Position numbers and translations under genes: made by a program. Source: a bacterium (GTDB lineage Archaea > Thermoproteota > Nitrososphaeria > Nitrososphaerales > Gagatemarchaeaceae). Taken from it: a stretch of DNA of 64,000 nucleotides. Below the pieces are notes generated by a model. The model had not been told where the DNA came from. It worked only from the letters and a program-made list of their open reading frames with translations, and searched no databases. Position 1 is the first letter of the stretch. Every line of letters starts with the position of its first letter. The DNA is taken from NCBI GenBank assembly GCA_027310575.1, contig DAIDAO010000017.1:1-64000 (forward strand). The letters run 5' to 3'. Of this stretch, positions 1-64,000 are shown in pieces.

Positions 1-317
1 TCGGAGAGACGGCGGGACTGGACCTTCGTTAGCAGCCTGAGTTGCTCTCCGGGACGGGCAGGGGCCTTGAAGGCGACCTTGTTGACCCCCAGCAGGGCCA
101 CCAGCGAGTCCCTGGTCAGGCCCGTCTCGTACCAGAGGCCCAGGGCAATCGAAAGCACGAGGAGGCCGTGGGCCACGACGCCGCGGAAGATTGTGGTCCT
201 GGCGTAGGACTCGTCGGTATGCAGCCGATTCATGTCTCCGGTGAGCCTCGCGAAGGCCTCGATCTCCTCCCGACCTATTGACCTCGAACCTGAGGTGAAC
301 TCCCTGCCCACGTTCAT
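1..317 (-). CDS. MaoC-like (R)-enoyl-CoA hydratase domain protein, truncated by window edge
   Basis: Absent from the ORF track because it runs off the edge. Manual minus-strand translation: MNVGREFTSGSRSIGREEIEAFARLTGDMNRLHTDESYARTTIFRGVVAHGLLVLSIALGLWYETG..., with the hot-dog hydratase D-x(4)-H and 'G.VAHG' signatures. Confidence 0.85.
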   Translation of the reverse strand, partial: MNVGREFTSGSRSIGREEIEAFARLTGDMNRLHTDESYARTTIFRGVVAHGLLVLSIALGLWYETGLTRDSLVALLGVNKVAFKAPARPGEQLRLLTKVQSRRLS

Positions 318-376
318 GTCGTCATAGAATAGGCTCAACGAACGCCGACGGGGCCGACGTTCCAAACGGCATTAAA

Positions 377-1342
377 TTGATATCCCCCAGGCCCCGCGAG
401 GCCGCTAAGAGGAGCGAGATCTTCAGGTCGAAGGTTGTTTCCGTCGGAGAAGCTGTCTCGACGTTCGTAAAGAACGGCAACTCGGTAGCCTTCGCGAGCT
501 CTGCTGGGAGGATGTCCATCGCGGTCGCCTATGAGATCATCAGGCAGAGGAGAAAGAACCTGATGTTCGCGTCTGCGGGGACCGGAGCCCCGTGTCTCGA
601 CCTTCTTGTAGGCGCGAGGGCTGTCACGAGGGCCGAGGTCTCCTTCACCATGGTCTCCTGCTACAACATACGGAGGGCAATAGAGCTGAACGGTGAAGCC
701 AGACAGAAGGGATACAGTTTCCAGCTCGAAGACTACTCCAACCTCGCCATGACCCTCCGCTTTGCCGCTGCCGCGATGGACATCCCGTTCATTCCGACCC
801 GCTCGCTCAGGGGGAGCGACATCGAGCGGCTGAGGACCTTCAAGGGGAAAGAGAAGCTCGCTCTGATGAAGTCCCCGTTCAAAGACCGGAGCACGGTTGT
901 GGTCCTCCCTCCCTGCCGCCCCGACGTGGCGGTGATGCACGCGCACTTCGCCGATGCGGAGGGAAACGTCGTCGCCTACGGGCCGGCAGGGTCCGACGGC
1001 TGGGCGCTGAAGGCCGCCAACCACAGGGTCGTGACCGTCGAGAAGGTTGTGCCGAACGAGTTCGTCAGAAAGAACAAGGACGCGACCTTCCTCCCTGGGT
1101 TCATGGTCGACGCAGTTTGCGAAGCCCCCTACGGGGCGCACCCCTACGGCCTCTTTGGATTCTATGATCTTGACGAACAGTTCCAGAGGGAGTACGCCCT
1201 GCAGTCCAAGACGCAGGAGGGGTTCGACGCCTGGGCCAGAAAGTGGGTCCTCGATCCGAAGAGCAGGGACGACTACCTGGAGATGGTGGGCCGAGACAGG
1301 CTGAAAGGGATTTCGACAGGGAGGCTGTCTGCGCTTGCCTGA
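377..1342 (+). CDS. CoA-transferase subunit A (glutaconate/3-oxoacid CoA-transferase family)
   Basis: ORF (TTG start) followed by an overlapping subunit B-like ORF; CoA-transferase family I-like sequence. Confidence 0.75.
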   Translation: MISPRPREAAKRSEIFRSKVVSVGEAVSTFVKNGNSVAFASSAGRMSIAVAYEIIRQRRKNLMFASAGTGAPCLDLLVGARAVTRAEVSFTMVSCYNIRRAIELNGEARQKGYSFQLEDYSNLAMTLRFAAAAMDIPFIPTRSLRGSDIERLRTFKGKEKLALMKSPFKDRSTVVVLPPCRPDVAVMHAHFADAEGNVVAYGPAGSDGWALKAANHRVVTVEKVVPNEFVRKNKDATFLPGFMVDAVCEAPYGAHPYGLFGFYDLDEQFQREYALQSKTQEGFDAWARKWVLDPKSRDDYLEMVGRDRLKGISTGRLSALA

Positions 1343-2108
1343 AGCCGCCGCTCCAGGTCACAGCAGGAGGGAGGCCGCCGTGATCTATGCGTCCAAGTTC
1401 ATCAAGGACGGAGACGTCGTCCTCGTCGGCCAGGGCCTGCCTGTCCTGGCGGCGCTGTTCGCGAAGAACCACCACGCCAGGGACTGCGTCATCATGCACG
1501 AGTATGGAGTCGTCGACCTGGACCCTCCGAGGGCAGTTGAGCTGGCCCACCCCCTGCTCGCCGAGACGGCGACCTACCTTTGCGACATGCTCGACGCCCT
1601 GACTTCGTTGCTTTCAAGGGCAGACTGCGCCTTCCTGGGGGCCGCCCAGGTGGACAGGTACGGGAACGTCAACACTACGACGATAGGAGACTACTTCAGG
1701 CCCAAGGTCAGGATTTCTGGAAGCGGAGGAGCCAACGACATCGGGAGCATCGTCCGGAAGTCCGTCATAATAATGGACGGTCAAGAAAGGGCGAAGTTCC
1801 CCGAGAGGGTAGACTACAACATGACCCCAGGGTACTTCCGCGGGTCGAGGAGCGATCGTGACAGGTTGGGACTGCCCGGCAAGGGGCCCGAGGCGGTCGT
1901 GACAGACGTCGGCGTCTACAGGTTCGCCCCTAAGACAGGAGAGATGTATCTCAGCGGACTCCAACCGGGCGCGACGGTTGAAGAAGCCAGAGAGAAGACT
2001 GGTTGGAGGCTCAAGGTGGCCAAGGGGGCGGCCGGGGTCAAGCCTCCTACGGCAGAGGAGACCAACCTGCTGCGATCCTTGGACCCGAGGAAAGTCTATC
2101 TTCGCTAG
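1335..2108 (+). CDS. CoA-transferase subunit B
   Basis: Overlaps subunit A; 'SGSGGANDIGS' resembles the CoA-transferase beta-subunit glycine-rich motif. Confidence 0.75.
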   Translation: MPEAAAPGHSRREAAVIYASKFIKDGDVVLVGQGLPVLAALFAKNHHARDCVIMHEYGVVDLDPPRAVELAHPLLAETATYLCDMLDALTSLLSRADCAFLGAAQVDRYGNVNTTTIGDYFRPKVRISGSGGANDIGSIVRKSVIIMDGQERAKFPERVDYNMTPGYFRGSRSDRDRLGLPGKGPEAVVTDVGVYRFAPKTGEMYLSGLQPGATVEEAREKTGWRLKVAKGAAGVKPPTAEETNLLRSLDPRKVYLR

Positions 2109-2207
2109 GCAAGCGCCCGGCTGCCACCTGCGACTTCCGCGGGAAGCGGGCGCTTCCGCAGCGCTGCGAGGTTATAGTTAAAACAATCAGGGGGGCGCCT
2201 CCCAGTC

Positions 2208-2984
2208 ATGGACTACGAGACCATTCAGGTTTCGAAAGAGGGCATGATCGGGACGATTACGCTGAACCGCCCTCAGGCGATGAACGCCCTGAGCAACAAG
2301 CTTGTCACTGAGCTCATCTCAGCCCTTGCTGATTTCGAGAAGGACGAAGGGGTGAGGTGCCTGGTGATCACAGGGAGCGAGAAGGCGTTCTCCGCTGGGG
2401 CCGACATCAAGGAGATGGCTGGTATGACCGCGGTCCAGATGACCATGACCGGTCACTTCTTCCCCCTCTGGGACAAGGTCGGCAGGTATCCGAAGCCGAT
2501 AGTCGGAGCGCTGAGCGGGTTCGTCCTAGGAGGAGGGCTGGAGCTCGCCATGAGCTTCGACGTGCTCGTCGCCTCGGAGACGGCCCAGTTCGGGCAGCCC
2601 GAGATAGACATCGGGGTGATGCCTGGCGGGGGCGGGACGCAGCGCCTGACGAGGGCTGTGGGGAAGTACAAGGCGATGGAGATGATCCTTACGGGGGAGC
2701 GCATCGGCGCCGAGGAGGCGAAGACCCTCGGGCTGGTCAGCAGGGTGGTGCCGAAGGAGTCCTACCTCGAAGAGGCGAAGAAGGTGGCGAACGAGATAGC
2801 CTCGAAGTCGCCGGTGGCCGTGAGGCACGCGAAGATGGCCATCAACAAGGCGTTCGAGATGGGGCTCGGCGGGGGGATAGACTTCGAAAGGGAGCTCTTC
2901 TACCTCCTCTTTGCATCTGAGGACAAGAACGAGGGGATGAACGCGTTCATGGAGAAGAGGAAGCCTGCGTTCAAGGGGAAGTAG
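2208..2984 (+). CDS. Enoyl-CoA hydratase/isomerase (crotonase family)
   Basis: Crotonase signatures ITLNRPQAMNALS, AFSAGADIKEM, GGGLELAMSFD; AT-rich box gttatagttaaaac about 30 nt upstream. Confidence 0.95.
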   Translation: MDYETIQVSKEGMIGTITLNRPQAMNALSNKLVTELISALADFEKDEGVRCLVITGSEKAFSAGADIKEMAGMTAVQMTMTGHFFPLWDKVGRYPKPIVGALSGFVLGGGLELAMSFDVLVASETAQFGQPEIDIGVMPGGGGTQRLTRAVGKYKAMEMILTGERIGAEEAKTLGLVSRVVPKESYLEEAKKVANEIASKSPVAVRHAKMAINKAFEMGLGGGIDFERELFYLLFASEDKNEGMNAFMEKRKPAFKGK

Positions 2985-3779
2985 ATGCCCTTCGAGACAG
3001 TGAAGACCGAGTCGAAGAACGGGGTGCTCTGGATCTCCCTCAACCGGCCTGACAAGCTGAACGCGTTCGACGCGCAGATGGGGGACGACCTGCTGGAGGC
3101 CCTTAAGGAAGGTGAGAGGTCGGCCAGCGACAGGTGCCTGGTCCTGACCGGTGAAGGGAGGGCGTTCTCCGTAGGGGAGGACCTGAGCAGCAACAAGACG
3201 GCGTACGAGAGCGGTCAGCCGATCCGGCTGGGGGAGGTCGTGAAGAGGAAGTACAACCCCATCGTGCAGAGGATCAGGAAGATGGACAAGCCGGTCGTCG
3301 CCGCTGTCAACGGGGTGACAGCCGGCGCAGGGCTCGGGCTCGCCCTCGCGTGCGACCTCAGGGCCGCCTCTGACAGGGCGACCTTCCACGAGGCGTTCAT
3401 CAAGGTGGGGCTGGCCCCTGACTCGGGGACGAGCTTCTGGTTCACGCGCATACTCGGGTTGGGGAAGGCGATGGAGGTGGGGCTGCTGGGCGAGCCGATA
3501 GACGCGAACAGGGCACTCGGACTCGGGCTCGTGAACTGGGTCTTCCCTGACGAAGGCTTCCGCGCGCAGGTCGCGAGGATAGCAGAGAGGCTAGCGAAGG
3601 GACCGACGAGGGCAATGGGGCTGACCAAGAGGGCGCTCAACAGGGCGGTCGTCGTAGACATGGACTCCGCTCTCGAGTACGAGATGTACCTCCAGGACAT
3701 CGCAGGGAGGACGCGAGACCACGTCGAGGGGGTCAGGGCGTTCTTCGACAAGCGGGACCCCAGCTTCACAGGTCAGTAG
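2985..3779 (+). CDS. Enoyl-CoA hydratase/isomerase (crotonase family), second copy
   Basis: ISLNRPDKLNAFD, AFSVGEDLSS, GAGLGLALACD; directly abuts the previous gene. Confidence 0.95.
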   Translation: MPFETVKTESKNGVLWISLNRPDKLNAFDAQMGDDLLEALKEGERSASDRCLVLTGEGRAFSVGEDLSSNKTAYESGQPIRLGEVVKRKYNPIVQRIRKMDKPVVAAVNGVTAGAGLGLALACDLRAASDRATFHEAFIKVGLAPDSGTSFWFTRILGLGKAMEVGLLGEPIDANRALGLGLVNWVFPDEGFRAQVARIAERLAKGPTRAMGLTKRALNRAVVVDMDSALEYEMYLQDIAGRTRDHVEGVRAFFDKRDPSFTGQ

Positions 3780-3791
3780 GCAGACGGCGCG

Positions 3792-4994
3792 TCAACCCGT
3801 GGGCATGTCTTTCACCTTTCTGACAGGTGACAAGAGCACCCATAGGAACGCGAGCGAGCCCAACACGGCCATCACCCCCATGGTGAGGCGGGTGCCGATC
3901 AGGTCGCCGACGACCCCTCCCATCAGGCCACCGAGGGGGATCGTCCCCCAGACGATGGTCCTCATCGTGGCGTTCATCCTCCCCTGCAGGGCCTCGGGCA
4001 CGAGCGCCTGCCTGTAGCTCACCTGAGGTATGTTGTACCAGAGGACGCCCAGGCTGGTAAAGAATCCGACCGCCACCGCGACCAAGAAGGCGTCCGAAGG
4101 GACTGCGAAGTAGAACGCGATTGGAGGGATCGAGCCGACTATCGCGCCGACTATTATGGACATTCCGACCCCCAGGGCCCCGATGTAGCGCTTCGAGGTG
4201 ACAGCGCCGAGGACCCCTCCCAGCGAGCCTATGCCGACGGCGAGGGCGATTGCGGTGAAAGAAAGGGAGAGGTTGACGTTCAGGTACTTCAGGGTGATAG
4301 CCCCGAAGGCGTTCGAGAACAGGTTCGAAGTGGCAGTGGTTGCGGCTATGGCGCGCAGCCTCTTGTCTCCGAATACCACGGAGAGGCCCTCGCGCACGTC
4401 ATGCCAAGTCGACCTACCATGCGCTCCGCCCATCGAAGGCTCCGGCCTCTTTATCCACAGAAGGGAGAGCGAGGAGCTCAGATATCCCAGCACGTCGCCG
4501 AAGACCACGAGCGGCGCGGTCAGCACGCTGAGAATCGCGCCGGCTGCGGCAGGACCGGCCACCTGCGCGACCGATCGGCTCGTCTCCAGCTTGCTGTTGG
4601 CGTCGACGATTTGAGACTTCTGGACGAAGCTCGGGATGTTGGCCTGATACGCGATCTCGAAGAACACTGTGAGGATGCCGGCTATCAGAGTGATGACATA
4701 CAGGAGGTTCATGGAGAACCCTGCGAGGCCGGCCGCAAGGAAGACGGCTGGGATGACGAACAGCACCGCGGCGCGACCGAAGTCTGCGATGATCATTATC
4801 CTCCGCCTGCGGTGCCGGTCCGTCCAGACCCCGACTAGGAGTCCGAGCACCGGGAACGCGATGAAGTTGAAGAAGGCGAGGAGCCCCAACCCGGTGTCTG
4901 AGGTGTGCAGGATGCCGATGGCGATGGCTTGGATCGCGAACGGGGAGAACTGGGAGCCAAAGACGGAGATGGATTGGCCGACCCAGAACTTCAT
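3792..4994 (-). CDS. MFS transporter
   Basis: About 400 aa polytopic protein with 'GVWTDRHRRRRIMI' MFS loop motif. Confidence 0.85.
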   Translation of the reverse strand: MKFWVGQSISVFGSQFSPFAIQAIAIGILHTSDTGLGLLAFFNFIAFPVLGLLVGVWTDRHRRRRIMIIADFGRAAVLFVIPAVFLAAGLAGFSMNLLYVITLIAGILTVFFEIAYQANIPSFVQKSQIVDANSKLETSRSVAQVAGPAAAGAILSVLTAPLVVFGDVLGYLSSSLSLLWIKRPEPSMGGAHGRSTWHDVREGLSVVFGDKRLRAIAATTATSNLFSNAFGAITLKYLNVNLSLSFTAIALAVGIGSLGGVLGAVTSKRYIGALGVGMSIIVGAIVGSIPPIAFYFAVPSDAFLVAVAVGFFTSLGVLWYNIPQVSYRQALVPEALQGRMNATMRTIVWGTIPLGGLMGGVVGDLIGTRLTMGVMAVLGSLAFLWVLLSPVRKVKDMPTG

Positions 4995-5074
4995 GAAGTC
5001 GAGGTCTTTCGTCAGCGAAGCAGGTGTCGCGGGCGCAGCAGGACTGGTCTCGCCCGCCGGAGTTACGCCTGCGC

Positions 5075-5671
5075 TCAGCCTTTCACCGGTTTCTTGACCA
5101 GGGCCTTCGTCATCAGGTCCCGGAGCTCCTTCCAGGAGGTGATCAGCTTCTCGAACTGCTTGTCCGACATCAGGGCCATCTGTGCGAGCTCGTACATCTT
5201 GGACTTCGTGAAGAAGGCGACGTCGTCCACCGCTGCGATCTTCTCCTCGAGCTCTGGCGTTACGCCCATCTTGTCCATGTTTCTGTGGTGCCGTGCGACC
5301 TTGGCCACGAGCTCATCGTCTGCGTTGATGTTGACCCCCAGCTTGTTCAGGGCCTCGAAGGCTTCCTTGAAGTGCTTCTCAGCCTCTGAGCTGCCGGCCT
5401 CCCCGTGGGTGAACTCGAAGACTTCGGCGGTCGCGCGGTTGTAGGTCTCGATCAGGTGGCCGTGGCGCTCCTCCCTTGACACTTCCACGAGCCCGACTTT
5501 CTTGAGCTTGTCAATCTGGTGGTACACTGCCTGTGGCGAGAGGACCAGACTGTCCGCCAGCTGGCTGACTGTCATCTCCTTTGCCCGCAGCAGGTAGATG
5601 ATCTTGCGCCTTGTCTCATCAGCAAGGAGCTCGAACGCTTCCGGGTCACGGACGTACTTGAAGGCCCTCAT
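5075..5671 (-). CDS. ArsR-like winged-helix transcriptional regulator
   Basis: N-terminal HTH 'FELLADETRRKIIYLLRAKEMTVSQLADSLVLSPQAVYHQIDKLKKVGLVEV'. Confidence 0.85.
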   Translation of the reverse strand: MRAFKYVRDPEAFELLADETRRKIIYLLRAKEMTVSQLADSLVLSPQAVYHQIDKLKKVGLVEVSREERHGHLIETYNRATAEVFEFTHGEAGSSEAEKHFKEAFEALNKLGVNINADDELVAKVARHHRNMDKMGVTPELEEKIAAVDDVAFFTKSKMYELAQMALMSDKQFEKLITSWKELRDLMTKALVKKPVKG

Positions 5672-5768
5672 GGTTAGTAAATCAGGCGTTGGGTTGACAT
5701 ATATCTACTTTGCTCAAACAAGCGAACGTTTTAATACGAGCTTTCCAATGGTGGTTTGGGTGATACCA

Positions 5769-5951
5769 ATGGAGAATATAGATAGCCAAACGTGCGAGCC
5801 AGAAGTGTTCTACGTCCACGGGAGCGGGCTGTTCGGAGTCCCACGCGACCGGATGAACGACATCCCGAAACTGAGGGCTGAATTCCACGCCAACGAGGCG
5901 AGGCGCGCTAACGTGCTCAGCATGCTCGCATGGGCGAGACGGGCCTGCTGA
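5769..5951 (+). CDS. Possible small protein (60 aa), unknown
   Basis: ORF MENIDSQTCEPEVFYVHGSGLFG...; in-frame ATG also at 5748; AT-rich 'gttttaatac' box upstream. Confidence 0.3.
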   Translation: MENIDSQTCEPEVFYVHGSGLFGVPRDRMNDIPKLRAEFHANEARRANVLSMLAWARRAC

Positions 5952-5993
5952 TCCCAGCAAAGAACATAAGCGCCTCACATCGCGCTTCATCGC

Positions 5994-7193
5994 GTGAGGG
6001 ACGGGGCGGTCGTAGTCTCTGCCGTACGTACCCCGATAGGGAAGTACGGAGGCGTCCTGCGGTCGGTCCGGCCCGACGACCTGGGCGCCCTCGTCCTGAA
6101 GAGCGCGCTGTCCAGGTCAGGGGCTGAAGCATCTTCAGTCGACGACGTTTACTTCGGGTGCACCAATCAGGCAGGGGAGGACAACAGGAACGTCGCCAGG
6201 ATGGCGGTCCTGCTTGCTGGGATGCCGTACTCGGTGCCTGCAGCGACCGTCAACAGGCTCTGCGGGTCCGGGCTCGAAGCTGTCAACTCGGCCGCCAGGG
6301 TGATAGCGGCTGGGGAAGGGGACGTCCTCCTCGCGGGCGGAGTGGAGAGCATGACCCGCGCGCCGCTGGTGATGCTGAAGCCCGAGACCGCGTTCAGGAG
6401 GGGAGCCACAGCCCTCCTGGACTCGACCATAGGCTGGCGCTTCCCGAACCCAGCCATGCCTGACGAATACCCCCCGCTCTCCATGGGCGAGACCGCGGAG
6501 AACCTGGCCGAGAAGTACAAGATAGGCCGCAGAGCCCAGGACGAGTTCGCGCTGGAGAGCCACAGGAAGGCGGTCGAGGCCACCAGGGCCGGGAGGTTCA
6601 GGGACGAGCTGGAGCCAGTGAAGACCCCCGAAAAGCCCGACGGCGTCGGCGAAGACGAAGGACCGAGGGCGGACACCTCGCTCGAGAAGCTCTCGTCCCT
6701 GAAGCCGGCGTTCAGGAAGGACGGGACGGTCACTGCCGGGAACTCGTCAGGGATCAACGACGGCGCGGCCGCGCTGGTGCTCATGAGCGAGAAGAAGGCC
6801 GCCGAGCTCGGCGTGAAGCCGATGGCGCGGGTCCTGGGTTCCGCCACTGCCGGGGTCCACCCGAGCTACATGGGCATGGGGCCCGTGCATTCGACGAGGA
6901 AGCTGCTTTCCCGCCTGGGGATGAGCCTGGACGAGTTCGGGATAATCGAGCTCAACGAGGCCTTCGCCGCCCAGGTCCTGGCGTGCGTCGCTGAGATGCC
7001 GGAGTTCGACACCAGGAAGATGAACCCGAACGGGGGCGCGATCGCGCTCGGACACCCGCTGGGGTGCAGCGGCGCCCGGCTCGCGGCCACGCTCGTCCAT
7101 CAGATGAAGCGGACGGGGACGAGGTACGGCCTGGCCACGATGTGCATAGGGGTGGGCCAGGGTATCTCCACGGCTTTCGAGCTCCTGAAGTAA
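5994..7193 (+). CDS. Acetyl-CoA C-acetyltransferase (thiolase)
   Basis: [43 protein letters not shown] thiolase motifs; GTG start. Confidence 0.95.
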
Positions 7194-7229
7194 GTCTTAT
7201 CACCCGGCGACCTTTCGCAGGCCTCTGAT

Positions 7230-8690
7230 TTGCAAGCAGAGGCGGTGCCAGACTACAAGATGTTCGTCGGGGGCTCGTGGGTCTCCTCTCACTCGGGCGG
7301 GAGCTACACGGTCTTCAACCCAGCCAGGGGGCAGGTGCTCGCCCACGTGGCGAAGGGGGACGCGGAGGACGCCAGGGCCGCGGTGGACGCTGCGAAGAGG
7401 GCGTTCGAGGACCCGGCCTGGAGGTCGATGGACCCGAGCAAGAGAGGAAGGCTGCTGTTCAAGGTGGCGCAGAGCCTTAGGGAACGGCTGTCGGACTTCG
7501 CGAAGCTGGAGACCATGAACAACGGGAAGCCCCTCGGGCAGGCGAAGGGGGACGTCGCGATGGCTGCGAGGCACTTCGAGTACTTCGGGGGCCTGGCCGA
7601 CAAGATACAGGGGAGCACCATCCCTGTCCCGGGGAACAGGCTCGACTACACGGTGAAGGAGCCTCTGGGCGTCACAGCCCACGTCGTCCCATGGAACTAC
7701 CCGCTGGTCATGGCGGCCCGGAGCATGGCGCCCGCGCTCGCCGCGGGAAACACTGTCGTGGCGAAGCCTGCGTCGTTCACACCCCTCACGCTCCTGCTGT
7801 TCGCAGAGCTCTGCAAGGGGGCCGGGTTCCCGGACGGCGTGGTCAACGTAGTGACAGGGGGAGGGGACGAGGTCGGAGGCGCGCTCATCAGGCACCCGGA
7901 CGTCAGGCTCACGGCTCTCACGGGCTCGGTCGAGACGGGGATGCGCGTGATGGAGCTGGCGTCGGGCAATCTCTCCAGGGTAGTCCTGGAGCTCGGGGGG
8001 AAGAACCCGCACATCGTGTTCTCTGACGCGGACATGGAGAGGGCCGCAACGGCGGTCCTGAACGGGATATTCACCAACGCCGGGCAGATGTGCTGGGCGG
8101 GGTCGAGGCTTCTGGTCGAGGCCGGGGTCAAGGAGGCGCTCGTCGAAAGGCTCGTGGAGGGGGCGAACAGGATGAAGCTCGGCGACGGGCTCGCTCCCGA
8201 TACGGCCATGGGCCCGCTGGTGGCCGGCTCCCAGCGGGAGCGCGTGGCGGGCTACGTCGGCATCGGGACGGACGAGGGGGCCAGGGTGGTGGCCGGAGGG
8301 GCGGCTCCGGGCGAGGAGGAGCTGATGCCCGGCTACTTCTACAGGCCGACCATACTCGACGGCGTCACCCAGGGCATGAGAGTCGCGCGCGAGGAGATCT
8401 TCGGGCCGGTGCTCACTGTCACCACCTTCGAAGGGCAGGACGACGCTGTGGCGAAGGCCAACGACTCGGACTACGGGCTATGGGCGGGGGTCTGGACGAA
8501 CGACCTGAAGAGGGCGCACCGGGTGGCGGCAGCGCTCGAGTCCGGCATCGTGGCAGTCAACGAGGAGCCCACGACCTTCCCCCAGACGCCGTTCGGGGGG
8601 TTCAAGAAGAGCGGGAACGCGTCGGAGCAGGGGATGGACGCGGTGTCCTCCTACGTCAGGGTGAAGAACGTCTCCGTCAACCTGGACTAG
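7230..8690 (+). CDS. Aldehyde dehydrogenase family protein
   Basis: VVPWNYPL, TGSVETG, LELGGKNPHIV, NAGQMCWAGSR, EEIFGPVL. Confidence 0.95.
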   Translation: MQAEAVPDYKMFVGGSWVSSHSGGSYTVFNPARGQVLAHVAKGDAEDARAAVDAAKRAFEDPAWRSMDPSKRGRLLFKVAQSLRERLSDFAKLETMNNGKPLGQAKGDVAMAARHFEYFGGLADKIQGSTIPVPGNRLDYTVKEPLGVTAHVVPWNYPLVMAARSMAPALAAGNTVVAKPASFTPLTLLLFAELCKGAGFPDGVVNVVTGGGDEVGGALIRHPDVRLTALTGSVETGMRVMELASGNLSRVVLELGGKNPHIVFSDADMERAATAVLNGIFTNAGQMCWAGSRLLVEAGVKEALVERLVEGANRMKLGDGLAPDTAMGPLVAGSQRERVAGYVGIGTDEGARVVAGGAAPGEEELMPGYFYRPTILDGVTQGMRVAREEIFGPVLTVTTFEGQDDAVAKANDSDYGLWAGVWTNDLKRAHRVAAALESGIVAVNEEPTTFPQTPFGGFKKSGNASEQGMDAVSSYVRVKNVSVNLD

Positions 8691-9220
8691 CCCTTCCACG
8701 CTTCTTCCTTCTTCCCGGCCCTCTTGTTGGCCCAGCGCGAGAGGTTGAAGAGGTAGGAGGACAGCCTGTTGAAGAAGGGAATCAGCTCGGGGTTCATCTC
8801 GTAGGACTTCGAGGCCGTGAGGACCCTCCTCTCGGCCCTGCGGCAGACCGCCCTGGCGAGGTGCAGCGCTGCGCCCGTAGGGGACCCTCCCGGGAGCACA
8901 AAGTTGGACAGGGAAGGGAGCTTCGCAAGCAGCTCGGCCGTCATCTCCTCGAGCCTGGCAGTGTCCGCCTGCCCGATCCTCCCCACCTGTTGAGCCCCGT
9001 GGAGCTCGCACGCGGCGTCCCCACCGGCGACGAAGAGCATCCGCTGGACCTCCTTCAGGGATGAAACGAGGGCCCTGTCCCTTGCGCCGGCGACGACCAC
9101 CCCCAGCACACTGTTGAGCTCGTCGATCGTACCATACGCTTCGACCCGAGGGTCGTCCTTCGGGACGCGCCTAGCGCCGTAGAGAGAAGTCTCCCCCGCG
9201 TCCCCCTTACGGGTGTACAT
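8687..9220 (-). CDS. Cob(I)yrinic acid a,c-diamide adenosyltransferase, PduO type
   Basis: MYTRKGDAGETSLYGARRVPKDDPRVEAYGTIDELNSVLG; start chosen inside the longer ORF 8687..9325. Confidence 0.9.
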   Translation of the reverse strand: MYTRKGDAGETSLYGARRVPKDDPRVEAYGTIDELNSVLGVVVAGARDRALVSSLKEVQRMLFVAGGDAACELHGAQQVGRIGQADTARLEEMTAELLAKLPSLSNFVLPGGSPTGAALHLARAVCRRAERRVLTASKSYEMNPELIPFFNRLSSYLFNLSRWANKRAGKKEEAWKG

Positions 9221-9360
9221 CGATGTGCGGCCCTGCGTGCGGACTTTTAACGATAGCAGCGCAGCCGCAGGCAGAGAGCCCGCTCCGGGGTAGGTGGGGA
9301 TTCTTTGGGTCAACCGAATTCGCATCCTTAGCCAACCCTTTTCCAGTCAGAACTTTCTTA

Positions 9361-9813
9361 TTGCAAACACCCAGCACGACGGAGGCGAGCAAAGACACGA
9401 CTTTCGAGAACCAGGAGGTCCACCTCTTCACTCCGCAGGAAGCGTCGAGGCTCCTCCCTGACATAAAGCCGAAGGTGAAGGAGCTCGTGGAGCGGAAGAG
9501 GATGATCGCGAAGCTGCACGGCGAGATCGACAAGTACAACCTTCTGGGCTTCAGGACAGGTGACATCGCTGAGAGGGCCGCGCAGCTGGACTCGCTCGTC
9601 GACGAGATGACCAGGAAGATTGCCGAGCTGGAAGACCTGGGGGTGCAGGTCAAGGACCTGGACATGGGCCTCGTGGACTTCCCTGCCGAGAGGTACGGGG
9701 AGAGCGTGATGCTCTGCTGGCGTTACGGCGAGTCCGAGGTGCTCTTCTGGCACAAGGCGACCGAGAGCTTCAATGAAAGGAAGCCCCTCGGGCTGCAGAT
9801 CGTGCAGCCCTAG
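9361..9813 (+). CDS. DUF2203 family protein
   Basis: HLFTPQEASRLLPDIKPKV... LGVQVKDLDMGLVDFPAERYGESVMLCWRYGESEVLFWH; start inferred (TTG) inside ORF 9223..9813. Confidence 0.75.
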   Translation: MQTPSTTEASKDTTFENQEVHLFTPQEASRLLPDIKPKVKELVERKRMIAKLHGEIDKYNLLGFRTGDIAERAAQLDSLVDEMTRKIAELEDLGVQVKDLDMGLVDFPAERYGESVMLCWRYGESEVLFWHKATESFNERKPLGLQIVQP

Positions 9814-10655
9814 TCTGCCAGCAGCCGCTTCGCGTTCGACGAAAGGAGCTTCTCCGCGATCCCGGGCTTCAGCTTCTGGGCGAGGCTGGCCCGAAAGTCC
9901 TCCATCCAGTCCTTCTGTCTCAACATCGGATAGTCTGTGCCGAAGAGGAACCTGTCCTGGAGTATTCCGTTGATGTACGGCATTATGCTCTGCGGGAGGT
10001 ACCTGGGTTTCCACCCGGAAACGTCGATGAAAACGTTCGGATTCCGCAGGGCAATCGCTATCGCCACGTCAGGCCAGGGCCAGCCGAAGTGGGCCATTAC
10101 GACCTTCAGGTCGGGGAAGCTCTGGCAGACCTCGTCCAGGAGCTCGGTCTTGCTGTACTTGATCTCGCAGTCCCCCAGCCCCGTCGTGCCTGTGTGGAAG
10201 AGGATGGGCAGCCCCTCCTCCTGGCAGAAGTCGTAGATCGGGTACATCAGGCGCCTGTCGTTCAGGTAGACTGAATTGGCGCTGCTGTGGATCTTCAGCC
10301 CGCGCATCCCCAGGCTCTTGACCGCGCGCCTGAGTTCCCTCACTGACCCCTTCCCCGCGTTCGGATCGACCCCGGCGAACGGGATGAGCCTGTCCTGCGA
10401 CCTGCTCGCGATCGCGGCGACGTCGTCGTTTCTCAGCGTGTAGTTCCTGAAGGCTGGGTTCCGGGTCGCGTGGGTGTCCTGGCCGAGGATCACAGCCTTA
10501 GCCACCCCAGCCTCGTCCATCTCCTCGAGGAGCTGCCCGGTGGTCTCGGGGAGCTTGGCCACGTCCAGCCTGAAGAACCCGCATGCTTTCATTATCGGCC
10601 CGTTCTTCTTCATGAAAGCCCTGGTCCACGGGTGGACATGGACGTCGAAAGACAA
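9810..10655 (-). CDS. Amidohydrolase family protein (TIM-barrel metal-dependent hydrolase)
   Basis: LSFDVHVHPW..., RGLKIHSSANSVYLNDRRLMYPIYDFCQEEGLPILFHTGTTG, FGTDYPM; TTG start chosen to avoid overlap with bcp. Confidence 0.85.
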   Translation of the reverse strand: MSFDVHVHPWTRAFMKKNGPIMKACGFFRLDVAKLPETTGQLLEEMDEAGVAKAVILGQDTHATRNPAFRNYTLRNDDVAAIASRSQDRLIPFAGVDPNAGKGSVRELRRAVKSLGMRGLKIHSSANSVYLNDRRLMYPIYDFCQEEGLPILFHTGTTGLGDCEIKYSKTELLDEVCQSFPDLKVVMAHFGWPWPDVAIAIALRNPNVFIDVSGWKPRYLPQSIMPYINGILQDRFLFGTDYPMLRQKDWMEDFRASLAQKLKPGIAEKLLSSNAKRLLAD

Positions 10656-10718
10656 CTCCCGGCTGCGGCCTCCTGACCAATCATTAACTTTATTGGGGAA
10701 GAACAACCGCAGCGCCCC

Positions 10719-11195
10719 ATGAAGTCGAGCACTGCCGAACTCTTCACCGGTCAGCGCGCGCCCGACTTCGAGCTCCCCTCGTCGTCTGGGAAGCCGGTCA
10801 GGCTCAGCTCCCTGAAGGGCAAGCAGGTCGTCCTGTACTTCTACCCGAAGGACGACACCCCCGGCTGCACCATCGAAGCGTGCGCCTTCAGGGACAACCT
10901 CCCCAAGTTTGGCAGGATGGACGCCGTGGTACTCGGCGTCAGCTCCGACTCCCTCGACTCGCACGCGAAGTTCATCGACAAGTACTCCCTCAACTTCACG
11001 CTCCTGAGCGACGAGGACCTGGTGGCGCACAAGCTCTACGACACGTGGAAGCAGAAGAACAACTACGGGAGGACGTACTGGGGGACCGAGAGGTCGACCT
11101 TCGTCATAGGAGAGGACGGGAAGATCAAGAAGATATTCAGGAAGGTCACCCCGAAGGGGCACGAAGCAGAGGTCCTGGCCGCGCTGAAGTCCTAG
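10719..11195 (+). CDS. bcp: Thioredoxin-dependent peroxiredoxin (Bcp/PrxQ type)
   Basis: APDFELPSS, FYPKDDTPGCTIEACAFRD. Confidence 0.95.
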   Translation: MKSSTAELFTGQRAPDFELPSSSGKPVRLSSLKGKQVVLYFYPKDDTPGCTIEACAFRDNLPKFGRMDAVVLGVSSDSLDSHAKFIDKYSLNFTLLSDEDLVAHKLYDTWKQKNNYGRTYWGTERSTFVIGEDGKIKKIFRKVTPKGHEAEVLAALKS

Positions 11196-11207
11196 GGACC
11201 AGCCGGT

Positions 11208-11936
11208 TTGGGCTCATTCTTCGCAGGGATAAAGGCAGGGACCCTCAGCGGCATACTGTACGTGGGCGGGATGGCGGCGTTCAACGCCATCCTCCTCTAC
11301 GCGCTCAAGGCCGACGTCCTGACGACGATCAACCAGGCATACCCCACCACCTGCCCCCTGGCGCCCAATGCGAACGGCACCAGCGTTCTGGACTGCTTCG
11401 ACTCGGTGGTCGCGGTCGACGTCCCCTTCAGGGCGTTCGTGGCGTTCTTCGTTGCGTTGATCTACGCAGGCATCTTCGGGATGTACCACGACGGCCTTCC
11501 GAGGCTGGGGACGATCGCGAAGGGAATCGCTGCTGCAGCCGTGGTCGGGGCGAACCTCGCCTTCTTCGGCTTCGCGGGGTACGTCTTCGACTCGCAGTCC
11601 GCGGTCGCCACGGGCGTCTTCCTCGTGGCGTGGACCACGGTGTTCGGTTACTTCCTCGGGAGGCTGTACAGGAGGTACACGCGGGCGGTCGGGATAGGGA
11701 GCCAGGACCCATCGATGCTCAGGGTCTTTGTCGACGGGAGGGACGTCACCGGAAAGACGCGTACCTTCGCCACGACCTCAAGCCACAAGGTCAGGGCGGA
11801 GGTGACCGACGACGCGTCCTTCACCGAATGGGAGGCAGGCGGCGGGGTCTCCCTCGAAGACGCCAGGTCGTTCGAGACCGTCATGGAGGTCAACGGCGAG
11901 GGGACGCTGAGAGGGAAGGTCACAGGCAAGTACTAA
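11208..11936 (+). CDS. Membrane protein of unknown function
   Basis: ORF with several predicted TM stretches and a soluble C-terminal region. Confidence 0.6.
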   Translation: MGSFFAGIKAGTLSGILYVGGMAAFNAILLYALKADVLTTINQAYPTTCPLAPNANGTSVLDCFDSVVAVDVPFRAFVAFFVALIYAGIFGMYHDGLPRLGTIAKGIAAAAVVGANLAFFGFAGYVFDSQSAVATGVFLVAWTTVFGYFLGRLYRRYTRAVGIGSQDPSMLRVFVDGRDVTGKTRTFATTSSHKVRAEVTDDASFTEWEAGGGVSLEDARSFETVMEVNGEGTLRGKVTGKY

Positions 11937-12002
11937 GGCAGATGACGAATCCATCTACTGGACGCGCCGAAGGTTAAATACCCGAACAGATTCGGGCCGG
12001 CA

Positions 12003-12155
12003 ATGCTCCTTACCGCCGAACCCGAGGAGACATACTGCCTCAAGACAGAGAAGCACGCCCCCTGGACGGTAGGCGGGAACGTGATCTGCTACAGGTGCGG
12101 CTTCCTGATCGGGAAGGCAGACGGCGGAGAGCTGGGCTCGCTGCTGGACTACTGA
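12003..12155 (+). CDS. Small 50-aa Cys-containing protein
   Basis: Below the ORF-track cutoff: MLLTAEPEETYCLKTEKHAPWTVGGNVICYRCGFLIGKADGGELGSLLDY*; TATA-like ggttaaatac about 30 nt upstream of ATG. Confidence 0.6.
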   Translation: MLLTAEPEETYCLKTEKHAPWTVGGNVICYRCGFLIGKADGGELGSLLDY

Positions 12156-12161
12156 CCCCGG

Positions 12162-12623
12162 CTACGGGCTCTTCCCGAAGGAGCTCGTAAGCGCCCTGAA
12201 CCCGCGCTTGGAGTAGAAGTTGTTCGCGATCTCGTTCCTGGAGGGCACGTCAGCGACGATTATCTCCGCCCCCATCTTCCTCAGCTCGGCTGAGGCCTGC
12301 TGGAGCACCTCGTTCCCCAGCGCCTTTCTCCTGTACTCTGGCAGGACGTAGAAGTCGGTGATGAATCCCTCGTGGTGAGGCTCGTAGAAGAGGCGCTCGC
12401 GCATCTCTGCCCTCAGGACCCCCACGATCTTCGACCCCTCGGCTGCCACCAAGAGGAGCTTGTCGGGTACGCCGATGGTCGAACCGATGTACTTCTCTGC
12501 CCTGGTCTTGGCGTCGGCCACCACAGCGAAGAGCGGGTCGAACTCGTTGTTCAGCCGCTTGGTCCTGACGATCAGGTCAGCCACAGCAGGAAGGTCTTCC
12601 TTTCTAGCCCGTCGGATCTGCAT
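12162..12623 (-). CDS. GNAT family N-acetyltransferase
   Basis: MQIRRARKEDLPAVADLI... FITDFYVLPEYRRKALGNEVLQQA. Confidence 0.85.
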   Translation of the reverse strand: MQIRRARKEDLPAVADLIVRTKRLNNEFDPLFAVVADAKTRAEKYIGSTIGVPDKLLLVAAEGSKIVGVLRAEMRERLFYEPHHEGFITDFYVLPEYRRKALGNEVLQQASAELRKMGAEIIVADVPSRNEIANNFYSKRGFRALTSSFGKSP

Positions 12624-12663
12624 CGCTATCAGCCCTTCCGGTCCTGGCAGTCCCGATTTACGT

Positions 12664-13983
12664 CTATTCCGGGGGGTCAAGTATGATTCCATTTCTCCTG
12701 AGCGCGTTCATCACCTTTCTCGAGTGCTCTATCGTCTCTGTCGCGACCCTGAGTGACTCCGCGGCTGTCATCTTTCTCCTGGCCACGCCCTCCCTTATCG
12801 CCGCCTGGGCGACCTTCGCAGCCACCCTCGGGTAGACCTCCCACTGCACCATCGTGGGAAGGATGTAGTCCTTCGAGATCCCCTTCTCCCGCGCAAACGC
12901 AGCCAGCTCGTGGGCAGCATCGATCACCATCGGGTCGGTTATCGTCTTCGCCCTGACGTCGAGGGCGCCGCGGAAGATGGCCGGGAACATGAGGCTGTTG
13001 TTCACCTGGTTGGGGTAGTCGGAGCGGCCCGTGGCGACTATCTCCGCCCCGGCCGCCAGTGCCGCAGGCGGGAGCATCTCGGGCACGGGGTTGGCCATGA
13101 AGAAGGCTATGGACCTCTTGTTCATCACCCTGATCTCGTCCGGCTTCACCAGCTCGGGTCCCTGACCGGCCGCGCAGACGAGGGCGTCTGCGCCCTTCAG
13201 GGCGTCTTTCAGGCCGCCGGTTATCCTGTCCCCGTTGGTGTGGATGGCTATCTCGTACTTCCACCTGTTCTTGAGCATCAGCTGGTCTATGTCATCCCTC
13301 TCGGGGTGCAGGATCCCCTTGGAGTCGAGGACGACTATGTCCTTCGGGTTGACTCCGGCCTTGACCAGGAGCCTCTCGGCGGCCACGTTGGCTGCACCCG
13401 CGCCGAACAGGACGATCCTTGAACCCTTCAGCTTCCTCCCTGTCAGCTCCAGGGCGTTGAAGAGGGCGGCCAGGGTGACTCCTGCCGTCCCCTGCTGGTC
13501 GTCGTGCCAGACCGGTATCTTCATCTCAGCCCTGAGGCGATCGAGCACGTCGAAGCACTTCGGGGACTCGATGTCCTCGAGGTTGACCCCGCCGAGAGAA
13601 GGTTCGAGCGCCCTGACGAGATCGATCAGCCCCTCCTCGCTCTTCGCCCTGACCGGGAGAGGGATCGCGTTCACGCCCCCCAGGTAGTTGTAGATGAGCG
13701 ACTTGCCCTCCATCACCGGGAGGGCGCCTTCGGGCCCGATGTTTCCCAGCCCGAGCACGCGCGTGCCGTCCGTGACCACGGCCACGGTGTTCCACCTTCC
13801 AGTGTACTCGAACGAAAGCTCCGCGTCTTCCGCTATTGCTCGCGAGACCGCCGCGACGCCGGGGGTGTACCAGATCGAGAAGTCGTCCAACGACCTGACG
13901 GGGACCTTCGGGGAAACCCCCACCTTTCCGCCGTAGAATTTCGAGTAGGCCAGGGCTTTCCGGGAGAAGTCTTCCTTCGGCAA
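12664..13983 (-). CDS. Malic enzyme (malate dehydrogenase, oxaloacetate-decarboxylating)
   Basis: YTPGVAAVSRAI, NYLGGVNAIPLPVRAKS, FHDDQQGTA-like WHDDQQGTAGVTLAALFNAL; TTG start inferred. Confidence 0.92.
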   Translation of the reverse strand: MPKEDFSRKALAYSKFYGGKVGVSPKVPVRSLDDFSIWYTPGVAAVSRAIAEDAELSFEYTGRWNTVAVVTDGTRVLGLGNIGPEGALPVMEGKSLIYNYLGGVNAIPLPVRAKSEEGLIDLVRALEPSLGGVNLEDIESPKCFDVLDRLRAEMKIPVWHDDQQGTAGVTLAALFNALELTGRKLKGSRIVLFGAGAANVAAERLLVKAGVNPKDIVVLDSKGILHPERDDIDQLMLKNRWKYEIAIHTNGDRITGGLKDALKGADALVCAAGQGPELVKPDEIRVMNKRSIAFFMANPVPEMLPPAALAAGAEIVATGRSDYPNQVNNSLMFPAIFRGALDVRAKTITDPMVIDAAHELAAFAREKGISKDYILPTMVQWEVYPRVAAKVAQAAIREGVARRKMTAAESLRVATETIEHSRKVMNALRRNGIILDPPE

Positions 13984-14319
13984 GGAGACGGGCCGCCTCT
14001 CCTCTGCTATTTGTGTCCTTTCGATGCGCCTGTGGACCAGGTGCTGCCGTGCCCCCGCCCGGGTTCGGCGGTAGCCGCTCAAGTAAGGACCTCCAGGAGA
14101 GCCCGGCCCGAGACCACCTTGGGCATCGTTTTTCGCGCGCCCCCCGTACGTTCTTTAAGGGTGAGGGCAATTCTCACACTTGGAAAACGCCCTCGTCGAG
14201 GTTACTTTCAGGGCGCCCGAACGAGACGATTGCACTTCGTCACAAAGAACACACTCGGCGTAAGTGCTCTCGAGCCCGCTGCCTTCGTCGACCTTTGATG
14301 GAAAGCGGCGGAAGACGAC

Positions 14320-14550
14320 GTGAGATCCGCGGGATGGACGTGGAAGGCGGGAGTGACACGGAGGTTTGGGAAGCACTTCTGCTCCGAGGGGCACGTTCGG
14401 CCAGACGCCGGGGACGGGAACGCGAATTCGAGCCGGGGCCACTCGACCCACCATGGGTCGCATGCCTGCGGCCAATGCCATGTTGGCCTGGTGGTGCGGT
14501 CGGGTTTGGACAAGGCAACTCAAATAAGGTGGCGCTCGGTGAAGCCCTAG
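14320..14550 (+). CDS. Possible small Cys/His-rich metal-binding protein
   Basis: RRFGKHFCSEGH...RGHSTHHGSHACGQCHVG; ends 2 nt before the YHS gene. Weak call. Confidence 0.3.
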   Translation: MRSAGWTWKAGVTRRFGKHFCSEGHVRPDAGDGNANSSRGHSTHHGSHACGQCHVGLVVRSGLDKATQIRWRSVKP

Positions 14551-14552
14551 CA

Positions 14553-14702
14553 ATGGCCAAAGACCCAGTCTGCGGAATGACAGTGAACGAGAAGGACACC
14601 AAGTTCACGTCCGTGCATGAGGGAACGACCTTCTACTTCTGCTCCGCCCAGTGCAAGCGGACCTTCGACGGCGATCCACACAGGTACGGTCATCCGAAGT
14701 AG
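14553..14702 (+). CDS. YHS domain protein
   Basis: MAKDPVCGMTVNEKDTKFTSVHEGTTFYFCSAQCKRTFDGDPHRYGHPK. Confidence 0.92.
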   Translation: MAKDPVCGMTVNEKDTKFTSVHEGTTFYFCSAQCKRTFDGDPHRYGHPK

Positions 14703-14785
14703 GCGCGGCGCGGACTCGGCCGACGAAGGTCGATCCCAGGTCTAACCTTTATCTCCGTTAGGCCTAGGGCGGGGACGAGCCAGAG

Positions 14786-16141
14786 ATGGTCAATCCAAGC
14801 TTCGAGAAGTACGTCGGGGACAACTTGGACAGGTTCGCGAAGGAGATCATCAGGTTGGCCTCGCAGCCCAGCGTCTCCGCTAGGAACGAGGGGATAGAGG
14901 AGTGCGCCGCGCTCGTGGAGAAGATGCTCAAGGAGATCGGGGCATCGACGAAGGTCCTCAGGATAGGCGGGGCGGCGCCTCTCGTCTACGGAGAGATCAA
15001 GGGACGGAGGACAGACAGGACCATCATGTTCTACAACCACTACGACGTCCAGCCTGAAGAGCCTCTGGAGCTCTGGAAGTCTCCCCCGTTCAAGCCCGAG
15101 GTCAGGGATGGCGTCATCTATGGGAGGGGAGTATCGGATGACAAGGGGGAGCTGGTGTCGAGGCTCAAGATCGTCGAGGCCTACACGAAGACCGCCGGCG
15201 GCCCGCCCTGCAACGTGAAGTTCTGCTTCGAGGGTGAAGAAGAGTCAGGGAGCGTGCACCTCGAGGAGTACGTCGCGAAGTACAGCGACCTGTTCAAGGC
15301 GGACGCGGTCGTCTGGGAGTATGGAACTGTGGACACGAACGGCACTCCGAAGGTCACCCTGGGGGTCAAGGGGATGATATACGTGGAATTCGTCCTGAAG
15401 TCGCTGTCTCAGGACGCGCACAGCAGCTACGCTGCCGTCCTCCCAAGCGCTCCTTGGAGGATGGTGAGGCTCCTCAACCTGCTGAAGGACGAGAACGAGC
15501 GGGTCCTCGTCCCAGGCTGGTACGACAGGGTGACCAGCATGGCGGAAGACGAGCTCGAGGTCATGCAGGACATGCCCTTCGACGGGGCCGAGTTCAGGAA
15601 GACCTTCGGGGCGGACAGGTTCCTCGGCGGCATGGGGGACGACCAGGCGAAGAAGGCGCTCATTCAGAGGCCGACCGGGAACATAGCCGGGATCTGGGCG
15701 GGCTACACCGGGCCCGGAGGGAAGACCGTCCTCCCGATGGAGATCCACGTCAAGATGGACTTCCGCCTCGTCCCCGAACAGGACCCGCAGGAACTCTGGG
15801 ACAGCATGAGGAAGTACCTGGACGACAAAGGGTTCGCTGACGTCGAAATGAGGCTTGAAAGCATGGAGCCCGCGGCGAGGACCTCCTACAAGCACCCCTT
15901 CGCCCAGGCGGCAATCAAGGCCGCGGAGAAGGTCTACGGGAAGAAGCCCGTCGTCGAGCTCAGCTCCCCTGGGACCGGCCCGCTGTATCTGTTCACAAGG
16001 CGGTACAACATGCCTTCGACGGACATAGGGGTGTCAGCGGAAGACGGCGGGATTCACGCCCCCAACGAGAACCTCAAGCTCGAGAACCTTAGGAAAGGGA
16101 TGCTCTGGATAGCAGAGACGATGGAGCTGTTCTCGGCCTAG
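14786..16141 (+). CDS. M20 family metallopeptidase/dipeptidase
   Basis: TIMFYNHYDVQPEEPLELWKSPPF, GRGVSDDKGEL, CFEGEEESGS. Confidence 0.93.
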   Translation: MVNPSFEKYVGDNLDRFAKEIIRLASQPSVSARNEGIEECAALVEKMLKEIGASTKVLRIGGAAPLVYGEIKGRRTDRTIMFYNHYDVQPEEPLELWKSPPFKPEVRDGVIYGRGVSDDKGELVSRLKIVEAYTKTAGGPPCNVKFCFEGEEESGSVHLEEYVAKYSDLFKADAVVWEYGTVDTNGTPKVTLGVKGMIYVEFVLKSLSQDAHSSYAAVLPSAPWRMVRLLNLLKDENERVLVPGWYDRVTSMAEDELEVMQDMPFDGAEFRKTFGADRFLGGMGDDQAKKALIQRPTGNIAGIWAGYTGPGGKTVLPMEIHVKMDFRLVPEQDPQELWDSMRKYLDDKGFADVEMRLESMEPAARTSYKHPFAQAAIKAAEKVYGKKPVVELSSPGTGPLYLFTRRYNMPSTDIGVSAEDGGIHAPNENLKLENLRKGMLWIAETMELFSA

Positions 16142-16142
16142 T

Positions 16143-16688
16143 CTACCACTTCGTCCTGTTACCTTCGAGGAGGCCCGGCCCCAGGTGGACCTGGTCGATG
16201 TGCTTCGAAAGCTCCTGCTGGCTCTTCATCACTGCGTCGCAGTACGGGCAGCTCACCCCCTCCGGCCGCGCGAGCTCCGGGAGCGCCACGTTCTGACCCC
16301 GGGTCCCGGACACGACCGCCTTCTGGGTGACCAGCCCCACCAACTCCCCGTCGCGGGTGACCACCAGCCTCCTGAGCCCGAGCTTCGACATCTTGGAGAT
16401 CGCATCCGCGACCTTGTCGGATTCGGAGATGGTCTGCAGGGGCGAGCTCATCGCTTCCCTCGCTTTCGCCTGCTGCGGGTCCAGCCCAGAGGCGACGACC
16501 TTGTAGAGGATGTCCCTCTCCGTGATGATCCCGACTGGCACCTTGCCCTTCATCACTATCGCCTCAGTCGCACCGATCCTCTGCATGGCCTGCGCGGCCT
16601 GACGGACAGACTCCTCGTCCCCCACCTTCGCGAAATCCTTTGACATGTATCTGGACACCGGCTCCTCGAGCGACTCCTTCAGGCTCAT
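16143..16688 (-). CDS. CBS-domain pair protein with C-terminal zinc-finger-like segment
   Basis: Tandem CBS (GIITERDILYKV; RRLVVTRDGELVGLVT) and C-terminal CPYCDAVMKSQQELSKHIDQVH. Confidence 0.88.
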   Translation of the reverse strand: MSLKESLEEPVSRYMSKDFAKVGDEESVRQAAQAMQRIGATEAIVMKGKVPVGIITERDILYKVVASGLDPQQAKAREAMSSPLQTISESDKVADAISKMSKLGLRRLVVTRDGELVGLVTQKAVVSGTRGQNVALPELARPEGVSCPYCDAVMKSQQELSKHIDQVHLGPGLLEGNRTKW

Positions 16689-16761
16689 GGTCAGACCGGA
16701 CTGCTGCCCTTACTTAAGTCCGGACGTCTAACTCATAAGCCGCGCGTCGCGGGGTCGGGCA

Positions 16762-17886
16762 ATGAAAGCTGCAGTTCTCGGGTCTGGGCTTATGGGCTCT
16801 GTCATTGGATGGGACCTTGCGAGGTCCGACGGGGTCGACGAGGTCGTTGTCGCGGACATAGACAGGGAGCGGCTGGACAGGGTGAAGAGGAAGTCCCCAG
16901 GCAAGAAGATGTCGGTCGAAGTCCTGGACATCAAGGACACGAGGAGGGTCGTGTCGTTCCTGAAGCGGTTCGACGTCACAGCCTCCGCCCTGCCGCACGG
17001 GATCGTGCATCTTTCGGACATCGCGGCTGTCGAGGCCGGGACGAAGATCGTGAACATCGCATTCGAGGACGAGCAGATGGAGCTCGACGCCGGCGCGAGG
17101 AAGTCTGGAGCGCTTCTTGTCCCCGGGTGCGGCGTGGCGCCGGGGCTCGGAGGGATCCTTCTCGCGCATGCCCTGAAGGAGATGGGCGGCGGGGACGAAG
17201 GGCACATCCTCGTAGGGGGCCTCCCCCAGAAGCCTGTCCCGCCTTTCGGTTACAGGCTGGTGTTCTCGATCGTGGGACTGCTGAGGGAGTACATCGAAGA
17301 TGCGAGGGTGGTGAGGGAGGGCAAGCTCGTGAAAGTCAGGCCATTCTCGACGGTAGAGACGTACGATTTTCCGCAGCCCATCGGGAGGCTGGAGGGGTTC
17401 GCTACGGACGGCCTCGCTACGCTGGTCTACACTATGAAGGGGATGAAGACGCTCGACGAGATCACGCTGAGGTGGCCAGGGCATGCCGGGAAGATGAACC
17501 TGCTGATGGAGAGCGGCTACTTCTCCAAGGAGAAGGTGAAGGCAGGGGGAGCGGAGGTGTCCCCCCTCGAGGTGTCGCACGCGGTGCTGGGGAAGAAACT
17601 AGCCGAAGGGGACCCGCGCGACATGACAGTGATGAGGGTCATAGCGAAGGGGAGGGGGAAGAGCGTGGTCTACGACATGGTTGACAGATACGACGAGGAG
17701 AACCAGGTGTCCTCGATGGGCAAGACGACAGCCTACACGGGCTCCATAGTCGCGCAGATGGTGGGCTCGGGGAGGATATCCGGGAAGGGGGTGGTCCCTC
17801 CTGAAGTGGCGCTCCAGGGGAAGATGGTGGATGCACTCGTCTCTGAGCTCGGGGACAGAGGCGTCAAGATCAGCAAGGGCAAGTGA
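16762..17886 (+). CDS. Saccharopine dehydrogenase family protein
   Basis: MKAAVLGSGLMGSVIGWDLARS Rossmann start; saccharopine-DH-like C-terminal region. Confidence 0.8.
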   Translation: MKAAVLGSGLMGSVIGWDLARSDGVDEVVVADIDRERLDRVKRKSPGKKMSVEVLDIKDTRRVVSFLKRFDVTASALPHGIVHLSDIAAVEAGTKIVNIAFEDEQMELDAGARKSGALLVPGCGVAPGLGGILLAHALKEMGGGDEGHILVGGLPQKPVPPFGYRLVFSIVGLLREYIEDARVVREGKLVKVRPFSTVETYDFPQPIGRLEGFATDGLATLVYTMKGMKTLDEITLRWPGHAGKMNLLMESGYFSKEKVKAGGAEVSPLEVSHAVLGKKLAEGDPRDMTVMRVIAKGRGKSVVYDMVDRYDEENQVSSMGKTTAYTGSIVAQMVGSGRISGKGVVPPEVALQGKMVDALVSELGDRGVKISKGK

Positions 17887-17897
17887 CGCGAAGGGCC

Positions 17898-18539
17898 CTA
17901 GCCGAAGGCGAGGACGTAGGCACCCACGGCCGCGATGACGAACCCCACCAACGCGTCGTTGTACTTGGCAGGCGCGCGGGAGAGGACCTTTGCGAACCCG
18001 GCAGACCCGAAGAGGAGGAGCGCGGACAGGGTCAGAATCGACGCTAGCGCGAACACGAGCGCCGCGTCCGCGGCGAATCCCAGCCCGGCAGGGACCGCCA
18101 GGAGGAACACCGGAAGGATGCTCAGGTCAGGCGAGAGCGCCCCTCCGAGCACGACAAAGTAGGTCAGCCCCCTCCCTGCTGACTTCGCCCTGGCCAGTTC
18201 CTGGTCCGCTTCCTTGTCGTAGTCAGGCGGGTCCCTGGCCGAGATCCTCTTCACGCCGTACCCGACACCGACGACCAACATCACCAGACCGGTCGCAATC
18301 GTGATCCCACCAGACAGCTCCGGAGAGAAGACGAGGCCCGCAGCCACGATGGCGAAGCCGAGGGCCACCGAGAGCATGACGTGGCCTCCCCCGGCCGCAA
18401 GCCCAAACCCGAGCAGCCTCGCCCGCGACCAGGACGCCCTCTGACCCAGGATGCAGAGCGTGACCCAGTGGTCCGGGGCAGACATGTGGAGGACCCCGAC
18501 AAGGGCCGCTGCGCTCAGCAGCGGGAGAACGTCGGTCAA
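17898..18539 (-). CDS. Nickel/cobalt-transporter-like or sulfite-exporter-like membrane protein
   Basis: GVLHMSAPDHWVTL motif near the N-terminus and about 6 TM; TTG start inferred to avoid overlap. Confidence 0.6.
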   Translation of the reverse strand: MTDVLPLLSAAALVGVLHMSAPDHWVTLCILGQRASWSRARLLGFGLAAGGGHVMLSVALGFAIVAAGLVFSPELSGGITIATGLVMLVVGVGYGVKRISARDPPDYDKEADQELARAKSAGRGLTYFVVLGGALSPDLSILPVFLLAVPAGLGFAADAALVFALASILTLSALLLFGSAGFAKVLSRAPAKYNDALVGFVIAAVGAYVLAFG

Positions 18540-18595
18540 TCGCCTTCCCCGGAAGGGGCCGGCGGATAAGGCTAATTCAGCTAGGGCTTCGGCTG

Positions 18596-19114
18596 TCAGA
18601 CGATGTCGGACGGGGGAGCCGGATACTCCGCGGGCCCCGTGGTCGTGTACTGCTGGGAGTAGTATACGAGCGGGCGCTTGGAGTTCAGGGTCCTGGCCCG
18701 GACGACCTCCCCGACCAGGATCGAATGGTCCCCGCCGCCGTACACCTTCCATGCCCTGCACTCGAGGACCGCCCTGACGCCGTCGATGATCGGAGCCCCG
18801 GCGACACCCTTTGTGAACTTCAGCCCCTCGAACCTGTCCTTCAGCTGCACCTTGCCGGCGAACCTGTCCGAGACCGCCTTCTGATCGTCCGCAAGGAAGT
18901 TGACCGCGTAGGCAGCCGCATCCCTGAAGAGGTCGTGGAGCGTCGAGCTCTTCGCTACCGAGAACAGGACGAGAGGAGGTTCAAGGGACACGCTCGTGAA
19001 GGAGCTCACGGTCATCCCCTTGGGGCCGTCCGGGGAGCTTGTGGTGGCGACCGTGACTCCCTGGGGGTAGATTCTCATCGCCTTCTTCAGGTCGTCCTGC
19101 AGGTTTCCTTCCAA
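18596..19114 (-). CDS. Flavin reductase family (FMN-binding split barrel)
   Basis: YPQGVTVATTSSPDGPKGMTVSSFTSVSLEPPLVLFSV. Confidence 0.9.
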   Translation of the reverse strand: MEGNLQDDLKKAMRIYPQGVTVATTSSPDGPKGMTVSSFTSVSLEPPLVLFSVAKSSTLHDLFRDAAAYAVNFLADDQKAVSDRFAGKVQLKDRFEGLKFTKGVAGAPIIDGVRAVLECRAWKVYGGGDHSILVGEVVRARTLNSKRPLVYYSQQYTTTGPAEYPAPPSDIV

Positions 19115-19194
19115 CTCCGGACTAGGGCTCCACTGAGAAGGGCCGCCGACTCCTGTCTTGTTTAAAACATTCCCCGCGCACGAGCCGGGCCGCG

Positions 19195-19587
19195 GTGCAG
19201 TGGAGGATGGCAGACAGGGGGGCCAGAAGGAACGCGAAGCGCAGGATACCGGAATCGTTCTGGGTGCGGGCCGCGTACTCCCTCGCGCTCATCGCGGCTG
19301 TCGTCATACTGGGCACACTGGCGATGCACGCGATAGAGGGGTGGAGCTATCTCGACTCCTTCTACTTCACGAGCTTCATAGCCACGGGGCAGGGCCCTCC
19401 GAGCGAACTGCAACCCGCGAGCCCTCTTGGGAAGGTGTTCGCCTCGGTCCTAGCGTTCGTCTCGGTGGGGACAGTGATCACCGCGCTCCTCTTCCTCTTC
19501 GGGCCCTTCCTGGGCCGGGTGCTGAAGGCGGGCGAAGAGAGGCTTGAGGAGATAGGCAGGGAAGTGGAAGAGCTCGAGAGACGGTAG
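19195..19587 (+). CDS. Two-TM ion-channel-like protein
   Basis: TM - pore-like FYFTSFIATGQGPP - TM, C-terminal coiled coil. Confidence 0.6.
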   Translation: MQWRMADRGARRNAKRRIPESFWVRAAYSLALIAAVVILGTLAMHAIEGWSYLDSFYFTSFIATGQGPPSELQPASPLGKVFASVLAFVSVGTVITALLFLFGPFLGRVLKAGEERLEEIGREVEELERR

Positions 19588-19606
19588 CCGAAGCGGGCTG
19601 CCGCTT

Positions 19607-19972
19607 CTACCTGTCGATGATTTCCCGCATCCTTGAGACGAGCTCGGCCTTGTCCCAATAGACGCCTGAGTGGACTCCTCGGGGCTTCGCGCCGGAGTAG
19701 CAGCTCTGGGGCCCGTCGACGTCGACGAGGTCGGCAGCGTCATCGTAGGTTGCCAGATACGCCAGGCCCTTCTCGCTCGGAAAGTAGTCGTGGCCGTCCA
19801 GGACGACAAGCATCTTCCTCGCCTTGAGGAACCTCATGTACACGTCCGCCTGGTCGGAAGTGAGCGACAGCTCTTCCGAGATCTCCGCCCTGGTGGCGCC
19901 CTTTATCGAGACCCTTATGATTTCGGCCAGAAGCGTGACCTTCTCCCCGGTCGTGGTCATGGTGGAGATCAC
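19607..19972 (-). CDS. Winged-helix transcriptional regulator
   Basis: LLAEIIRVSIKGATRAEISEELSLTSDQADVYMRFLKARKML...FPSEKGLAYL. Confidence 0.75.
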   Translation of the reverse strand: MISTMTTTGEKVTLLAEIIRVSIKGATRAEISEELSLTSDQADVYMRFLKARKMLVVLDGHDYFPSEKGLAYLATYDDAADLVDVDGPQSCYSGAKPRGVHSGVYWDKAELVSRMREIIDR

Positions 19973-20063
19973 CCTTACGAATTTTGCTTATGAATCCACG
20001 GAAGGCGCGCTCCGAAGGCGGCTTCTATTTTCTGGATTAGTTGGTGCTTTTTCCTAGAGGCGC

Positions 20064-21065
20064 TCACGCAGCAGATATGGCAAGATATGCGGCGCTCGCG
20101 ACTAGGGCGGAAGCGGGTATCGTGATCAGCCAGGCCCAGACGATCTTCCTCGCTACTCCCCACCTGACGGTCCCCACCCCCATCGTGGCCCCCGAGCCCA
20201 TCACGCTGCCGCCGACTACGTGAGTCGTGCTGACCGGGATCCCGAAGAGGGAGTTCGCGATTATCGTCAGCGCGGACGCAGTCTCGATAGAGAACCCATG
20301 GACAGGGTCAAGCTTGGTCATCCTGAACCCGAGCGTCTTGACGATCCTCCATCCTCCGAAGAACGTGCCAAGGGCGATGGAAGTCGCAGCAGCGACCGCG
20401 ACCACGAGCGGGACGCTGAACGACGGGATCCAGCCGACCGAGAAGAGGAGCGCCGTCACGACCCCCATGGTCTTCTGGGCGTCGTTGGTCCCGTGGCTGA
20501 TGCTCACCAGGGCGGACGAGACGAGCTGGAGCCTCCTGAAGTATCTGTTGACGACGTGGAGCGGGATGGTGAAGAAGCCACGGATGAGCGCGGCCATTAT
20601 GCCGAAGGCGAGCGCGAAGCCTATGAGCGGAGAGAGGACCATGAAGACCAGCGTCTTGCTCAGGCCCGACCACACGAGTATCCCTACCCCCGCCTTGGTT
20701 ATCCCAGCGCCGACGAGACCCCCTATCAGCGCGTGGGAGGAGCTTGAAGGGAGCCCGAGGTACCAGGTCACGACGTCCCAGAATATGGCCCCTACCAGCG
20801 CTGCCAGAACGAGGTCAGGCGTGACGATTGAAGGATTGATGATCCCCTTGCCAATGGTCGAGGCCACTGCCACCCCAAATATCGCAAATGCAACGAAGTT
20901 GAAGAATGCGGCCATCGATACGGCTGCGAAGGGTGGAAGTACCTTCGTGGAGATGACCGTCGCCACCGAATTGGAGGCGTCGTGGAAGCCATTGAAGAAG
21001 TCGAAGACGTACGCGGTCACTACGATGGCAATTATGTAGACTGTGAAGAGGTCCACCGGGAGCAC
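20064..21065 (-). CDS. Inorganic phosphate transporter, PiT family
   Basis: FDFFNGFHDASNSVATVISTKVL, SHGTNDAQKTMGV. Confidence 0.95.
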   Translation of the reverse strand: MLPVDLFTVYIIAIVVTAYVFDFFNGFHDASNSVATVISTKVLPPFAAVSMAAFFNFVAFAIFGVAVASTIGKGIINPSIVTPDLVLAALVGAIFWDVVTWYLGLPSSSSHALIGGLVGAGITKAGVGILVWSGLSKTLVFMVLSPLIGFALAFGIMAALIRGFFTIPLHVVNRYFRRLQLVSSALVSISHGTNDAQKTMGVVTALLFSVGWIPSFSVPLVVAVAAATSIALGTFFGGWRIVKTLGFRMTKLDPVHGFSIETASALTIIANSLFGIPVSTTHVVGGSVMGSGATMGVGTVRWGVARKIVWAWLITIPASALVASAAYLAISAA

Positions 21066-21066
21066 C

Positions 21067-21693
21067 CTAGGAGTGCTTGATGAGGATGTCCCGGATGATC
21101 AGGCTCACGTCTTCGCACTTGTCGGTGGTGGACTCCAGGTACTCGTAGATCTCCTTGTGCTTCAGGATGTTTATCACGTCGTGGCTCTTGAAGAGCGACG
21201 CGACGGACTCGTTGAGCAGAACGTCAGCCTCGTTCTCAAGGCGGTCCACCTCTATGCACGCCCTGTCGATGTCCTCCTTGTTGAGCTTCCTCATGGAGGT
21301 GAACGCCGCATGGAGCTGTTCCACGGAAGCGCGCACTATGCTTGAGAGTTCGACCATGGGCTTGGTCGGCGATTCGATCTCGAAGAGCACCAGCCTGTTC
21401 ATCACAGCATACATGAGGTCGAGGACGTCGTCGTAACCCGATGCCAGCCTGGTAAGGTCCTCCTGGTCGATGGGGGTTATGAAGCTCCGGTTCACCCTGT
21501 CGTAGATGTCGTGCACGATCTCGTCCCCGTTGTGCTCGATCTGCTTGAACTCCTTCCGGCGGTCTTCCAGCCTGTCGAAGGACTTCACTGCGACCTCAAG
21601 CTTCTTGGCGCCCACGAGGACCGTCTCCGATTCTTTGTCGAGGAGGTCGAAGAAGGCCTTGTCCTGGGGGATCACCCATTCCTTTAGGCCCAT
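21067..21693 (-). CDS. DUF47/PhoU-like phosphate-transport regulator
   Basis: Helical 208-aa protein adjacent to PiT; IEHNGDEIVHDIYDRVNRSFITPIDQEDL. Confidence 0.92.
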   Translation of the reverse strand: MGLKEWVIPQDKAFFDLLDKESETVLVGAKKLEVAVKSFDRLEDRRKEFKQIEHNGDEIVHDIYDRVNRSFITPIDQEDLTRLASGYDDVLDLMYAVMNRLVLFEIESPTKPMVELSSIVRASVEQLHAAFTSMRKLNKEDIDRACIEVDRLENEADVLLNESVASLFKSHDVINILKHKEIYEYLESTTDKCEDVSLIIRDILIKHS

Positions 21694-21740
21694 CGAACTC
21701 GCGCCCCCTTGGGACGACGTATATCCCTTTCCAGGCCGGA

Positions 21741-22190
21741 CTAGGGCTTCTCTTCTTCGCCGCCGCCCTCTGCCAAGAGCCCGGATATCCTCTTGGCGAG
21801 CCCCTTCAGCATGTCCCGGTGGGGCTCGAGCTGCCTCCTGTCCGTGCTCTTCACGTCCTCCATGTAGGAGACGAAACTGTGCATCTGACTCAGCATGTCG
21901 TCCATGGTCCGGGGGGGACGATGAGGTGGGCCGAACGGACCCTGCATCTGCGCCCTCCCCTTCTGTGTGAGCTCATACCTCCCACCGTCCAGCTTCTTCA
22001 GGATACCCTGCTCTGTCATCTCCTTGAGGAGCGGGTAGATGGAGCCCGGAGTGGGCCGCCACCACCCACGGGTCATCGACTCGACCCCGTCCATCAACTC
22101 GACCCCGTTCTTGGGGGAAGAGGAAACCAGATGGATTATCATGAACGGCAGGCCGCGCCTGTTTCGCCAGCCGAACCTGAACGGCCACAC
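21741..22190 (-). CDS. PadR family transcriptional regulator
   Basis: WWRPTPGSIYPLLKEMTEQGILKKLDGGRYELTQKG. Confidence 0.92.
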   Translation of the reverse strand: MWPFRFGWRNRRGLPFMIIHLVSSSPKNGVELMDGVESMTRGWWRPTPGSIYPLLKEMTEQGILKKLDGGRYELTQKGRAQMQGPFGPPHRPPRTMDDMLSQMHSFVSYMEDVKSTDRRQLEPHRDMLKGLAKRISGLLAEGGGEEEKP

Positions 22191-22225
22191 GGGTCTCCTG
22201 CCCGATGGCGACCTTATAGGGGTTA

Positions 22226-22681
22226 TTGGTATTCAAATATTGTTTTTCCAATACGCTTAAGAACTCCCGCCCGGAACCAGCCGAGAGGAGGCGAAAACAA
22301 ACGCAGACGACCTACGACGACAGGCACCTTCGTGCAAGGAACTGGTTCCTCTGGGCAATCGTAGCCCTCGCGGTCATCGCAGTCGTGGCTTTCGTTGGAG
22401 CCGTTGCGGCCCACAGCTACTACCCCAGCGGCATGCCGTCGTACTACGGCTACCCGTGGTTCGGCTGGTGGTTCTTCCCGTTCGGGTTCTTCATCTTCCT
22501 GTTCTTCGTCTTCTTCATCTTCAGAGTCGTCTTCTGGGGATGGGGCGGAGGATGGGGTTGGAGGCGCAGGTACTGGTACGGCTACGGGGACGCCCACGAG
22601 ATCCTCCGCCAGAGATACGCCCGGGGCGAGATCACGAAGGACCAGTTCGACCAGATGAACAGAGACCTGGAGCAGCGTTAG
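22226..22681 (+). CDS. SHOCT-domain membrane protein
   Basis: Two hydrophobic segments then DAHEILRQRYARGEITKDQFDQMNRDLEQR; start codon uncertain. Confidence 0.75.
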   Translation: MVFKYCFSNTLKNSRPEPAERRRKQTQTTYDDRHLRARNWFLWAIVALAVIAVVAFVGAVAAHSYYPSGMPSYYGYPWFGWWFFPFGFFIFLFFVFFIFRVVFWGWGGGWGWRRRYWYGYGDAHEILRQRYARGEITKDQFDQMNRDLEQR

Positions 22682-22744
22682 CCGCTCCGGCCTCTCTTCC
22701 CCTATGCTCGGTCCGACCAATCGGTTTATCCAAGATGCATTCGC

Positions 22745-23242
22745 ATGCGGCCGCGCATGGCGCGGATAGTTGTGCGCAGGGCTCGCAGCGCTGACTCGAA
22801 GGGATTCATCAGCCTGGTGCTCGCCCTCGCAGAGTTCGAGAAGCTTGAGCCCCCCTCGCCTGCTGGGCGCAAGAGGCTCGTCGAGGACGTGTTCAGGAGG
22901 AAGAGGATCAACCTCTTCGTCGCTGCCGACGGGAGTAGGCTCGTGGGATATGCCCTCTACTTCTTCACGTACTCTTCTTTCCTCGCCAAGCCCACTCTTT
23001 ACCTCGAGGACCTGTACGTGCTGGATGAGTACCGGCGCCGCGGCGTGGGGTTCGCGCTCTTCAGACGGTGCGTCGAAGAGGCGACCAGGAAGAAGTGCGG
23101 CCGGATGGAATGGTCGGTCCTCACCTGGAACGCGAAGGCGATAGACTTCTACGAGCGGCTGGGCGCGAGGAGGATGACCGACTGGCACGTCTACAGGCTC
23201 GATGAGGAAGGCCTGGCCAAGATCCCGGAGGCCCTCGCGTAG
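22745..23242 (+). CDS. GNAT family N-acetyltransferase
   Basis: LYVLDEYRRRGVGFALFRRCVEEA. Confidence 0.92.
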   Translation: MRPRMARIVVRRARSADSKGFISLVLALAEFEKLEPPSPAGRKRLVEDVFRRKRINLFVAADGSRLVGYALYFFTYSSFLAKPTLYLEDLYVLDEYRRRGVGFALFRRCVEEATRKKCGRMEWSVLTWNAKAIDFYERLGARRMTDWHVYRLDEEGLAKIPEALA

Positions 23243-23246
23243 GGGG

Positions 23247-24007
23247 ATGGCACCACGTCGAGAGTCGGAGCTCTCTTCTGTGACTACGACGGGACCATCG
23301 CTCTGCTGGGGGTCTCGAGGACAGAATCGAAGATCATCGCGAGCGTCGAGAGAGAACTCCGCAAGATCACTCTGACGATTCCGGTGTGCGTCGTCACCGC
23401 GAAGGACTACGACTTTGTCCACCCGAGAAGCAGCTTCGCGGCTGGATGGGCCTGTGCGTCAGGGCTCGATGTCAGGCTGAGCGACGGCAGAACCTTCACG
23501 AGGAAGAAGCTCGGGAGCCTCAGGGACGCCCTCGAAGTCGCACGTCTAGGTGAGCAACTGGGCTCGTTCACGGAACTGAAGAGAGGTCCTGCCGGGGAGC
23601 TGCTGGGAGTGGGGATAGACTGGACAGATGCCCCTGAGGCAGGGGCGCAGATCGGGAGAAGGTTGAGACGCCTCGCAAGGTCCGGCCGTCACGTGTCCTT
23701 CGACCCGTGGTCGTCCTTTGCCGATGTCTACGCCGCGGAGCCCGACAAGGGCAGGGCGGTCAGGCTACTGAAGAAGACACTAGGACAAAGTTCTGCCGCG
23801 ATGTTTATAGGCGATTCAGCGAATGATAACAGTGCGTTTCAGGAGGCTGAGATAGCAGTGGGGGTCGCCCACGGGCAGCCGACCGACAGACTGAGGTGCG
23901 ACTATTTGGTTGAACAACCCAGACTTGCAGAGTTCCTGCGGTCGCTCCGCGACCATGGGATGGACTTCACTCCCCGCCTACCTTGGGTCATGGAGAGGGG
24001 GAAGTAG
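23247..24007 (+). CDS. HAD-superfamily phosphatase (sucrose/trehalose-phosphatase-like); start codon out of frame
   Basis: Catalytic FCDYDGTI encoded at 23276-23299 in the frame of ORF 23384..24007, upstream of its first listed start; C-terminal GDSANDNSAFQEAEIAVGVA. Confidence 0.75.
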
Positions 24008-25756
24008 ATGAGGGTAGGGGTGGTCATGTACCAGACGAGCCTCACCAAAGGGCAGGAGCTGGTGGCCCAGAGAATGGTGAGGGAGCTGAGAAGGGAGGGG
24101 ACCGAAGCCTATCTGATCACCAGCGTCTACCACGACAACGAGGAGGTGCTGCCAATTGAGGAGGTCGCCGGTAGGGGAGGATACGTCCACTCCTTTGACG
24201 AAGCACTGGACATCCCAGTGGTGAGAGTTGCGAGCCGGAAGGGGGACTGGCCGCCCAGGCGCATCGTGTTCACGGACTTCGTGTCGACGCTCGGCAGGAT
24301 CGTCGACGACCTGAGGCTGGACGTCCTTGTGACTCACTCGACCCTCTGGAACGGCCCGGAGGACGCCGCGAAGTTCGTGGAATGGAGGAGGAACCAGGCC
24401 AGAGACGGGGCTCCGGTCAGGCCCATCGTCTTCTGCCACATGTCCCACTTCCAGGAGCCATCGGACGAGCGGTACGACCTGGAAGAGAGGACGTTCAGGC
24501 AGGCCTGGAACCAGGTCAGCCTGCCGATGATTCTCAAGGTGGCGGACTTCGTCCTAGTCACCACCCCCTACGAGAAGGAGTCAATGAAGAAGGTGACCGA
24601 GATACATGAAGAGAAGTTCGTGCTCTTCCCGGGCGGGATCGACTCCGCCTTTCTGGAGTTCGGGCACCCGGCGGATTTCAGACGCAAGTACGGAATCCCT
24701 CCCGAGACCAAGCTGGTCTCCTTCGTCGGGTCCGTAGAGGAGAGGAAGAACCCGAAGGCCGTCCTGAAGCTGGCCGAGATGCTCCAGAAGAAAGAGGACA
24801 TCATTTTCGTCATCGCGGGGAGGTTGGAGGGCGCCTACGGAGAGGAGGTGAAGGCCGCTTCGGGCTCCCTCCCCAACGTGATCGTCACCGGACCCCTTTC
24901 TGGAGGGGAATACCTGGGGCTGATGAAAGCGAGCTACCTGAACATCAACCTGAGCAGATCGGAAGCGCTTGGGCTGGCGCAGATCGAGTTCATGTACGAG
25001 GGGGTGCCGGTAATCAGTTCGGGCGTGGGCGGACAGTCGTGGGTGGTCAGGGACGGGTCCACAGGCGTGGTCGTGAAAGGGGCGGACGACCTTGCGGGGG
25101 CTGCCAGCGCCATCGCTTCGCTGGTCGATGACGCCTGGAAGAGGGACAAGCTGGGGCGGAAGGCGCAGGAGGCTGCGCGTGAGCTCACGATGCCGATTCT
25201 CATACGGCAGCTTACGAAGAAGGTCTCGTCCCGGCTCTTTCTCGGTGAGCACGCGCCGCAGCGAGAGCTCGAGCCTGATGAGAGGCTCATCGAAGCGTGG
25301 GTCAAGAGAGGGTACAAAGTGGCAGTGACCACCAAGAAACTGCTGGTCGACTCGGCCAAGGGCGGGGCGCAGGTCGTGATCCCTCTGACGGAGATAGTCC
25401 GTTTCAAGCACCATCGGAAGTTCTCATGGAACGCGCTCGCTCTGGGGGGCGCCCTGAGCGCTGCGCTGTATCTGGTCGCCCTGCTCGACGCCCCGGCGAG
25501 ACAGTCGCTGCGGTTCCTGCTCGTCTCGCTGTCTCCCTCGCTGAGCGCTGACATCGCGCGGAGCATAGTCTGGATCTTCGCCCTCCTGCCCGTGTGCATC
25601 TCGTTCGCGTTCCTCCTCATGACCGCGACGGAAGGATATCAGATCACGTACGGCGTTCGCAAGAAGCTGTTCCTACCCGTGGATTTTGTGAAGGCCCTCC
25701 GGATCGCGGACGACCTGACGCCGCGGAGCCTGTTCCAGTCGGACCAGGTCCCCTGA
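24008..25756 (+). CDS. GT4-type glycosyltransferase with C-terminal membrane/PH-like domain
   Basis: GT-B features (FVGSVEERKNPKAVLKLAEML, NLSRSEALGLAQIEFMYEGVPVI) then about 180 aa with two TM segments. Confidence 0.85.
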   Translation: MRVGVVMYQTSLTKGQELVAQRMVRELRREGTEAYLITSVYHDNEEVLPIEEVAGRGGYVHSFDEALDIPVVRVASRKGDWPPRRIVFTDFVSTLGRIVDDLRLDVLVTHSTLWNGPEDAAKFVEWRRNQARDGAPVRPIVFCHMSHFQEPSDERYDLEERTFRQAWNQVSLPMILKVADFVLVTTPYEKESMKKVTEIHEEKFVLFPGGIDSAFLEFGHPADFRRKYGIPPETKLVSFVGSVEERKNPKAVLKLAEMLQKKEDIIFVIAGRLEGAYGEEVKAASGSLPNVIVTGPLSGGEYLGLMKASYLNINLSRSEALGLAQIEFMYEGVPVISSGVGGQSWVVRDGSTGVVVKGADDLAGAASAIASLVDDAWKRDKLGRKAQEAARELTMPILIRQLTKKVSSRLFLGEHAPQRELEPDERLIEAWVKRGYKVAVTTKKLLVDSAKGGAQVVIPLTEIVRFKHHRKFSWNALALGGALSAALYLVALLDAPARQSLRFLLVSLSPSLSADIARSIVWIFALLPVCISFAFLLMTATEGYQITYGVRKKLFLPVDFVKALRIADDLTPRSLFQSDQVP

Positions 25757-25825
25757 GCGTTCTGCCATTGGTGGCGTAGAATATCCCAGAGTTCACAAAT
25801 ATATCCTGCCTCATCTGGGCCTTGC

Positions 25826-28489
25826 TTGAAGTCGTCCTTGATGCAGAGGGTCATGCTCTTCCAAGACGCGCGCGGATGCGACAAGTTCCTCCTCGGAGGG
25901 AAGGGCTTCGGCCTCGTCGAGATGACGTCCCTCGGACTCCCGGTCCCTCCCGGATTTGTCGTGACGACGGACGTCTGCAAGCAGTACTACGGCGACGGCG
26001 GGAGGATCCCAGACGGGCTGATGGATGAGATACGCACCAAGATAGCAGCGGTCGAGAAGGAGACGGGGAAAAGGTTCGGGGGGGAGGACAGGCCTCTCCT
26101 CTTTTCGGTGAGGTCTGGCGCGCCGTTTTCGATGCCAGGGATGATGGACACCATACTCAACCTCGGGCTCAACGACAGGACGACAGAGAGGCTCGCTGCC
26201 GCCACACGCAACGAGAGGTTCGCCCTTGATTCGTACAGGAGGCTGATCCAGATGTTCGGGAAGGTCGCGATGGGTGCCGACGCAGCTGCCTTCGAGAAGA
26301 TCCTGGATAAGCGGAAGGCGAAGGTCGGCGCCAAGATGGACATCGACCTGCCACCCGACGAGATCAGGGGCGTTGTGGAAGACTTCAAGGCGGTGATACG
26401 GGACCAGACGGGGAGCGAGTTCCCTCAAGACCCGTTCGTCCAGCTCGAGATGGCAGTGGAAGCCGTACTGAAGTCGTGGAACAACGAAAGGGCGAAGGAG
26501 TACCGCAGGTACTACCGCATAGGCGAGGACCTCGGGACTGCGGTCAACATCCAGTCGATGGTCTTCGGCAACTCCGGGGAGACGTCTGGGTCCGGTGTCG
26601 GTTTTACCAGGAATCCCTCGACCGGGGAGAAGAAGCTGTTCGGGGAGTACCTTCCGAACTCCCAGGGCGAGGACGTGGTCGCCGGCGTTCGTACCCCGCT
26701 TGGCATCGAAAGGATGGAGCCGGGCATCCGCTCACAGCTCGAGGGAGTGGCCAAGAAGCTGGAGGCCCACTTCAAGGACATGCAGGACTTCGAATTCACG
26801 GTCGAGAACGGCAAGCTCTACACCCTCCAGACGCGTAACGGCAAGAGGACCGCGCAGGCGGCCGTCAAGGTCGCGGTCGACATGGCCAGGGAGGGGCTCA
26901 TCACCCCCGAGGAGTCGGTGGCAAGGGTGGAGCCCGAAGCCCTCGAATCGCTGCTGCACAGGAGGCTTGACCCGAGCTCCCGCGACAAGCCGCTAGCAAA
27001 GGGGCTCGACGCGTCCCCCGGAGCAGCTTCGGGGGAGGTCATATTCGATACGGACGAGGCCGCGGTGATGGGGACGACGAAGAAGGTCATCCTGGTCAGA
27101 GAGGAGACGACACCCGAGGACATCAAGGGGCTCATCGCGGCCCAGGGGGTGCTCACTATGAGAGGGGGGATGACGTCCCATGCGGCCGTCGTGGCCAGAG
27201 GGATGGGGAAGCCCGCGGTCGTGGGGTGCAGCGAGATCGAGATCTCCCAGGACGGCAGTTCCTTCGTCACCAAGACCGGGGAGAAGGTCATGAAGGGAGA
27301 GACGGTGACCATCGACGGGACCACTGGCACGGTCTACAAGGGGGAGGTGAAGATGGTGGACCCGGAGCCGACGCCAGAGCTGACAGAGCTGCTGAAGACA
27401 GCCGACAGGGTCAGGAAGCTGGGGGTGTGGGCAAACGCCGACACGCCTGACGCCGCACGAAGGGCGAGGGAGTTCGGGGCCGAGGGGATAGGACTGTGCA
27501 GGACTGAAAGGATGTTCAACGCGGCCAACAGGCTCCCGATCGTCAGGGACATGATAATGAGCAGGGACGCAGAAGCGCGGAAGACCCATCTCTACAGGCT
27601 CTTCCCGTTCCAGCTCTCGGACTTCAGGGCGATCTTTGAAGCCATGGGAGGCAGACCCGTGGTCGTAAGGCTCCTCGACCTGCCACTCCACGAATTCCTC
27701 CCGACCCTGGAGGACCTGATCGTCGACGTCCATTCGATGCAGAGGAAGGGAGCCAGCCCCGAGGAAATCGGGCGTGCGGAGGCGATGCTGACGAGGGTCA
27801 GGCAGTTGTCGGAGCACAACCCGATGCTCGGGCACCGAGGGTGCAGGCTTGCCGTGACGTACCCGGAGATCTACGAGATGCAGACGAGGGCGATACTCCA
27901 AGCTGCCATAGAGCTGTCGAGGGAAGGGAAGGAGGGGGCTCGCGTCAAGATAATGATCCCCCTGGTCGCCCATGCCGGGGAGTTCAGATACCTCAGAGGG
28001 GTCGTCGAGAAGTCAGCGGAGGACCTGTTCAGGGAGTTGGGTGCGAAGGTGGACTACCAGGTGGGGACTATGATCGAGACGCCGCGGGCTGCCCTTACGG
28101 CCGCGGAGATCGCGAAGGCGTCAGACTTCTTCTCCTTCGGCACCAACGACCTTACCCAGACGACCTTCGGGTTCAGCAGGGACGACGTGGAAGCCAAGTT
28201 CATCCCGAAGTACATCGAGATGGGGATCCTGCCCCAGAGCCCCTTCGACTCTGTGGACGCGGCGGGGGTGGGGAAGCTCGTCAGGATGGCAGTGGAGGAC
28301 GGCAGAAGGGTCAAGCCGGCCCTGGAAGTAGGCATCTGCGGCGAGCACGGAGGAGACCCCAAGAGCATAACGTTCTTCGCCAGCGCAGGCCTGAACTACG
28401 TCAGCTGCTCGGCGTTCAGGGTCCCGATCGCCAGGCTCGCAGCCGCGCACGCGGCCCTGTCGTCGGCCACGAAGGCAGTGACCGCATAG
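25826..28489 (+). CDS. ppdK: Pyruvate, phosphate dikinase
   Basis: KGFGLVEMTSLGLPVPPGF, TMRGGMTSHAAVVARGMGKPAVVG, FGTNDLTQTTFGFSRDD. Confidence 0.96.
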   Translation: MKSSLMQRVMLFQDARGCDKFLLGGKGFGLVEMTSLGLPVPPGFVVTTDVCKQYYGDGGRIPDGLMDEIRTKIAAVEKETGKRFGGEDRPLLFSVRSGAPFSMPGMMDTILNLGLNDRTTERLAAATRNERFALDSYRRLIQMFGKVAMGADAAAFEKILDKRKAKVGAKMDIDLPPDEIRGVVEDFKAVIRDQTGSEFPQDPFVQLEMAVEAVLKSWNNERAKEYRRYYRIGEDLGTAVNIQSMVFGNSGETSGSGVGFTRNPSTGEKKLFGEYLPNSQGEDVVAGVRTPLGIERMEPGIRSQLEGVAKKLEAHFKDMQDFEFTVENGKLYTLQTRNGKRTAQAAVKVAVDMAREGLITPEESVARVEPEALESLLHRRLDPSSRDKPLAKGLDASPGAASGEVIFDTDEAAVMGTTKKVILVREETTPEDIKGLIAAQGVLTMRGGMTSHAAVVARGMGKPAVVGCSEIEISQDGSSFVTKTGEKVMKGETVTIDGTTGTVYKGEVKMVDPEPTPELTELLKTADRVRKLGVWANADTPDAARRAREFGAEGIGLCRTERMFNAANRLPIVRDMIMSRDAEARKTHLYRLFPFQLSDFRAIFEAMGGRPVVVRLLDLPLHEFLPTLEDLIVDVHSMQRKGASPEEIGRAEAMLTRVRQLSEHNPMLGHRGCRLAVTYPEIYEMQTRAILQAAIELSREGKEGARVKIMIPLVAHAGEFRYLRGVVEKSAEDLFRELGAKVDYQVGTMIETPRAALTAAEIAKASDFFSFGTNDLTQTTFGFSRDDVEAKFIPKYIEMGILPQSPFDSVDAAGVGKLVRMAVEDGRRVKPALEVGICGEHGGDPKSITFFASAGLNYVSCSAFRVPIARLAAAHAALSSATKAVTA

Positions 28490-28596
28490 GTGCGGCTCCC
28501 GTTCGGGCGTTCCGGGTCCCGCAGGGCCGTTTTCACGATTGAGAATCGTCGCTCCACTTTAATTGGCTCGGGGGGGGCTCCCTAAGTGGTTAGGGC

Positions 28597-29487
28597 ATGA
28601 TTGTGAGGGTCCGTTTCCACGGCCGGGGAGGCCAGGGAGCGAAGACAGCCAGCAGGATCCTGGGGACTGCGGCTTTCAACGCAGGCCATTTCATCCAGGA
28701 CTTCCCTGTCTACGGAGCAGAAAGGAGGGGAGCCCCGGTCGCATCCTTCACCCGGTTCTCAGACGAAGAGATCACGGAGAGGGGCTTCATCTTCTCGCCT
28801 GACGTCGTAGCTGTGATGGACGACTCCCTGATCGTGGACCCCCTGGCGAACCCCCTGGCAGGGCTGAGGAAGGGGGGGTGCGCGGTCATCAACACGACGA
28901 AGGGGGCCGACGCGGTCGGCGGCGCGAGGAAGGACGTCGTTGTGGTCCCCGTCGCCCTGACAGAGCAGGCCCTGAAGTTTCTAGGCAAGCCAGTCCTCAG
29001 CGCAGGGATCGCGGCTGCGGTGGCGAGGGTGTCTGGGATCAAGGAGGAGTCCCTGCTCGCGGGGGTGGACGAAGAACTGAGGGAGGTGGGCCTCTCGGAG
29101 GACATGGTGAAGAGGAACCTAGAGTTCGCGAAGTCGATCTACGGCGAGCTCGCCCCGCTGAAGCTGAAGACGGAGGAGCTGCCTGGCAAGGAAGAGCTCG
29201 TCCCGCTGGCCCTGGTGGTGTCGGGCGAAGGGACTGAGGACGTGACGCGCACGGGCAACTCCACGGTCCGGCACACAGGGAACTGGAGGACGTTCCGCCC
29301 GGCCATCGACTACGAGAAGTGCACCGACTGCATGATCTGCTACGCCTACTGCCCCGAATCTGCCATGTCCGTGGGAAGCGACGGCAGGGTGAAGATCGAC
29401 TACGACAACTGCAAGGGGTGCATGATCTGCCTGACCGAGTGCCCGTTGAGGGCAATCAGCCAGACAAGGGAGGGCGGTTTGCAGTGA
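28597..29487 (+). CDS. 2-oxoacid:ferredoxin oxidoreductase, fused gamma + delta (2x[4Fe-4S]) subunits
   Basis: RFHGRGGQGAKTASRIL...; CTDCMICYAYCPE and CKGCMICLTECPL. Confidence 0.93.
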   Translation: MIVRVRFHGRGGQGAKTASRILGTAAFNAGHFIQDFPVYGAERRGAPVASFTRFSDEEITERGFIFSPDVVAVMDDSLIVDPLANPLAGLRKGGCAVINTTKGADAVGGARKDVVVVPVALTEQALKFLGKPVLSAGIAAAVARVSGIKEESLLAGVDEELREVGLSEDMVKRNLEFAKSIYGELAPLKLKTEELPGKEELVPLALVVSGEGTEDVTRTGNSTVRHTGNWRTFRPAIDYEKCTDCMICYAYCPESAMSVGSDGRVKIDYDNCKGCMICLTECPLRAISQTREGGLQ

Positions 29488-30707
29488 ACGGCAAGCTCCT
29501 GACAGGCAACGCAGCCGCGGCCTCGGCTGCGCGTCTGGCGCGGGTCGACTATGTCCCCGCGTACCCCATCACTCCGCAGACGGAGATAATCGAGACGATT
29601 GCGGACTGGGTGAGGGAGAGGAAGATGGACACGAAGTTCGTCCAGCTGGAGTCGGAGCACTCGATGATGACCGCGGCCGGGGCCGCCTCGCTCGCAGGCG
29701 CGAGGGTGTTCACGGCCACCTCAAGTCAGGGGCTGCTCTATGCTCTGGAGATGCTGTACAACGTGTCCGGATGGCGAGCCCCTATGGTGCTCGTGAACGT
29801 CTCGAGGGCCCTCGCGGCCCCCATCGTCCTGGAGCCCGACCACAACGACGTGCTGGCTGCGCGGGACAGCGGATTCCTTCAGCTCCATGCGGAGACCTGC
29901 CAGGAAGTGGCCGACCTGGTGCTCATGGCATACAGGGTCGCCGAAGACCGCAGGGTGATGCTGCCTGCCATCGTGAACCTCGACGGATTCTACCTGTCGT
30001 TCACAAGGGAACGGGTGCTCCTCCCCGAGCAGGAGGCGGTCGACAGGTTCCTCCCCCAGTACCGTCCGCTCCACCCTCTGAGGGCGAGCAGGCCGGTCGC
30101 AAAGGGGGCGGCCGTCATGGAAGGATACGTCTACACCTACTTCAGGTACAACATGCACGCCGCGGCGCTCCGGGCACGGAAGGTCTTCAGCGAGGCGTCG
30201 AGGGACTACGAAAGGCTGTTCGGGAGGTCGTACGGGCCGGTGGAGGGGTACATGCTCGACGACGCCGAGTACGTCCTGGTGATGTCGAACTCGTTCACCA
30301 CCATAGGCAGGCAGGCCGTGAAGCGGATGAGGGAGCGCGGCGTGGCAGCCGGGCTGCTCAAGCTCCGGATGGTGAGGCCGTTCCCGTCTGAAGAGGTCGC
30401 GGCCCTCCTGCGGGGAAGGAAGGCCGTAGCCGTCTTCGACCAGAACCTGTCTCCGGGATCGGGAGGGATATTCTACCCTGAGATCGCAGCGTCCCTCTAC
30501 AACGCCAAAGGGAGACCCGCCGCGATCCTGCCGGTAGTGGGCGGGCTCGGAGGGAAGCAGCTCACCCCCAAGGAGATGACAACCATATTCGAGGAGATGC
30601 AGGCGATCGCGAAGGAAGGCAAGACCCCGTCGCCCATGTATCTGATGAGGAACGACGAGCTGGCGAGGGTGAAGAGGGCGGTCGCGCTGGCCCAGGGGGA
30701 GAGCTGA
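29484..30707 (+). CDS. 2-oxoacid:ferredoxin oxidoreductase alpha subunit
   Basis: GNAAAASAARLARVDYVPAYPITPQTEIIE, ESEHSMMTAAGAASLAGARVFTATSSQG; GTG start overlapping the upstream stop. Confidence 0.94.
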   Translation: MNGKLLTGNAAAASAARLARVDYVPAYPITPQTEIIETIADWVRERKMDTKFVQLESEHSMMTAAGAASLAGARVFTATSSQGLLYALEMLYNVSGWRAPMVLVNVSRALAAPIVLEPDHNDVLAARDSGFLQLHAETCQEVADLVLMAYRVAEDRRVMLPAIVNLDGFYLSFTRERVLLPEQEAVDRFLPQYRPLHPLRASRPVAKGAAVMEGYVYTYFRYNMHAAALRARKVFSEASRDYERLFGRSYGPVEGYMLDDAEYVLVMSNSFTTIGRQAVKRMRERGVAAGLLKLRMVRPFPSEEVAALLRGRKAVAVFDQNLSPGSGGIFYPEIAASLYNAKGRPAAILPVVGGLGGKQLTPKEMTTIFEEMQAIAKEGKTPSPMYLMRNDELARVKRAVALAQGES

Positions 30708-31678
30708 TGGCAACCACGTCGCGCTTCAAGACACTGAAGGACATGCCCGTCGAAGACTACCTGACGCCCGGGAACACGATGTGCGCGGGGTGCGGGGGCA
30801 TCCTCGCCGTCAGGATATTCCACAAGGTCCTTGGGCCCAACGTCGCATGGATCAACGCCGCAGGGTGCATGACGATCACCATGTCTTACCCCCTCAGCCC
30901 AATAAAGTCCAACTGGCTCTACACAGCCTTCGCGAGCGCGCCCGCAGGCGCCCAGGGGGTCAGGGACGCCCTCGACTTCCTCATCGCGAAGGGGAGGCTG
31001 CCGGCCTCTGAGGACATGAAGGTCGTCGTGGTAACGGGGGACGGGGCCGCGTACGACATAGGCTTCCAGGCAACCGCAGGGGCCATAGACAGGAACCTCG
31101 ACTTCTACTACCTCTGCTACGACAACGAAGCTTACGGGAACACCGGCTTCCAGATGTCGACCTCCACCCCCTTCGGCGCGTCCACGAAGACCACGCCTGC
31201 CACCGAAGCCTTCCCGCTGGGGAACACCGGCAGGAAGAAGGACCTCTTCGAGGTCTGGAGGATACAGAAGGCGCCTTATGTCGCGACCCTCTCCAACTCG
31301 CACGGGGTCGACTTCCTGAGGAAGGTGGAGAAGGGGGGGACGATCAAGGGGCCGAAGCTATACATCGACTTCGCTGCATGCCCGACCGGCTGGGGGTTCG
31401 ACCCCAAGGACTCGGTGGAGGTGGAGAAGCTGGTCGTCCAGACCGGGATCTGGCCGCTCAAGGAGTCGGTCAACGGGGTCGTGCGGCACACGTTCGTCCC
31501 CAGGTCTCTCGTACCTGTGAAGGAGTACCTGAAGACGCAGGAAAGGTTCAGGCACCTCTTCGAGCCGGCGGAGAAGAGCGAGGCCGTCTCGATCATCCAG
31601 AGCCAGGTGAACGAATACTGGAGGAAGGCCGCGGCGGCAGAGGACCTGGACGTAAGGCTCCCTGAGGGAGCCCGCTAG
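30707..31678 (+). CDS. 2-oxoacid:ferredoxin oxidoreductase beta subunit (TPP-binding)
   Basis: GNTMCAGCGGILAVRIFHKVLG, GDGAAYDIGFQ, YDNEAYGNTGFQ. Confidence 0.94.
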   Translation: MATTSRFKTLKDMPVEDYLTPGNTMCAGCGGILAVRIFHKVLGPNVAWINAAGCMTITMSYPLSPIKSNWLYTAFASAPAGAQGVRDALDFLIAKGRLPASEDMKVVVVTGDGAAYDIGFQATAGAIDRNLDFYYLCYDNEAYGNTGFQMSTSTPFGASTKTTPATEAFPLGNTGRKKDLFEVWRIQKAPYVATLSNSHGVDFLRKVEKGGTIKGPKLYIDFAACPTGWGFDPKDSVEVEKLVVQTGIWPLKESVNGVVRHTFVPRSLVPVKEYLKTQERFRHLFEPAEKSEAVSIIQSQVNEYWRKAAAAEDLDVRLPEGAR

Positions 31679-31763
31679 GGCAGGTCCGAGCGGGGGACAG
31701 GGACGCGCGCCTGGGAGAGCCGAGGCGCCAAGATTAGAACCCCCGGATTCGCCCCCTGATGGC

Positions 31764-33002
31764 ATGGCGGGCCCGGCTCACTCGGGGAGGGGGGCGACGT
31801 GGTTCCTCGCGTTGATGTTCCTGGGCTACTTCGCATTCACAGCCGACAGGACCGTGCTTTCAGCAATGCTGAAACCCCTCTCGGCCTCTCTCGGCTTCGA
31901 AAGGACAGCGACGTTCGGGATCTCGGAGACCGCATGGCTCGCGGCCGCCCAGTTCGTCGGCGTGCTGGCCCTCGTCCTGGCGTCGGGGCACCTTTCTGAC
32001 AGATACGGCCACAGGAGGGTGATACTCGTGGGGGTGGGTGTCTTCACGGCGTTCACCTGGCTGGTCGGGGTCGCGTCGGACTTTCAGCAGGCCTTCGCGT
32101 TCAGGCTCGTCAGCGGCCTCGGCGAGGGCCTCTTCTGGCCTGCGGCCATGTCGGCTGTGGCGAACTACTTCGGGAGGAGCAAGGGGCTTGCGCTTGGGAT
32201 CTTCTACGCAGGATTCGACCTCGGAGGGGCGGCAGGCAACGGCATCGGCTCGGTCGCCTATGCGCTGACTTCCGACTGGAGGACCGCGTTCTTCATAGCC
32301 CCGCTGGTCGGGCTCCCGGTCCTCGCGGGAATCTCCGTCTCAAGGGGCGCGTTCGCTGGGGCAGCCACGAGGGTCGGAGCCCTGTCCATAGGAAGGGACA
32401 GCGTCGCGCTCCTCAAGAACAGGAGGGTCGCAGCCATACTGGCGTTCGCGTTCCTCGCCACCTGGGCCTCGGTCTGGCAGGTCGCGTACCTCCCCTACTA
32501 CTATTCGGTGGTCCTCGGCGCCTCGGTCCCTGCGGCCGGTGCCATAGCAGCGGGTGTCCTGCTCTCCGGCATGGTCGGAAAGATAGCGCTGGGAAGGCTT
32601 TCCGACTCCGTGAGGAGGGACAGGCTCCTCCTGTTCCTTTCTGTACTCGTCGTGGCGTCCTACGCCCTGTTCTTCTCCACAAGGAGCTTCTTCATCGGGG
32701 TCGGCGTTGCGATGGCCCTCGGCTTCTTCAGCTCGGCCATGTTCCCTGTGATGCAGGCCCTGGCCTCGGATTCCGCTCGCGGGAGGACAGGCACAGTCCT
32801 CGGGCTGACCACTACCTTCCAGTCCACGGCCGCGGTGGTGGGGGTGCTGGTCCCAGGAGCCCTCTTCGCATTCGGGGACGTCCTGAGGGCGATCGCGCTC
32901 GGCGCCATGTTCCCGGCGGTACTGACGGCCCTCTCCGCGCTCACCCTCAGAGAGGTGAGGAGCCCGGGGCCCAAAAGTGAGAATGAACCCCATAGCTTAT
33001 AG
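31764..33002 (+). CDS. MFS transporter
   Basis: 12-TM-like, GHLSDRYGHRRVILVG. Confidence 0.88.
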   Translation: MAGPAHSGRGATWFLALMFLGYFAFTADRTVLSAMLKPLSASLGFERTATFGISETAWLAAAQFVGVLALVLASGHLSDRYGHRRVILVGVGVFTAFTWLVGVASDFQQAFAFRLVSGLGEGLFWPAAMSAVANYFGRSKGLALGIFYAGFDLGGAAGNGIGSVAYALTSDWRTAFFIAPLVGLPVLAGISVSRGAFAGAATRVGALSIGRDSVALLKNRRVAAILAFAFLATWASVWQVAYLPYYYSVVLGASVPAAGAIAAGVLLSGMVGKIALGRLSDSVRRDRLLLFLSVLVVASYALFFSTRSFFIGVGVAMALGFFSSAMFPVMQALASDSARGRTGTVLGLTTTFQSTAAVVGVLVPGALFAFGDVLRAIALGAMFPAVLTALSALTLREVRSPGPKSENEPHSL

Positions 33003-33025
33003 CGCGAAGCGGCGAATGAGGGGCG

Positions 33026-33277
33026 ATGTGCGTCACGAGGGCAGGCAGGGCGGTCGCGGTCTCCAACGGCAGGGCGAGGGTGGAGTTCTTCGACGGCAGG
33101 GCCCTTGACGGCGTTGACGTGACCCTGGTGAAAGCGAAGAAGGGGGAATTCGTCGAGGTCTTCGGGAACATGGCGCTGTCCGTGCTGAGCGCCTCCGAGG
33201 CGAGGGCGAGGAAGAAGGCGTGGGCCGAAGTGAGGCGGGGAGCGGCTCTGTCCGCCGCCGAGGCGCCCCGATCATGA
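33026..33277 (+). CDS. HypC/CooT-like metallochaperone
   Basis: Starts Met-Cys: MCVTRAGRAVAVSNGRARVEFFDGRALDGVDVTLVKAKKGEFVEVFGNMALSVLSASEA; TATA-like agcttatag about 30 nt upstream. Confidence 0.7.
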   Translation: MCVTRAGRAVAVSNGRARVEFFDGRALDGVDVTLVKAKKGEFVEVFGNMALSVLSASEARARKKAWAEVRRGAALSAAEAPRS

Positions 33278-34044
33278 GAGACAGAGGGGTCATCTTTCAT
33301 GCGAAGCACGCGTTCATGCCGAACTTCCTCGGATACTGCGGTCCCGACGAGAGGGGGAGGATAAGGCAGAGCCTCGAGGGGGGCGGGGCCGACGAAGCCC
33401 TTGTCCGGAGCCTACAGCGGTTCGAGGCAGCCTACCCGTTCCTGAAGCTGATAGCCAGGTCCGCGGGGAGGGAGGTCTTCGACTACGCGGTCCCGGAGGC
33501 GTACTGGATCGGCAACAGCCTCCTCACCAGGGTACCGGTCTCGGACTTCTACAAGTTCTACCACCACGAACTGCCAGGGAAGGACGCGCGGGGCGTCAGG
33601 CGCGCGTTCAGGTCGATCGACGGACACGCTCCACCGCACCACACTTTCTACGTGATGAGCACCTATGCGATGTCGGGCGCAGCCGACGGGCCAGGCCTGG
33701 ACAACGAGCGCGAAGACAAGGTCGGACGGCTGGTGGACAGCTGCAGGATCTCCTGGGGGAAGGTCAGGAAGGTGAAGAAGAGCGAGCTGCAGGTGGAGTA
33801 CAGGCCTGTGGTCGTAGCGGGGGGGAGGATGGAGCTGGCCAAGCCGAGGCTGAAGACGGTGAGTTACAACCCTGAAGTGAGGCCCTTCGACGCCGTGAAA
33901 GCAGGGGACGTCGTGTCGCTCCACTGGGACTACGCGTGCGACCTGCTCACGCCAAGACAGGTGAGGAACATAGCGAAGTACACCGACTGGGACGTCCTTC
34001 TCGTGAACGGGTTCCTCGCGAAGGCCGGAGAGAACCGGCGCTGA
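33274..34044 (+). CDS. Uncharacterised protein overlapping hypC-like gene (possibly DUF6390)
   Basis: 256-aa ORF, ATG overlaps stop of the HypC-like ORF. Family name recalled, unverified. Confidence 0.5.
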   Translation: MRDRGVIFHAKHAFMPNFLGYCGPDERGRIRQSLEGGGADEALVRSLQRFEAAYPFLKLIARSAGREVFDYAVPEAYWIGNSLLTRVPVSDFYKFYHHELPGKDARGVRRAFRSIDGHAPPHHTFYVMSTYAMSGAADGPGLDNEREDKVGRLVDSCRISWGKVRKVKKSELQVEYRPVVVAGGRMELAKPRLKTVSYNPEVRPFDAVKAGDVVSLHWDYACDLLTPRQVRNIAKYTDWDVLLVNGFLAKAGENRR

Positions 34045-34356
34045 CTAGCGCTGCAGGTCGGAGAGGAGTTCGATGCGCCTGATCCTCGCACGGTCGAGCG
34101 CCTCCAGCGACTTCAGCATCTTGGCGAGCTCGGCGGCGTTGCTTCTGGACTCCTCCTGAAGCTTCTGGTACGCGCGCCTCGCGGCTGCCTCCTTGGATCC
34201 GGCTGCCAGCCTGGCGTAGCTCTCGGCAAGATCCTCCTCTACTGCCAGCCACTGGACCAGGTTCTCTATCGAGGTCTCTGCGTAGCCGGTCTTCACCGAC
34301 TCCTCGACCTTCCTCGCGTCCCCCGTCGACGTCAGCTCCACTATGACTCTGCCCAT
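34045..34356 (-). CDS. Small helical protein, unknown (rubrerythrin-like?)
   Basis: MGRVIVELTSTGDARKVEESVKTGYAETSIENLVQWLAVEEDLAESYARLAAG... Confidence 0.5.
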   Translation of the reverse strand: MGRVIVELTSTGDARKVEESVKTGYAETSIENLVQWLAVEEDLAESYARLAAGSKEAAARRAYQKLQEESRSNAAELAKMLKSLEALDRARIRRIELLSDLQR

Positions 34357-34429
34357 CAGCTTCCCCTGTTTCTGTCCTGCGCGTCGTCTGTAATAAGAGC
34401 GACGCAGACGCGCGAGCACCGGGAGCCGG

Positions 34430-35893
34430 TCAGAGGACGGTCCCGAGTATGAGGAAGGGGAAGACGCCCGTCGCCAGACTCAGGCCTAGGAGGGAAGCCG
34501 AGGGGAGGAGGTCGCGGACGGTTCGCGCGTCCCTTTCGCCCTGCGCATCGCCGAAGACCACGGTGTTGACGATCCTGAAGTAGTAGCCGATCGACAGCAC
34601 GATGTTGAGGACGACGGCCGCGGCAAGGAAGTAGAAGAGCGCGCCTGACATCTGCCCAGCCACGAGCAAAGACTCGACCACGAGAACCTCGCTCCAGAAC
34701 ATGCCGAAGGGCGGGGCGCCCATCATCGCTAGGGAGCATGAGGCGTAGAGGAACCCCAGGAGCCTGTTGCCTCGGCCGGCCCCTCGAAGGCTTTCGAGCT
34801 GAGAGGCTTCGATGGAAGCGTTCTTCCTGCCGATCATCATGAAGAAGTTCGACTTCAGAATCCCATGGTTCCAGATCGTGAAGACCACTGCGACGAGGCC
34901 GACCACGTTGAGCGTCGCGAGCGCTGCCAGCATGTAGCCGGTCTGCGTGATTGAGCTGAATGACAGGATCCTCCTCAGGTTGCCCTGCAGGAGCGCGGAG
35001 AGGTTCCCTACCAGCATGGTGACAAGGGCCAGTGCGGCTAGGACGGCTTGGAGGTTAGTCGGGCCGAACTGGTCCGGAGGGATCATGGGTGCGACGCCGC
35101 CGCCCGGGACGAGGGGCTGGAGCACCTTGAACAGCGCGAACACCCCCACGCCAGTCACTGCGCCGGAGATGATGGAGACGGCCGGGAGCGACGACGCGGA
35201 GTACACGTCGGGGAGCCAGGTGTGTAGCGGGACGACCGCGGCCTCGACCCCCAGGCCGACCAGGAGGACGATCAAGCCCAGTTCGCCGAAGTTCGTGCCG
35301 AGTGCCGCGCCGATGGCGGAGAGCCGGATCGACCCTGCGGTGAAGTATACCGCAGCGATGCCGTACAGGGCGAGTAGGCTTCCCACCCCTGCCATCAGGA
35401 AGTACTTGAGGCCGGCCTCCATGGAGAGGGCGGCCCTGCCGTAGGTCACGAGTCCGAAGGCGGTGACCGTCATCCCCTCCCAGAACAGGAAGAGGGCGAG
35501 GAGGTCCCCGGCGGACACCACCCCGACGATGCTGCCCAGGAGAATCGAAAGGAGGGCGTAGAAGGGGCCCTGTCGGCCCGACTCGAAGTAGCGCAGGGAG
35601 TAGCCTATGACCGCAAGTCCGATGACGAGGACCGTGAAGGCTGTAAAGGCTGTGAACCTGTCCGCGACGTACAGCGTGGCGAAAGGCTCCTCGACTGGCT
35701 GCAGGGTGACTGCACCCCCCAGCGACCGGGACCAATCCGACGCGAGCACGACCAGGGACGTGGCGGCCGCCAGGCAGACGACCAGGCCGGCTCCGTACCT
35801 CCTGACGGCAGGGGACGCGCCTCCCCCGATGTCAACGAGCAGGGCAAGCATCCCTCCGGCGAACAGGACCTCCATGACCGTCGTGGGCCACAT
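34430..35893 (-). CDS. Group 4 hydrogenase/complex I antiporter-like membrane subunit (NuoN/M-like)
   Basis: LALFLFWEGMTVTAFGLVTY, AAVVPLHTWLPDVYSASSLPAVSIISGAVTGVG. Confidence 0.92.
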   Translation of the reverse strand: MWPTTVMEVLFAGGMLALLVDIGGGASPAVRRYGAGLVVCLAAATSLVVLASDWSRSLGGAVTLQPVEEPFATLYVADRFTAFTAFTVLVIGLAVIGYSLRYFESGRQGPFYALLSILLGSIVGVVSAGDLLALFLFWEGMTVTAFGLVTYGRAALSMEAGLKYFLMAGVGSLLALYGIAAVYFTAGSIRLSAIGAALGTNFGELGLIVLLVGLGVEAAVVPLHTWLPDVYSASSLPAVSIISGAVTGVGVFALFKVLQPLVPGGGVAPMIPPDQFGPTNLQAVLAALALVTMLVGNLSALLQGNLRRILSFSSITQTGYMLAALATLNVVGLVAVVFTIWNHGILKSNFFMMIGRKNASIEASQLESLRGAGRGNRLLGFLYASCSLAMMGAPPFGMFWSEVLVVESLLVAGQMSGALFYFLAAAVVLNIVLSIGYYFRIVNTVVFGDAQGERDARTVRDLLPSASLLGLSLATGVFPFLILGTVL

Positions 35894-35895
35894 GC

Positions 35896-37641
35896 TCAGA
35901 GCACCCCCAGAGCGAAGAGTGCGAACAGCGCAGCAGAGACGAGCAGGACCAGCCCCATGTTGAATTCGATGAGCCCGGTCTGGAGACGGGAGGCGGCCGC
36001 TGACATCGGCTTCAGGAGGCCGCTGTACAGAGCAGCGTACGCTCTGTCAAAGCCCAGCCCCTCGTGCAGAAGCCCCTGGCCAGTGCGCAGCACCCCGCTG
36101 GACCGGATGCCTGACACGGTCCTCTGGTAGTTCTGCAGGAAGGCGTAGTAGGCGACACCTGCGAAGGCTGCGAGGACGAGCAAGGATTCGGCCAGAGTCT
36201 GCGCTCCCGGAATCCAGTCGGTCGACGACAGCAGGGGCTGCGACTGCAGGATGACCCAGGCTGCCAGAACAGAGAGCACCAGGACCACGATCGGGACAAG
36301 CATCGCAGGGGGGGACTCAGGCGGGGACCCTTCTGCCGACGGCTTGCCGTGGAATACGCGGAGGAGCGCGCGGAAGCTGTACAAGGCTGTGAGCGCGAAC
36401 GCGGCCAGCAGAAGAGCAGTCTGGGGGGCCCCTGCGCCGGACGCGAAAGCCAGGATCGCGTCCTTGCTCCAGAAGCCGACGAGAGGCGGGAGCCCGCTCA
36501 TGGCGAGCATGGAGACGAGGAAGCCTACGTAGGTGTACTTCAGGGACCTTGCCAGCCCACCCATCCTGTCGATCTCCCTCGTGCCGAGCGCCGTTATGAC
36601 AGAGCCCGCCGCGAGGAAGGCGAGGGCCTTGAAGAGGCCCTGGCTTATCATCTGGTACGCCCCCGCGGCCAGGCTCCCGAGCCCGATCGCCGCGAACATG
36701 AGCCCCAGCTGGCTTATGGTGGAGTAGGCCAGGACCCTCTTGATGTCGTCTGCGGCCATCGCGCATGCCCCTCCCACAAGGGCGCTGAGCAGCCCCACGC
36801 CCAGGATGACAGTAGTGAGAGAGCCGGCTAGCTGGGGGAGCGTGATCACAGGGTACATGCGCAGCATCAGGTAGACCCCAGCGTTCACCATCGTAGCCGC
36901 GTGGATGAGCGCGGAGACGGTGGTAGGGCCCTCCATGGCGTCAGGGAGCCACACATGCAGTGGGACTTGGGCGGACTTTCCCATGGCGCCAATGAACATC
37001 AGCAGGCCGAGCGCGAATATTGTCCCTGCGCCCAGGGTCTGGATACCCCCTGGTCCGAGGATTGCGTCGAAGCTCGTCGTGCCAAAGACGGCCGCTATGA
37101 AGATGACCGCTATGAGGAGGGAGGAATCCCCAAGCCTCGTCACCACGAACGCCTTCATGCCGGCCTTCCTGGCGGCAGGCCTGTCGGTCCAGAACGCGAT
37201 GAGAAGGGCGGAGCAGACTCCGACGAGCTCCCAGAAGAAGTAGAACTGGATCAGGTTCCCGGACATCACCAGCCCCATCATGGAGCCCACGAAGAGCAGG
37301 ATGAGGGAGTAGTACCTCGTCTGGCCTGGCTCGTCCTTCATGTAGCCGAGCGAGTAGACCACGACGAGGAACGAGACGAAGGAGACGAACGCCGAGACAA
37401 GGACGGAGAGCTGGTCCACCTCGACCTGCAGGGTCACGCTCAGAGACGGGAACCAGAGGGTGAGCCCCTCCGTCCCCCCTCTGGCGAAAGTGGCAGCGCC
37501 GTAGAGCGCGGCCGCCATCCCCGCGCCGGAGGCTGCCACGGCGAACCACCCCCGCAGGCGGCCGGAGATCCGCGAGACGACAGGCACGAACGGAACGCCC
37601 AGCAGCGGGATCGCCCAAGAAAGCCAGGCCCAGTAGATCAC
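35896..37641 (-). CDS. NuoL-like antiporter subunit
   Basis: FYFFWELVGVCSALLIAFW, GKSAQVPLHVWLPDAMEGPTTVSALIHAATMVNAGVYLMLR. Confidence 0.95.
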   Translation of the reverse strand: MIYWAWLSWAIPLLGVPFVPVVSRISGRLRGWFAVAASGAGMAAALYGAATFARGGTEGLTLWFPSLSVTLQVEVDQLSVLVSAFVSFVSFLVVVYSLGYMKDEPGQTRYYSLILLFVGSMMGLVMSGNLIQFYFFWELVGVCSALLIAFWTDRPAARKAGMKAFVVTRLGDSSLLIAVIFIAAVFGTTSFDAILGPGGIQTLGAGTIFALGLLMFIGAMGKSAQVPLHVWLPDAMEGPTTVSALIHAATMVNAGVYLMLRMYPVITLPQLAGSLTTVILGVGLLSALVGGACAMAADDIKRVLAYSTISQLGLMFAAIGLGSLAAGAYQMISQGLFKALAFLAAGSVITALGTREIDRMGGLARSLKYTYVGFLVSMLAMSGLPPLVGFWSKDAILAFASGAGAPQTALLLAAFALTALYSFRALLRVFHGKPSAEGSPPESPPAMLVPIVVLVLSVLAAWVILQSQPLLSSTDWIPGAQTLAESLLVLAAFAGVAYYAFLQNYQRTVSGIRSSGVLRTGQGLLHEGLGFDRAYAALYSGLLKPMSAAASRLQTGLIEFNMGLVLLVSAALFALFALGVL

Positions 37642-37952
37642 TGCCTAAGCCTCCTGATCTCGTCGGGGTTGAGGGTGTGGTACTTCCTGTAGACGACGAC
37701 CACGATCGCGAGGCCGACCGCCTCCACAGACGCCCCCACGAGCACCGAGAGTATCACGAAGGCGTCGGAGAGGAGCCTGGAGCCGAAGCCCATGCCCGAC
37801 GAGAACAGCGCAAGGTTGGCCCCGAAGACCGCGACCTGGAAAGACATGACCGTCTTGAGCAGGTTCTTCGAGAATCCGACGGAGCCGGCGCCCACGAAGA
37901 CGAGGGCCGTCCCTGTGGCGAGGAGGATGGCCTGGTCAGCTGCCATGGTCAT
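37638..37952 (-). CDS. NuoK-like subunit
   Basis: About 104 aa, 3 TM, SASVEAVGLAIVVVVYR-like NuoK end. Confidence 0.9.
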   Translation of the reverse strand: MTMAADQAILLATGTALVFVGAGSVGFSKNLLKTVMSFQVAVFGANLALFSSGMGFGSRLLSDAFVILSVLVGASVEAVGLAIVVVVYRKYHTLNPDEIRRLRQ

Positions 37953-38421
37953 CTCCTCCGAGCAGGCTCACTATCGTGACCATGGCGCCGGCGAAGACCA
38001 CAATCAGGATGAGGAGGTCCCAAGGGCGCACAGACCAGAGGAAGATCAGGACGTTCACCGAGGAGTCCGCGCCCACGTACCCCCCCGCCTGGCCGGGGAA
38101 GAGCACGAGGAGAGAGACTGCGCCCACGACCCCGGCCAACGGGATCGCTGCCGTGGCCAACCTCCGGGGGCCGAAGCCGAGCTCTGACTCGCCGGTTATC
38201 AGCACCACAGAGAGGAGGAGTACGGAGATCGCGCCTGCGAAGGTGATCATGGTCAGCAGGCCGAGGAGGGCATCGCCGTAGGCCGTGAAAGCGACGCCGA
38301 GGATGATCGACGTGTAGAAGAGGGCAATCAGCGAGTTGGAGACTTTGCTCGAGAGGAGCGCGGCCGCGACGCTCGCGAGCAGCGCGGCCGACAGCAGCAG
38401 CGCGACGTACTCACTTTGCAT
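37936..38421 (-). CDS. NuoJ-like subunit
   Basis: 161 aa, 5 TM; position J between I and K; LGVAFTAYGDALLGLLTMITFAGAISVLLL. Confidence 0.9.
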   Translation of the reverse strand: MQSEYVALLLSAALLASVAAALLSSKVSNSLIALFYTSIILGVAFTAYGDALLGLLTMITFAGAISVLLLSVVLITGESELGFGPRRLATAAIPLAGVVGAVSLLVLFPGQAGGYVGADSSVNVLIFLWSVRPWDLLILIVVFAGAMVTIVSLLGGDDHGS

Positions 38422-38815
38422 ATCTCAGCGCCTTGTCCATGGTCAGCGACTTCTTGTCGAAGACCGCCAGCTCGAAGTCGTGCGAAAGGGTCAGGGCGCC
38501 GAACCTGCAGTCGTCGACGCACTGCCCGCACGAGATGCAGGTGTAGAGGTCGAAGGTCGGCCTCTTGATCTCGACTTCGCGTGACCCCACGGTCTTCTTC
38601 CCCACCGGGACCATCGTGATTACGCCAGCAGGGCAGACGACCTCGCAGACGCTGCACCCCGTGCACTTCACAGGGTCGACGTCCAGCTTGCCCCTGAACC
38701 TCTCTGTGACGACCTTGCGGCCGAACGGGTACTGCTCGGTGACCGGGCGCTCGATCGCAGTCCTGAACATCTCCCCAAGCGCACCGCCGACCTTCTTCCT
38801 GGATCCCTGCGTCAC
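38411..38815 (-). CDS. NuoI/HycF-like 2x[4Fe-4S] subunit
   Basis: CTGCSVCEVVCP and CISCGQCVDDC. Confidence 0.94.
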   Translation of the reverse strand: MTQGSRKKVGGALGEMFRTAIERPVTEQYPFGRKVVTERFRGKLDVDPVKCTGCSVCEVVCPAGVITMVPVGKKTVGSREVEIKRPTFDLYTCISCGQCVDDCRFGALTLSHDFELAVFDKKSLTMDKALRYAK

Positions 38816-39780
38816 CTGACAAGCACCACCAGTGCGAGCTGGGCCATGCTCAGCGGGGTCAGAACCGTCCAGAACAGCTTGGCCGCCTGGTCGATCCTCA
38901 CCCTGGCGAGCGCGGTCCTGATCGCGAAGATGAGGAACCCCACGGCGAAGAGTTTGACCAAGAAGTAGCCCGCGAACACCAGCGCCTGCAGAGTGGGGTC
39001 GGCGGTCAGGGTCGGGCCCCCGGCTCCCCCGAGGAACAGGCTCACGGCCAGCGCCGAGAGGAAGACGTAGCTGAGGTTCTTCGTGAGCTTGACGTAGGCG
39101 AGCGCGTTCCCAGAGAACTCGGTCATCCAGCCGCCGACGATCTCCGTAGTCGCGCTCGGGATGTCGAAGGGGGGTTTGTCGAGCTCCGCGAGCGTGGCTA
39201 TCACGAAGACCGCGAAGGCCACAGGGGCGAAGGCGATGTACCAGACCGAGCTCTGCGCAGCAGCCACCCCCTGGATGGAGAGGCTCCCCGCCAGAATCGC
39301 CGGGGTCACCATCGAGATGATGAGCGGGACCTCGTAGCTCGTGTACTGTACGACCAGCCTCCCGACCGCTATGGTCGAGTATCTGCCAGCAGACGCGTAG
39401 CCGAGCATCGAAGCCATCAGCGTGGAGAAGGATAGGACGAAGAGCATGAAGAGGAGATCAAGGGGACTGCCGAGTATCGACTGATAGCCGGTCACAGGGA
39501 TGAAGGCGATCCCGATGGCAGGTGCGGCGAAGTAGAGGGCGGGCCCCCACCTGAGGACGAACGTGTCAGCCTCTGCGGGGACGATCTCCTCTTTCGCGGC
39601 CAGCTTGAAGAAGTCGGCGACGGGCTGGAAGATGCCGAACGGTCCCGCCACCACGGGGCCGCGCCTCCCCTGCATGCGCGCGGCGGTCTTGCGCTCTAGC
39701 CACTCGAAGAGGAAGGCCAGCCACACGAAGAAGGTCAGCCCAGGGAAGAGGAGGAGCTCGGCCAGCAGCTGGGGGGTCAG
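38812..39780 (-). CDS. NuoH-like membrane subunit
   Basis: FEWLERKTAARMQGRRGPVVAGPFGIFQPVADFFKL, DKPPFDIPSATTEIVGG; start uncertain (CTG at 39780 overlapping the upstream stop, or in-frame ATG near 39843). Confidence 0.93.
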   Translation of the reverse strand: MTPQLLAELLLFPGLTFFVWLAFLFEWLERKTAARMQGRRGPVVAGPFGIFQPVADFFKLAAKEEIVPAEADTFVLRWGPALYFAAPAIGIAFIPVTGYQSILGSPLDLLFMLFVLSFSTLMASMLGYASAGRYSTIAVGRLVVQYTSYEVPLIISMVTPAILAGSLSIQGVAAAQSSVWYIAFAPVAFAVFVIATLAELDKPPFDIPSATTEIVGGWMTEFSGNALAYVKLTKNLSYVFLSALAVSLFLGGAGGPTLTADPTLQALVFAGYFLVKLFAVGFLIFAIRTALARVRIDQAAKLFWTVLTPLSMAQLALVVLVR

Positions 39781-41015
39781 CTGCGCCGCCCCCTGTAGTA
39801 TTCTATCCCGTAGCTGCGGAGCTCCTCCCCGCTCACCGACCATTCCTTCGCCCTGTCCACGTCGACGACCGCGACCCGGTCCATGCAGCCGAAGCACGGG
39901 TCCATCCCTGTCAGGACGACAGGGACGTCTGCGAGCGTGTGCCCCCTGAGCATCTCGGTGGCCGTGAGGAGGTTGGCCATGGTCGGGGTCCGGACCTTCA
40001 CCCTTTCGGGTGTGCTCCCCCCTCCGGACTTCACGAAGTAGAAGAGCTCGCCCCGTGGGGCTTCGACGTGGTAGGTCGACTCCCCGGCAGGGGCCACTCT
40101 CGGGAAGCTCGCCTTGAAGGGCCCCGCGGGCATCTTCTCGAGGGCCTCTTCGACCATCCTGCAGGAGTCGAGGACCTCATCGATCCTCAGGACGAGGAGG
40201 GACGCGATGTCTCCCCCGGTCGACGTCTGCACGTTGGGTATCACCTCGTCGTACGCGGCGTAGGGGTCCTCTGCCCTCACGTCCCTCCCGATGCCGGTGC
40301 AGCGCAGGAGAGGGCCGACTGGGGAGAGCCGCCTGGCCGTGTCCTGCGAGATCCGACCCACCCCCTTCGTCCTCACGGAGAGGGTCTCCTCGCTCTGGAC
40401 CAGACCCCTGTAGTATTCTGCCCTCTTCCTGATGTATCCCAGCTCGGCTCGGACCTTCTGAGCTATCCCGTCCGGGAGGTCCTTCCTGACCCCGCCGAAC
40501 GCGGAGTAGGACTTGTGCACCCGGTTGCCCGTGATCTCCTCCTCAAGGTCGAGGACGTGCTCCCTGTCCTTCCAGATCCACATGAACAGGGTGTCGAAGC
40601 CGGCCCAGTGACCGACCAGACCCAGCCAGAGCAGGTGCGAGTGAATCCTTTCGAGCTCGGCGACGACCACCCTGATGTACTTGGCTCTGGCCGGGACCTC
40701 GAACGGGTAGAGCGACTCGACCCCCTCGGTGTAGGAGAGGCTGTGGTGGAAGCTGCAGATGCCGCAGATCCTCTCGAAGAGGTAGATGTTCTTAGTCCAC
40801 GTCCTTTCCTGGGCCGCCCGCTCGATCCCCCTGTGGACGTATCCTATCCGGGGTATCACCTGGACTATCTTCTCCCCTTCCAGTATCAGCTTGAAGTATT
40901 CGGGTTCCTTGAGCGAGGGGTGCACGGGCCCGAAGGGCATCATCCCTTCGGGGGAATACCGCATCAGCTCTGCTCCCGCTTCTGTCCTTCTGCTGTCCTG
41001 CGGCTGGTCACTCAA
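39777..41015 (-). CDS. [NiFe] hydrogenase large subunit, group 4 (NuoD-like)
   Basis: Both metal motifs intact: L1 ERICGICSFHHS and L2 DPCFGCMDR, with HycE-like C-terminal tail VAVVDVDRAKEWSVSGEELRSYGIEYYRGRRS. Confidence 0.96.
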   Translation of the reverse strand: MSDQPQDSRRTEAGAELMRYSPEGMMPFGPVHPSLKEPEYFKLILEGEKIVQVIPRIGYVHRGIERAAQERTWTKNIYLFERICGICSFHHSLSYTEGVESLYPFEVPARAKYIRVVVAELERIHSHLLWLGLVGHWAGFDTLFMWIWKDREHVLDLEEEITGNRVHKSYSAFGGVRKDLPDGIAQKVRAELGYIRKRAEYYRGLVQSEETLSVRTKGVGRISQDTARRLSPVGPLLRCTGIGRDVRAEDPYAAYDEVIPNVQTSTGGDIASLLVLRIDEVLDSCRMVEEALEKMPAGPFKASFPRVAPAGESTYHVEAPRGELFYFVKSGGGSTPERVKVRTPTMANLLTATEMLRGHTLADVPVVLTGMDPCFGCMDRVAVVDVDRAKEWSVSGEELRSYGIEYYRGRRS

Positions 41016-41475
41016 GCTCCATGATCCTCCTGATCTTCTCCGGGTCGGCCTCGCGGCGCAGGGGCGGCGGCGCGTCGGGCGGGTAGCTGTCGGGCAGGAG
41101 GAGCTTCTTCCCAGCGTACGGGTTCCCCTCGAAGCCTACCCCGAGCAGGTCCTGAATCTCCGCCTCGTAGAGGACGGCCGCGGGGAGCACGCCTGATATG
41201 GACTGCAGGCGCGGAGCCGCCTTCGGGACCGTGGTCCTCACCTGCACGAACCTCCTTTCACGCCAGAAGTGGTAGAGCAGTGCGATGTCGTCTCCGAGGT
41301 CGACCCCGGTGATTGTGCTGAGGTGATAGAGCCCGGGGAGGGAGGAGACCCCCCTGCAGGCTTCCACGACCTTGGACGGAGGCACGGAGATCACGGTCGA
41401 CTTGCGCTCCTCCGTGACGGTCGCCCCGAGGGCAGCTCCCAGAGCTGCGAGTTCTTCACTGGACAACCGGCTCAA
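41008..41475 (-). CDS. NuoC-like subunit
   Basis: YHLSTITGVDLGDDIALLYHFW... EAEIQDLLGVGFEGNPYAGKKLLLPDSYP. Confidence 0.9.
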   Translation of the reverse strand: MSRLSSEELAALGAALGATVTEERKSTVISVPPSKVVEACRGVSSLPGLYHLSTITGVDLGDDIALLYHFWRERRFVQVRTTVPKAAPRLQSISGVLPAAVLYEAEIQDLLGVGFEGNPYAGKKLLLPDSYPPDAPPPLRREADPEKIRRIMELE

Positions 41476-41923
41476 GTCCTGGCACCGGGTCTGGGTGCCC
41501 GCCGAGAACGAGCTTCACAATGCCGTAGATCAACGCCTCCGGCCTGGGAGGGCAGCCAGGGATGTAGAGGTCGACCGGGATGACCGAGTCGACCCCCTTC
41601 CCCACGTTGTAGCAGTCCTTCATCACCCCTCCCCCGAGCGCGCACGCGCCTATGGCCACGACGTGCCTCGGCTCCGGCATCTGATCGTAGACCGTCTTCA
41701 GGCGGTCGCGCATGAGGGGGTTGGTGGTCCCTGTCACCAGCAGCACGTCGGCGTGCCGGGGGCTCGGGACAAGCTCGACGCCGAGCCTTTCCGCGTCGTA
41801 CCTGGGTGTCAGCGCAGCCAAGATCTCGATGTCGCACCCGTTGCACGATGCCGCGTTCACGTGAAAGACCCAGATCGACCTCTTCCTCGCCCACCGGGTC
41901 AGCCCGCTCCTAAAACCTCCCAC
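41456..41923 (-). CDS. [NiFe] hydrogenase small subunit (NuoB-like)
   Basis: ASCNGCDIEILAAL, VAIGACALGGG, IPGCPPRPEALIYGI. Confidence 0.95.
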   Translation of the reverse strand: MGGFRSGLTRWARKRSIWVFHVNAASCNGCDIEILAALTPRYDAERLGVELVPSPRHADVLLVTGTTNPLMRDRLKTVYDQMPEPRHVVAIGACALGGGVMKDCYNVGKGVDSVIPVDLYIPGCPPRPEALIYGIVKLVLGGHPDPVPGLEPVVQ

Positions 41924-42254
41924 CCCCTGCGAAGAGGAACCAGGCGACCGAGAGGGTCACCACGCTCCCTCCGCCGACGAGGAACAGAACCGGGTAGTAA
42001 GGCCCCGGCGCCTCGAAGGAGCCTGCGAGAATCAGGGCGAAGGTCTCCACTACGAGGAAGAGCGCGGCGAAGATGAACAGGCTAGACTGATACACCCCCC
42101 TGTGCGGGACCGAGTTCTCACCCCCCGCGAATGGTTCGTACTTCACGCCTCTCCCCCTCGAGCGCCTCCCAAGCCCTCCCACGAGGAGATACGCGGCGAT
42201 GTCGACGACCACGATCACGAGAGGCCCCAGAATGACGTCCTCGATGTCTGTCAA
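41910..42254 (-). CDS. NuoA-like subunit
   Basis: 114 aa from TTG at 42254: RRSRGRGVKYEPFAGGENSVPHRGVYQSSLFIFAALFLVVETFALILAGSF; 3 hydrophobic segments and a PFxxGxxSV loop as in NuoA. Confidence 0.88.
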   Translation of the reverse strand: MTDIEDVILGPLVIVVVDIAAYLLVGGLGRRSRGRGVKYEPFAGGENSVPHRGVYQSSLFIFAALFLVVETFALILAGSFEAPGPYYPVLFLVGGGSVVTLSVAWFLFAGGGRF

Positions 42255-42772
42255 GTCCTCCCCCCTATCGCTCGGGCGACCGCTTCGACGATGGTCCCGG
42301 CCGACTCGCTCACCGTCCTGGTGAGGCCCTCGCCGACTTCGAGCGACTCCGGCTGCACCCCCAAGATGTAGACCTCGGTCCCGGCGGCTGCGAGACCCGG
42401 AACGAGCCTGAGCGGGATGTTGTGCGTCGCGAAGAACCCGTACTTGGTCTCCGATAGTCTGCTGAACACGATGCTCCCGGGCTCCTTGGCGGCCTCGACC
42501 GCGTCGAAGATTAGCAGCCTCCTCCCCTCCGCCGCGAGCTTCGACAGAAGCCGCTCGGGCATCAGTGACGCCCGGTGGATCTTCACCCACGGAGCGGGTG
42601 CAGACCCCAGGTCCGATCGGAGCGCCCTGACCACCACCAGACCGACGGCGTCGTCGGTCCTGATGCTGTTCCCCACGCCGATGAGGTGCACAGGGCCCCT
42701 GCCGTCGGAGAGCGCTTCTTCCAGCCCCTCCCGCCAGCCGGCCCGATCCGCACGCTCCGGCGTTCCGCTCAT
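42251..42772 (-). CDS. hycI: HycI-type hydrogenase maturation endopeptidase
   Basis: HLIGVGNSIRTDDAVGLVVVRAL... LLIFDAVEAAKEPGSI; ATG at 42772 inside longer ORF. Confidence 0.92.
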   Translation of the reverse strand: MSGTPERADRAGWREGLEEALSDGRGPVHLIGVGNSIRTDDAVGLVVVRALRSDLGSAPAPWVKIHRASLMPERLLSKLAAEGRRLLIFDAVEAAKEPGSIVFSRLSETKYGFFATHNIPLRLVPGLAAAGTEVYILGVQPESLEVGEGLTRTVSESAGTIVEAVARAIGGRT

Positions 42773-43119
42773 GACATCTTCACGAGCCTGACCCCCAGTC
42801 CCGTTAGGATGCTCAGGGAGGAGCCGCACTTCGGACAGGCGAAGGCCGGGTCTATCCTGTGTTCGCGCCTCCTTACCTCGAGGCGGCCCTCGAAACCGCA
42901 CTTCGGACAGCGCACCGAGCCCCTGGAGAACCTGACGGACAGCCTGGATCCCTCGGCCTTGGTGCCTTTCGACAGGACCGCGTATGCGGTGGTCAGAGAC
43001 TCCCTCGTCAGGCCGAGCATCTCCCCCACTTCTACGGTGACCGTGTCTGGTCTGCCGCCTCTGCCAATCTCCTCCAAGACCGTCTGAAGGATCCTGTCGG
43101 CGTAGACGTACTCGTGCAA
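42769..43119 (-). CDS. hypA: HypA nickel-insertion protein
   Basis: TTG at 43119 restores the MHE N-terminus (MHEYVYADRILQTVLEEI); zinc motifs CPKCGF and CPKCGS. Confidence 0.92.
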   Translation of the reverse strand: MHEYVYADRILQTVLEEIGRGGRPDTVTVEVGEMLGLTRESLTTAYAVLSKGTKAEGSRLSVRFSRGSVRCPKCGFEGRLEVRRREHRIDPAFACPKCGSSLSILTGLGVRLVKMS

Positions 43120-43142
43120 CGGCTCCACGGACAGGCAGGGCG

Positions 43143-43152
43143 ATATTTAGCG
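43143..43152 (-). promoter_or_regulatory. TATA-like element for hydrogenase operon
   Basis: Minus-strand CTAAATATCG about 27 nt upstream of the TTG start of hypA. Confidence 0.6.
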
Positions 43153-43263
43153 TGAACCCGGACCGCTGCGCCCCTTCGAGCCATGGCATATCGCATCGTC
43201 AGCCGGGGGGCCCTGGTCTGAGATAAGGAAGCGGGACGTTTCCCAAAAATGGGAACTTTTCGG

Positions 43264-43725
43264 CTACGACCCGAGACGGGTCAGGAACTCCTTCTTCGCC
43301 GCCACCACAGTCTCAATCGCCCCTTCCCACCCCTTCCTTTCTGTCCGTGACTTCATGACGATCTCCCTCATGGCAGCGTACACGTCGTCGAGCGTCGCCG
43401 CCCCGATCCCTGCCCTGTCGACCGCGCCCACGAAGTGCTCGTTTTCGATGTCAAGGGTGTAGCCGTTCTTCGCGAGGAAGGCGAGCCCTGCCACCAGGGC
43501 TGTCCGCTTGTTCCCGGCGTGGAAGTACTGGCCGCTTGCCACCTTGAACACCAGGAGGGCGGCCTTCTCGGGAATCGCGTCGTCGAGTTCCTGGTTGTCC
43601 GCCCGTTGCTCCACCTCCGTGACCAGCTCCGAGAGCTTCTTGCCGTCGGCTGAAGAGTACTCGTGGGTCTCCCCTGTCAGTGCCACGACCGCCCTGTTCA
43701 CGTCCAACAGCGTCTCGAGGTCCAT
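43264..43725 (-). CDS. Fic/Doc-family protein with altered catalytic motif
   Basis: GQYFHAGNKRTALVAGLAFLAKNGYTL; Doc-like GNKRT with Gln at the usual His position. Confidence 0.75.
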   Translation of the reverse strand: MDLETLLDVNRAVVALTGETHEYSSADGKKLSELVTEVEQRADNQELDDAIPEKAALLVFKVASGQYFHAGNKRTALVAGLAFLAKNGYTLDIENEHFVGAVDRAGIGAATLDDVYAAMREIVMKSRTERKGWEGAIETVVAAKKEFLTRLGS

Positions 43726-43797
43726 ATGATGGACGGTCTTCCGCGCCACGGGCGCCCGCGCCAATGCCTGCAATATAACCGATTGAGAGCGGGAGAT

Positions 43798-45471
43798 CTA
43801 GGGCCTCGGGAGCCATATTTCGACCGTGGTCCCCTTGGAGAAATCGTCAGCCACCCGGTCCTTCACTGCCACCCGCCCTCCGTATCTGTCGGTGACGAGG
43901 GCGTGCACTATCGAAAGCCCGAGGCCGCTCCCCTTTGCAGTCTCCAGATACCGCCTGAACACGCTCGGCTTGTGGGAGTCTGGGATCCCCTTCCCTCTGT
44001 CAGAGATCGAGACCTTCCAGCACCGTCTGCGCGGCCCCTCTGAGTTCCCCGGAAGCGAGTCAGGTTCCTGACTCAGGGCGATGCTCACCCTGCTTCCCTC
44101 TGTATACTTCACCGCGTTGGAGATGACGTTGACGAACACCTCGTCGAGGAGCTCGTCGGCCAGGACTTGGCCGCTGAGCCTCCCGTCGACCCTGAGCGCG
44201 ACGTCGGGGTTTCCCTTCTTCACAAGGACGACGGACCTGTCGAACGACCCCTTGAGGCTCGTGGGGCTGAGCTCGACGCCCCTGGCCGCCATGATGCTCC
44301 CGAGCTTCTTCGCGCGCTCGATCAGCCTTGTGGACCCGTCCACCGCCCTGAGTATGGCGGATATCCGCTCCGACGTCTCGCGGTCCTTGAGCCGGTCGCC
44401 CAGCAGCTCGGCGTTGAGCCTGGCGACCTGGTTGAAGTTCCTGATGTCGTGGGTGAGAATGTCCTGCATGAGCTCTGCCCGCTTGCGGCTGACCTCTTCG
44501 CTCTCCCTGGCCGCCTTCTCCGCCTGTCTGAGCTCGGTCTCCCTCCAGACCCTGTCGAACATGCGGATGCTCTGCCTCACCCGCGGCTCCTTCGTCGTGA
44601 TTATGGCTGACCCGAACGCCTTCTCGAACTCCTGCTCCGAGGGGTCGCGCTCGTCTATCGTGAGCGAAGCGGACCGGTCGACCACTATGACAGTGACAGT
44701 GTCCCTGGCCTCCGCCGGGTGGGTCGGCCTGTAGGCGATTCCACGGCTCGAAGCGGATCTTGAGAGTCGAGCCAGGATCTCCCTGTCGACCGGGACCAGA
44801 AGCCTGACGGACACGCCCTTCGAAGTCCGCTCTTCCAGGGCCCTGACCAGGCCGATGCGTTCGTCCCGGCGAAAGGCCGCGGGGGTCGGGAAGATGAGGA
44901 GGATCTCCGTCCTCGCCCCAGCTGCCAGCGAGAGGTACATCTCCTTGGCCCTTGCAGGCTCGCGCACGATCTCCATCTCGGGGAGCTCGGACCCTGACCG
45001 GAGGACCGCCGTGCGCTCCGCCAGGGCTTCTCCGCGCTCCCAAAGGGCGTCGAAGATGGACTGGTGCTCGGCCACGAGGGGATTGGCGGTGCTGCGGATG
45101 AGCGGGTGGGATGCCCTGAATTCCCCGACCGCGAGTGAGGACAGATATTCCGAGTCGGACACCGCCCAGGAATTGCCGCGGAGCCCGCCGACGTGGCGAA
45201 CTTCCATGTATCCCGAAGCTGCCTGCATCGCGCCGGCGTTGTCTCGGCTCACCTCGGTGATCAGCCGGGTCTTCACACCCCTCTTCCTGGCGCCCTGGAG
45301 CGCGTTCACGAACTCCGTCCCGGACCTTGGCCCGACGTATGAGACGCACATGTCGAGCCTGTCCCTTGCCCTCGCGAAGAAGGAAAGGACCGACTCCATG
45401 ACCCCCTGCTGGCTCTGGATCACCTCGGTCGTGTCTCGTCCGGGGTTCAAGGCTGTCGCACCGCTCTGCAT
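43798..45471 (-). CDS. Sensor histidine kinase with PLD/TrmB-like N-terminal sensory regions
   Basis: MQDILTHDIRNFNQ H-box, NVISNAVKYTEGS N-box, SDRGKGIPD and GSGLGLSIV G-boxes. Confidence 0.88.
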   Translation of the reverse strand: MQSGATALNPGRDTTEVIQSQQGVMESVLSFFARARDRLDMCVSYVGPRSGTEFVNALQGARKRGVKTRLITEVSRDNAGAMQAASGYMEVRHVGGLRGNSWAVSDSEYLSSLAVGEFRASHPLIRSTANPLVAEHQSIFDALWERGEALAERTAVLRSGSELPEMEIVREPARAKEMYLSLAAGARTEILLIFPTPAAFRRDERIGLVRALEERTSKGVSVRLLVPVDREILARLSRSASSRGIAYRPTHPAEARDTVTVIVVDRSASLTIDERDPSEQEFEKAFGSAIITTKEPRVRQSIRMFDRVWRETELRQAEKAARESEEVSRKRAELMQDILTHDIRNFNQVARLNAELLGDRLKDRETSERISAILRAVDGSTRLIERAKKLGSIMAARGVELSPTSLKGSFDRSVVLVKKGNPDVALRVDGRLSGQVLADELLDEVFVNVISNAVKYTEGSRVSIALSQEPDSLPGNSEGPRRRCWKVSISDRGKGIPDSHKPSVFRRYLETAKGSGLGLSIVHALVTDRYGGRVAVKDRVADDFSKGTTVEIWLPRP

Positions 45472-45560
45472 GTGAAGCTCTCGAGTGTATTTCAGCCTAT
45501 GCAGGTCCGGCCGGCGCGGGATGTGAACGCCTTTAAGCCCAGAGGGGGTGTCGTCGTTCC

Positions 45561-46499
45561 TTGAAGCTCGTAGTCGCTCTTGGGGGCAATGCGCTGCTCC
45601 GGCCTGAACAGAGAGGGACCTACGAAGAGGTCGTGGAGAACGTCAGGGAGGCCTGCAGGCAGGTCGGGAAGCTGGTATCCATGGGGCACCAGCTCGTGCT
45701 GACGCACGGAAACGGGCCCCAGGTCGGGAACATCGCGCTGCAGCAGGCTTCCACCTCGGAGGTCCCCGAGAACCCGCTGCACGTGCTCGGTGCGATGACG
45801 CAGGGGGAGATCGGATACCTTGTACAGCGGGAGCTCGGGAACTTCCTCCGGCACGCCGGCATAGCCAAGCCGGTGGTCTCGCTGGTGACGCAGGTGCAGG
45901 TCTCAGAGGACGACCCCTCGTTCTCCAGTCCGACGAAGCCCATAGGCCCGTTCTACAACGAGTCGGACTCGAAGAAGGTCCATGACGAGAAAGGCTTCGT
46001 GATGAAGAAGGTGGGGAGGGGCGCGAGGCCGTACAGGAGGGTAGTCCCCTCTCCGGAGCCGGTGCGGATCGTCGAGTCGGAGGCAGTGGCGGCGATGATC
46101 CGATCGGGCGCGATCGTGGTGGCAGGGGGAGGGGGCGGGATCCCGGTCGTCGCGAAGGACGGCAAATACGAAGGGATCGACGCCGTGATAGACAAGGACC
46201 TGGCGGCGGAGAAGCTGGCCGAGGGGGTGGGGGCCGAAGTCCTGCTGATCCTCACGAACGTCGACTCAGTGAAGGTCGGCTACGGGACGCCTCAGGAGAA
46301 GAGCCTGGACAGGATCACCGTCGCGAAGGCGAAGAGCCTCCTTGCGCAGGGGCAGTTCCCGCTTGGGAGCATGGGGCCCAAGGTGACGGCCTGCGTCCGC
46401 TTCGTCGAGCACGGAGGCAGGATGGGGGTCGTGGCCTCGCTCGAAAAGGCGATCGACGCGCTGAACGGTGCGACTGGGACTAGGGTCGTGCCAGGCTGA
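45561..46499 (+). CDS. arcC: Carbamate kinase
   Basis: LVVALGGNALL, LVLTHGNGPQVGN, VVAGGGGGIPV, GSMGPKVTAC; TTG start with TATA cctttaag about 27 nt upstream. Confidence 0.96.
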   Translation: MKLVVALGGNALLRPEQRGTYEEVVENVREACRQVGKLVSMGHQLVLTHGNGPQVGNIALQQASTSEVPENPLHVLGAMTQGEIGYLVQRELGNFLRHAGIAKPVVSLVTQVQVSEDDPSFSSPTKPIGPFYNESDSKKVHDEKGFVMKKVGRGARPYRRVVPSPEPVRIVESEAVAAMIRSGAIVVAGGGGGIPVVAKDGKYEGIDAVIDKDLAAEKLAEGVGAEVLLILTNVDSVKVGYGTPQEKSLDRITVAKAKSLLAQGQFPLGSMGPKVTACVRFVEHGGRMGVVASLEKAIDALNGATGTRVVPG

Positions 46500-46543
46500 T
46501 TAGGAGCAGAGACACGACACCATACGTTGATACGGGACAAGGC

Positions 46544-46555
46544 TTTTATAATTTT
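46544..46555 (+). promoter_or_regulatory. TATA box upstream of molybdenum hydroxylase operon
   Basis: ttttataatttt centred about 26 nt upstream of TTG start at 46574. Confidence 0.65.
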
Positions 46556-46573
46556 GAGGGGTTCTGACGTACC

Positions 46574-48973
46574 TTGACAGCCGACGCATTCGTAGGCAAA
46601 GCTGTCCCCCCGGAGGACACGGTGCGGAAGGTGACGGGGACGGCGCTCTACACCTACGACTGGGAGGTCCCCGGGACGCTATACGCGAAGCTCGTGACGA
46701 GCACGGTCCCTCACGCAAAGATCGTCAGGATCAGCCTCGAGAGCGCAAAGGCGGTTCCTGGCGTCGTAGCGGTGCTCACCGGAAAGGACATGCCCTTCAG
46801 GGTCGGAATGTACGCAGGGGACAGGGACCTGCTGGCTGTCGAGAAGGTGAGGTGGGCGGGGCACCCGGTCGCCCTGGTCGTGGCCGAGACACTCGAAGCT
46901 GGCGAGAGAGCGTCTGAGCTCGTTGACGTGGAGTACGAAACGCTCCCGGCGGTATTCGATCCGGTCAAGGCGATGGAGGCGGACGCACCTCTGCTGCACG
47001 AGAGGATGGAAGAGTACAAGCACGCGCCCGTATTCTACCCGGTCCCCGGGACCAACATAGCCAACAGGTTCAGGCTCGTCCACGGCGACGTCGAAAAGGG
47101 GTTCGGGCAGGCCGACGAGCTGGTGGAGGAGGAGTTCCGGATATCTCACGTCAGCCACGCCTACTTGGAGACCCAGAACGTCGTCGCCCAGGCGTACAGG
47201 GACGGGACCTACGAGATCTGGACGAGCGCGCAGTCCCCGTTCGTGGTGAGGCAGATCATCTCCGAGTCCCTGAACATACCGTACAACAAGATCACGATCA
47301 GAGTGCCCTTCGTCGGGGGCGGGTTCGGAGGGAAGGCGGGCCTGCAATGGGAAGCGCTGGCCGCGATGGCGTCCAAGGCCGTAGGTTACAGGCCTGTGAA
47401 GCTGGTCCTGTCGCGCAAGGAGAACTTCTCCTCGGGCGCGTCCAGGGAGGGGGTCGTCGCGAACGTGAAGGCGGGGTTCACGAAAGACGGGAAGTGCGTC
47501 GCCTACAAGGTCAGGTTCGTGCTGGACGCAGGCGCTTACGCAGACTACACGGTGAACGTCTCCAGGGCGATGGGATACTCGGCCGAGGGGGTGTACGAGG
47601 TCCCGAACGTCCAGTGCGAGTCCCTCGCGGTCTACACCAACAAGGTCCCGACGACAGCGATGCGGGGATTCGGATACTCGGAGAGCAACTGGGTCCTCGA
47701 GCAGGTCTTCGAGAGGGCGGCCAAGAAGCTTGGAATGGATTCGGCGAAGATCAGGCGGGTGAACCTCCTCAGGCCGGGCGAGTCCCATACGGCCACAGGC
47801 GAAAAGGTCAGGGAGGACGTGGGGGACCCGAGGAAGGTCCTGCAGACTGTTCTGGAGGGGATAGACTGGGACGGCAAGGTCGAGCGTCCGTCCGAGCCAT
47901 GGAAGGTGAGGGCGAGGGGGTTTGCCCTCTGCGTGAAGGGACCGTCGCAGCCTCCGAACGCTTCGTCGTCAGCGATCCTGAAGTTCAACGAGGACTCGAC
48001 CATAGACCTGGTCCTCGGCACGGGCAACTTCGGCCAGGGGACGGCCACCGCGATCTCGCAGATGGTCGCGGACCAGTTCGGTGTCGCGGTCGAGAAGGTC
48101 AGGGTGGACCCGGTCAGGGACACCGGCAAGTCTGCCTACACCTGGCAGACCGTCGGGAGCAGGGGTCTCTTTACTGACGGGGTCGCGACGTTGCGCGCGT
48201 GCGAAGACGCGAAGGGCCAGATACTCGACCTCGCTTCCCAGGTGATGAGGCTCCCGAAGTCGGAGCTGGAGGTGGCGGAGGGGGCTGTGAAGGCGAAGGG
48301 GCGCCCCTGGCTCTCCATCCCGCTCCGCGAACTCGTCTTCGGCTACGTCTACCCGAACGGCAACACGGTGGGAGGGCCGGTCATCGGGAGGGGCCAGTAC
48401 ACTTCCAGCCTCAACACGTACCTCGACCCTCAGACGGGCCAGGGGGTCCCGACCATATTCCACACGTTCGGCGGGACGGCCGTAGACATAGAGCTTGACC
48501 TGGTCACGGGAGCGATAGAGGTGAAGAAGGCGGTCCAGGTCTTCGACGTCGGCAAGGCGATCAACCCGCTGCTCCTGAAGATGCAGCTCGACGGGGGTTT
48601 CATAATGGGGATGAGCATCGCGCTCTTCGAGAAGATAAAGTTCGACGAGCAGGGTTGGGTCATGAACCCGAACTTCACGAGCTACTACCTCGCCAGGATG
48701 AAGGACGTGCCGAAGGACTTCGTCGCCAGGTACGTGGAGACCCCCCAGTTCGACGGCCCCTTGGGCGCGAGGGGGATCGGCGAGCTGAGCATGATCTCGG
48801 TTGCGTCTGCCATATCCAACGCTGTCTTCAGGAGCACAGGCGTGAAGCTCAACAACCTCCCCATGAGCCCTGAGGAGGTGTGGGCCGCCATCTCTTCGCA
48901 GAAGCCTGAGCTGCTGGCCAAGGCGATGGAGAGTTACGGCAGGGTGGAGACCGCGGTGAAGGCGAGACAATGA
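46574..48973 (+). CDS. Xanthine-dehydrogenase-family molybdenum-binding subunit
   Basis: PFVGGGFGGKAG, TTAMRGFGYSE, GTGNFGQGTATAISQM, GARGIGE. Confidence 0.94.
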   Translation: MTADAFVGKAVPPEDTVRKVTGTALYTYDWEVPGTLYAKLVTSTVPHAKIVRISLESAKAVPGVVAVLTGKDMPFRVGMYAGDRDLLAVEKVRWAGHPVALVVAETLEAGERASELVDVEYETLPAVFDPVKAMEADAPLLHERMEEYKHAPVFYPVPGTNIANRFRLVHGDVEKGFGQADELVEEEFRISHVSHAYLETQNVVAQAYRDGTYEIWTSAQSPFVVRQIISESLNIPYNKITIRVPFVGGGFGGKAGLQWEALAAMASKAVGYRPVKLVLSRKENFSSGASREGVVANVKAGFTKDGKCVAYKVRFVLDAGAYADYTVNVSRAMGYSAEGVYEVPNVQCESLAVYTNKVPTTAMRGFGYSESNWVLEQVFERAAKKLGMDSAKIRRVNLLRPGESHTATGEKVREDVGDPRKVLQTVLEGIDWDGKVERPSEPWKVRARGFALCVKGPSQPPNASSSAILKFNEDSTIDLVLGTGNFGQGTATAISQMVADQFGVAVEKVRVDPVRDTGKSAYTWQTVGSRGLFTDGVATLRACEDAKGQILDLASQVMRLPKSELEVAEGAVKAKGRPWLSIPLRELVFGYVYPNGNTVGGPVIGRGQYTSSLNTYLDPQTGQGVPTIFHTFGGTAVDIELDLVTGAIEVKKAVQVFDVGKAINPLLLKMQLDGGFIMGMSIALFEKIKFDEQGWVMNPNFTSYYLARMKDVPKDFVARYVETPQFDGPLGARGIGELSMISVASAISNAVFRSTGVKLNNLPMSPEEVWAAISSQKPELLAKAMESYGRVETAVKARQ

Positions 48974-49836
48974 GCTTCGGCTCGCCCTATGTGACGCTCC
49001 CCGACTTCGCCTACCACAGGCCCAAGAGCCTCGACGAGGCTCTAGCCCTGCTCAAGGAGCACGGAGAGGAGGCGAAGGTCATGGGAGGGGGCGTGGGGCT
49101 GATCGCGTTCATGAAAGAGAGGCTGATGTCCCCGGCGCACGTGATAGACGTGAAGGAGGTGCCCGAGCTCAGGCAGGTGAGGCACGTCCCGGGCAAGGGC
49201 CTGAGCATCGGGGCCGCCGTCAGCATCAAAGAGCTGCTGGAGGGAGGCACGCTCCGCGGGTACGCGGTCCTGGAAGAGGCGCTGGCCAGGGTGGCCGACC
49301 CGATGATAAGGAGCAGGGCCACATTGGCGGGCAACCTGTGCGAGGCCATACCCTGGGTGGACAGCCCGCCTGCCCTGATAGCCCTGGGCGCATCCGTGGA
49401 GATCGCGGGCACGGGCGGGACCAGAGAGGTGCCCGTGTCGGGATTCATCAGGGGCCCAGTGGACATAGACCTGAACCCCGGCGAGATAGTCACAGGCATC
49501 ATGCTCCCCGACCCGAAGGGGACCTTGAGCGCCTTCGAGAAGTTCACAGCCGGGTCGGAGTTCTCACTGGCCAGCGTCGCGGTCGCGCTCGCCGGCGGGG
49601 GGAGGAAGCGGAGCGTCGCGATGGTGTACGGCGCAGTCAGCTCCACGCCCGTAAGGTGCGCCGAGGCAGAGCAGGCGGTCGCTGATGGGCTGACACCGGC
49701 GAACGTCAGAAGAGCGGCCGACATGGCATCCGAGAAGGTGGAGTGCGTAGACGACGTCCTCGCGAGCGCAGCCTACAGGAGGCACCTGGTCAAGGTGATA
49801 ACCACAAGGGTCCTTCGGAGGATGATGTCCGCATGA
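48970..49836 (+). CDS. FAD-binding subunit of molybdenum hydroxylase
   Basis: VMGGGVGLIAFMKERL, RSRATLAGNLCEAIPWVDSPPALIALGASVE. Confidence 0.94.
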   Translation: MSFGSPYVTLPDFAYHRPKSLDEALALLKEHGEEAKVMGGGVGLIAFMKERLMSPAHVIDVKEVPELRQVRHVPGKGLSIGAAVSIKELLEGGTLRGYAVLEEALARVADPMIRSRATLAGNLCEAIPWVDSPPALIALGASVEIAGTGGTREVPVSGFIRGPVDIDLNPGEIVTGIMLPDPKGTLSAFEKFTAGSEFSLASVAVALAGGGRKRSVAMVYGAVSSTPVRCAEAEQAVADGLTPANVRRAADMASEKVECVDDVLASAAYRRHLVKVITTRVLRRMMSA

Positions 49837-50327
49837 GGGAGATCACCGTCAGGGTGAACGGCCAGGAAAGGAAGAGGCTGGTCAAGGACAACGAGCTCCT
49901 GCTGGACTTCCTCCGCGAGAGGCTCGAAGTGAGGAGCGTGAAGGCGGCGTGCTGGAGGGGCGAGTGCGGGCTCTGCACGGTCAAGCTGGGCGACCATCTC
50001 GTGAAGTCCTGCCTCGTGCTGGCCGTGGAGGCGGACGGCAAGGAGGTCGAGACGGTCGAGGGCATCACTCCGGATGGCGAGCTCACGCCGATCCAGAAGG
50101 CGTTCGTCAGCCACGGCGCGGCCCAGTGCGGATTCTGCACCCCTGCCTGGGTCCTGGCCACCCACGAGCTGCTGCAGGCGAACCCCCACCCGAGCGAGGC
50201 CGAGCTCACCGAAGCCACAAGCGGGCTGGTATGCAGATGCGGGACCTACAACCAGATACGCGAAGCCGTGGAGGAAGTCTCCCAGGCCAGGCCCCGCCTT
50301 GCCAAAGAGAACCTGGCGAGCAGCTAG
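49833..50327 (+). CDS. 2Fe-2S subunit of molybdenum hydroxylase
   Basis: ACWRGECGLCTVKL, QCGFCTPAWVL, CRCGTYNQIREAV. Confidence 0.95.
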   Translation: MREITVRVNGQERKRLVKDNELLLDFLRERLEVRSVKAACWRGECGLCTVKLGDHLVKSCLVLAVEADGKEVETVEGITPDGELTPIQKAFVSHGAAQCGFCTPAWVLATHELLQANPHPSEAELTEATSGLVCRCGTYNQIREAVEEVSQARPRLAKENLASS

Positions 50328-50382
50328 ACGCCCCGCGCAGCTCGGGACAACGATTAAAACGGCCTGACCTGCCGACGGTCAA

Positions 50383-51123
50383 ATGGTAAAGCCAGCCGTT
50401 CCGATTTCGTTCGACTCCTTCAACTTCTCCGTCGAGGAGATAGAAGGGTACCTCGGGGGCATCCCAGACGACCCAGCCTTCCAGAAGCCCTTCCCGCCCA
50501 AGACGTACACCATGAAGAGCGGGGAGCAGCTGGTCATCAGGGCCGCGGAGAAGAAGGAAGCCCCGGCCATCCTGAAGTCGCTGAAGCCGCTTATAGACGG
50601 GAAGTATGACAAGGACTTCTACCATCTTGTCGGGGTGAGGACCTACGCAGAGATACTCGCCTGGCAGCAGAACAGGCTGAAGGACACCTATGTGATAGTG
50701 GCCACAAAGAAGGACGGGGAGCTCGTCGGCCTCGTCGACCACAGGTTCTGGGACAGGAACGTGGCCATCAGCCTCCACACGCTCGTGCTGAAGAGGGCCG
50801 AGAGGGTGGGGGTCCTTCTCTACCTCTCGAAGATCGAGCACGCCCTGGACCTGGTCGGCGCGAACGAATGGTGGGCCACGTTCGAGAGCCCCTTTGGGTT
50901 CAGGCTGGGGTTCAGGTTCAACCACGTCACGAAACCGTGGCCGGAGATGCAGCACGAGCTCGGCGGGGCGAGGATATTCTACATCAACAAGCAGCAGTGG
51001 GAGGAGTACGTCAAGCCCTTCGCCAAGGAGAAGAACTGGCTCGGCGCGAGACCCGTGGACAAGAAGCTCCTGGCCGCGACGATGCCCCTGAAGCCCACGT
51101 CGGAGATCGAGATAGAGTTCTAG
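50383..51123 (+). CDS. Uncharacterised protein, paralog A
   Basis: Paralogous to 61481..62209 (shared RxYAExLxWxxxRxKD, DxxVAISLHTL, EWWATxES, KPYPEMQHELGGxRIF). Confidence 0.8.
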   Translation: MVKPAVPISFDSFNFSVEEIEGYLGGIPDDPAFQKPFPPKTYTMKSGEQLVIRAAEKKEAPAILKSLKPLIDGKYDKDFYHLVGVRTYAEILAWQQNRLKDTYVIVATKKDGELVGLVDHRFWDRNVAISLHTLVLKRAERVGVLLYLSKIEHALDLVGANEWWATFESPFGFRLGFRFNHVTKPWPEMQHELGGARIFYINKQQWEEYVKPFAKEKNWLGARPVDKKLLAATMPLKPTSEIEIEF

Positions 51124-51137
51124 GAGACCGTCTGCCC

Positions 51138-51314
51138 TCAGAGCAGCCTGTCGAGGGCGTCCGCGAGCTTCTTCTCTAGCTTGGGAGCCTGTGAAAGGTC
51201 CAGCTGGGCGCACCTGACCTTCTGGCTTTCCAGGGCCTCCCTGAATATGTCGAGCCCGACGTTGAGGACCACCAGGTCAGACGACAGCAGGCTCTCCGAT
51301 CTGCCCTTAGGCAA
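51138..51314 (-). CDS. 58-aa stand-alone FdrA-tail-like protein
   Basis: Below the ORF-track cutoff: LPKGRSESLLSSDLVVLNVGLDIFREALESQKVRCAQLDLSQAPKLEKKLADALDRLL*; TTG start overlaps the fdrA-like stop. Confidence 0.65.
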   Translation of the reverse strand: MPKGRSESLLSSDLVVLNVGLDIFREALESQKVRCAQLDLSQAPKLEKKLADALDRLL

Positions 51315-52917
51315 GGAGCTCCCCCCACTTCGTTCTCAGGCGCTCAGAGGCCGCGTCGCCCCCGATAACGAGCGCCGCCGCTGCAGACAGGAGCGCGTTG
51401 CTCGGGAACAGGATGACCCCGCTCTTCGAGAGCCTCTCGCTCTGCTCGCCCAGCGGCTGGGGGTCGGAGTTCGTTCCGCAGACGTGTGCCATGAAAACGA
51501 GCTCGCGCCCCTTCTTCCTGGAAGCCTCCATCGCTTCCCCGATGGCCCCAAGGAGCGAACCCCCTGGGTCGCTTGCCGAGCCGTAGCCGAGGACGATGTC
51601 GAGCATAATAGCTGCCACCTCGGGGTCCCCAGACTCCTGTGTTATGCGCAGCTTCCGGAGCGTGGGGTCGATCATCGGGTGGGCCCTCCCGGCCGTAAAC
51701 GATTCGTCCCCGAGGTCTACCACGCTGTTCTCCCTGCTCAGGTTCGGGTCCTGCAGGGCGAACCTGTCGGAGAGCGGCGTGTTGCTGTAGGGCTCTCCAA
51801 TCAGCTCCCTGAAGATCAGGAGCGTTTCGTGGGCCAGCGTCCCTCCGCTGAAAAGGCCGCGGACGAACTTCTGGCCTGGGCTGAGACCGGAGGCGACCTG
51901 CGCCGACGCCCTCAAGAGCTCTTCGAAGCTCGATCCGATCCTCGCCCTGAAAGCCTCCTCCGCGGCTCCTCCGGCGATGGAGGTTGCGCGCGAGACAGCA
52001 GAGTGGAGGGTCTTGGCGTACCTGATTCTCCCTCCGCGCTCGGAGGGCATGTCGAGCCCTAGGAAGCATGCGACCACAGGCTTGGTGGTGACCCGCTCTG
52101 CGTGGTCTATGACCTCCCGGATGACCTTCTCTTTAGGCGTCTTGGCCACGATCATAATCGTCTTGGTGCTCTCGTCGCTCTCGAGAACGGAGAGGCAGTC
52201 TTTCATCATGAGGCCTCCGACCTCCTCCCTCACGTCAGTCCCACCTACGCCGAGCGCGGCGGAGACGCCCAGACCTATGTTGTCGAGCATGGTTGAGACC
52301 TCCTGGATTCCTGTCCCGGCTGAGGCCACGATGCCGACATCCCCCCTCCGGACCGAGTTGGCGAAGCCCAGCCCCACACCGCTGATTATCGATGTACCAG
52401 CCCCTGGCCCTAGGACCAGAAGGCCGCGAGAGCTCGCATAGGACTTCAGCCTGATCTCCTGTTCCAAGGGGACGTGGTCGCTGAAGAGGTGGACGTTCAC
52501 TCCGCTCCTGAGGAGCTCCATGGCGGGGTCGAAAGCCTGCCACCCGGGCACCGAGACTATGGCCATGTTCGCCCTCCCGACGCGGTCCATCGCGGTCTTC
52601 ACGCTGTGAAAGACCGTGGTCCGCTGCCCTCTCCCTCCAGCGGGAGGAGACAACACCAGGCGTTGGACCCTCGCCATGACTTCTGTGGCGTCGGCTCCCT
52701 CGCTGGTGCGCACGGCAATGACCAGGTCGCCGTCCCCTGCGTTCCTGCTCTCCTTGCCGAGCAGGCCCAGGTCCTGGAGCAGGCGCCGGTTGGTCTCGGT
52801 CCCCATGGCGACGACGGCGTCGGAGACTCCGCTGAGCTTCTTCACGTCCTCTGAAAGGCGCATGAGCTGAATCGAGTCGCGGAACAGGTTGCGGAGGACG
52901 ACCTCGGCGACTGGCAT
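51307..52917 (-). CDS. fdrA: FdrA-like (AllF) acyl-CoA-synthetase-fold protein
   Basis: MPVAEVVLRNLFRDSIQLMRLSEDVKKLSGVSDAVVAMGTETNRRLLQDLGLL, GPGAGTSIISGVGLGFANSVRRGDVGIVASAGTGIQEV; ATG 52917 preferred. Confidence 0.88.
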   Translation of the reverse strand: MPVAEVVLRNLFRDSIQLMRLSEDVKKLSGVSDAVVAMGTETNRRLLQDLGLLGKESRNAGDGDLVIAVRTSEGADATEVMARVQRLVLSPPAGGRGQRTTVFHSVKTAMDRVGRANMAIVSVPGWQAFDPAMELLRSGVNVHLFSDHVPLEQEIRLKSYASSRGLLVLGPGAGTSIISGVGLGFANSVRRGDVGIVASAGTGIQEVSTMLDNIGLGVSAALGVGGTDVREEVGGLMMKDCLSVLESDESTKTIMIVAKTPKEKVIREVIDHAERVTTKPVVACFLGLDMPSERGGRIRYAKTLHSAVSRATSIAGGAAEEAFRARIGSSFEELLRASAQVASGLSPGQKFVRGLFSGGTLAHETLLIFRELIGEPYSNTPLSDRFALQDPNLSRENSVVDLGDESFTAGRAHPMIDPTLRKLRITQESGDPEVAAIMLDIVLGYGSASDPGGSLLGAIGEAMEASRKKGRELVFMAHVCGTNSDPQPLGEQSERLSKSGVILFPSNALLSAAAALVIGGDAASERLRTKWGELLA

Positions 52918-53000
52918 CGGGTTCTTCCGGCGTCCCCGATTCGTGTTAAGCATTTCCATCCCGCAAATGTTTAACAGGTCAGGAGCGGCAAAAGGGACCC

Positions 53001-54266
53001 TTGACCGTCACAAGGGATGAGGTCGAAGCCGCGAACCAGAAGGCGGTAGGACAGATGATGGATTCGGAGCCAACTTGGATTGACATCGCGCCGGCTGCAA
53101 GGAAGATGGAGCTCAGAGGGAAGAAGCTACTGCACGCTGGCCCTCCCATGGCCTGGAAGGATGCGAGCGGCCCGATGAGGGGGGCAATCATAGGCGCAGT
53201 CATCTACGAAGGGTGGGCGGACACGGAGAAGAAGGCCGTCAGGCTCGTCGAAGAGGGTGAAGTCGTCCTGGACTGCGACCACCACCATGATGCCGTCGGA
53301 CCGATGGCTGGGGTAATCTCTCCGAGCATGCCAGTCTTCGAGCTGGAAGACAAGAAGTTCGGCCGCCGGACGTACTCTAACATGAACGAGGGGATAGGCA
53401 AGGTCCTCAGGTATGGGGCTTACAGCAAGGAAGTGCTCGACAGGCTCCGGTGGATGGCGGAGACTGTGGCACCTGTCCTCAGGGCCACGGTAGGCAGAAT
53501 CGTGAAAGCCAATGGCGGGTTCCCCCTGAAGCCGATGATCGCCCAGGCCCTGACGATGGGGGATGACTGCCACAACAGGTACGTCGCCGCGACATCGCTC
53601 TTCGCGAAGCAGATTGCCCCCTACATGGTAAGAACAGGATATGACCCGAAGACCTTGTCTGAGGTGAGCAAGTTCATCGACGGCAACAACTTCACCACGC
53701 TGAACATGGGAATGGCTGCGGGGAAGGCGATGACCCTCGCGGGGCATGGTGTGAAGTACAGCACGCTGGTGACCGTGATGTCCAGAAACGGGACGGATGC
53801 GGGAATCTGGGTGAGCTCACTGGGGAAGAAGTGGTTCACAGCGCCCGCTCCGGTACCGAAGGGCCTCTGGTTCCCAGGGTTCACCGAATCGGACGCCAAC
53901 CCGGACCTCGGGGACAGCTCGATCACAGAGACGGCCGGCTATGGGGGGTTCGCCATGGCCGCAGCGCCAGCGATAGTCTCTTGGGTGGGGGGGAGCGTCC
54001 AGGCGGCGCTGGATGTGACTGAAAGGATGTACGAGATCACCCAGGCGCAGCACAAGCACTTCTTGATTCCGTTCCTCGACTTCAAGGGGACCCCCGTGGG
54101 CATCGACCTGAGGAAGGTGCTGAAGACAGGGGTGGCCCCGACCATCAACACAGGGATCGCGCACCGGGAGGCGGGGGTGGGCCAGGTGGGGGCAGGGACG
54201 GTCACCTTCCCCATTCAGATCTTCAAGGACGCCTTCGCGGCCTTCGTCGACAAGTACGGCGCATGA
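53001..54266 (+). CDS. DUF1116 family protein (YlbE/AllG-like)
   Basis: KLLHAGPPMAWKDASGPMRGAIIGAVIYEGWADTEKKAVRLVEEGEVVLDCDHHHDAVGPMAGVISPSMPVFE; TTG start. Confidence 0.92.
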   Translation: MTVTRDEVEAANQKAVGQMMDSEPTWIDIAPAARKMELRGKKLLHAGPPMAWKDASGPMRGAIIGAVIYEGWADTEKKAVRLVEEGEVVLDCDHHHDAVGPMAGVISPSMPVFELEDKKFGRRTYSNMNEGIGKVLRYGAYSKEVLDRLRWMAETVAPVLRATVGRIVKANGGFPLKPMIAQALTMGDDCHNRYVAATSLFAKQIAPYMVRTGYDPKTLSEVSKFIDGNNFTTLNMGMAAGKAMTLAGHGVKYSTLVTVMSRNGTDAGIWVSSLGKKWFTAPAPVPKGLWFPGFTESDANPDLGDSSITETAGYGGFAMAAAPAIVSWVGGSVQAALDVTERMYEITQAQHKHFLIPFLDFKGTPVGIDLRKVLKTGVAPTINTGIAHREAGVGQVGAGTVTFPIQIFKDAFAAFVDKYGA

Positions 54267-55135
54267 TGCAGCGAGCCTCGTCCGTCGGAGAGCTCGCACA
54301 GAGGTTAATCTCCAGAGGCGGCCATGGGACAGTGACCAGGGTATTCAGTCGCTCGGCATACCTGCGGGCAGATCCCGATTTCCTCCTGCTTCTCTGGAGC
54401 GACGGGCGTTCCCCCATGACAATCAACGTCGTCGGAGAGGCCGACGGCTCGAAGGGGCTGGAAGCAGGCGAAGAGTGCGAGCTGAGCAGATCCGGGATCA
54501 GGGCCAGGAGCGTCGAAGTGACAGTGGAAGGCGCCCGCCCCTACAGGAGTCTGCTGCGGAGGAGGGGCGCGGTCGCGTTCCCTGGACCCGGCGACCTTGC
54601 GAAGGGGGTCGCCCTGCTGAGGTCGCTCTATGACGCCTCCCCCCGTGGTCCCTCCTTGGTTTCAGACCTGCTGTTCCGCCGGTTCGCAGAGGGCCGCCTG
54701 GTTCAGGCCGCGGGCGGGGCCAGGAGACTGGGGTTCGGCGACTTCCTCGGGCTTGTGGGGAGGGGAGGGGGATTCACCCCTGCCGGGGACGACTTCGTCG
54801 CAGGGTTCACATCGGCCTTCAACTACATCTCCCGCAGCAAGGGATTAGGTCAGATCGTCATCTCGAGGGCGCTTGTGTCGTCGAGGACCGTACCGGAGAG
54901 CGCAGCCATCATGGTCTATTCTTCCAAGGGCTACGTGGACGAAGGGATGGAGCGGCTGATTCTCGACTCGCTCGGAGGCCGAGCGTTTTCTGACGACCTG
55001 ATGGCGCTCGCTTCCAGGGGGCACACTTCAGGACTGGACATGTCCCTTGGGGTCCTTCTCGCCGAAGCCGTCGGGTCGGGCGCTGAGGACGGGGGGAGGG
55101 CGCTGAGGAAGTGCCTCGCCGCGCTCGGCCGATGA
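54263..55135 (+). CDS. DUF2877 family protein (YlbF/AllH-like)
   Basis: GLVGRGGGFTPAGDDFVAGFTSAFNY, GHTSGLDMSLGVLLA. Confidence 0.9.
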   Translation: MMQRASSVGELAQRLISRGGHGTVTRVFSRSAYLRADPDFLLLLWSDGRSPMTINVVGEADGSKGLEAGEECELSRSGIRARSVEVTVEGARPYRSLLRRRGAVAFPGPGDLAKGVALLRSLYDASPRGPSLVSDLLFRRFAEGRLVQAAGGARRLGFGDFLGLVGRGGGFTPAGDDFVAGFTSAFNYISRSKGLGQIVISRALVSSRTVPESAAIMVYSSKGYVDEGMERLILDSLGGRAFSDDLMALASRGHTSGLDMSLGVLLAEAVGSGAEDGGRALRKCLAALGR

Positions 55136-56709
55136 ATGATGAACGCTTTATACCACCAGCCCTGAATGCGGTGACGAACCTGATAGGGATGCAAGCGGAA
55201 GCGCCTGTGCTCGAAGCGAAGGGACTTACGAAGCGGTTCGGGGACTTGGTGGCTGTAAACGGCGTCGACTTCGAGCTCAAGAAAGGCGAGATACATGCCC
55301 TGCTTGGCGAGAACGGAGCCGGAAAGTCCACCCTGTGCAACGTCATCTACGGCTACTACAAGCCGGACGCAGGAGAGGTGCGAGTAAAGGGAAAGGCGGT
55401 CAAGATAACTTCCCCCAAGGAGGGAATGCGGGCCGGCATAGGGATGGTCCACCAGGACCTCATGCTCATCCCCAACTTGAGCGTGATCCAGAACCTCAGC
55501 CTGACCACTGACGTAAAGCTGACCAAGCCCATCCTCGAACTCGGGTCCATCAAGAGCAGGCTGCTGGAGATGGAACAGACCTATGGGCTCGAAGTGGATC
55601 CGGAAGCCCAGGTCGAAGACCTTTCCGTGGGGGAGAGGCAGAGGGTCGAGATACTGAAGTGCCTCTTCATAGGAGCAGACATCCTCCTCTTCGACGAACC
55701 TACCAGCCACCTCACTGAGATCGAGACGGAGAAGCTCTTCGAGAGCCTCAAGCGCATGGCATCCGAAGGCCGCTCGATAGTGTTCGTGACTCACCACATA
55801 GACGAAGTGACGGCAATCGCGAACAGGATAACCGTGATGAAGCTCGGGAAGGTTGTCGCGACCAAGATGAAGACCGAAGTGACCCCGGACGAACTGGCGA
55901 TGCTTATCGTCGGCAGGGAGGTGATGTACAACGTGCAGAAGCAGGAAGTGAAGCTCGGAGAGCCGTTGCTTCAACTCGTCGACGTCTCGGCGAAGAACGA
56001 CCTAGGCACGCCCGCCCTCAGGGGTGTATCCATCGAAGTCAGAGCGGGAGAGATCGTCGGGGTCGCCGGAGTGTCCGGGAACGGCCAGAGGGAGCTCGAC
56101 GAGGTAATAACGGGAATGCGGAGCCCGATCTCGGGGAAGGTCGTGCTCGCTGGGAGCGACATCACTCATCAGAAGCCAGATGAGGTCCGCAGGGTGGGAG
56201 TGGCGCACGTATGCGAAGAACACACGACAGGCTTCGTCTTCGATTTCTCGCTCAAGGACAACCTCATCCTCCAGCCTTTCCTTGCCGACCAGTTCAAGAG
56301 CGGAGTCCTACTGGACGACGGGAAACTCCGTGAGAAGACAAAGGAGCTCCTGAAGGACTACAACGTCGTAGCTTCTTCGGAGGAGGCGCCGTTGAGGACC
56401 TTGAGCGGCGGGAACCGGCAGAAGTTCCTCCTCGCTAGGGAGCTCTTCTGGGAGCCAAGGGTCATAGTGGCGAACAACCCCACCAAAGGGCTGGACGTCG
56501 GCTCTGCAGAGTACATCCGCAATATACTCATGAAGCAGAAGGCGGCCGGAAGGGCGATACTGATGATCTCTGCCGACCTGGACGAAGTGCTGGACATGAG
56601 CGACAGGATAGCGGTGATGAACCAGGGTAGGATCGCCGGTGTCGTCGACGCCAAGGAGGCGAACATGCACGAACTCGCGACGCTCATGACTTCGGGGACG
56701 AAGTCGTAG
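55111..56709 (+). CDS. BMP-type nucleoside/sugar ABC transporter, duplicated ATPase
   Basis: GENGAGKSTLCNVIYG, LSVGERQRVEILKCLF, second half LSGGNRQKFLLARELF; start uncertain. Confidence 0.95.
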   Translation: MPRRARPMNDERFIPPALNAVTNLIGMQAEAPVLEAKGLTKRFGDLVAVNGVDFELKKGEIHALLGENGAGKSTLCNVIYGYYKPDAGEVRVKGKAVKITSPKEGMRAGIGMVHQDLMLIPNLSVIQNLSLTTDVKLTKPILELGSIKSRLLEMEQTYGLEVDPEAQVEDLSVGERQRVEILKCLFIGADILLFDEPTSHLTEIETEKLFESLKRMASEGRSIVFVTHHIDEVTAIANRITVMKLGKVVATKMKTEVTPDELAMLIVGREVMYNVQKQEVKLGEPLLQLVDVSAKNDLGTPALRGVSIEVRAGEIVGVAGVSGNGQRELDEVITGMRSPISGKVVLAGSDITHQKPDEVRRVGVAHVCEEHTTGFVFDFSLKDNLILQPFLADQFKSGVLLDDGKLREKTKELLKDYNVVASSEEAPLRTLSGGNRQKFLLARELFWEPRVIVANNPTKGLDVGSAEYIRNILMKQKAAGRAILMISADLDEVLDMSDRIAVMNQGRIAGVVDAKEANMHELATLMTSGTKS

Positions 56710-56715
56710 CGCTGG

Positions 56716-57651
56716 CTATCCTTTGCGGTAGGGCTTCAGCAGGAACTTGGGCGCCCTGGCCTTTCTCCCGAAGACGGGAATCAGGGCCAGGAGGAAGACG
56801 TAGGGAAGCATGTTGAACAGGGTTGACACAGACGCCACCGTAGAACCCGCTATGGAGATGTATTCGTTCTGAAGGGCGTACACCAAGTTGAAGGACAGGG
56901 CAGCGAAGAGCGTAGGATAGGGTTTCCAGTTCGCGAAGTATATCATTGCCAGCACGATGAAGCCCCTTCCCGCGATTATGTCGGTCTGGAAGTTGGGGAC
57001 GAAGTTGCCAGCAAAGTAAGAGCCTGCGAAGCCGAACATGAATGCGCCGAAGAGCGTCGCGAGAAACCTGACTTTGGCCACGTTCACCCCCATGTTGTCG
57101 GCTGCCTTCGGGTTCTCCCCAACGGCCCGAACCCTGAGTCCTAGAGAAGTTCGGCTCAGGAAGAGCGCAGTTAGGACGACGAGAACTATGGACAGATATG
57201 CCATGATGTCCTGCTTGAGGAAGATCGTCCCGATGATAGGAACACTCCCCCAGTCTGAGAAGATGGGCGGGAGGGAGATGTACCCTGGCGTGAGCCCGGA
57301 AGGATAGGCGATATTCCAGACCACGAAGGAGAATCCGAGGCCAAAGAGATAGATTGCGAGCCCCAGGGCGATCTGGTCAAGACGCACCCGGATCGCGAAG
57401 AAAGCGAAGACCGCCCCGATTATCCCCGCCATCGCGAGAGCAGCAAAGAGAGCGACCCACGGGTCCCCTGTCTCGTAGTCGACGATGAAGGTCGTCACCA
57501 GTGACATCAACATTATCCCCTCAAGGCCCAGGTTCGCCACGCCGGATTTCTCTGATACAATCTCTCCCATCCCCGCGAACAGGTAGAAGGGGGAGAGCTG
57601 CAGGGTCGTGGAGAGCACCGCGGTCACCACGTCCGAAAGGGCGACCGTCAC
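56716..57651 (-). CDS. ABC transporter permease (nucleoside-type)
   Basis: GEIVSEKSGVANLGLEGIMLM, RAVGENPKAADNMGVNV. Confidence 0.94.
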   Translation of the reverse strand: MTVALSDVVTAVLSTTLQLSPFYLFAGMGEIVSEKSGVANLGLEGIMLMSLVTTFIVDYETGDPWVALFAALAMAGIIGAVFAFFAIRVRLDQIALGLAIYLFGLGFSFVVWNIAYPSGLTPGYISLPPIFSDWGSVPIIGTIFLKQDIMAYLSIVLVVLTALFLSRTSLGLRVRAVGENPKAADNMGVNVAKVRFLATLFGAFMFGFAGSYFAGNFVPNFQTDIIAGRGFIVLAMIYFANWKPYPTLFAALSFNLVYALQNEYISIAGSTVASVSTLFNMLPYVFLLALIPVFGRKARAPKFLLKPYRKG

Positions 57652-58697
57652 GCCGTCCGTCTCCTTTCGGTCAGGTAGGCGCCCGACAGAATACCGACCA
57701 TCATGATGCCCTCCATCGCGAACTCGACGTAGTACGGCACGCCGACAGTCACGGCCATCGACTGCGCGCCGATGGTGATGTAGGCGAAGAAGAAGGCGGC
57801 GATCCCTATCCCCAGCATGTGCTTCCTGCCCACGAGGGCTACGATGATGGCGACCAGCCCGTAGTTGGAGGAGAAGGAGCCGATATCGAGTTCATATCTG
57901 TAGCCCATAATGTAAGTGGCGCCAGCGAGCCCTGCGAGCGCTCCCGCGGTGAGCATCGTGATCGTCATGACGCGGGGGATGCTTATCCCTGCGTATCTCG
58001 CGGTCTCGGGGCTTTCCCCGACCGTGTTCGCCCTTACCCTGAACGGCGTGCGTTCGACCAGGAAGTAGAGGATAACCCCGATGGCGATCGTCGCAGGCAC
58101 AGCGTACGTGATTGGAACGCCCCCGACGATATTCGGAATCTGGAACGTGGAAGGAAGCACTTTCGTGATGGGGAACCCGAGTGCGGTCCCGGGGCTCTTT
58201 ATGGGCCCGCTGAGCATGTAGAACCCGAAATTGAACGCCACGACGTTCAGAAGAATCGTGACCACGATCTCGTTCGCACCGAACTTCACCCTAAGTATGG
58301 TCGGGACTGCAATCCAGAGGAGTCCCCCGATCGCCGCACCCAGGATCATGGCGGCGTAGAGGAGCGGCGCAGGGAGAAACGCCATGTAGGTGTAGGCGAC
58401 GAACACCATCACCATCCCGGCCAGGAGCTGGCCTTGGGCCCCTATGTTCCAAAGGCCCGCCTTCAGAGCAAGGCCTATCCCCAAGGCCATTGAGTAGAAC
58501 ATCACGAAGAGGACGAAGATCTGCTGAACCCCGCCCGCGAGCCTGATCGGATTAAGAAAAAGGGAGGACAGGGCAACCCCGATGTTGCCGCCGGCGAACA
58601 CCACCACCAGGAGCCCGGCAAGTATGCCGAGCCCCACGGCGAAGGCGTTGTACGCGGTCGCCCGTAGCCATCGGAGGCCCTGCGTGTCCTGATGCAC
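57648..58697 (-). CDS. ABC transporter permease (nucleoside-type)
   Basis: LKAGLWNIGAQGQLLAGM, FRVRANTVGESPETARYAGI. Confidence 0.94.
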   Translation of the reverse strand: MHQDTQGLRWLRATAYNAFAVGLGILAGLLVVVFAGGNIGVALSSLFLNPIRLAGGVQQIFVLFVMFYSMALGIGLALKAGLWNIGAQGQLLAGMVMVFVAYTYMAFLPAPLLYAAMILGAAIGGLLWIAVPTILRVKFGANEIVVTILLNVVAFNFGFYMLSGPIKSPGTALGFPITKVLPSTFQIPNIVGGVPITYAVPATIAIGVILYFLVERTPFRVRANTVGESPETARYAGISIPRVMTITMLTAGALAGLAGATYIMGYRYELDIGSFSSNYGLVAIIVALVGRKHMLGIGIAAFFFAYITIGAQSMAVTVGVPYYVEFAMEGIMMVGILSGAYLTERRRTA

Positions 58698-58700
58698 CCT

Positions 58701-59939
58701 CTATGGTAGACTCGAAACTGGTGGGAGGTAGCTAAACAGCGCAGCCATGTCGCCTGTCGGCATGCCGCCGCCGGACGGCACCGTCAGGGTGGTGTCAGCG
58801 CAGCTGGGAGCGCTTGGATTGACGAAGCAGTACGGCGCTCCGCCAGATGTTGAAGCGAAGGAGATGATGATCGACCCCTCCACGATGCTGTTCTGCAACG
58901 CGAGACCTGCGGCTTTCACGTTAGCCGGTAGGTTGGGGCCTGGCTGTACTCTCTCGAGACCCGAAGCCATGTCGACCTTGGTGTAACCCCAGTGCCAGTT
59001 GTTGGCGACAAAGTCCAGCAGCGCCTTGTTCAGCGGGGCCGCATAGTCGATGACTATCGAGCCCAGCAGGACTCTGTTAACCTCAGGTTTGATGGCTGTT
59101 AGGTTGGTGTACACATTGGATGCCCATACTTGAGAGGTCGTGGGCTGCGCCATCGCTGCACCCAGAACACCGACGTCTACGCCGTCTCCAGAGGAGAAGA
59201 CGACATCGGCTCCACCGGTGTAGTCGTTGGTCGCAGTGGTTTGCGCTCCGGATACGTCGGCCCATGCGAATGCTTCGAAGGTGTTGGTGATGGTTGGTTT
59301 GACTGGGCTAGTATATGTGACGCCCGCGATGAAGCCTTCGTGACCTTCCCAAATCGATGGAATGTCACCGCCCCCTACCAATCCGAACTTGTGGGTCTGG
59401 CTGATCATCCCCGCCATAGCGCCCAAGACGAAGCCTCCGCCGCTAAGGTCCAGCCATATTCTGTAGACGTTGGAGTAGTTTGCCACTGTGCAGTCAACGC
59501 AGACCGACATGATATTCGGGTTCTGGCCCGCGAAAGTGTTGGCTTCCTGTTGGTACTGGCCGCCCATGAATATGACGACGTTGTAGTTCTGGCCCGCCCA
59601 CTGCTGAGCCGGGACTGCGGCGTCGGTCGATGAAGCTATGTTGGTGACGACGCTGAGAGTGAAGCCGTATTCGCTCTTAAGAGTCTGCATCGCGTTGTTC
59701 GCATTGTAGTTCCATGAGTTATCGGTCGTGGGTAGTGGGAGTATGAGCCCGACCTTCAGCTTCCCGATCGCGCTGGCCTGGGCGCCTGATGCGGTCACGG
59801 TTGTGGTCACCGTTGACGTGGATCCGGCTGAGGTCGGTGGGTAGATGAGTGCGTATGCCGCTACGCCGAGGAGGATGATGATAATGACGACGAGTGCACC
59901 TACGAGTGCTGTGATTCCGTCTCTTTTCGTTCCTTTCAT
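58701..59939 (-). CDS. BMP family ABC transporter substrate-binding protein
   Basis: N-terminal TM/signal then KVGLILPLPTTDNSWNYNANNAMQTLKSEYGF; ATG at 59939. Confidence 0.9.
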   Translation of the reverse strand: MKGTKRDGITALVGALVVIIIILLGVAAYALIYPPTSAGSTSTVTTTVTASGAQASAIGKLKVGLILPLPTTDNSWNYNANNAMQTLKSEYGFTLSVVTNIASSTDAAVPAQQWAGQNYNVVIFMGGQYQQEANTFAGQNPNIMSVCVDCTVANYSNVYRIWLDLSGGGFVLGAMAGMISQTHKFGLVGGGDIPSIWEGHEGFIAGVTYTSPVKPTITNTFEAFAWADVSGAQTTATNDYTGGADVVFSSGDGVDVGVLGAAMAQPTTSQVWASNVYTNLTAIKPEVNRVLLGSIVIDYAAPLNKALLDFVANNWHWGYTKVDMASGLERVQPGPNLPANVKAAGLALQNSIVEGSIIISFASTSGGAPYCFVNPSAPSCADTTLTVPSGGGMPTGDMAALFSYLPPVSSLP

Positions 59940-59968
59940 CAGGGTCAGAAACACTTCTAGTCGTTATT

Positions 59969-59984
59969 TAAGGAGGATTCCTTA
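59969..59984. promoter_or_regulatory. Inverted repeat TAAGGA-GGAT-TCCTTA overlapping BRE/TATA region of the BMP gene
   Basis: Perfect 6-4-6 inverted repeat directly read; next to minus-strand CCTTAAATAA about 29 nt upstream of ATG 59939. Confidence 0.5.
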
Positions 59985-59994
59985 CGCGTTCGGC

Positions 59995-60432
59995 TCAGCT
60001 TAGCTTAGCTTTTACACAGTCGAACAGCTGCCCGATTATCTTCTTGACGTTCCCCTCGATCAGGGGCTTCGCGAGCCCGCCCAGAGGGCCGCTGATGTTG
60101 ACGTTCGCGTCCCAGGCAAGCTCCGACTCCGTTCCGACCGCGGCAGCCGCAATGTTCACCAGGGCACTGAATCCGCTCCCTGCCCCGGTCCCGGAGAGCT
60201 CCAGTGTCGCGGTGTGCGTCGCCGGGTCCTCTTTGACCACCTTGGTCTGCGTCTGGAACGTTCCTCTGATGAAGCCGATCGAGACCTGGACGGTCGCGGA
60301 GATGCGCTTGTTCTCCCCGACTGTGTAGGTCTTGAGCCCGGGGACGCATTCGATCACTTTGCTCGGATCCGAGACGTACCCCCAGACCTTGTCGACCCCC
60401 GACGGGAGGAGGAACTTCCCCTGCATCTGCAT
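59995..60432 (-). CDS. CoxG-like SRPBCC family protein
   Basis: MQMQGKFLLPSGVDKVWGYVSDPSKVIECVPGLKTY... PLGGLAKPLIEGNVKKIIGQLFDCVK. Confidence 0.88.
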   Translation of the reverse strand: MQMQGKFLLPSGVDKVWGYVSDPSKVIECVPGLKTYTVGENKRISATVQVSIGFIRGTFQTQTKVVKEDPATHTATLELSGTGAGSGFSALVNIAAAAVGTESELAWDANVNISGPLGGLAKPLIEGNVKKIIGQLFDCVKAKLS

Positions 60433-60536
60433 GGCAGCGCCTGCGTCGCTCCGGGCTTATGGGTTCATCGGTGGGGTTCCCGGCGCCGAGAAGGTTAGGG
60501 TCAACAGATATAGCCCGTTTCACGGTCACGGCGCGC

Positions 60537-61433
60537 ATGAAAGCCAATCCCCTTGCTGGCTTCCTGGAGTCCGTCGAGCTGAGGATGCTCCGACCGTCGA
60601 AGTCTGACCTGCGGCGCGACCCGGGCCCGTTGAACGGGCTCATGCTCTCTATCCAGGACAAGGGGCTCCTGGAACCGATCATCGTGAGGCCGACCGCGGA
60701 GGGGTACGAGGTGGTGGCAGGGATGAGGAGGTTTGAAGCGTGCAAGAGGCTCGGGTGGCGGAGGCTCCCTGCGCATGTCGTCGAGCTCGACGACAGGGAG
60801 GCCTTCGAGGTCTCGCTCCTGGAGAACATCCAGAGGGAGACCCTCAACCCCATAGAGGAGGCGAGGGCGTTCAGGAACTACGTGGACGAGTTCGGCTACG
60901 GCGGCGAGACCGAGCTCGCGAGGAGGATAGGCAAGAGCCAGGAGTACGTGAGCAGGAGGATCGGGCTGCTCTCCCTCCCCCAGAGGGTCCAGGACCAGAT
61001 TATGCGGCGCCGAATAGCTCCGAGCGTGGCGCAGGAGCTCACCCTCCTGAATGACGAGGACGCTGAGGAGATGGCGGACGAGATAGGAGCTCACGGGCTG
61101 ACTCTGAGAGAGGTCAGGAAGATCATCCGTCACAGGCAGGCCAAGGGAGCCCAGGAGCCCTCGGCCGGGCTCGGGTCCCCAACCCGGGCTGACCTCGAGA
61201 AGAGGGTGCGCCGCGTGTCGAGGGAGCTCAACATAGCCATTGCCGCCCTTGGCGGGACTGTGATCAGGCTGGGCGAGGTGGCCGAGAACCTCGAAAAGGA
61301 GTGGGTGGTGCGGGAGTCGATATTCGTCTGCAGGGACAGCATAAGGGAGCAGATCGAGAACCTGACCAGACTGAAGAGGAAGTACGAGCGGGCTGAGGAG
61401 ACCAACCCTGGCAGGCTGTCTGTGATGGGTTAG
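60537..61433 (+). CDS. ParB/Spo0J-family protein
   Basis: LMLSIQDKGLLEPIIVRPTAEGYEVVAGMRRFEACKRLGWRRLPAHVV... SLLENIQRETLNPIEEARAFRNYV + HTH. Confidence 0.9.
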   Translation: MKANPLAGFLESVELRMLRPSKSDLRRDPGPLNGLMLSIQDKGLLEPIIVRPTAEGYEVVAGMRRFEACKRLGWRRLPAHVVELDDREAFEVSLLENIQRETLNPIEEARAFRNYVDEFGYGGETELARRIGKSQEYVSRRIGLLSLPQRVQDQIMRRRIAPSVAQELTLLNDEDAEEMADEIGAHGLTLREVRKIIRHRQAKGAQEPSAGLGSPTRADLEKRVRRVSRELNIAIAALGGTVIRLGEVAENLEKEWVVRESIFVCRDSIREQIENLTRLKRKYERAEETNPGRLSVMG

Positions 61434-61480
61434 GAGCCCTGCGACAGGCTTAAAGCGAAATCTCCCGGCCGGGTGCGACA

Positions 61481-62209
61481 ATGTCCACCGACTGGTCCCC
61501 GCCTGAGAAGGTCACCCTGGACGAGGTCAAGATCAACGTAGAAGACATCGAGCCTATACTCCGGGGCCTCGAGTCCCCCCTCCTCAAGGTGGAGTACCCG
61601 CAGGGGTACGTCAACCTACCCACAGGGGAGAAGATGGTGATCAGAAGGGCGAGGAAGGAGGAGGCGCCTGTCGTGATGCAGACCGCGCTGAAGCTCTTTG
61701 ACCACGACACCGACTTCTTCGATCTCGTGTCCTCGAGGGTCTACGCAGAGTTCCTGGGATGGTACAGGAGCAGGATGAAGGACCACGTAGCGCTCCTCGG
61801 GATCATCAATGGCGAGCTCGCGGCGATCGCGAACTTCAGGCTCTGGGACAACGATGTCGCCATAAGCCTCCACACGCTCACGTTCAAGCGGCGTGCAGGC
61901 ATCGGGGCCACGATGTACGCTGCCAAGGCTGAATACGCATTCGACATGATGAACACGAAGGAGTGGTGGGCGACCTACGAGAGCTACACTGGTTTCAGGT
62001 ACTGGGGCATAAAGTACGCGCAGTATCAGAAGCCCTACCCCGAGATGCAGCACGAGCTCGGCGGTTCGAGGATATTCTTCACGACCAAGGAGGACTGGGA
62101 CAGGTTCGCGAAGCCCATGCTCAAGGACAGGCTCCCCATCCGTCCCGCGCCCCCCGACCTCATCCGTTCGGCCGAGAAGGTCGCGCCGCCTAAAGAAGTC
62201 GAAGTCTAG
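61481..62209 (+). CDS. Uncharacterised protein, paralog B
   Basis: Paralog of 50383..51123. Confidence 0.8.
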   Translation: MSTDWSPPEKVTLDEVKINVEDIEPILRGLESPLLKVEYPQGYVNLPTGEKMVIRRARKEEAPVVMQTALKLFDHDTDFFDLVSSRVYAEFLGWYRSRMKDHVALLGIINGELAAIANFRLWDNDVAISLHTLTFKRRAGIGATMYAAKAEYAFDMMNTKEWWATYESYTGFRYWGIKYAQYQKPYPEMQHELGGSRIFFTTKEDWDRFAKPMLKDRLPIRPAPPDLIRSAEKVAPPKEVEV

Positions 62210-62262
62210 GCGCAGACGGACCGCCTCATGTCTTTTATACCGCCGACCGGGTCGGCCGAAGC

Positions 62263-63063
62263 ATGAAGCTGTACGACCTGTCGCAACCTCTGAATCAGGA
62301 GGCGCCGTTCTGGCCCCTTTACCCGCCCTTCGAAGTCAAGTTCATCAAGAGAAAGGCGGAGCATGGCGTAAACGCGCAGTACATAATGACCTCAAATCAC
62401 ATGGGGACGCACCTTGACGCGCCCCTCCACTTCGTGACCAACGGAAAGACGATAGACCAGATACCCCTGACGTGGCTTTACGGTCCCGGCATCATCGTCG
62501 ACGTCAGCGAAGTCGGGGACCTCGGCATCTACACCAAGGAGATCGTGGAGAAGAACGCCAGGGAGGCTGGGGGCGTGAAGGACGGAGACATCCTCATACT
62601 CTTCACGGGGTGGAGCAGGTACGCCTGGTATCAGAAGCCGAAGCCGGCGGGGACCGCCGACGAGGAGCGGTACATCCACATGCACCCAGGCCCCACAAGG
62701 CCGTTCTGCGACTACCTTCTGGAGAAGAAGATCCACATCTGGGGGGTGGACGCCGTGTCCACCGACCACCCAATGAACCTCCCGATCGGAAGGTTCCTGC
62801 CGCGGGTGAGCACGAAGGTGAGGGCCGCGGCCGTGAAAAAGTTCGGCGAGGAGAACCTTGCGAAGCTCTTCCCCGACGAGGACTACCAGCTGACCCACAA
62901 CATCCTCTTCCCGAAGGACTGCATCCACATCGAGAACCTCGGCGGCCAGATCGAAGAGGTGCTCGGCAAGAAGAAGGCAGTGCGGACCACCATCGGCTGC
63001 TTCCCCTGGCTGTTCAAGGGCGGGGAGGCCGCGTTTGCCCGCACCGTCGCCTTCGTCGAGTGA
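62263..63063 (+). CDS. Cyclase family protein (kynurenine-formamidase-like hydrolase)
   Basis: YDLSQPLNQEAPFWP, SNHMGTHLDAPLHF metal motif. Confidence 0.9.
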   Translation: MKLYDLSQPLNQEAPFWPLYPPFEVKFIKRKAEHGVNAQYIMTSNHMGTHLDAPLHFVTNGKTIDQIPLTWLYGPGIIVDVSEVGDLGIYTKEIVEKNAREAGGVKDGDILILFTGWSRYAWYQKPKPAGTADEERYIHMHPGPTRPFCDYLLEKKIHIWGVDAVSTDHPMNLPIGRFLPRVSTKVRAAAVKKFGEENLAKLFPDEDYQLTHNILFPKDCIHIENLGGQIEEVLGKKKAVRTTIGCFPWLFKGGEAAFARTVAFVE

Positions 63064-63090
63064 CCCTGTGAGGGAGTCGCGACGCTCGGC

Positions 63091-64000
63091 ATGAGCATCC
63101 CGTCGGTGGGCTGGCTACTGGGGATTGCAGACTACGGCAAGCTCCAGGACCTGGACGGCGCGGTGCTCGACCTCAACCAACCCCTCCCTCCGGATGCCAT
63201 GGCCCGGTACGACGGGGTGGTCGCGGGGCTTGCCAGGGTCAGAGGCACCGAGGCTGCTCTCTTTGCGCAGGAGCCGACGTACAAAGGCGGGTCGATGGGG
63301 CTTGGGCACACGAAGCGCCTCGAGAAGCTGGTGTCCGTGGCGGCCGAGGAGAAGCTCCCCATCATCGGGTTCTTCGACTCTGGTGGGGTGCGGGTTCAGG
63401 AGGGCGGGCATTCGCTGGAGGAGGCGAGCGCCCTCGTGGGGCAGCTGATCAAGGCGAGGGCAGCAGTACCTGTGATCAGCGTCGTGATGGGCGCGGTCAG
63501 CGGCGCAGCCGCCTACGCGGCGTACATGGGAGACGCGGTAGTGATGATCAAGGGGACGAGCAGCCTGTTCGTCTGGGGCCCCGGGGTGGCGAAGGCGGAG
63601 ACCAACAGGGAGGTCAGCGCGGAGCAGCTCGGGGGCTGGGAGGTGCAGTCGTCCAACGGGACCGCGACGCACGTGGTAGAGAACGAAGCAGAGTGCCTGG
63701 AGACCGTGCGGCAGCTCCTCTCCTACTACGGCATGAAGGGGTCCCGCTATCTGGCAGAGTCGGGCAGGACAGGAAGGAAGGCGGGCGGGACGATTGAGGG
63801 GACGTTCGATGCCGGGTCGTTCGTCGAGTTCAGGAGCCTCTACGCCAAGAGCGTGGTGACCGGACTGGCGCTGCTCGAGGGCAGGACGGTCGGGGTGATA
63901 GCGTCGAACAAAGAGGTGCTGCGTGGGTTCCTGGATATCGAAGCCTGCAGGAAGATAACCAGGTTCGCGTCGATGTGCAACACGCTCAGGATTCCGCTCG
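63091..64000 (+). CDS. Acyl-CoA carboxylase carboxyltransferase-like subunit, truncated by window edge
   Basis: Absent from the ORF track because it runs off the edge: PTYKGGSMGLGHTKRLEKLVSVAAEEKLPIIGFFDSGGVRVQEGGHSLEEASALVG...VVMGAVSGAAAYAAYMGDAVVMIKG. Confidence 0.85.
   Translation, partial: MSIPSVGWLLGIADYGKLQDLDGAVLDLNQPLPPDAMARYDGVVAGLARVRGTEAALFAQEPTYKGGSMGLGHTKRLEKLVSVAAEEKLPIIGFFDSGGVRVQEGGHSLEEASALVGQLIKARAAVPVISVVMGAVSGAAAYAAYMGDAVVMIKGTSSLFVWGPGVAKAETNREVSAEQLGGWEVQSSNGTATHVVENEAECLETVRQLLSYYGMKGSRYLAESGRTGRKAGGTIEGTFDAGSFVEFRSLYAKSVVTGLALLEGRTVGVIASNKEVLRGFLDIEACRKITRFASMCNTLRIPL

Follow-up and report, generated by a model that had tools for sequence, protein, structure and literature searches.

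A probable Hfo-like, NuoA-bearing [NiFe] hydrogenase in an archaeal lineage apparently lacking HypD, HypE and HypF

Hfo, the 11-subunit Fpo-like hydrogenase (group 4g) of Bathyarchaeia, was described by Loh et al. 2021 (PMC7886697). Its subunits and their gene order correspond to those of Fpo and Nuo. That work presents it as connecting energy-converting hydrogenases more closely with complex I, and coupling of ferredoxin, H2 and membrane potential has been proposed for it; "Hfo-like" complexes were described in Methanomethylicus and Pyrodictium (PMC7886697). HypA–F are stated to be needed for every [NiFe] cofactor (PMC12134894).

The locus studied here lies in a window of 64,000 nucleotides (the whole stretch of DNA analysed) from a Thaumarchaeota-labelled lineage, and represents a 10-subunit Hfo-like variant of this already known class of NuoA-bearing hydrogenases. 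We consider it likely, with a probability of roughly 0.78, that it encodes a membrane-bound, ferredoxin-dependent, NuoA-bearing [NiFe] hydrogenase of the Hfo-like type (group 4), which is coupled to ion movement and matured without HypD, HypE or HypF. The genes occupy the minus strand at 34430–43128 in the order hypA-hycI-A-B-C-D-H-I-J-K-L-N. At the left edge, the functional unit includes orf124 (34045–34419) and the plus-strand block MFS-hypC-DUF6390 (31764–34044). The features are as follows:

42769..43128, minus strand: hypA, nickel metallochaperone (PF01155, 9.9e-18; TIGR00100, 2.1e-13)
42251..42772, minus strand: hycI-type maturation endopeptidase (PF01750, 4.7e-8; TIGR00072, 2.9e-24, over cut-off)
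41910..42251, minus strand: NuoA-like subunit A, 113 aa, 3 TM (profile, PDB, AF2, synteny in 71/80 loci)
41456..41923, minus strand: subunit B, hydrogenase small-subunit type with CxGC (PF01058, 3.3e-32)
41008..41475, minus strand: subunit C, 30 kDa (PF00329, 3e-19)
39777..41015, minus strand: subunit D, [NiFe] large subunit (L1 RICGICSFHH, L2 DPCFGCMDR, 32-aa tail)
38812..39840, minus strand: subunit H, start uncertain, overlapping D (PF00146, NADHdh, 1.4e-81)
38411..38815, minus strand: subunit I, 2x[4Fe-4S] ferredoxin-like, Fer4 (PF12838, 1.2e-11; TIGR01971, 1e-23)
37936..38421, minus strand: subunit J, undivided (PF00499, 3.1e-4, below gathering; family kept in related loci)
37638..37952, minus strand: subunit K (PF00420, 2.8e-15; NuoK E36 to Q, E72 to V)
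35896..37641, minus strand: subunit L, NuoL clade, short C-terminal lateral-helix region (PF00361, Proton_antipo_M, 6e-72; tree SH-aLRT 100)
34430..35893, minus strand: second antiporter subunit, divergent, N-like (PF00361, Proton_antipo_M, 1.7e-45; NuoN K217 and K395 to Glu)
34045..34419, minus strand: orf124, small protein, start uncertain (conserved beside N across such loci; belongs to no known family)
33280..34044, plus strand: DUF6390, helical N-terminal part with LGYCG motif and C-terminal HypC-like domain (PF19927, 6.3e-51)
33026..33277, plus strand: hypC-like chaperone, Cys2 kept, without the His51 motif (TIGR00074, 1.4e-7, below cut-off)
31764..33002, plus strand: MFS transporter, conserved next to hypC-DUF6390 (conservation beside the pair across loci)

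The initial annotation had read the minus-strand train in this order, and every named ORF was found at its expected position; the end at 43119 was corrected to 43128, as it had cut hypA short. Pfam and NCBIfam searches confirmed N, L, K, I, H, D, C, B, HycI and HypA, with J falling below the gathering score and A giving no match. By subunit family and tree assignment, the locus contains neither NuoE, NuoF or NuoG nor NuoM. The gene set and the loss of the M-type subunit, like the metal-binding motifs described below, can be read directly from the sequence. The same gene set was found in at least eight further loci and is therefore not a product of chance.

Subunit D matches Complex1_49kDa (2.9e-67) as well as NiFeSe_Hases (2.9e-11) in Pfam/NCBIfam, and its best PDB matches are HycE of FHL (E 2.5e-80) and Mbh of P. 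furiosus (9.9e-76). It carries the motifs FERICGICSFHH (L1) and GMDPCFGCMDR (L2), followed by a 32-residue tail that can be aligned with HycE, and retains all four NiFe cysteines and the PRG motif. In the alignment, L1, L2 and the HycE-type tail are intact in all members of the D family. The tail and a dedicated endopeptidase, hycI, encoded within the operon conform to what defines a group 4 large subunit. Subunit B contains ASCNGCDIE, with a single cysteine as opposed to the CC pair of complex I. The bimetal-site motifs, the cleavable tail and the hydrogenase-type B had all been noted in the initial annotation and hold up here. In the D tree, the clade of the study locus is supported at 100 and lies in the NuoA-bearing cluster with Bathyarchaeota sequences, the branching among them not being settled. 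NuoD/FpoD branch within this cluster of NuoA-bearing hydrogenases and not within Hyc/Hyf or Mbh, at a fork with an SH-aLRT of 86 that is drawn open. The earlier description of the locus as an intermediate is thus not upheld for this locus alone, but it fits the NuoA-bearing class as a whole.

Profile, topology and synteny identify subunit A as a true, though divergent, homologue of NuoA. The window protein alone has no Pfam match and hence scores below the PF00507 gathering threshold; in the PDB it comes closest to NuoA of E. coli (3rko_A, E 0.022). The A family of seven loci aligns to the NuoA profile with an hhalign E of 3e-4 and a probability of only 39%, and among 42 syntenic A proteins of hydrogenases, 34 hit Oxidored_q4 in Pfam (best 2.4e-9). 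The AF2 model contains three TM helices and the NuoA loop; its top Foldseek match is complex I chain A at a non-significant E of 3.7, making this comparison uninformative. In a survey covering Bathyarchaeia, Thermoplasmatota, Asgard-type archaea, Anaerolineae, Omnitrophota and Bacillota, the A gene adjoins B in 71 of the 80 related named loci. The NuoA-like assignment made initially is therefore retained, whereas the idea that NuoA is unique to this locus was dropped. In the E. coli Hyc/Hyf operons no NuoA or NuoJ is annotated; given Hfo and the surveyed loci, a NuoA in group 4 is neither unique nor new.

As initially proposed, the locus retains the membrane-arm subunits A, H, J, K and L plus one further antiporter, so that L and an N-like subunit are its two antiporter-like components. 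The antiporter tree identifies the missing subunit as NuoM-type; it is absent from 7/7 loci of the window type tested, among which the 10-subunit set is conserved. The NuoL region C-terminal to K399 comprises 188 residues, compared with 195 in two-antiporter Anaerolineae and 214–303 in three-antiporter complexes. Residue comparison further revealed the substitutions E36Q/E72V in NuoK, K217E/K395E in the NuoN-type subunit and changes at several acidic positions of NuoH. With these changes to charged positions of K, N and H, coupling could be altered or partly lost. Such a trimmed, two-antiporter version with altered charges constitutes a natural experiment on how electron transfer and pumping are coupled in complex I.

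With Hfo and Hfo-like complexes, the locus shares the subunits of Complex I/Fpo, A and J among them, a Nuo-type order (here A-B-C-D-H-I-J-K-L-N), the NiFe motifs in D and the absence of NuoEFG/FpoFO. It differs from Hfo in having 10 subunits and no M-type antiporter, as opposed to 11 (A, B, C, D, H, I, J, K, L, M and N), as well as in its undivided J, the hypA-hycI pair located upstream, an N that has diverged strongly, and an organism without HypD/E/F. Hydrogenases of Anaerolineae (Leptolinea, Longilinea, Levilinea), with the order J-K-L-N-A-B-C-D-H-I-hycI, also have 10 subunits, two antiporters, a short NuoL C-terminus and NuoK E36Q, but their order is split into JKLN and ABCDHI, their genomes contain HypD, and in the trees their D and their antiporters are placed in separate clades. 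Mbh (group 4d) and Hyc/Hyf (group 4a) share the NiFe large subunit with L1/L2, and Hyc the cleavable tail, whereas Mbh has a Mrp-type module (PMC7886697). Nuo and the F420H2 dehydrogenase Fpo share membrane-arm subunits and gene order; in contrast, the four metal cysteines are missing from NuoD/FpoD, NuoM is present and the electron-input modules are different.

For the electron donor, the direction of the reaction, the ion and the coupling, we infer the following scheme. Reduced ferredoxin, for example from 2-oxoacid:ferredoxin oxidoreductase (POR), whose genes lie 3 kb from the locus, would supply electrons that travel via I and B to the NiFe site of D, where protons would be reduced to H2; the reaction could also run the other way. 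Through L and the N-like subunit, two antiporter-like subunits compared with three in complex I, the H/A/J/K module would link this redox reaction to ion movement. Genes for heme-copper oxidases occur in carriers, so that evolution of H2 is not certain as the direction. A separate Fpo/Nuo complex of the quinone type, including an FpoD-type gene, is encoded elsewhere in the genome, and the hydrogenase-type complex is therefore not the respiratory one. Maturation would rely on what remains: HypA, HycI, the HypC-like protein, and DUF6390 with its HypC domain.

The search for Hyp proteins covered HypA, HypC, HypD, HypE and HypF. Of the HypABCDEF set for NiFe(CN)2CO maturation, HypA and a HypC-like protein are present and HypD/E/F are absent. 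None of the family's 46 genomes, 15 of which are of high quality, contains HypD, nor does any of the 15 DUF6390-bearing archaeal genomes found, which span two families. HypE and HypF were absent from the five carriers tested, where scores stayed at paralogue level (<= 101 and <= 42 bits, against cut-offs of 251.6 and 466 bits). All nine carriers of the hydrogenase found, from two families, lack HypD and have the MFS-hypC-DUF6390 block, as do relatives with a group-1 hydrogenase. In the group-1 loci, the neighbour of hypA is a gene for an ATPase of the ApbC/Mrp type. Conversely, the sister locus L033 lacks this block and its genome has hypD-hypC-hypE-hypF. These absences make formation of an Fe(CN)2CO site in the carriers less than certain. 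With two kinds of apparently intact [NiFe] hydrogenase but no HypD, and no HypE/HypF where tested, it becomes a testable question where the CN and CO ligands come from. The literature searched contained no direct report of HypD-less hydrogenases or of this lineage's hydrogenase, and no paper on DUF6390. The initial annotation had missed both hypC/DUF6390 and the absence of HypD/E/F.

We propose that DUF6390 takes part in a HypDEF-independent route of Fe-ligand assembly, which adds to the hydrogenase explanation and does not oppose it. In this route, [NiFe] assembly would use DUF6390 as, or together with, the iron-ligand scaffold, plus HypC, the MFS transporter and HypA; we hold the odds of this to be about even. 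The C-terminal domain of DUF6390 matches HypC with an hhalign probability of 94 and a score of 50, compared with <= 18.4 in 60 column shuffles, and the top PDB match in Foldseek is HypC 2z1c, at an E of 0.024 from a weak model (pLDDT 61, only 4 sequences). C20, C155 and H215 are invariant in 16 sequences; C155 and H215 align in register with the iron-ligand positions C2 and H51 of HypC, while C20 is the N-terminal invariant cysteine. By these comparisons, the domain appears to have the HypC fold with equivalents of Cys2 and His51, whereas the additional N-terminal domain with its invariant LGYCG motif is absent from HypC/HupF. The pattern of HypD, HypE and HypF across carriers and L033 is consistent with such a route, as is the location of DUF6390 among hyp genes in Sulfobacillus and Mycobacterium. 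On the other hand, bacterial DUF6390 occurs with the full Hyp set and is hence accessory there, and the CN and CO ligands would still need a source. The simple form of the idea, in which DUF6390 is the sole replacement and evolved only in these archaea, was rejected on account of these bacteria. The broader view that the archaeal order replaced HypD/E/F, with DUF6390 and a HypC-like partner as Fe-ligand scaffold for both group 4 and group-1 type enzymes, is a tentative one, to which we give slightly less than even odds. DUF6390 thereby gains a likely role from a HypD-less hydrogenase lineage.

It is unlikely that the D subunits hold a metal site without cyanide ligands, or belong to no hydrogenase at all, with the complex performing other ferredoxin-linked chemistry. 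Such a reading would account for carriers without HypE and HypF (CN- synthesis) and without the HypD scaffold, and for the HypE-like protein of G000, which lacks the C-terminal PRIC motif. However, the L1/L2 cysteines, PRG motif, HypA, HycI and cleavable tail are all kept, and the group-1 type hydrogenase of the same family, with the same block, likewise lacks HypD. The replacement of Ser by Gly immediately ahead of L2 (GMDPC) was considered as a mark of altered CN binding and rejected; it is also seen in Bathyarchaeota and Anaerolineae lineages, several genomes of which have HypD, and does not indicate a different ligand set. Identification of the PurM protein of G000 as HypE was likewise discarded, given its missing PRIC tail and similar scores in the non-carrier G005.

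Still less probable is that hypD/E/F reside on plasmids or other elements missing from every bin. All carriers are MAGs or drafts, and in Sulfobacillus a whole hydrogenase-hyp cluster is located on a plasmid, but joint loss in fifteen genomes of two families would have a probability of ~1e-14 if gaps were random (from the completeness listed for 14/15). Moreover, the structural genes and hypA/hypC/hycI were binned on ordinary contigs, and seven further genomes of the order did yield HypD.

A complex I/Fpo with a hydrogenase-like D acquired through convergence or chimerism, an option raised initially, is highly improbable despite the complex I gene order and the presence of NuoA, J, K and L, since the matches of D, B, H and I alike are to one set of NuoA-bearing hydrogenase loci and not to Fpo/Nuo, D lies in its 100-supported clade beside Hfo-type hydrogenases, and the organism has its separate Fpo/Nuo complex.

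Two genomes, G015 and G036, had been candidates for DUF6390 without a hydrogenase, and both were rejected as such: G015 is a carrier whose locus is at a contig edge (K-L-N-orf124), and G036 contains a group-1 type hydrogenase.

We identify the complex-I-like hydrogenase of the window as a variant of the already described Hfo kind, the Fpo-like hydrogenase of Bathyarchaeia; the unexpected part is the absence of the maturation proteins HypD, HypE and HypF, which deserves experimental follow-up. The genes concerned are:

43128 to 34430, minus strand: hypA, hycI, A, B, C, D, H, I, J, K, L, N, in this order in the sequence
31764-34044, plus strand: MFS-hypC-DUF6390 block
28597-31678: POR-type 2-oxoacid:ferredoxin oxidoreductase

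The hypA-to-N train proposed in the initial annotation is borne out by ORF order, with adjoining ends that overlap or almost touch, and by HMM family searches, which confirmed every subunit except A at first pass. D retains both NiFe cysteine motifs and the HycE-like tail ascribed to it, which comprises 32 residues. Among solved structures, D is closest to FHL HycE and P. furiosus Mbh, with complex I behind them. The operon contains no NuoE, F, G or M. The source MAG (1.58 Mb) is 97% complete, and the relatives carry Thaumarchaeota/Nitrososphaerota labels. A Fic/DOC-family protein (43264-43773) adjoins hypA and is conserved in several loci of this type (L113/L032, L034, L114).

As a single sequence, A lies below the reach of Pfam. 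Profile alignment pairs the A family with NuoA around the K-x-x-P-F...G loop and TM2 (E 3e-4 at a probability of only 39%), the closest match among solved structures is E. coli NuoA (E 0.022), and Oxidored_q4 is matched by 34 of 42 A proteins encoded at the equivalent position of related hydrogenase operons (best 2.4e-9). The AF2 model shows the three-helix NuoA topology; a fold search with this structure was not decisive. From the combined alignment, solved-structure match, synteny and topology we regard the homology of A to NuoA as established, upholding the earlier assignment.

To a large extent, the locus corresponds to a described kind of hydrogenase with NuoA, the outcome that the initial annotation had set against its own reading. 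Loh et al. 2021 (PMC7886697) named the 11-subunit, Fpo-like Hfo of Bathy-6, called it the first hydrogenase to share subunits and order with Fpo and Nuo, and argued that it is the closer link to complex I. In our survey of related loci, an A gene adjoins B in 71 of 80 named relatives of D, cultured Anaerolineae among them. A D tree built without Ech or Coo references places NuoD/FpoD inside the NuoA-bearing cluster and outside Hyc/Hyf and Mbh (SH-aLRT 86 at the fork, drawn open), in agreement with Loh et al. (PMC7886697). The observation stands; its reading as an intermediate between hydrogenases and complex I is supported in part and was pre-empted by Hfo.

The window clade differs from the 11-subunit Hfo in having no M-type antiporter; the two antiporters counted earlier are a firm NuoL and an N-like subunit on a long branch. 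After K399, L extends for 188 residues, similar to the 195-196 of other lineages with two antiporters; this region is longer in E. coli (214) and in archaea with three antiporters (220-303). A short region would be expected of a lateral helix that has one antiporter fewer to span. L retains E144, D178, K229, H254 and K399, whereas NuoK E36 and E72 are replaced by Q and V, NuoN-type K217 and K395 by Glu, and NuoH E216, E218 and E241 are changed. From these residues, coupling through L, altered elsewhere in the membrane arm, is plausible.

HypD was not found in the five same-genus carriers of this hydrogenase tested first, and is absent from 46/46 genomes of the family and from every DUF6390-bearing archaeal genome found (nine of this family, five of family f9, and G064, which holds locus L035). 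It is present in the same-order carriers G048 and G056. In the five carriers searched with the HypE and HypF models, scores did not rise above paralogue level; HypD-bearing relatives score 388-400 and 851-887 bits, respectively. Assuming random gaps, the chance of joint HypD absence is ~1e-14, calculated from the listed completeness; the remaining loophole is that hypD may lie on extrachromosomal elements.

Common to the HypD-less carriers is the opposite-strand block of MFS, HypC-like protein and DUF6390, with orf124 ending the group 4 operon. The same block lies near a group-1 type hydrogenase (TAT-signal small subunit) in the genomes G036, G080 and G121. The sister locus L033 (D 64% identical) is without the block, and its genome holds hypD-hypC-hypE-hypF; a hydrogenase gene fragment adjoins these genes, which may also serve another hydrogenase. 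DUF6390 directly follows hypE-tatA or hypD on plasmids of Sulfobacillus acidophilus and Mycobacterium intracellulare, so its link to hydrogenase maturation is general.

By hhalign, the C-terminal part of DUF6390 corresponds to HypC with a probability of 94 and a score of 50, where 60 column-shuffled controls reach at most 18.4; in a fold comparison with the PDB, HypC 2z1c ranks first (E 0.024; pLDDT about 85 for the domain, mean 61 for the whole model). C155 and H215 align on HypC Cys2 and His51, which the literature gives as the iron ligands (PMC12134894). A third invariant cysteine, C20, lies in the LGYCG motif of the N-domain, and all three residues are invariant in 16/16 archaeal and bacterial sequences. 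The small HypC-like partner retains Cys2 and has lost the His motif. Elsewhere, the Cys-Cys-His iron site is formed by HypC together with HypD Cys41; judging from sequence, DUF6390 may instead supply the whole site within one chain.

Several further features accompany these loci. The MFS-hypC-DUF6390 block of the window recurs in G036, G080, G121 and G110 (L163, L182, L178, L180); group 4 and group-1 type hydrogenase loci have it in common, in an archaeal order whose carriers of this kind are without HypD. At L163 3-5601 and L182 2768-6534 and 15418-17274, the group-1 type [NiFe] hydrogenase, with its TAT small subunit, has a B12-binding radical SAM gene nearby; both genomes belong to the same family and are without HypD. 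In group-1 loci, a putative ApbC/Mrp-type P-loop ATPase, a possible HypB substitute, adjoins hypA (L178 12180-12953, L180 7704-8498, L182 6728-7591). The small orf124 (34045-34419) has no family match and is conserved beside N even in L033, which is without the DUF6390 block.

The POR-type oxidoreductase is a likely ferredoxin source for the hydrogenase, which may either evolve or consume H2. The genome also encodes a separate Fpo/Nuo-type complex and a heme-copper oxidase, so the cell can probably respire oxygen. The region 45561-55135 contains a carbamate kinase-like gene, a xanthine-dehydrogenase-type molybdenum hydroxylase (L/M/S), AllG and AllH oxamate carbamoyltransferase subunits and a CoA-ligase-like (AllF/FdrA type) gene, and is likely a purine/allantoin fermentation cluster yielding ATP from carbamoyl phosphate. 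Next to it, an ABC transporter ATPase and a BmpA/PnrA-type binding protein with two permease-like ORFs between them (55111-59954) probably mediate nucleoside uptake feeding the purine genes. A CoxG-family protein (59995-60432) stands apart from the molybdenum hydroxylase genes. Another genome of the genus, G008, encodes at L122 7124-14341 a Hyf-like group 4 cluster with a D without the L1 motif, making it an Ehr-like complex.
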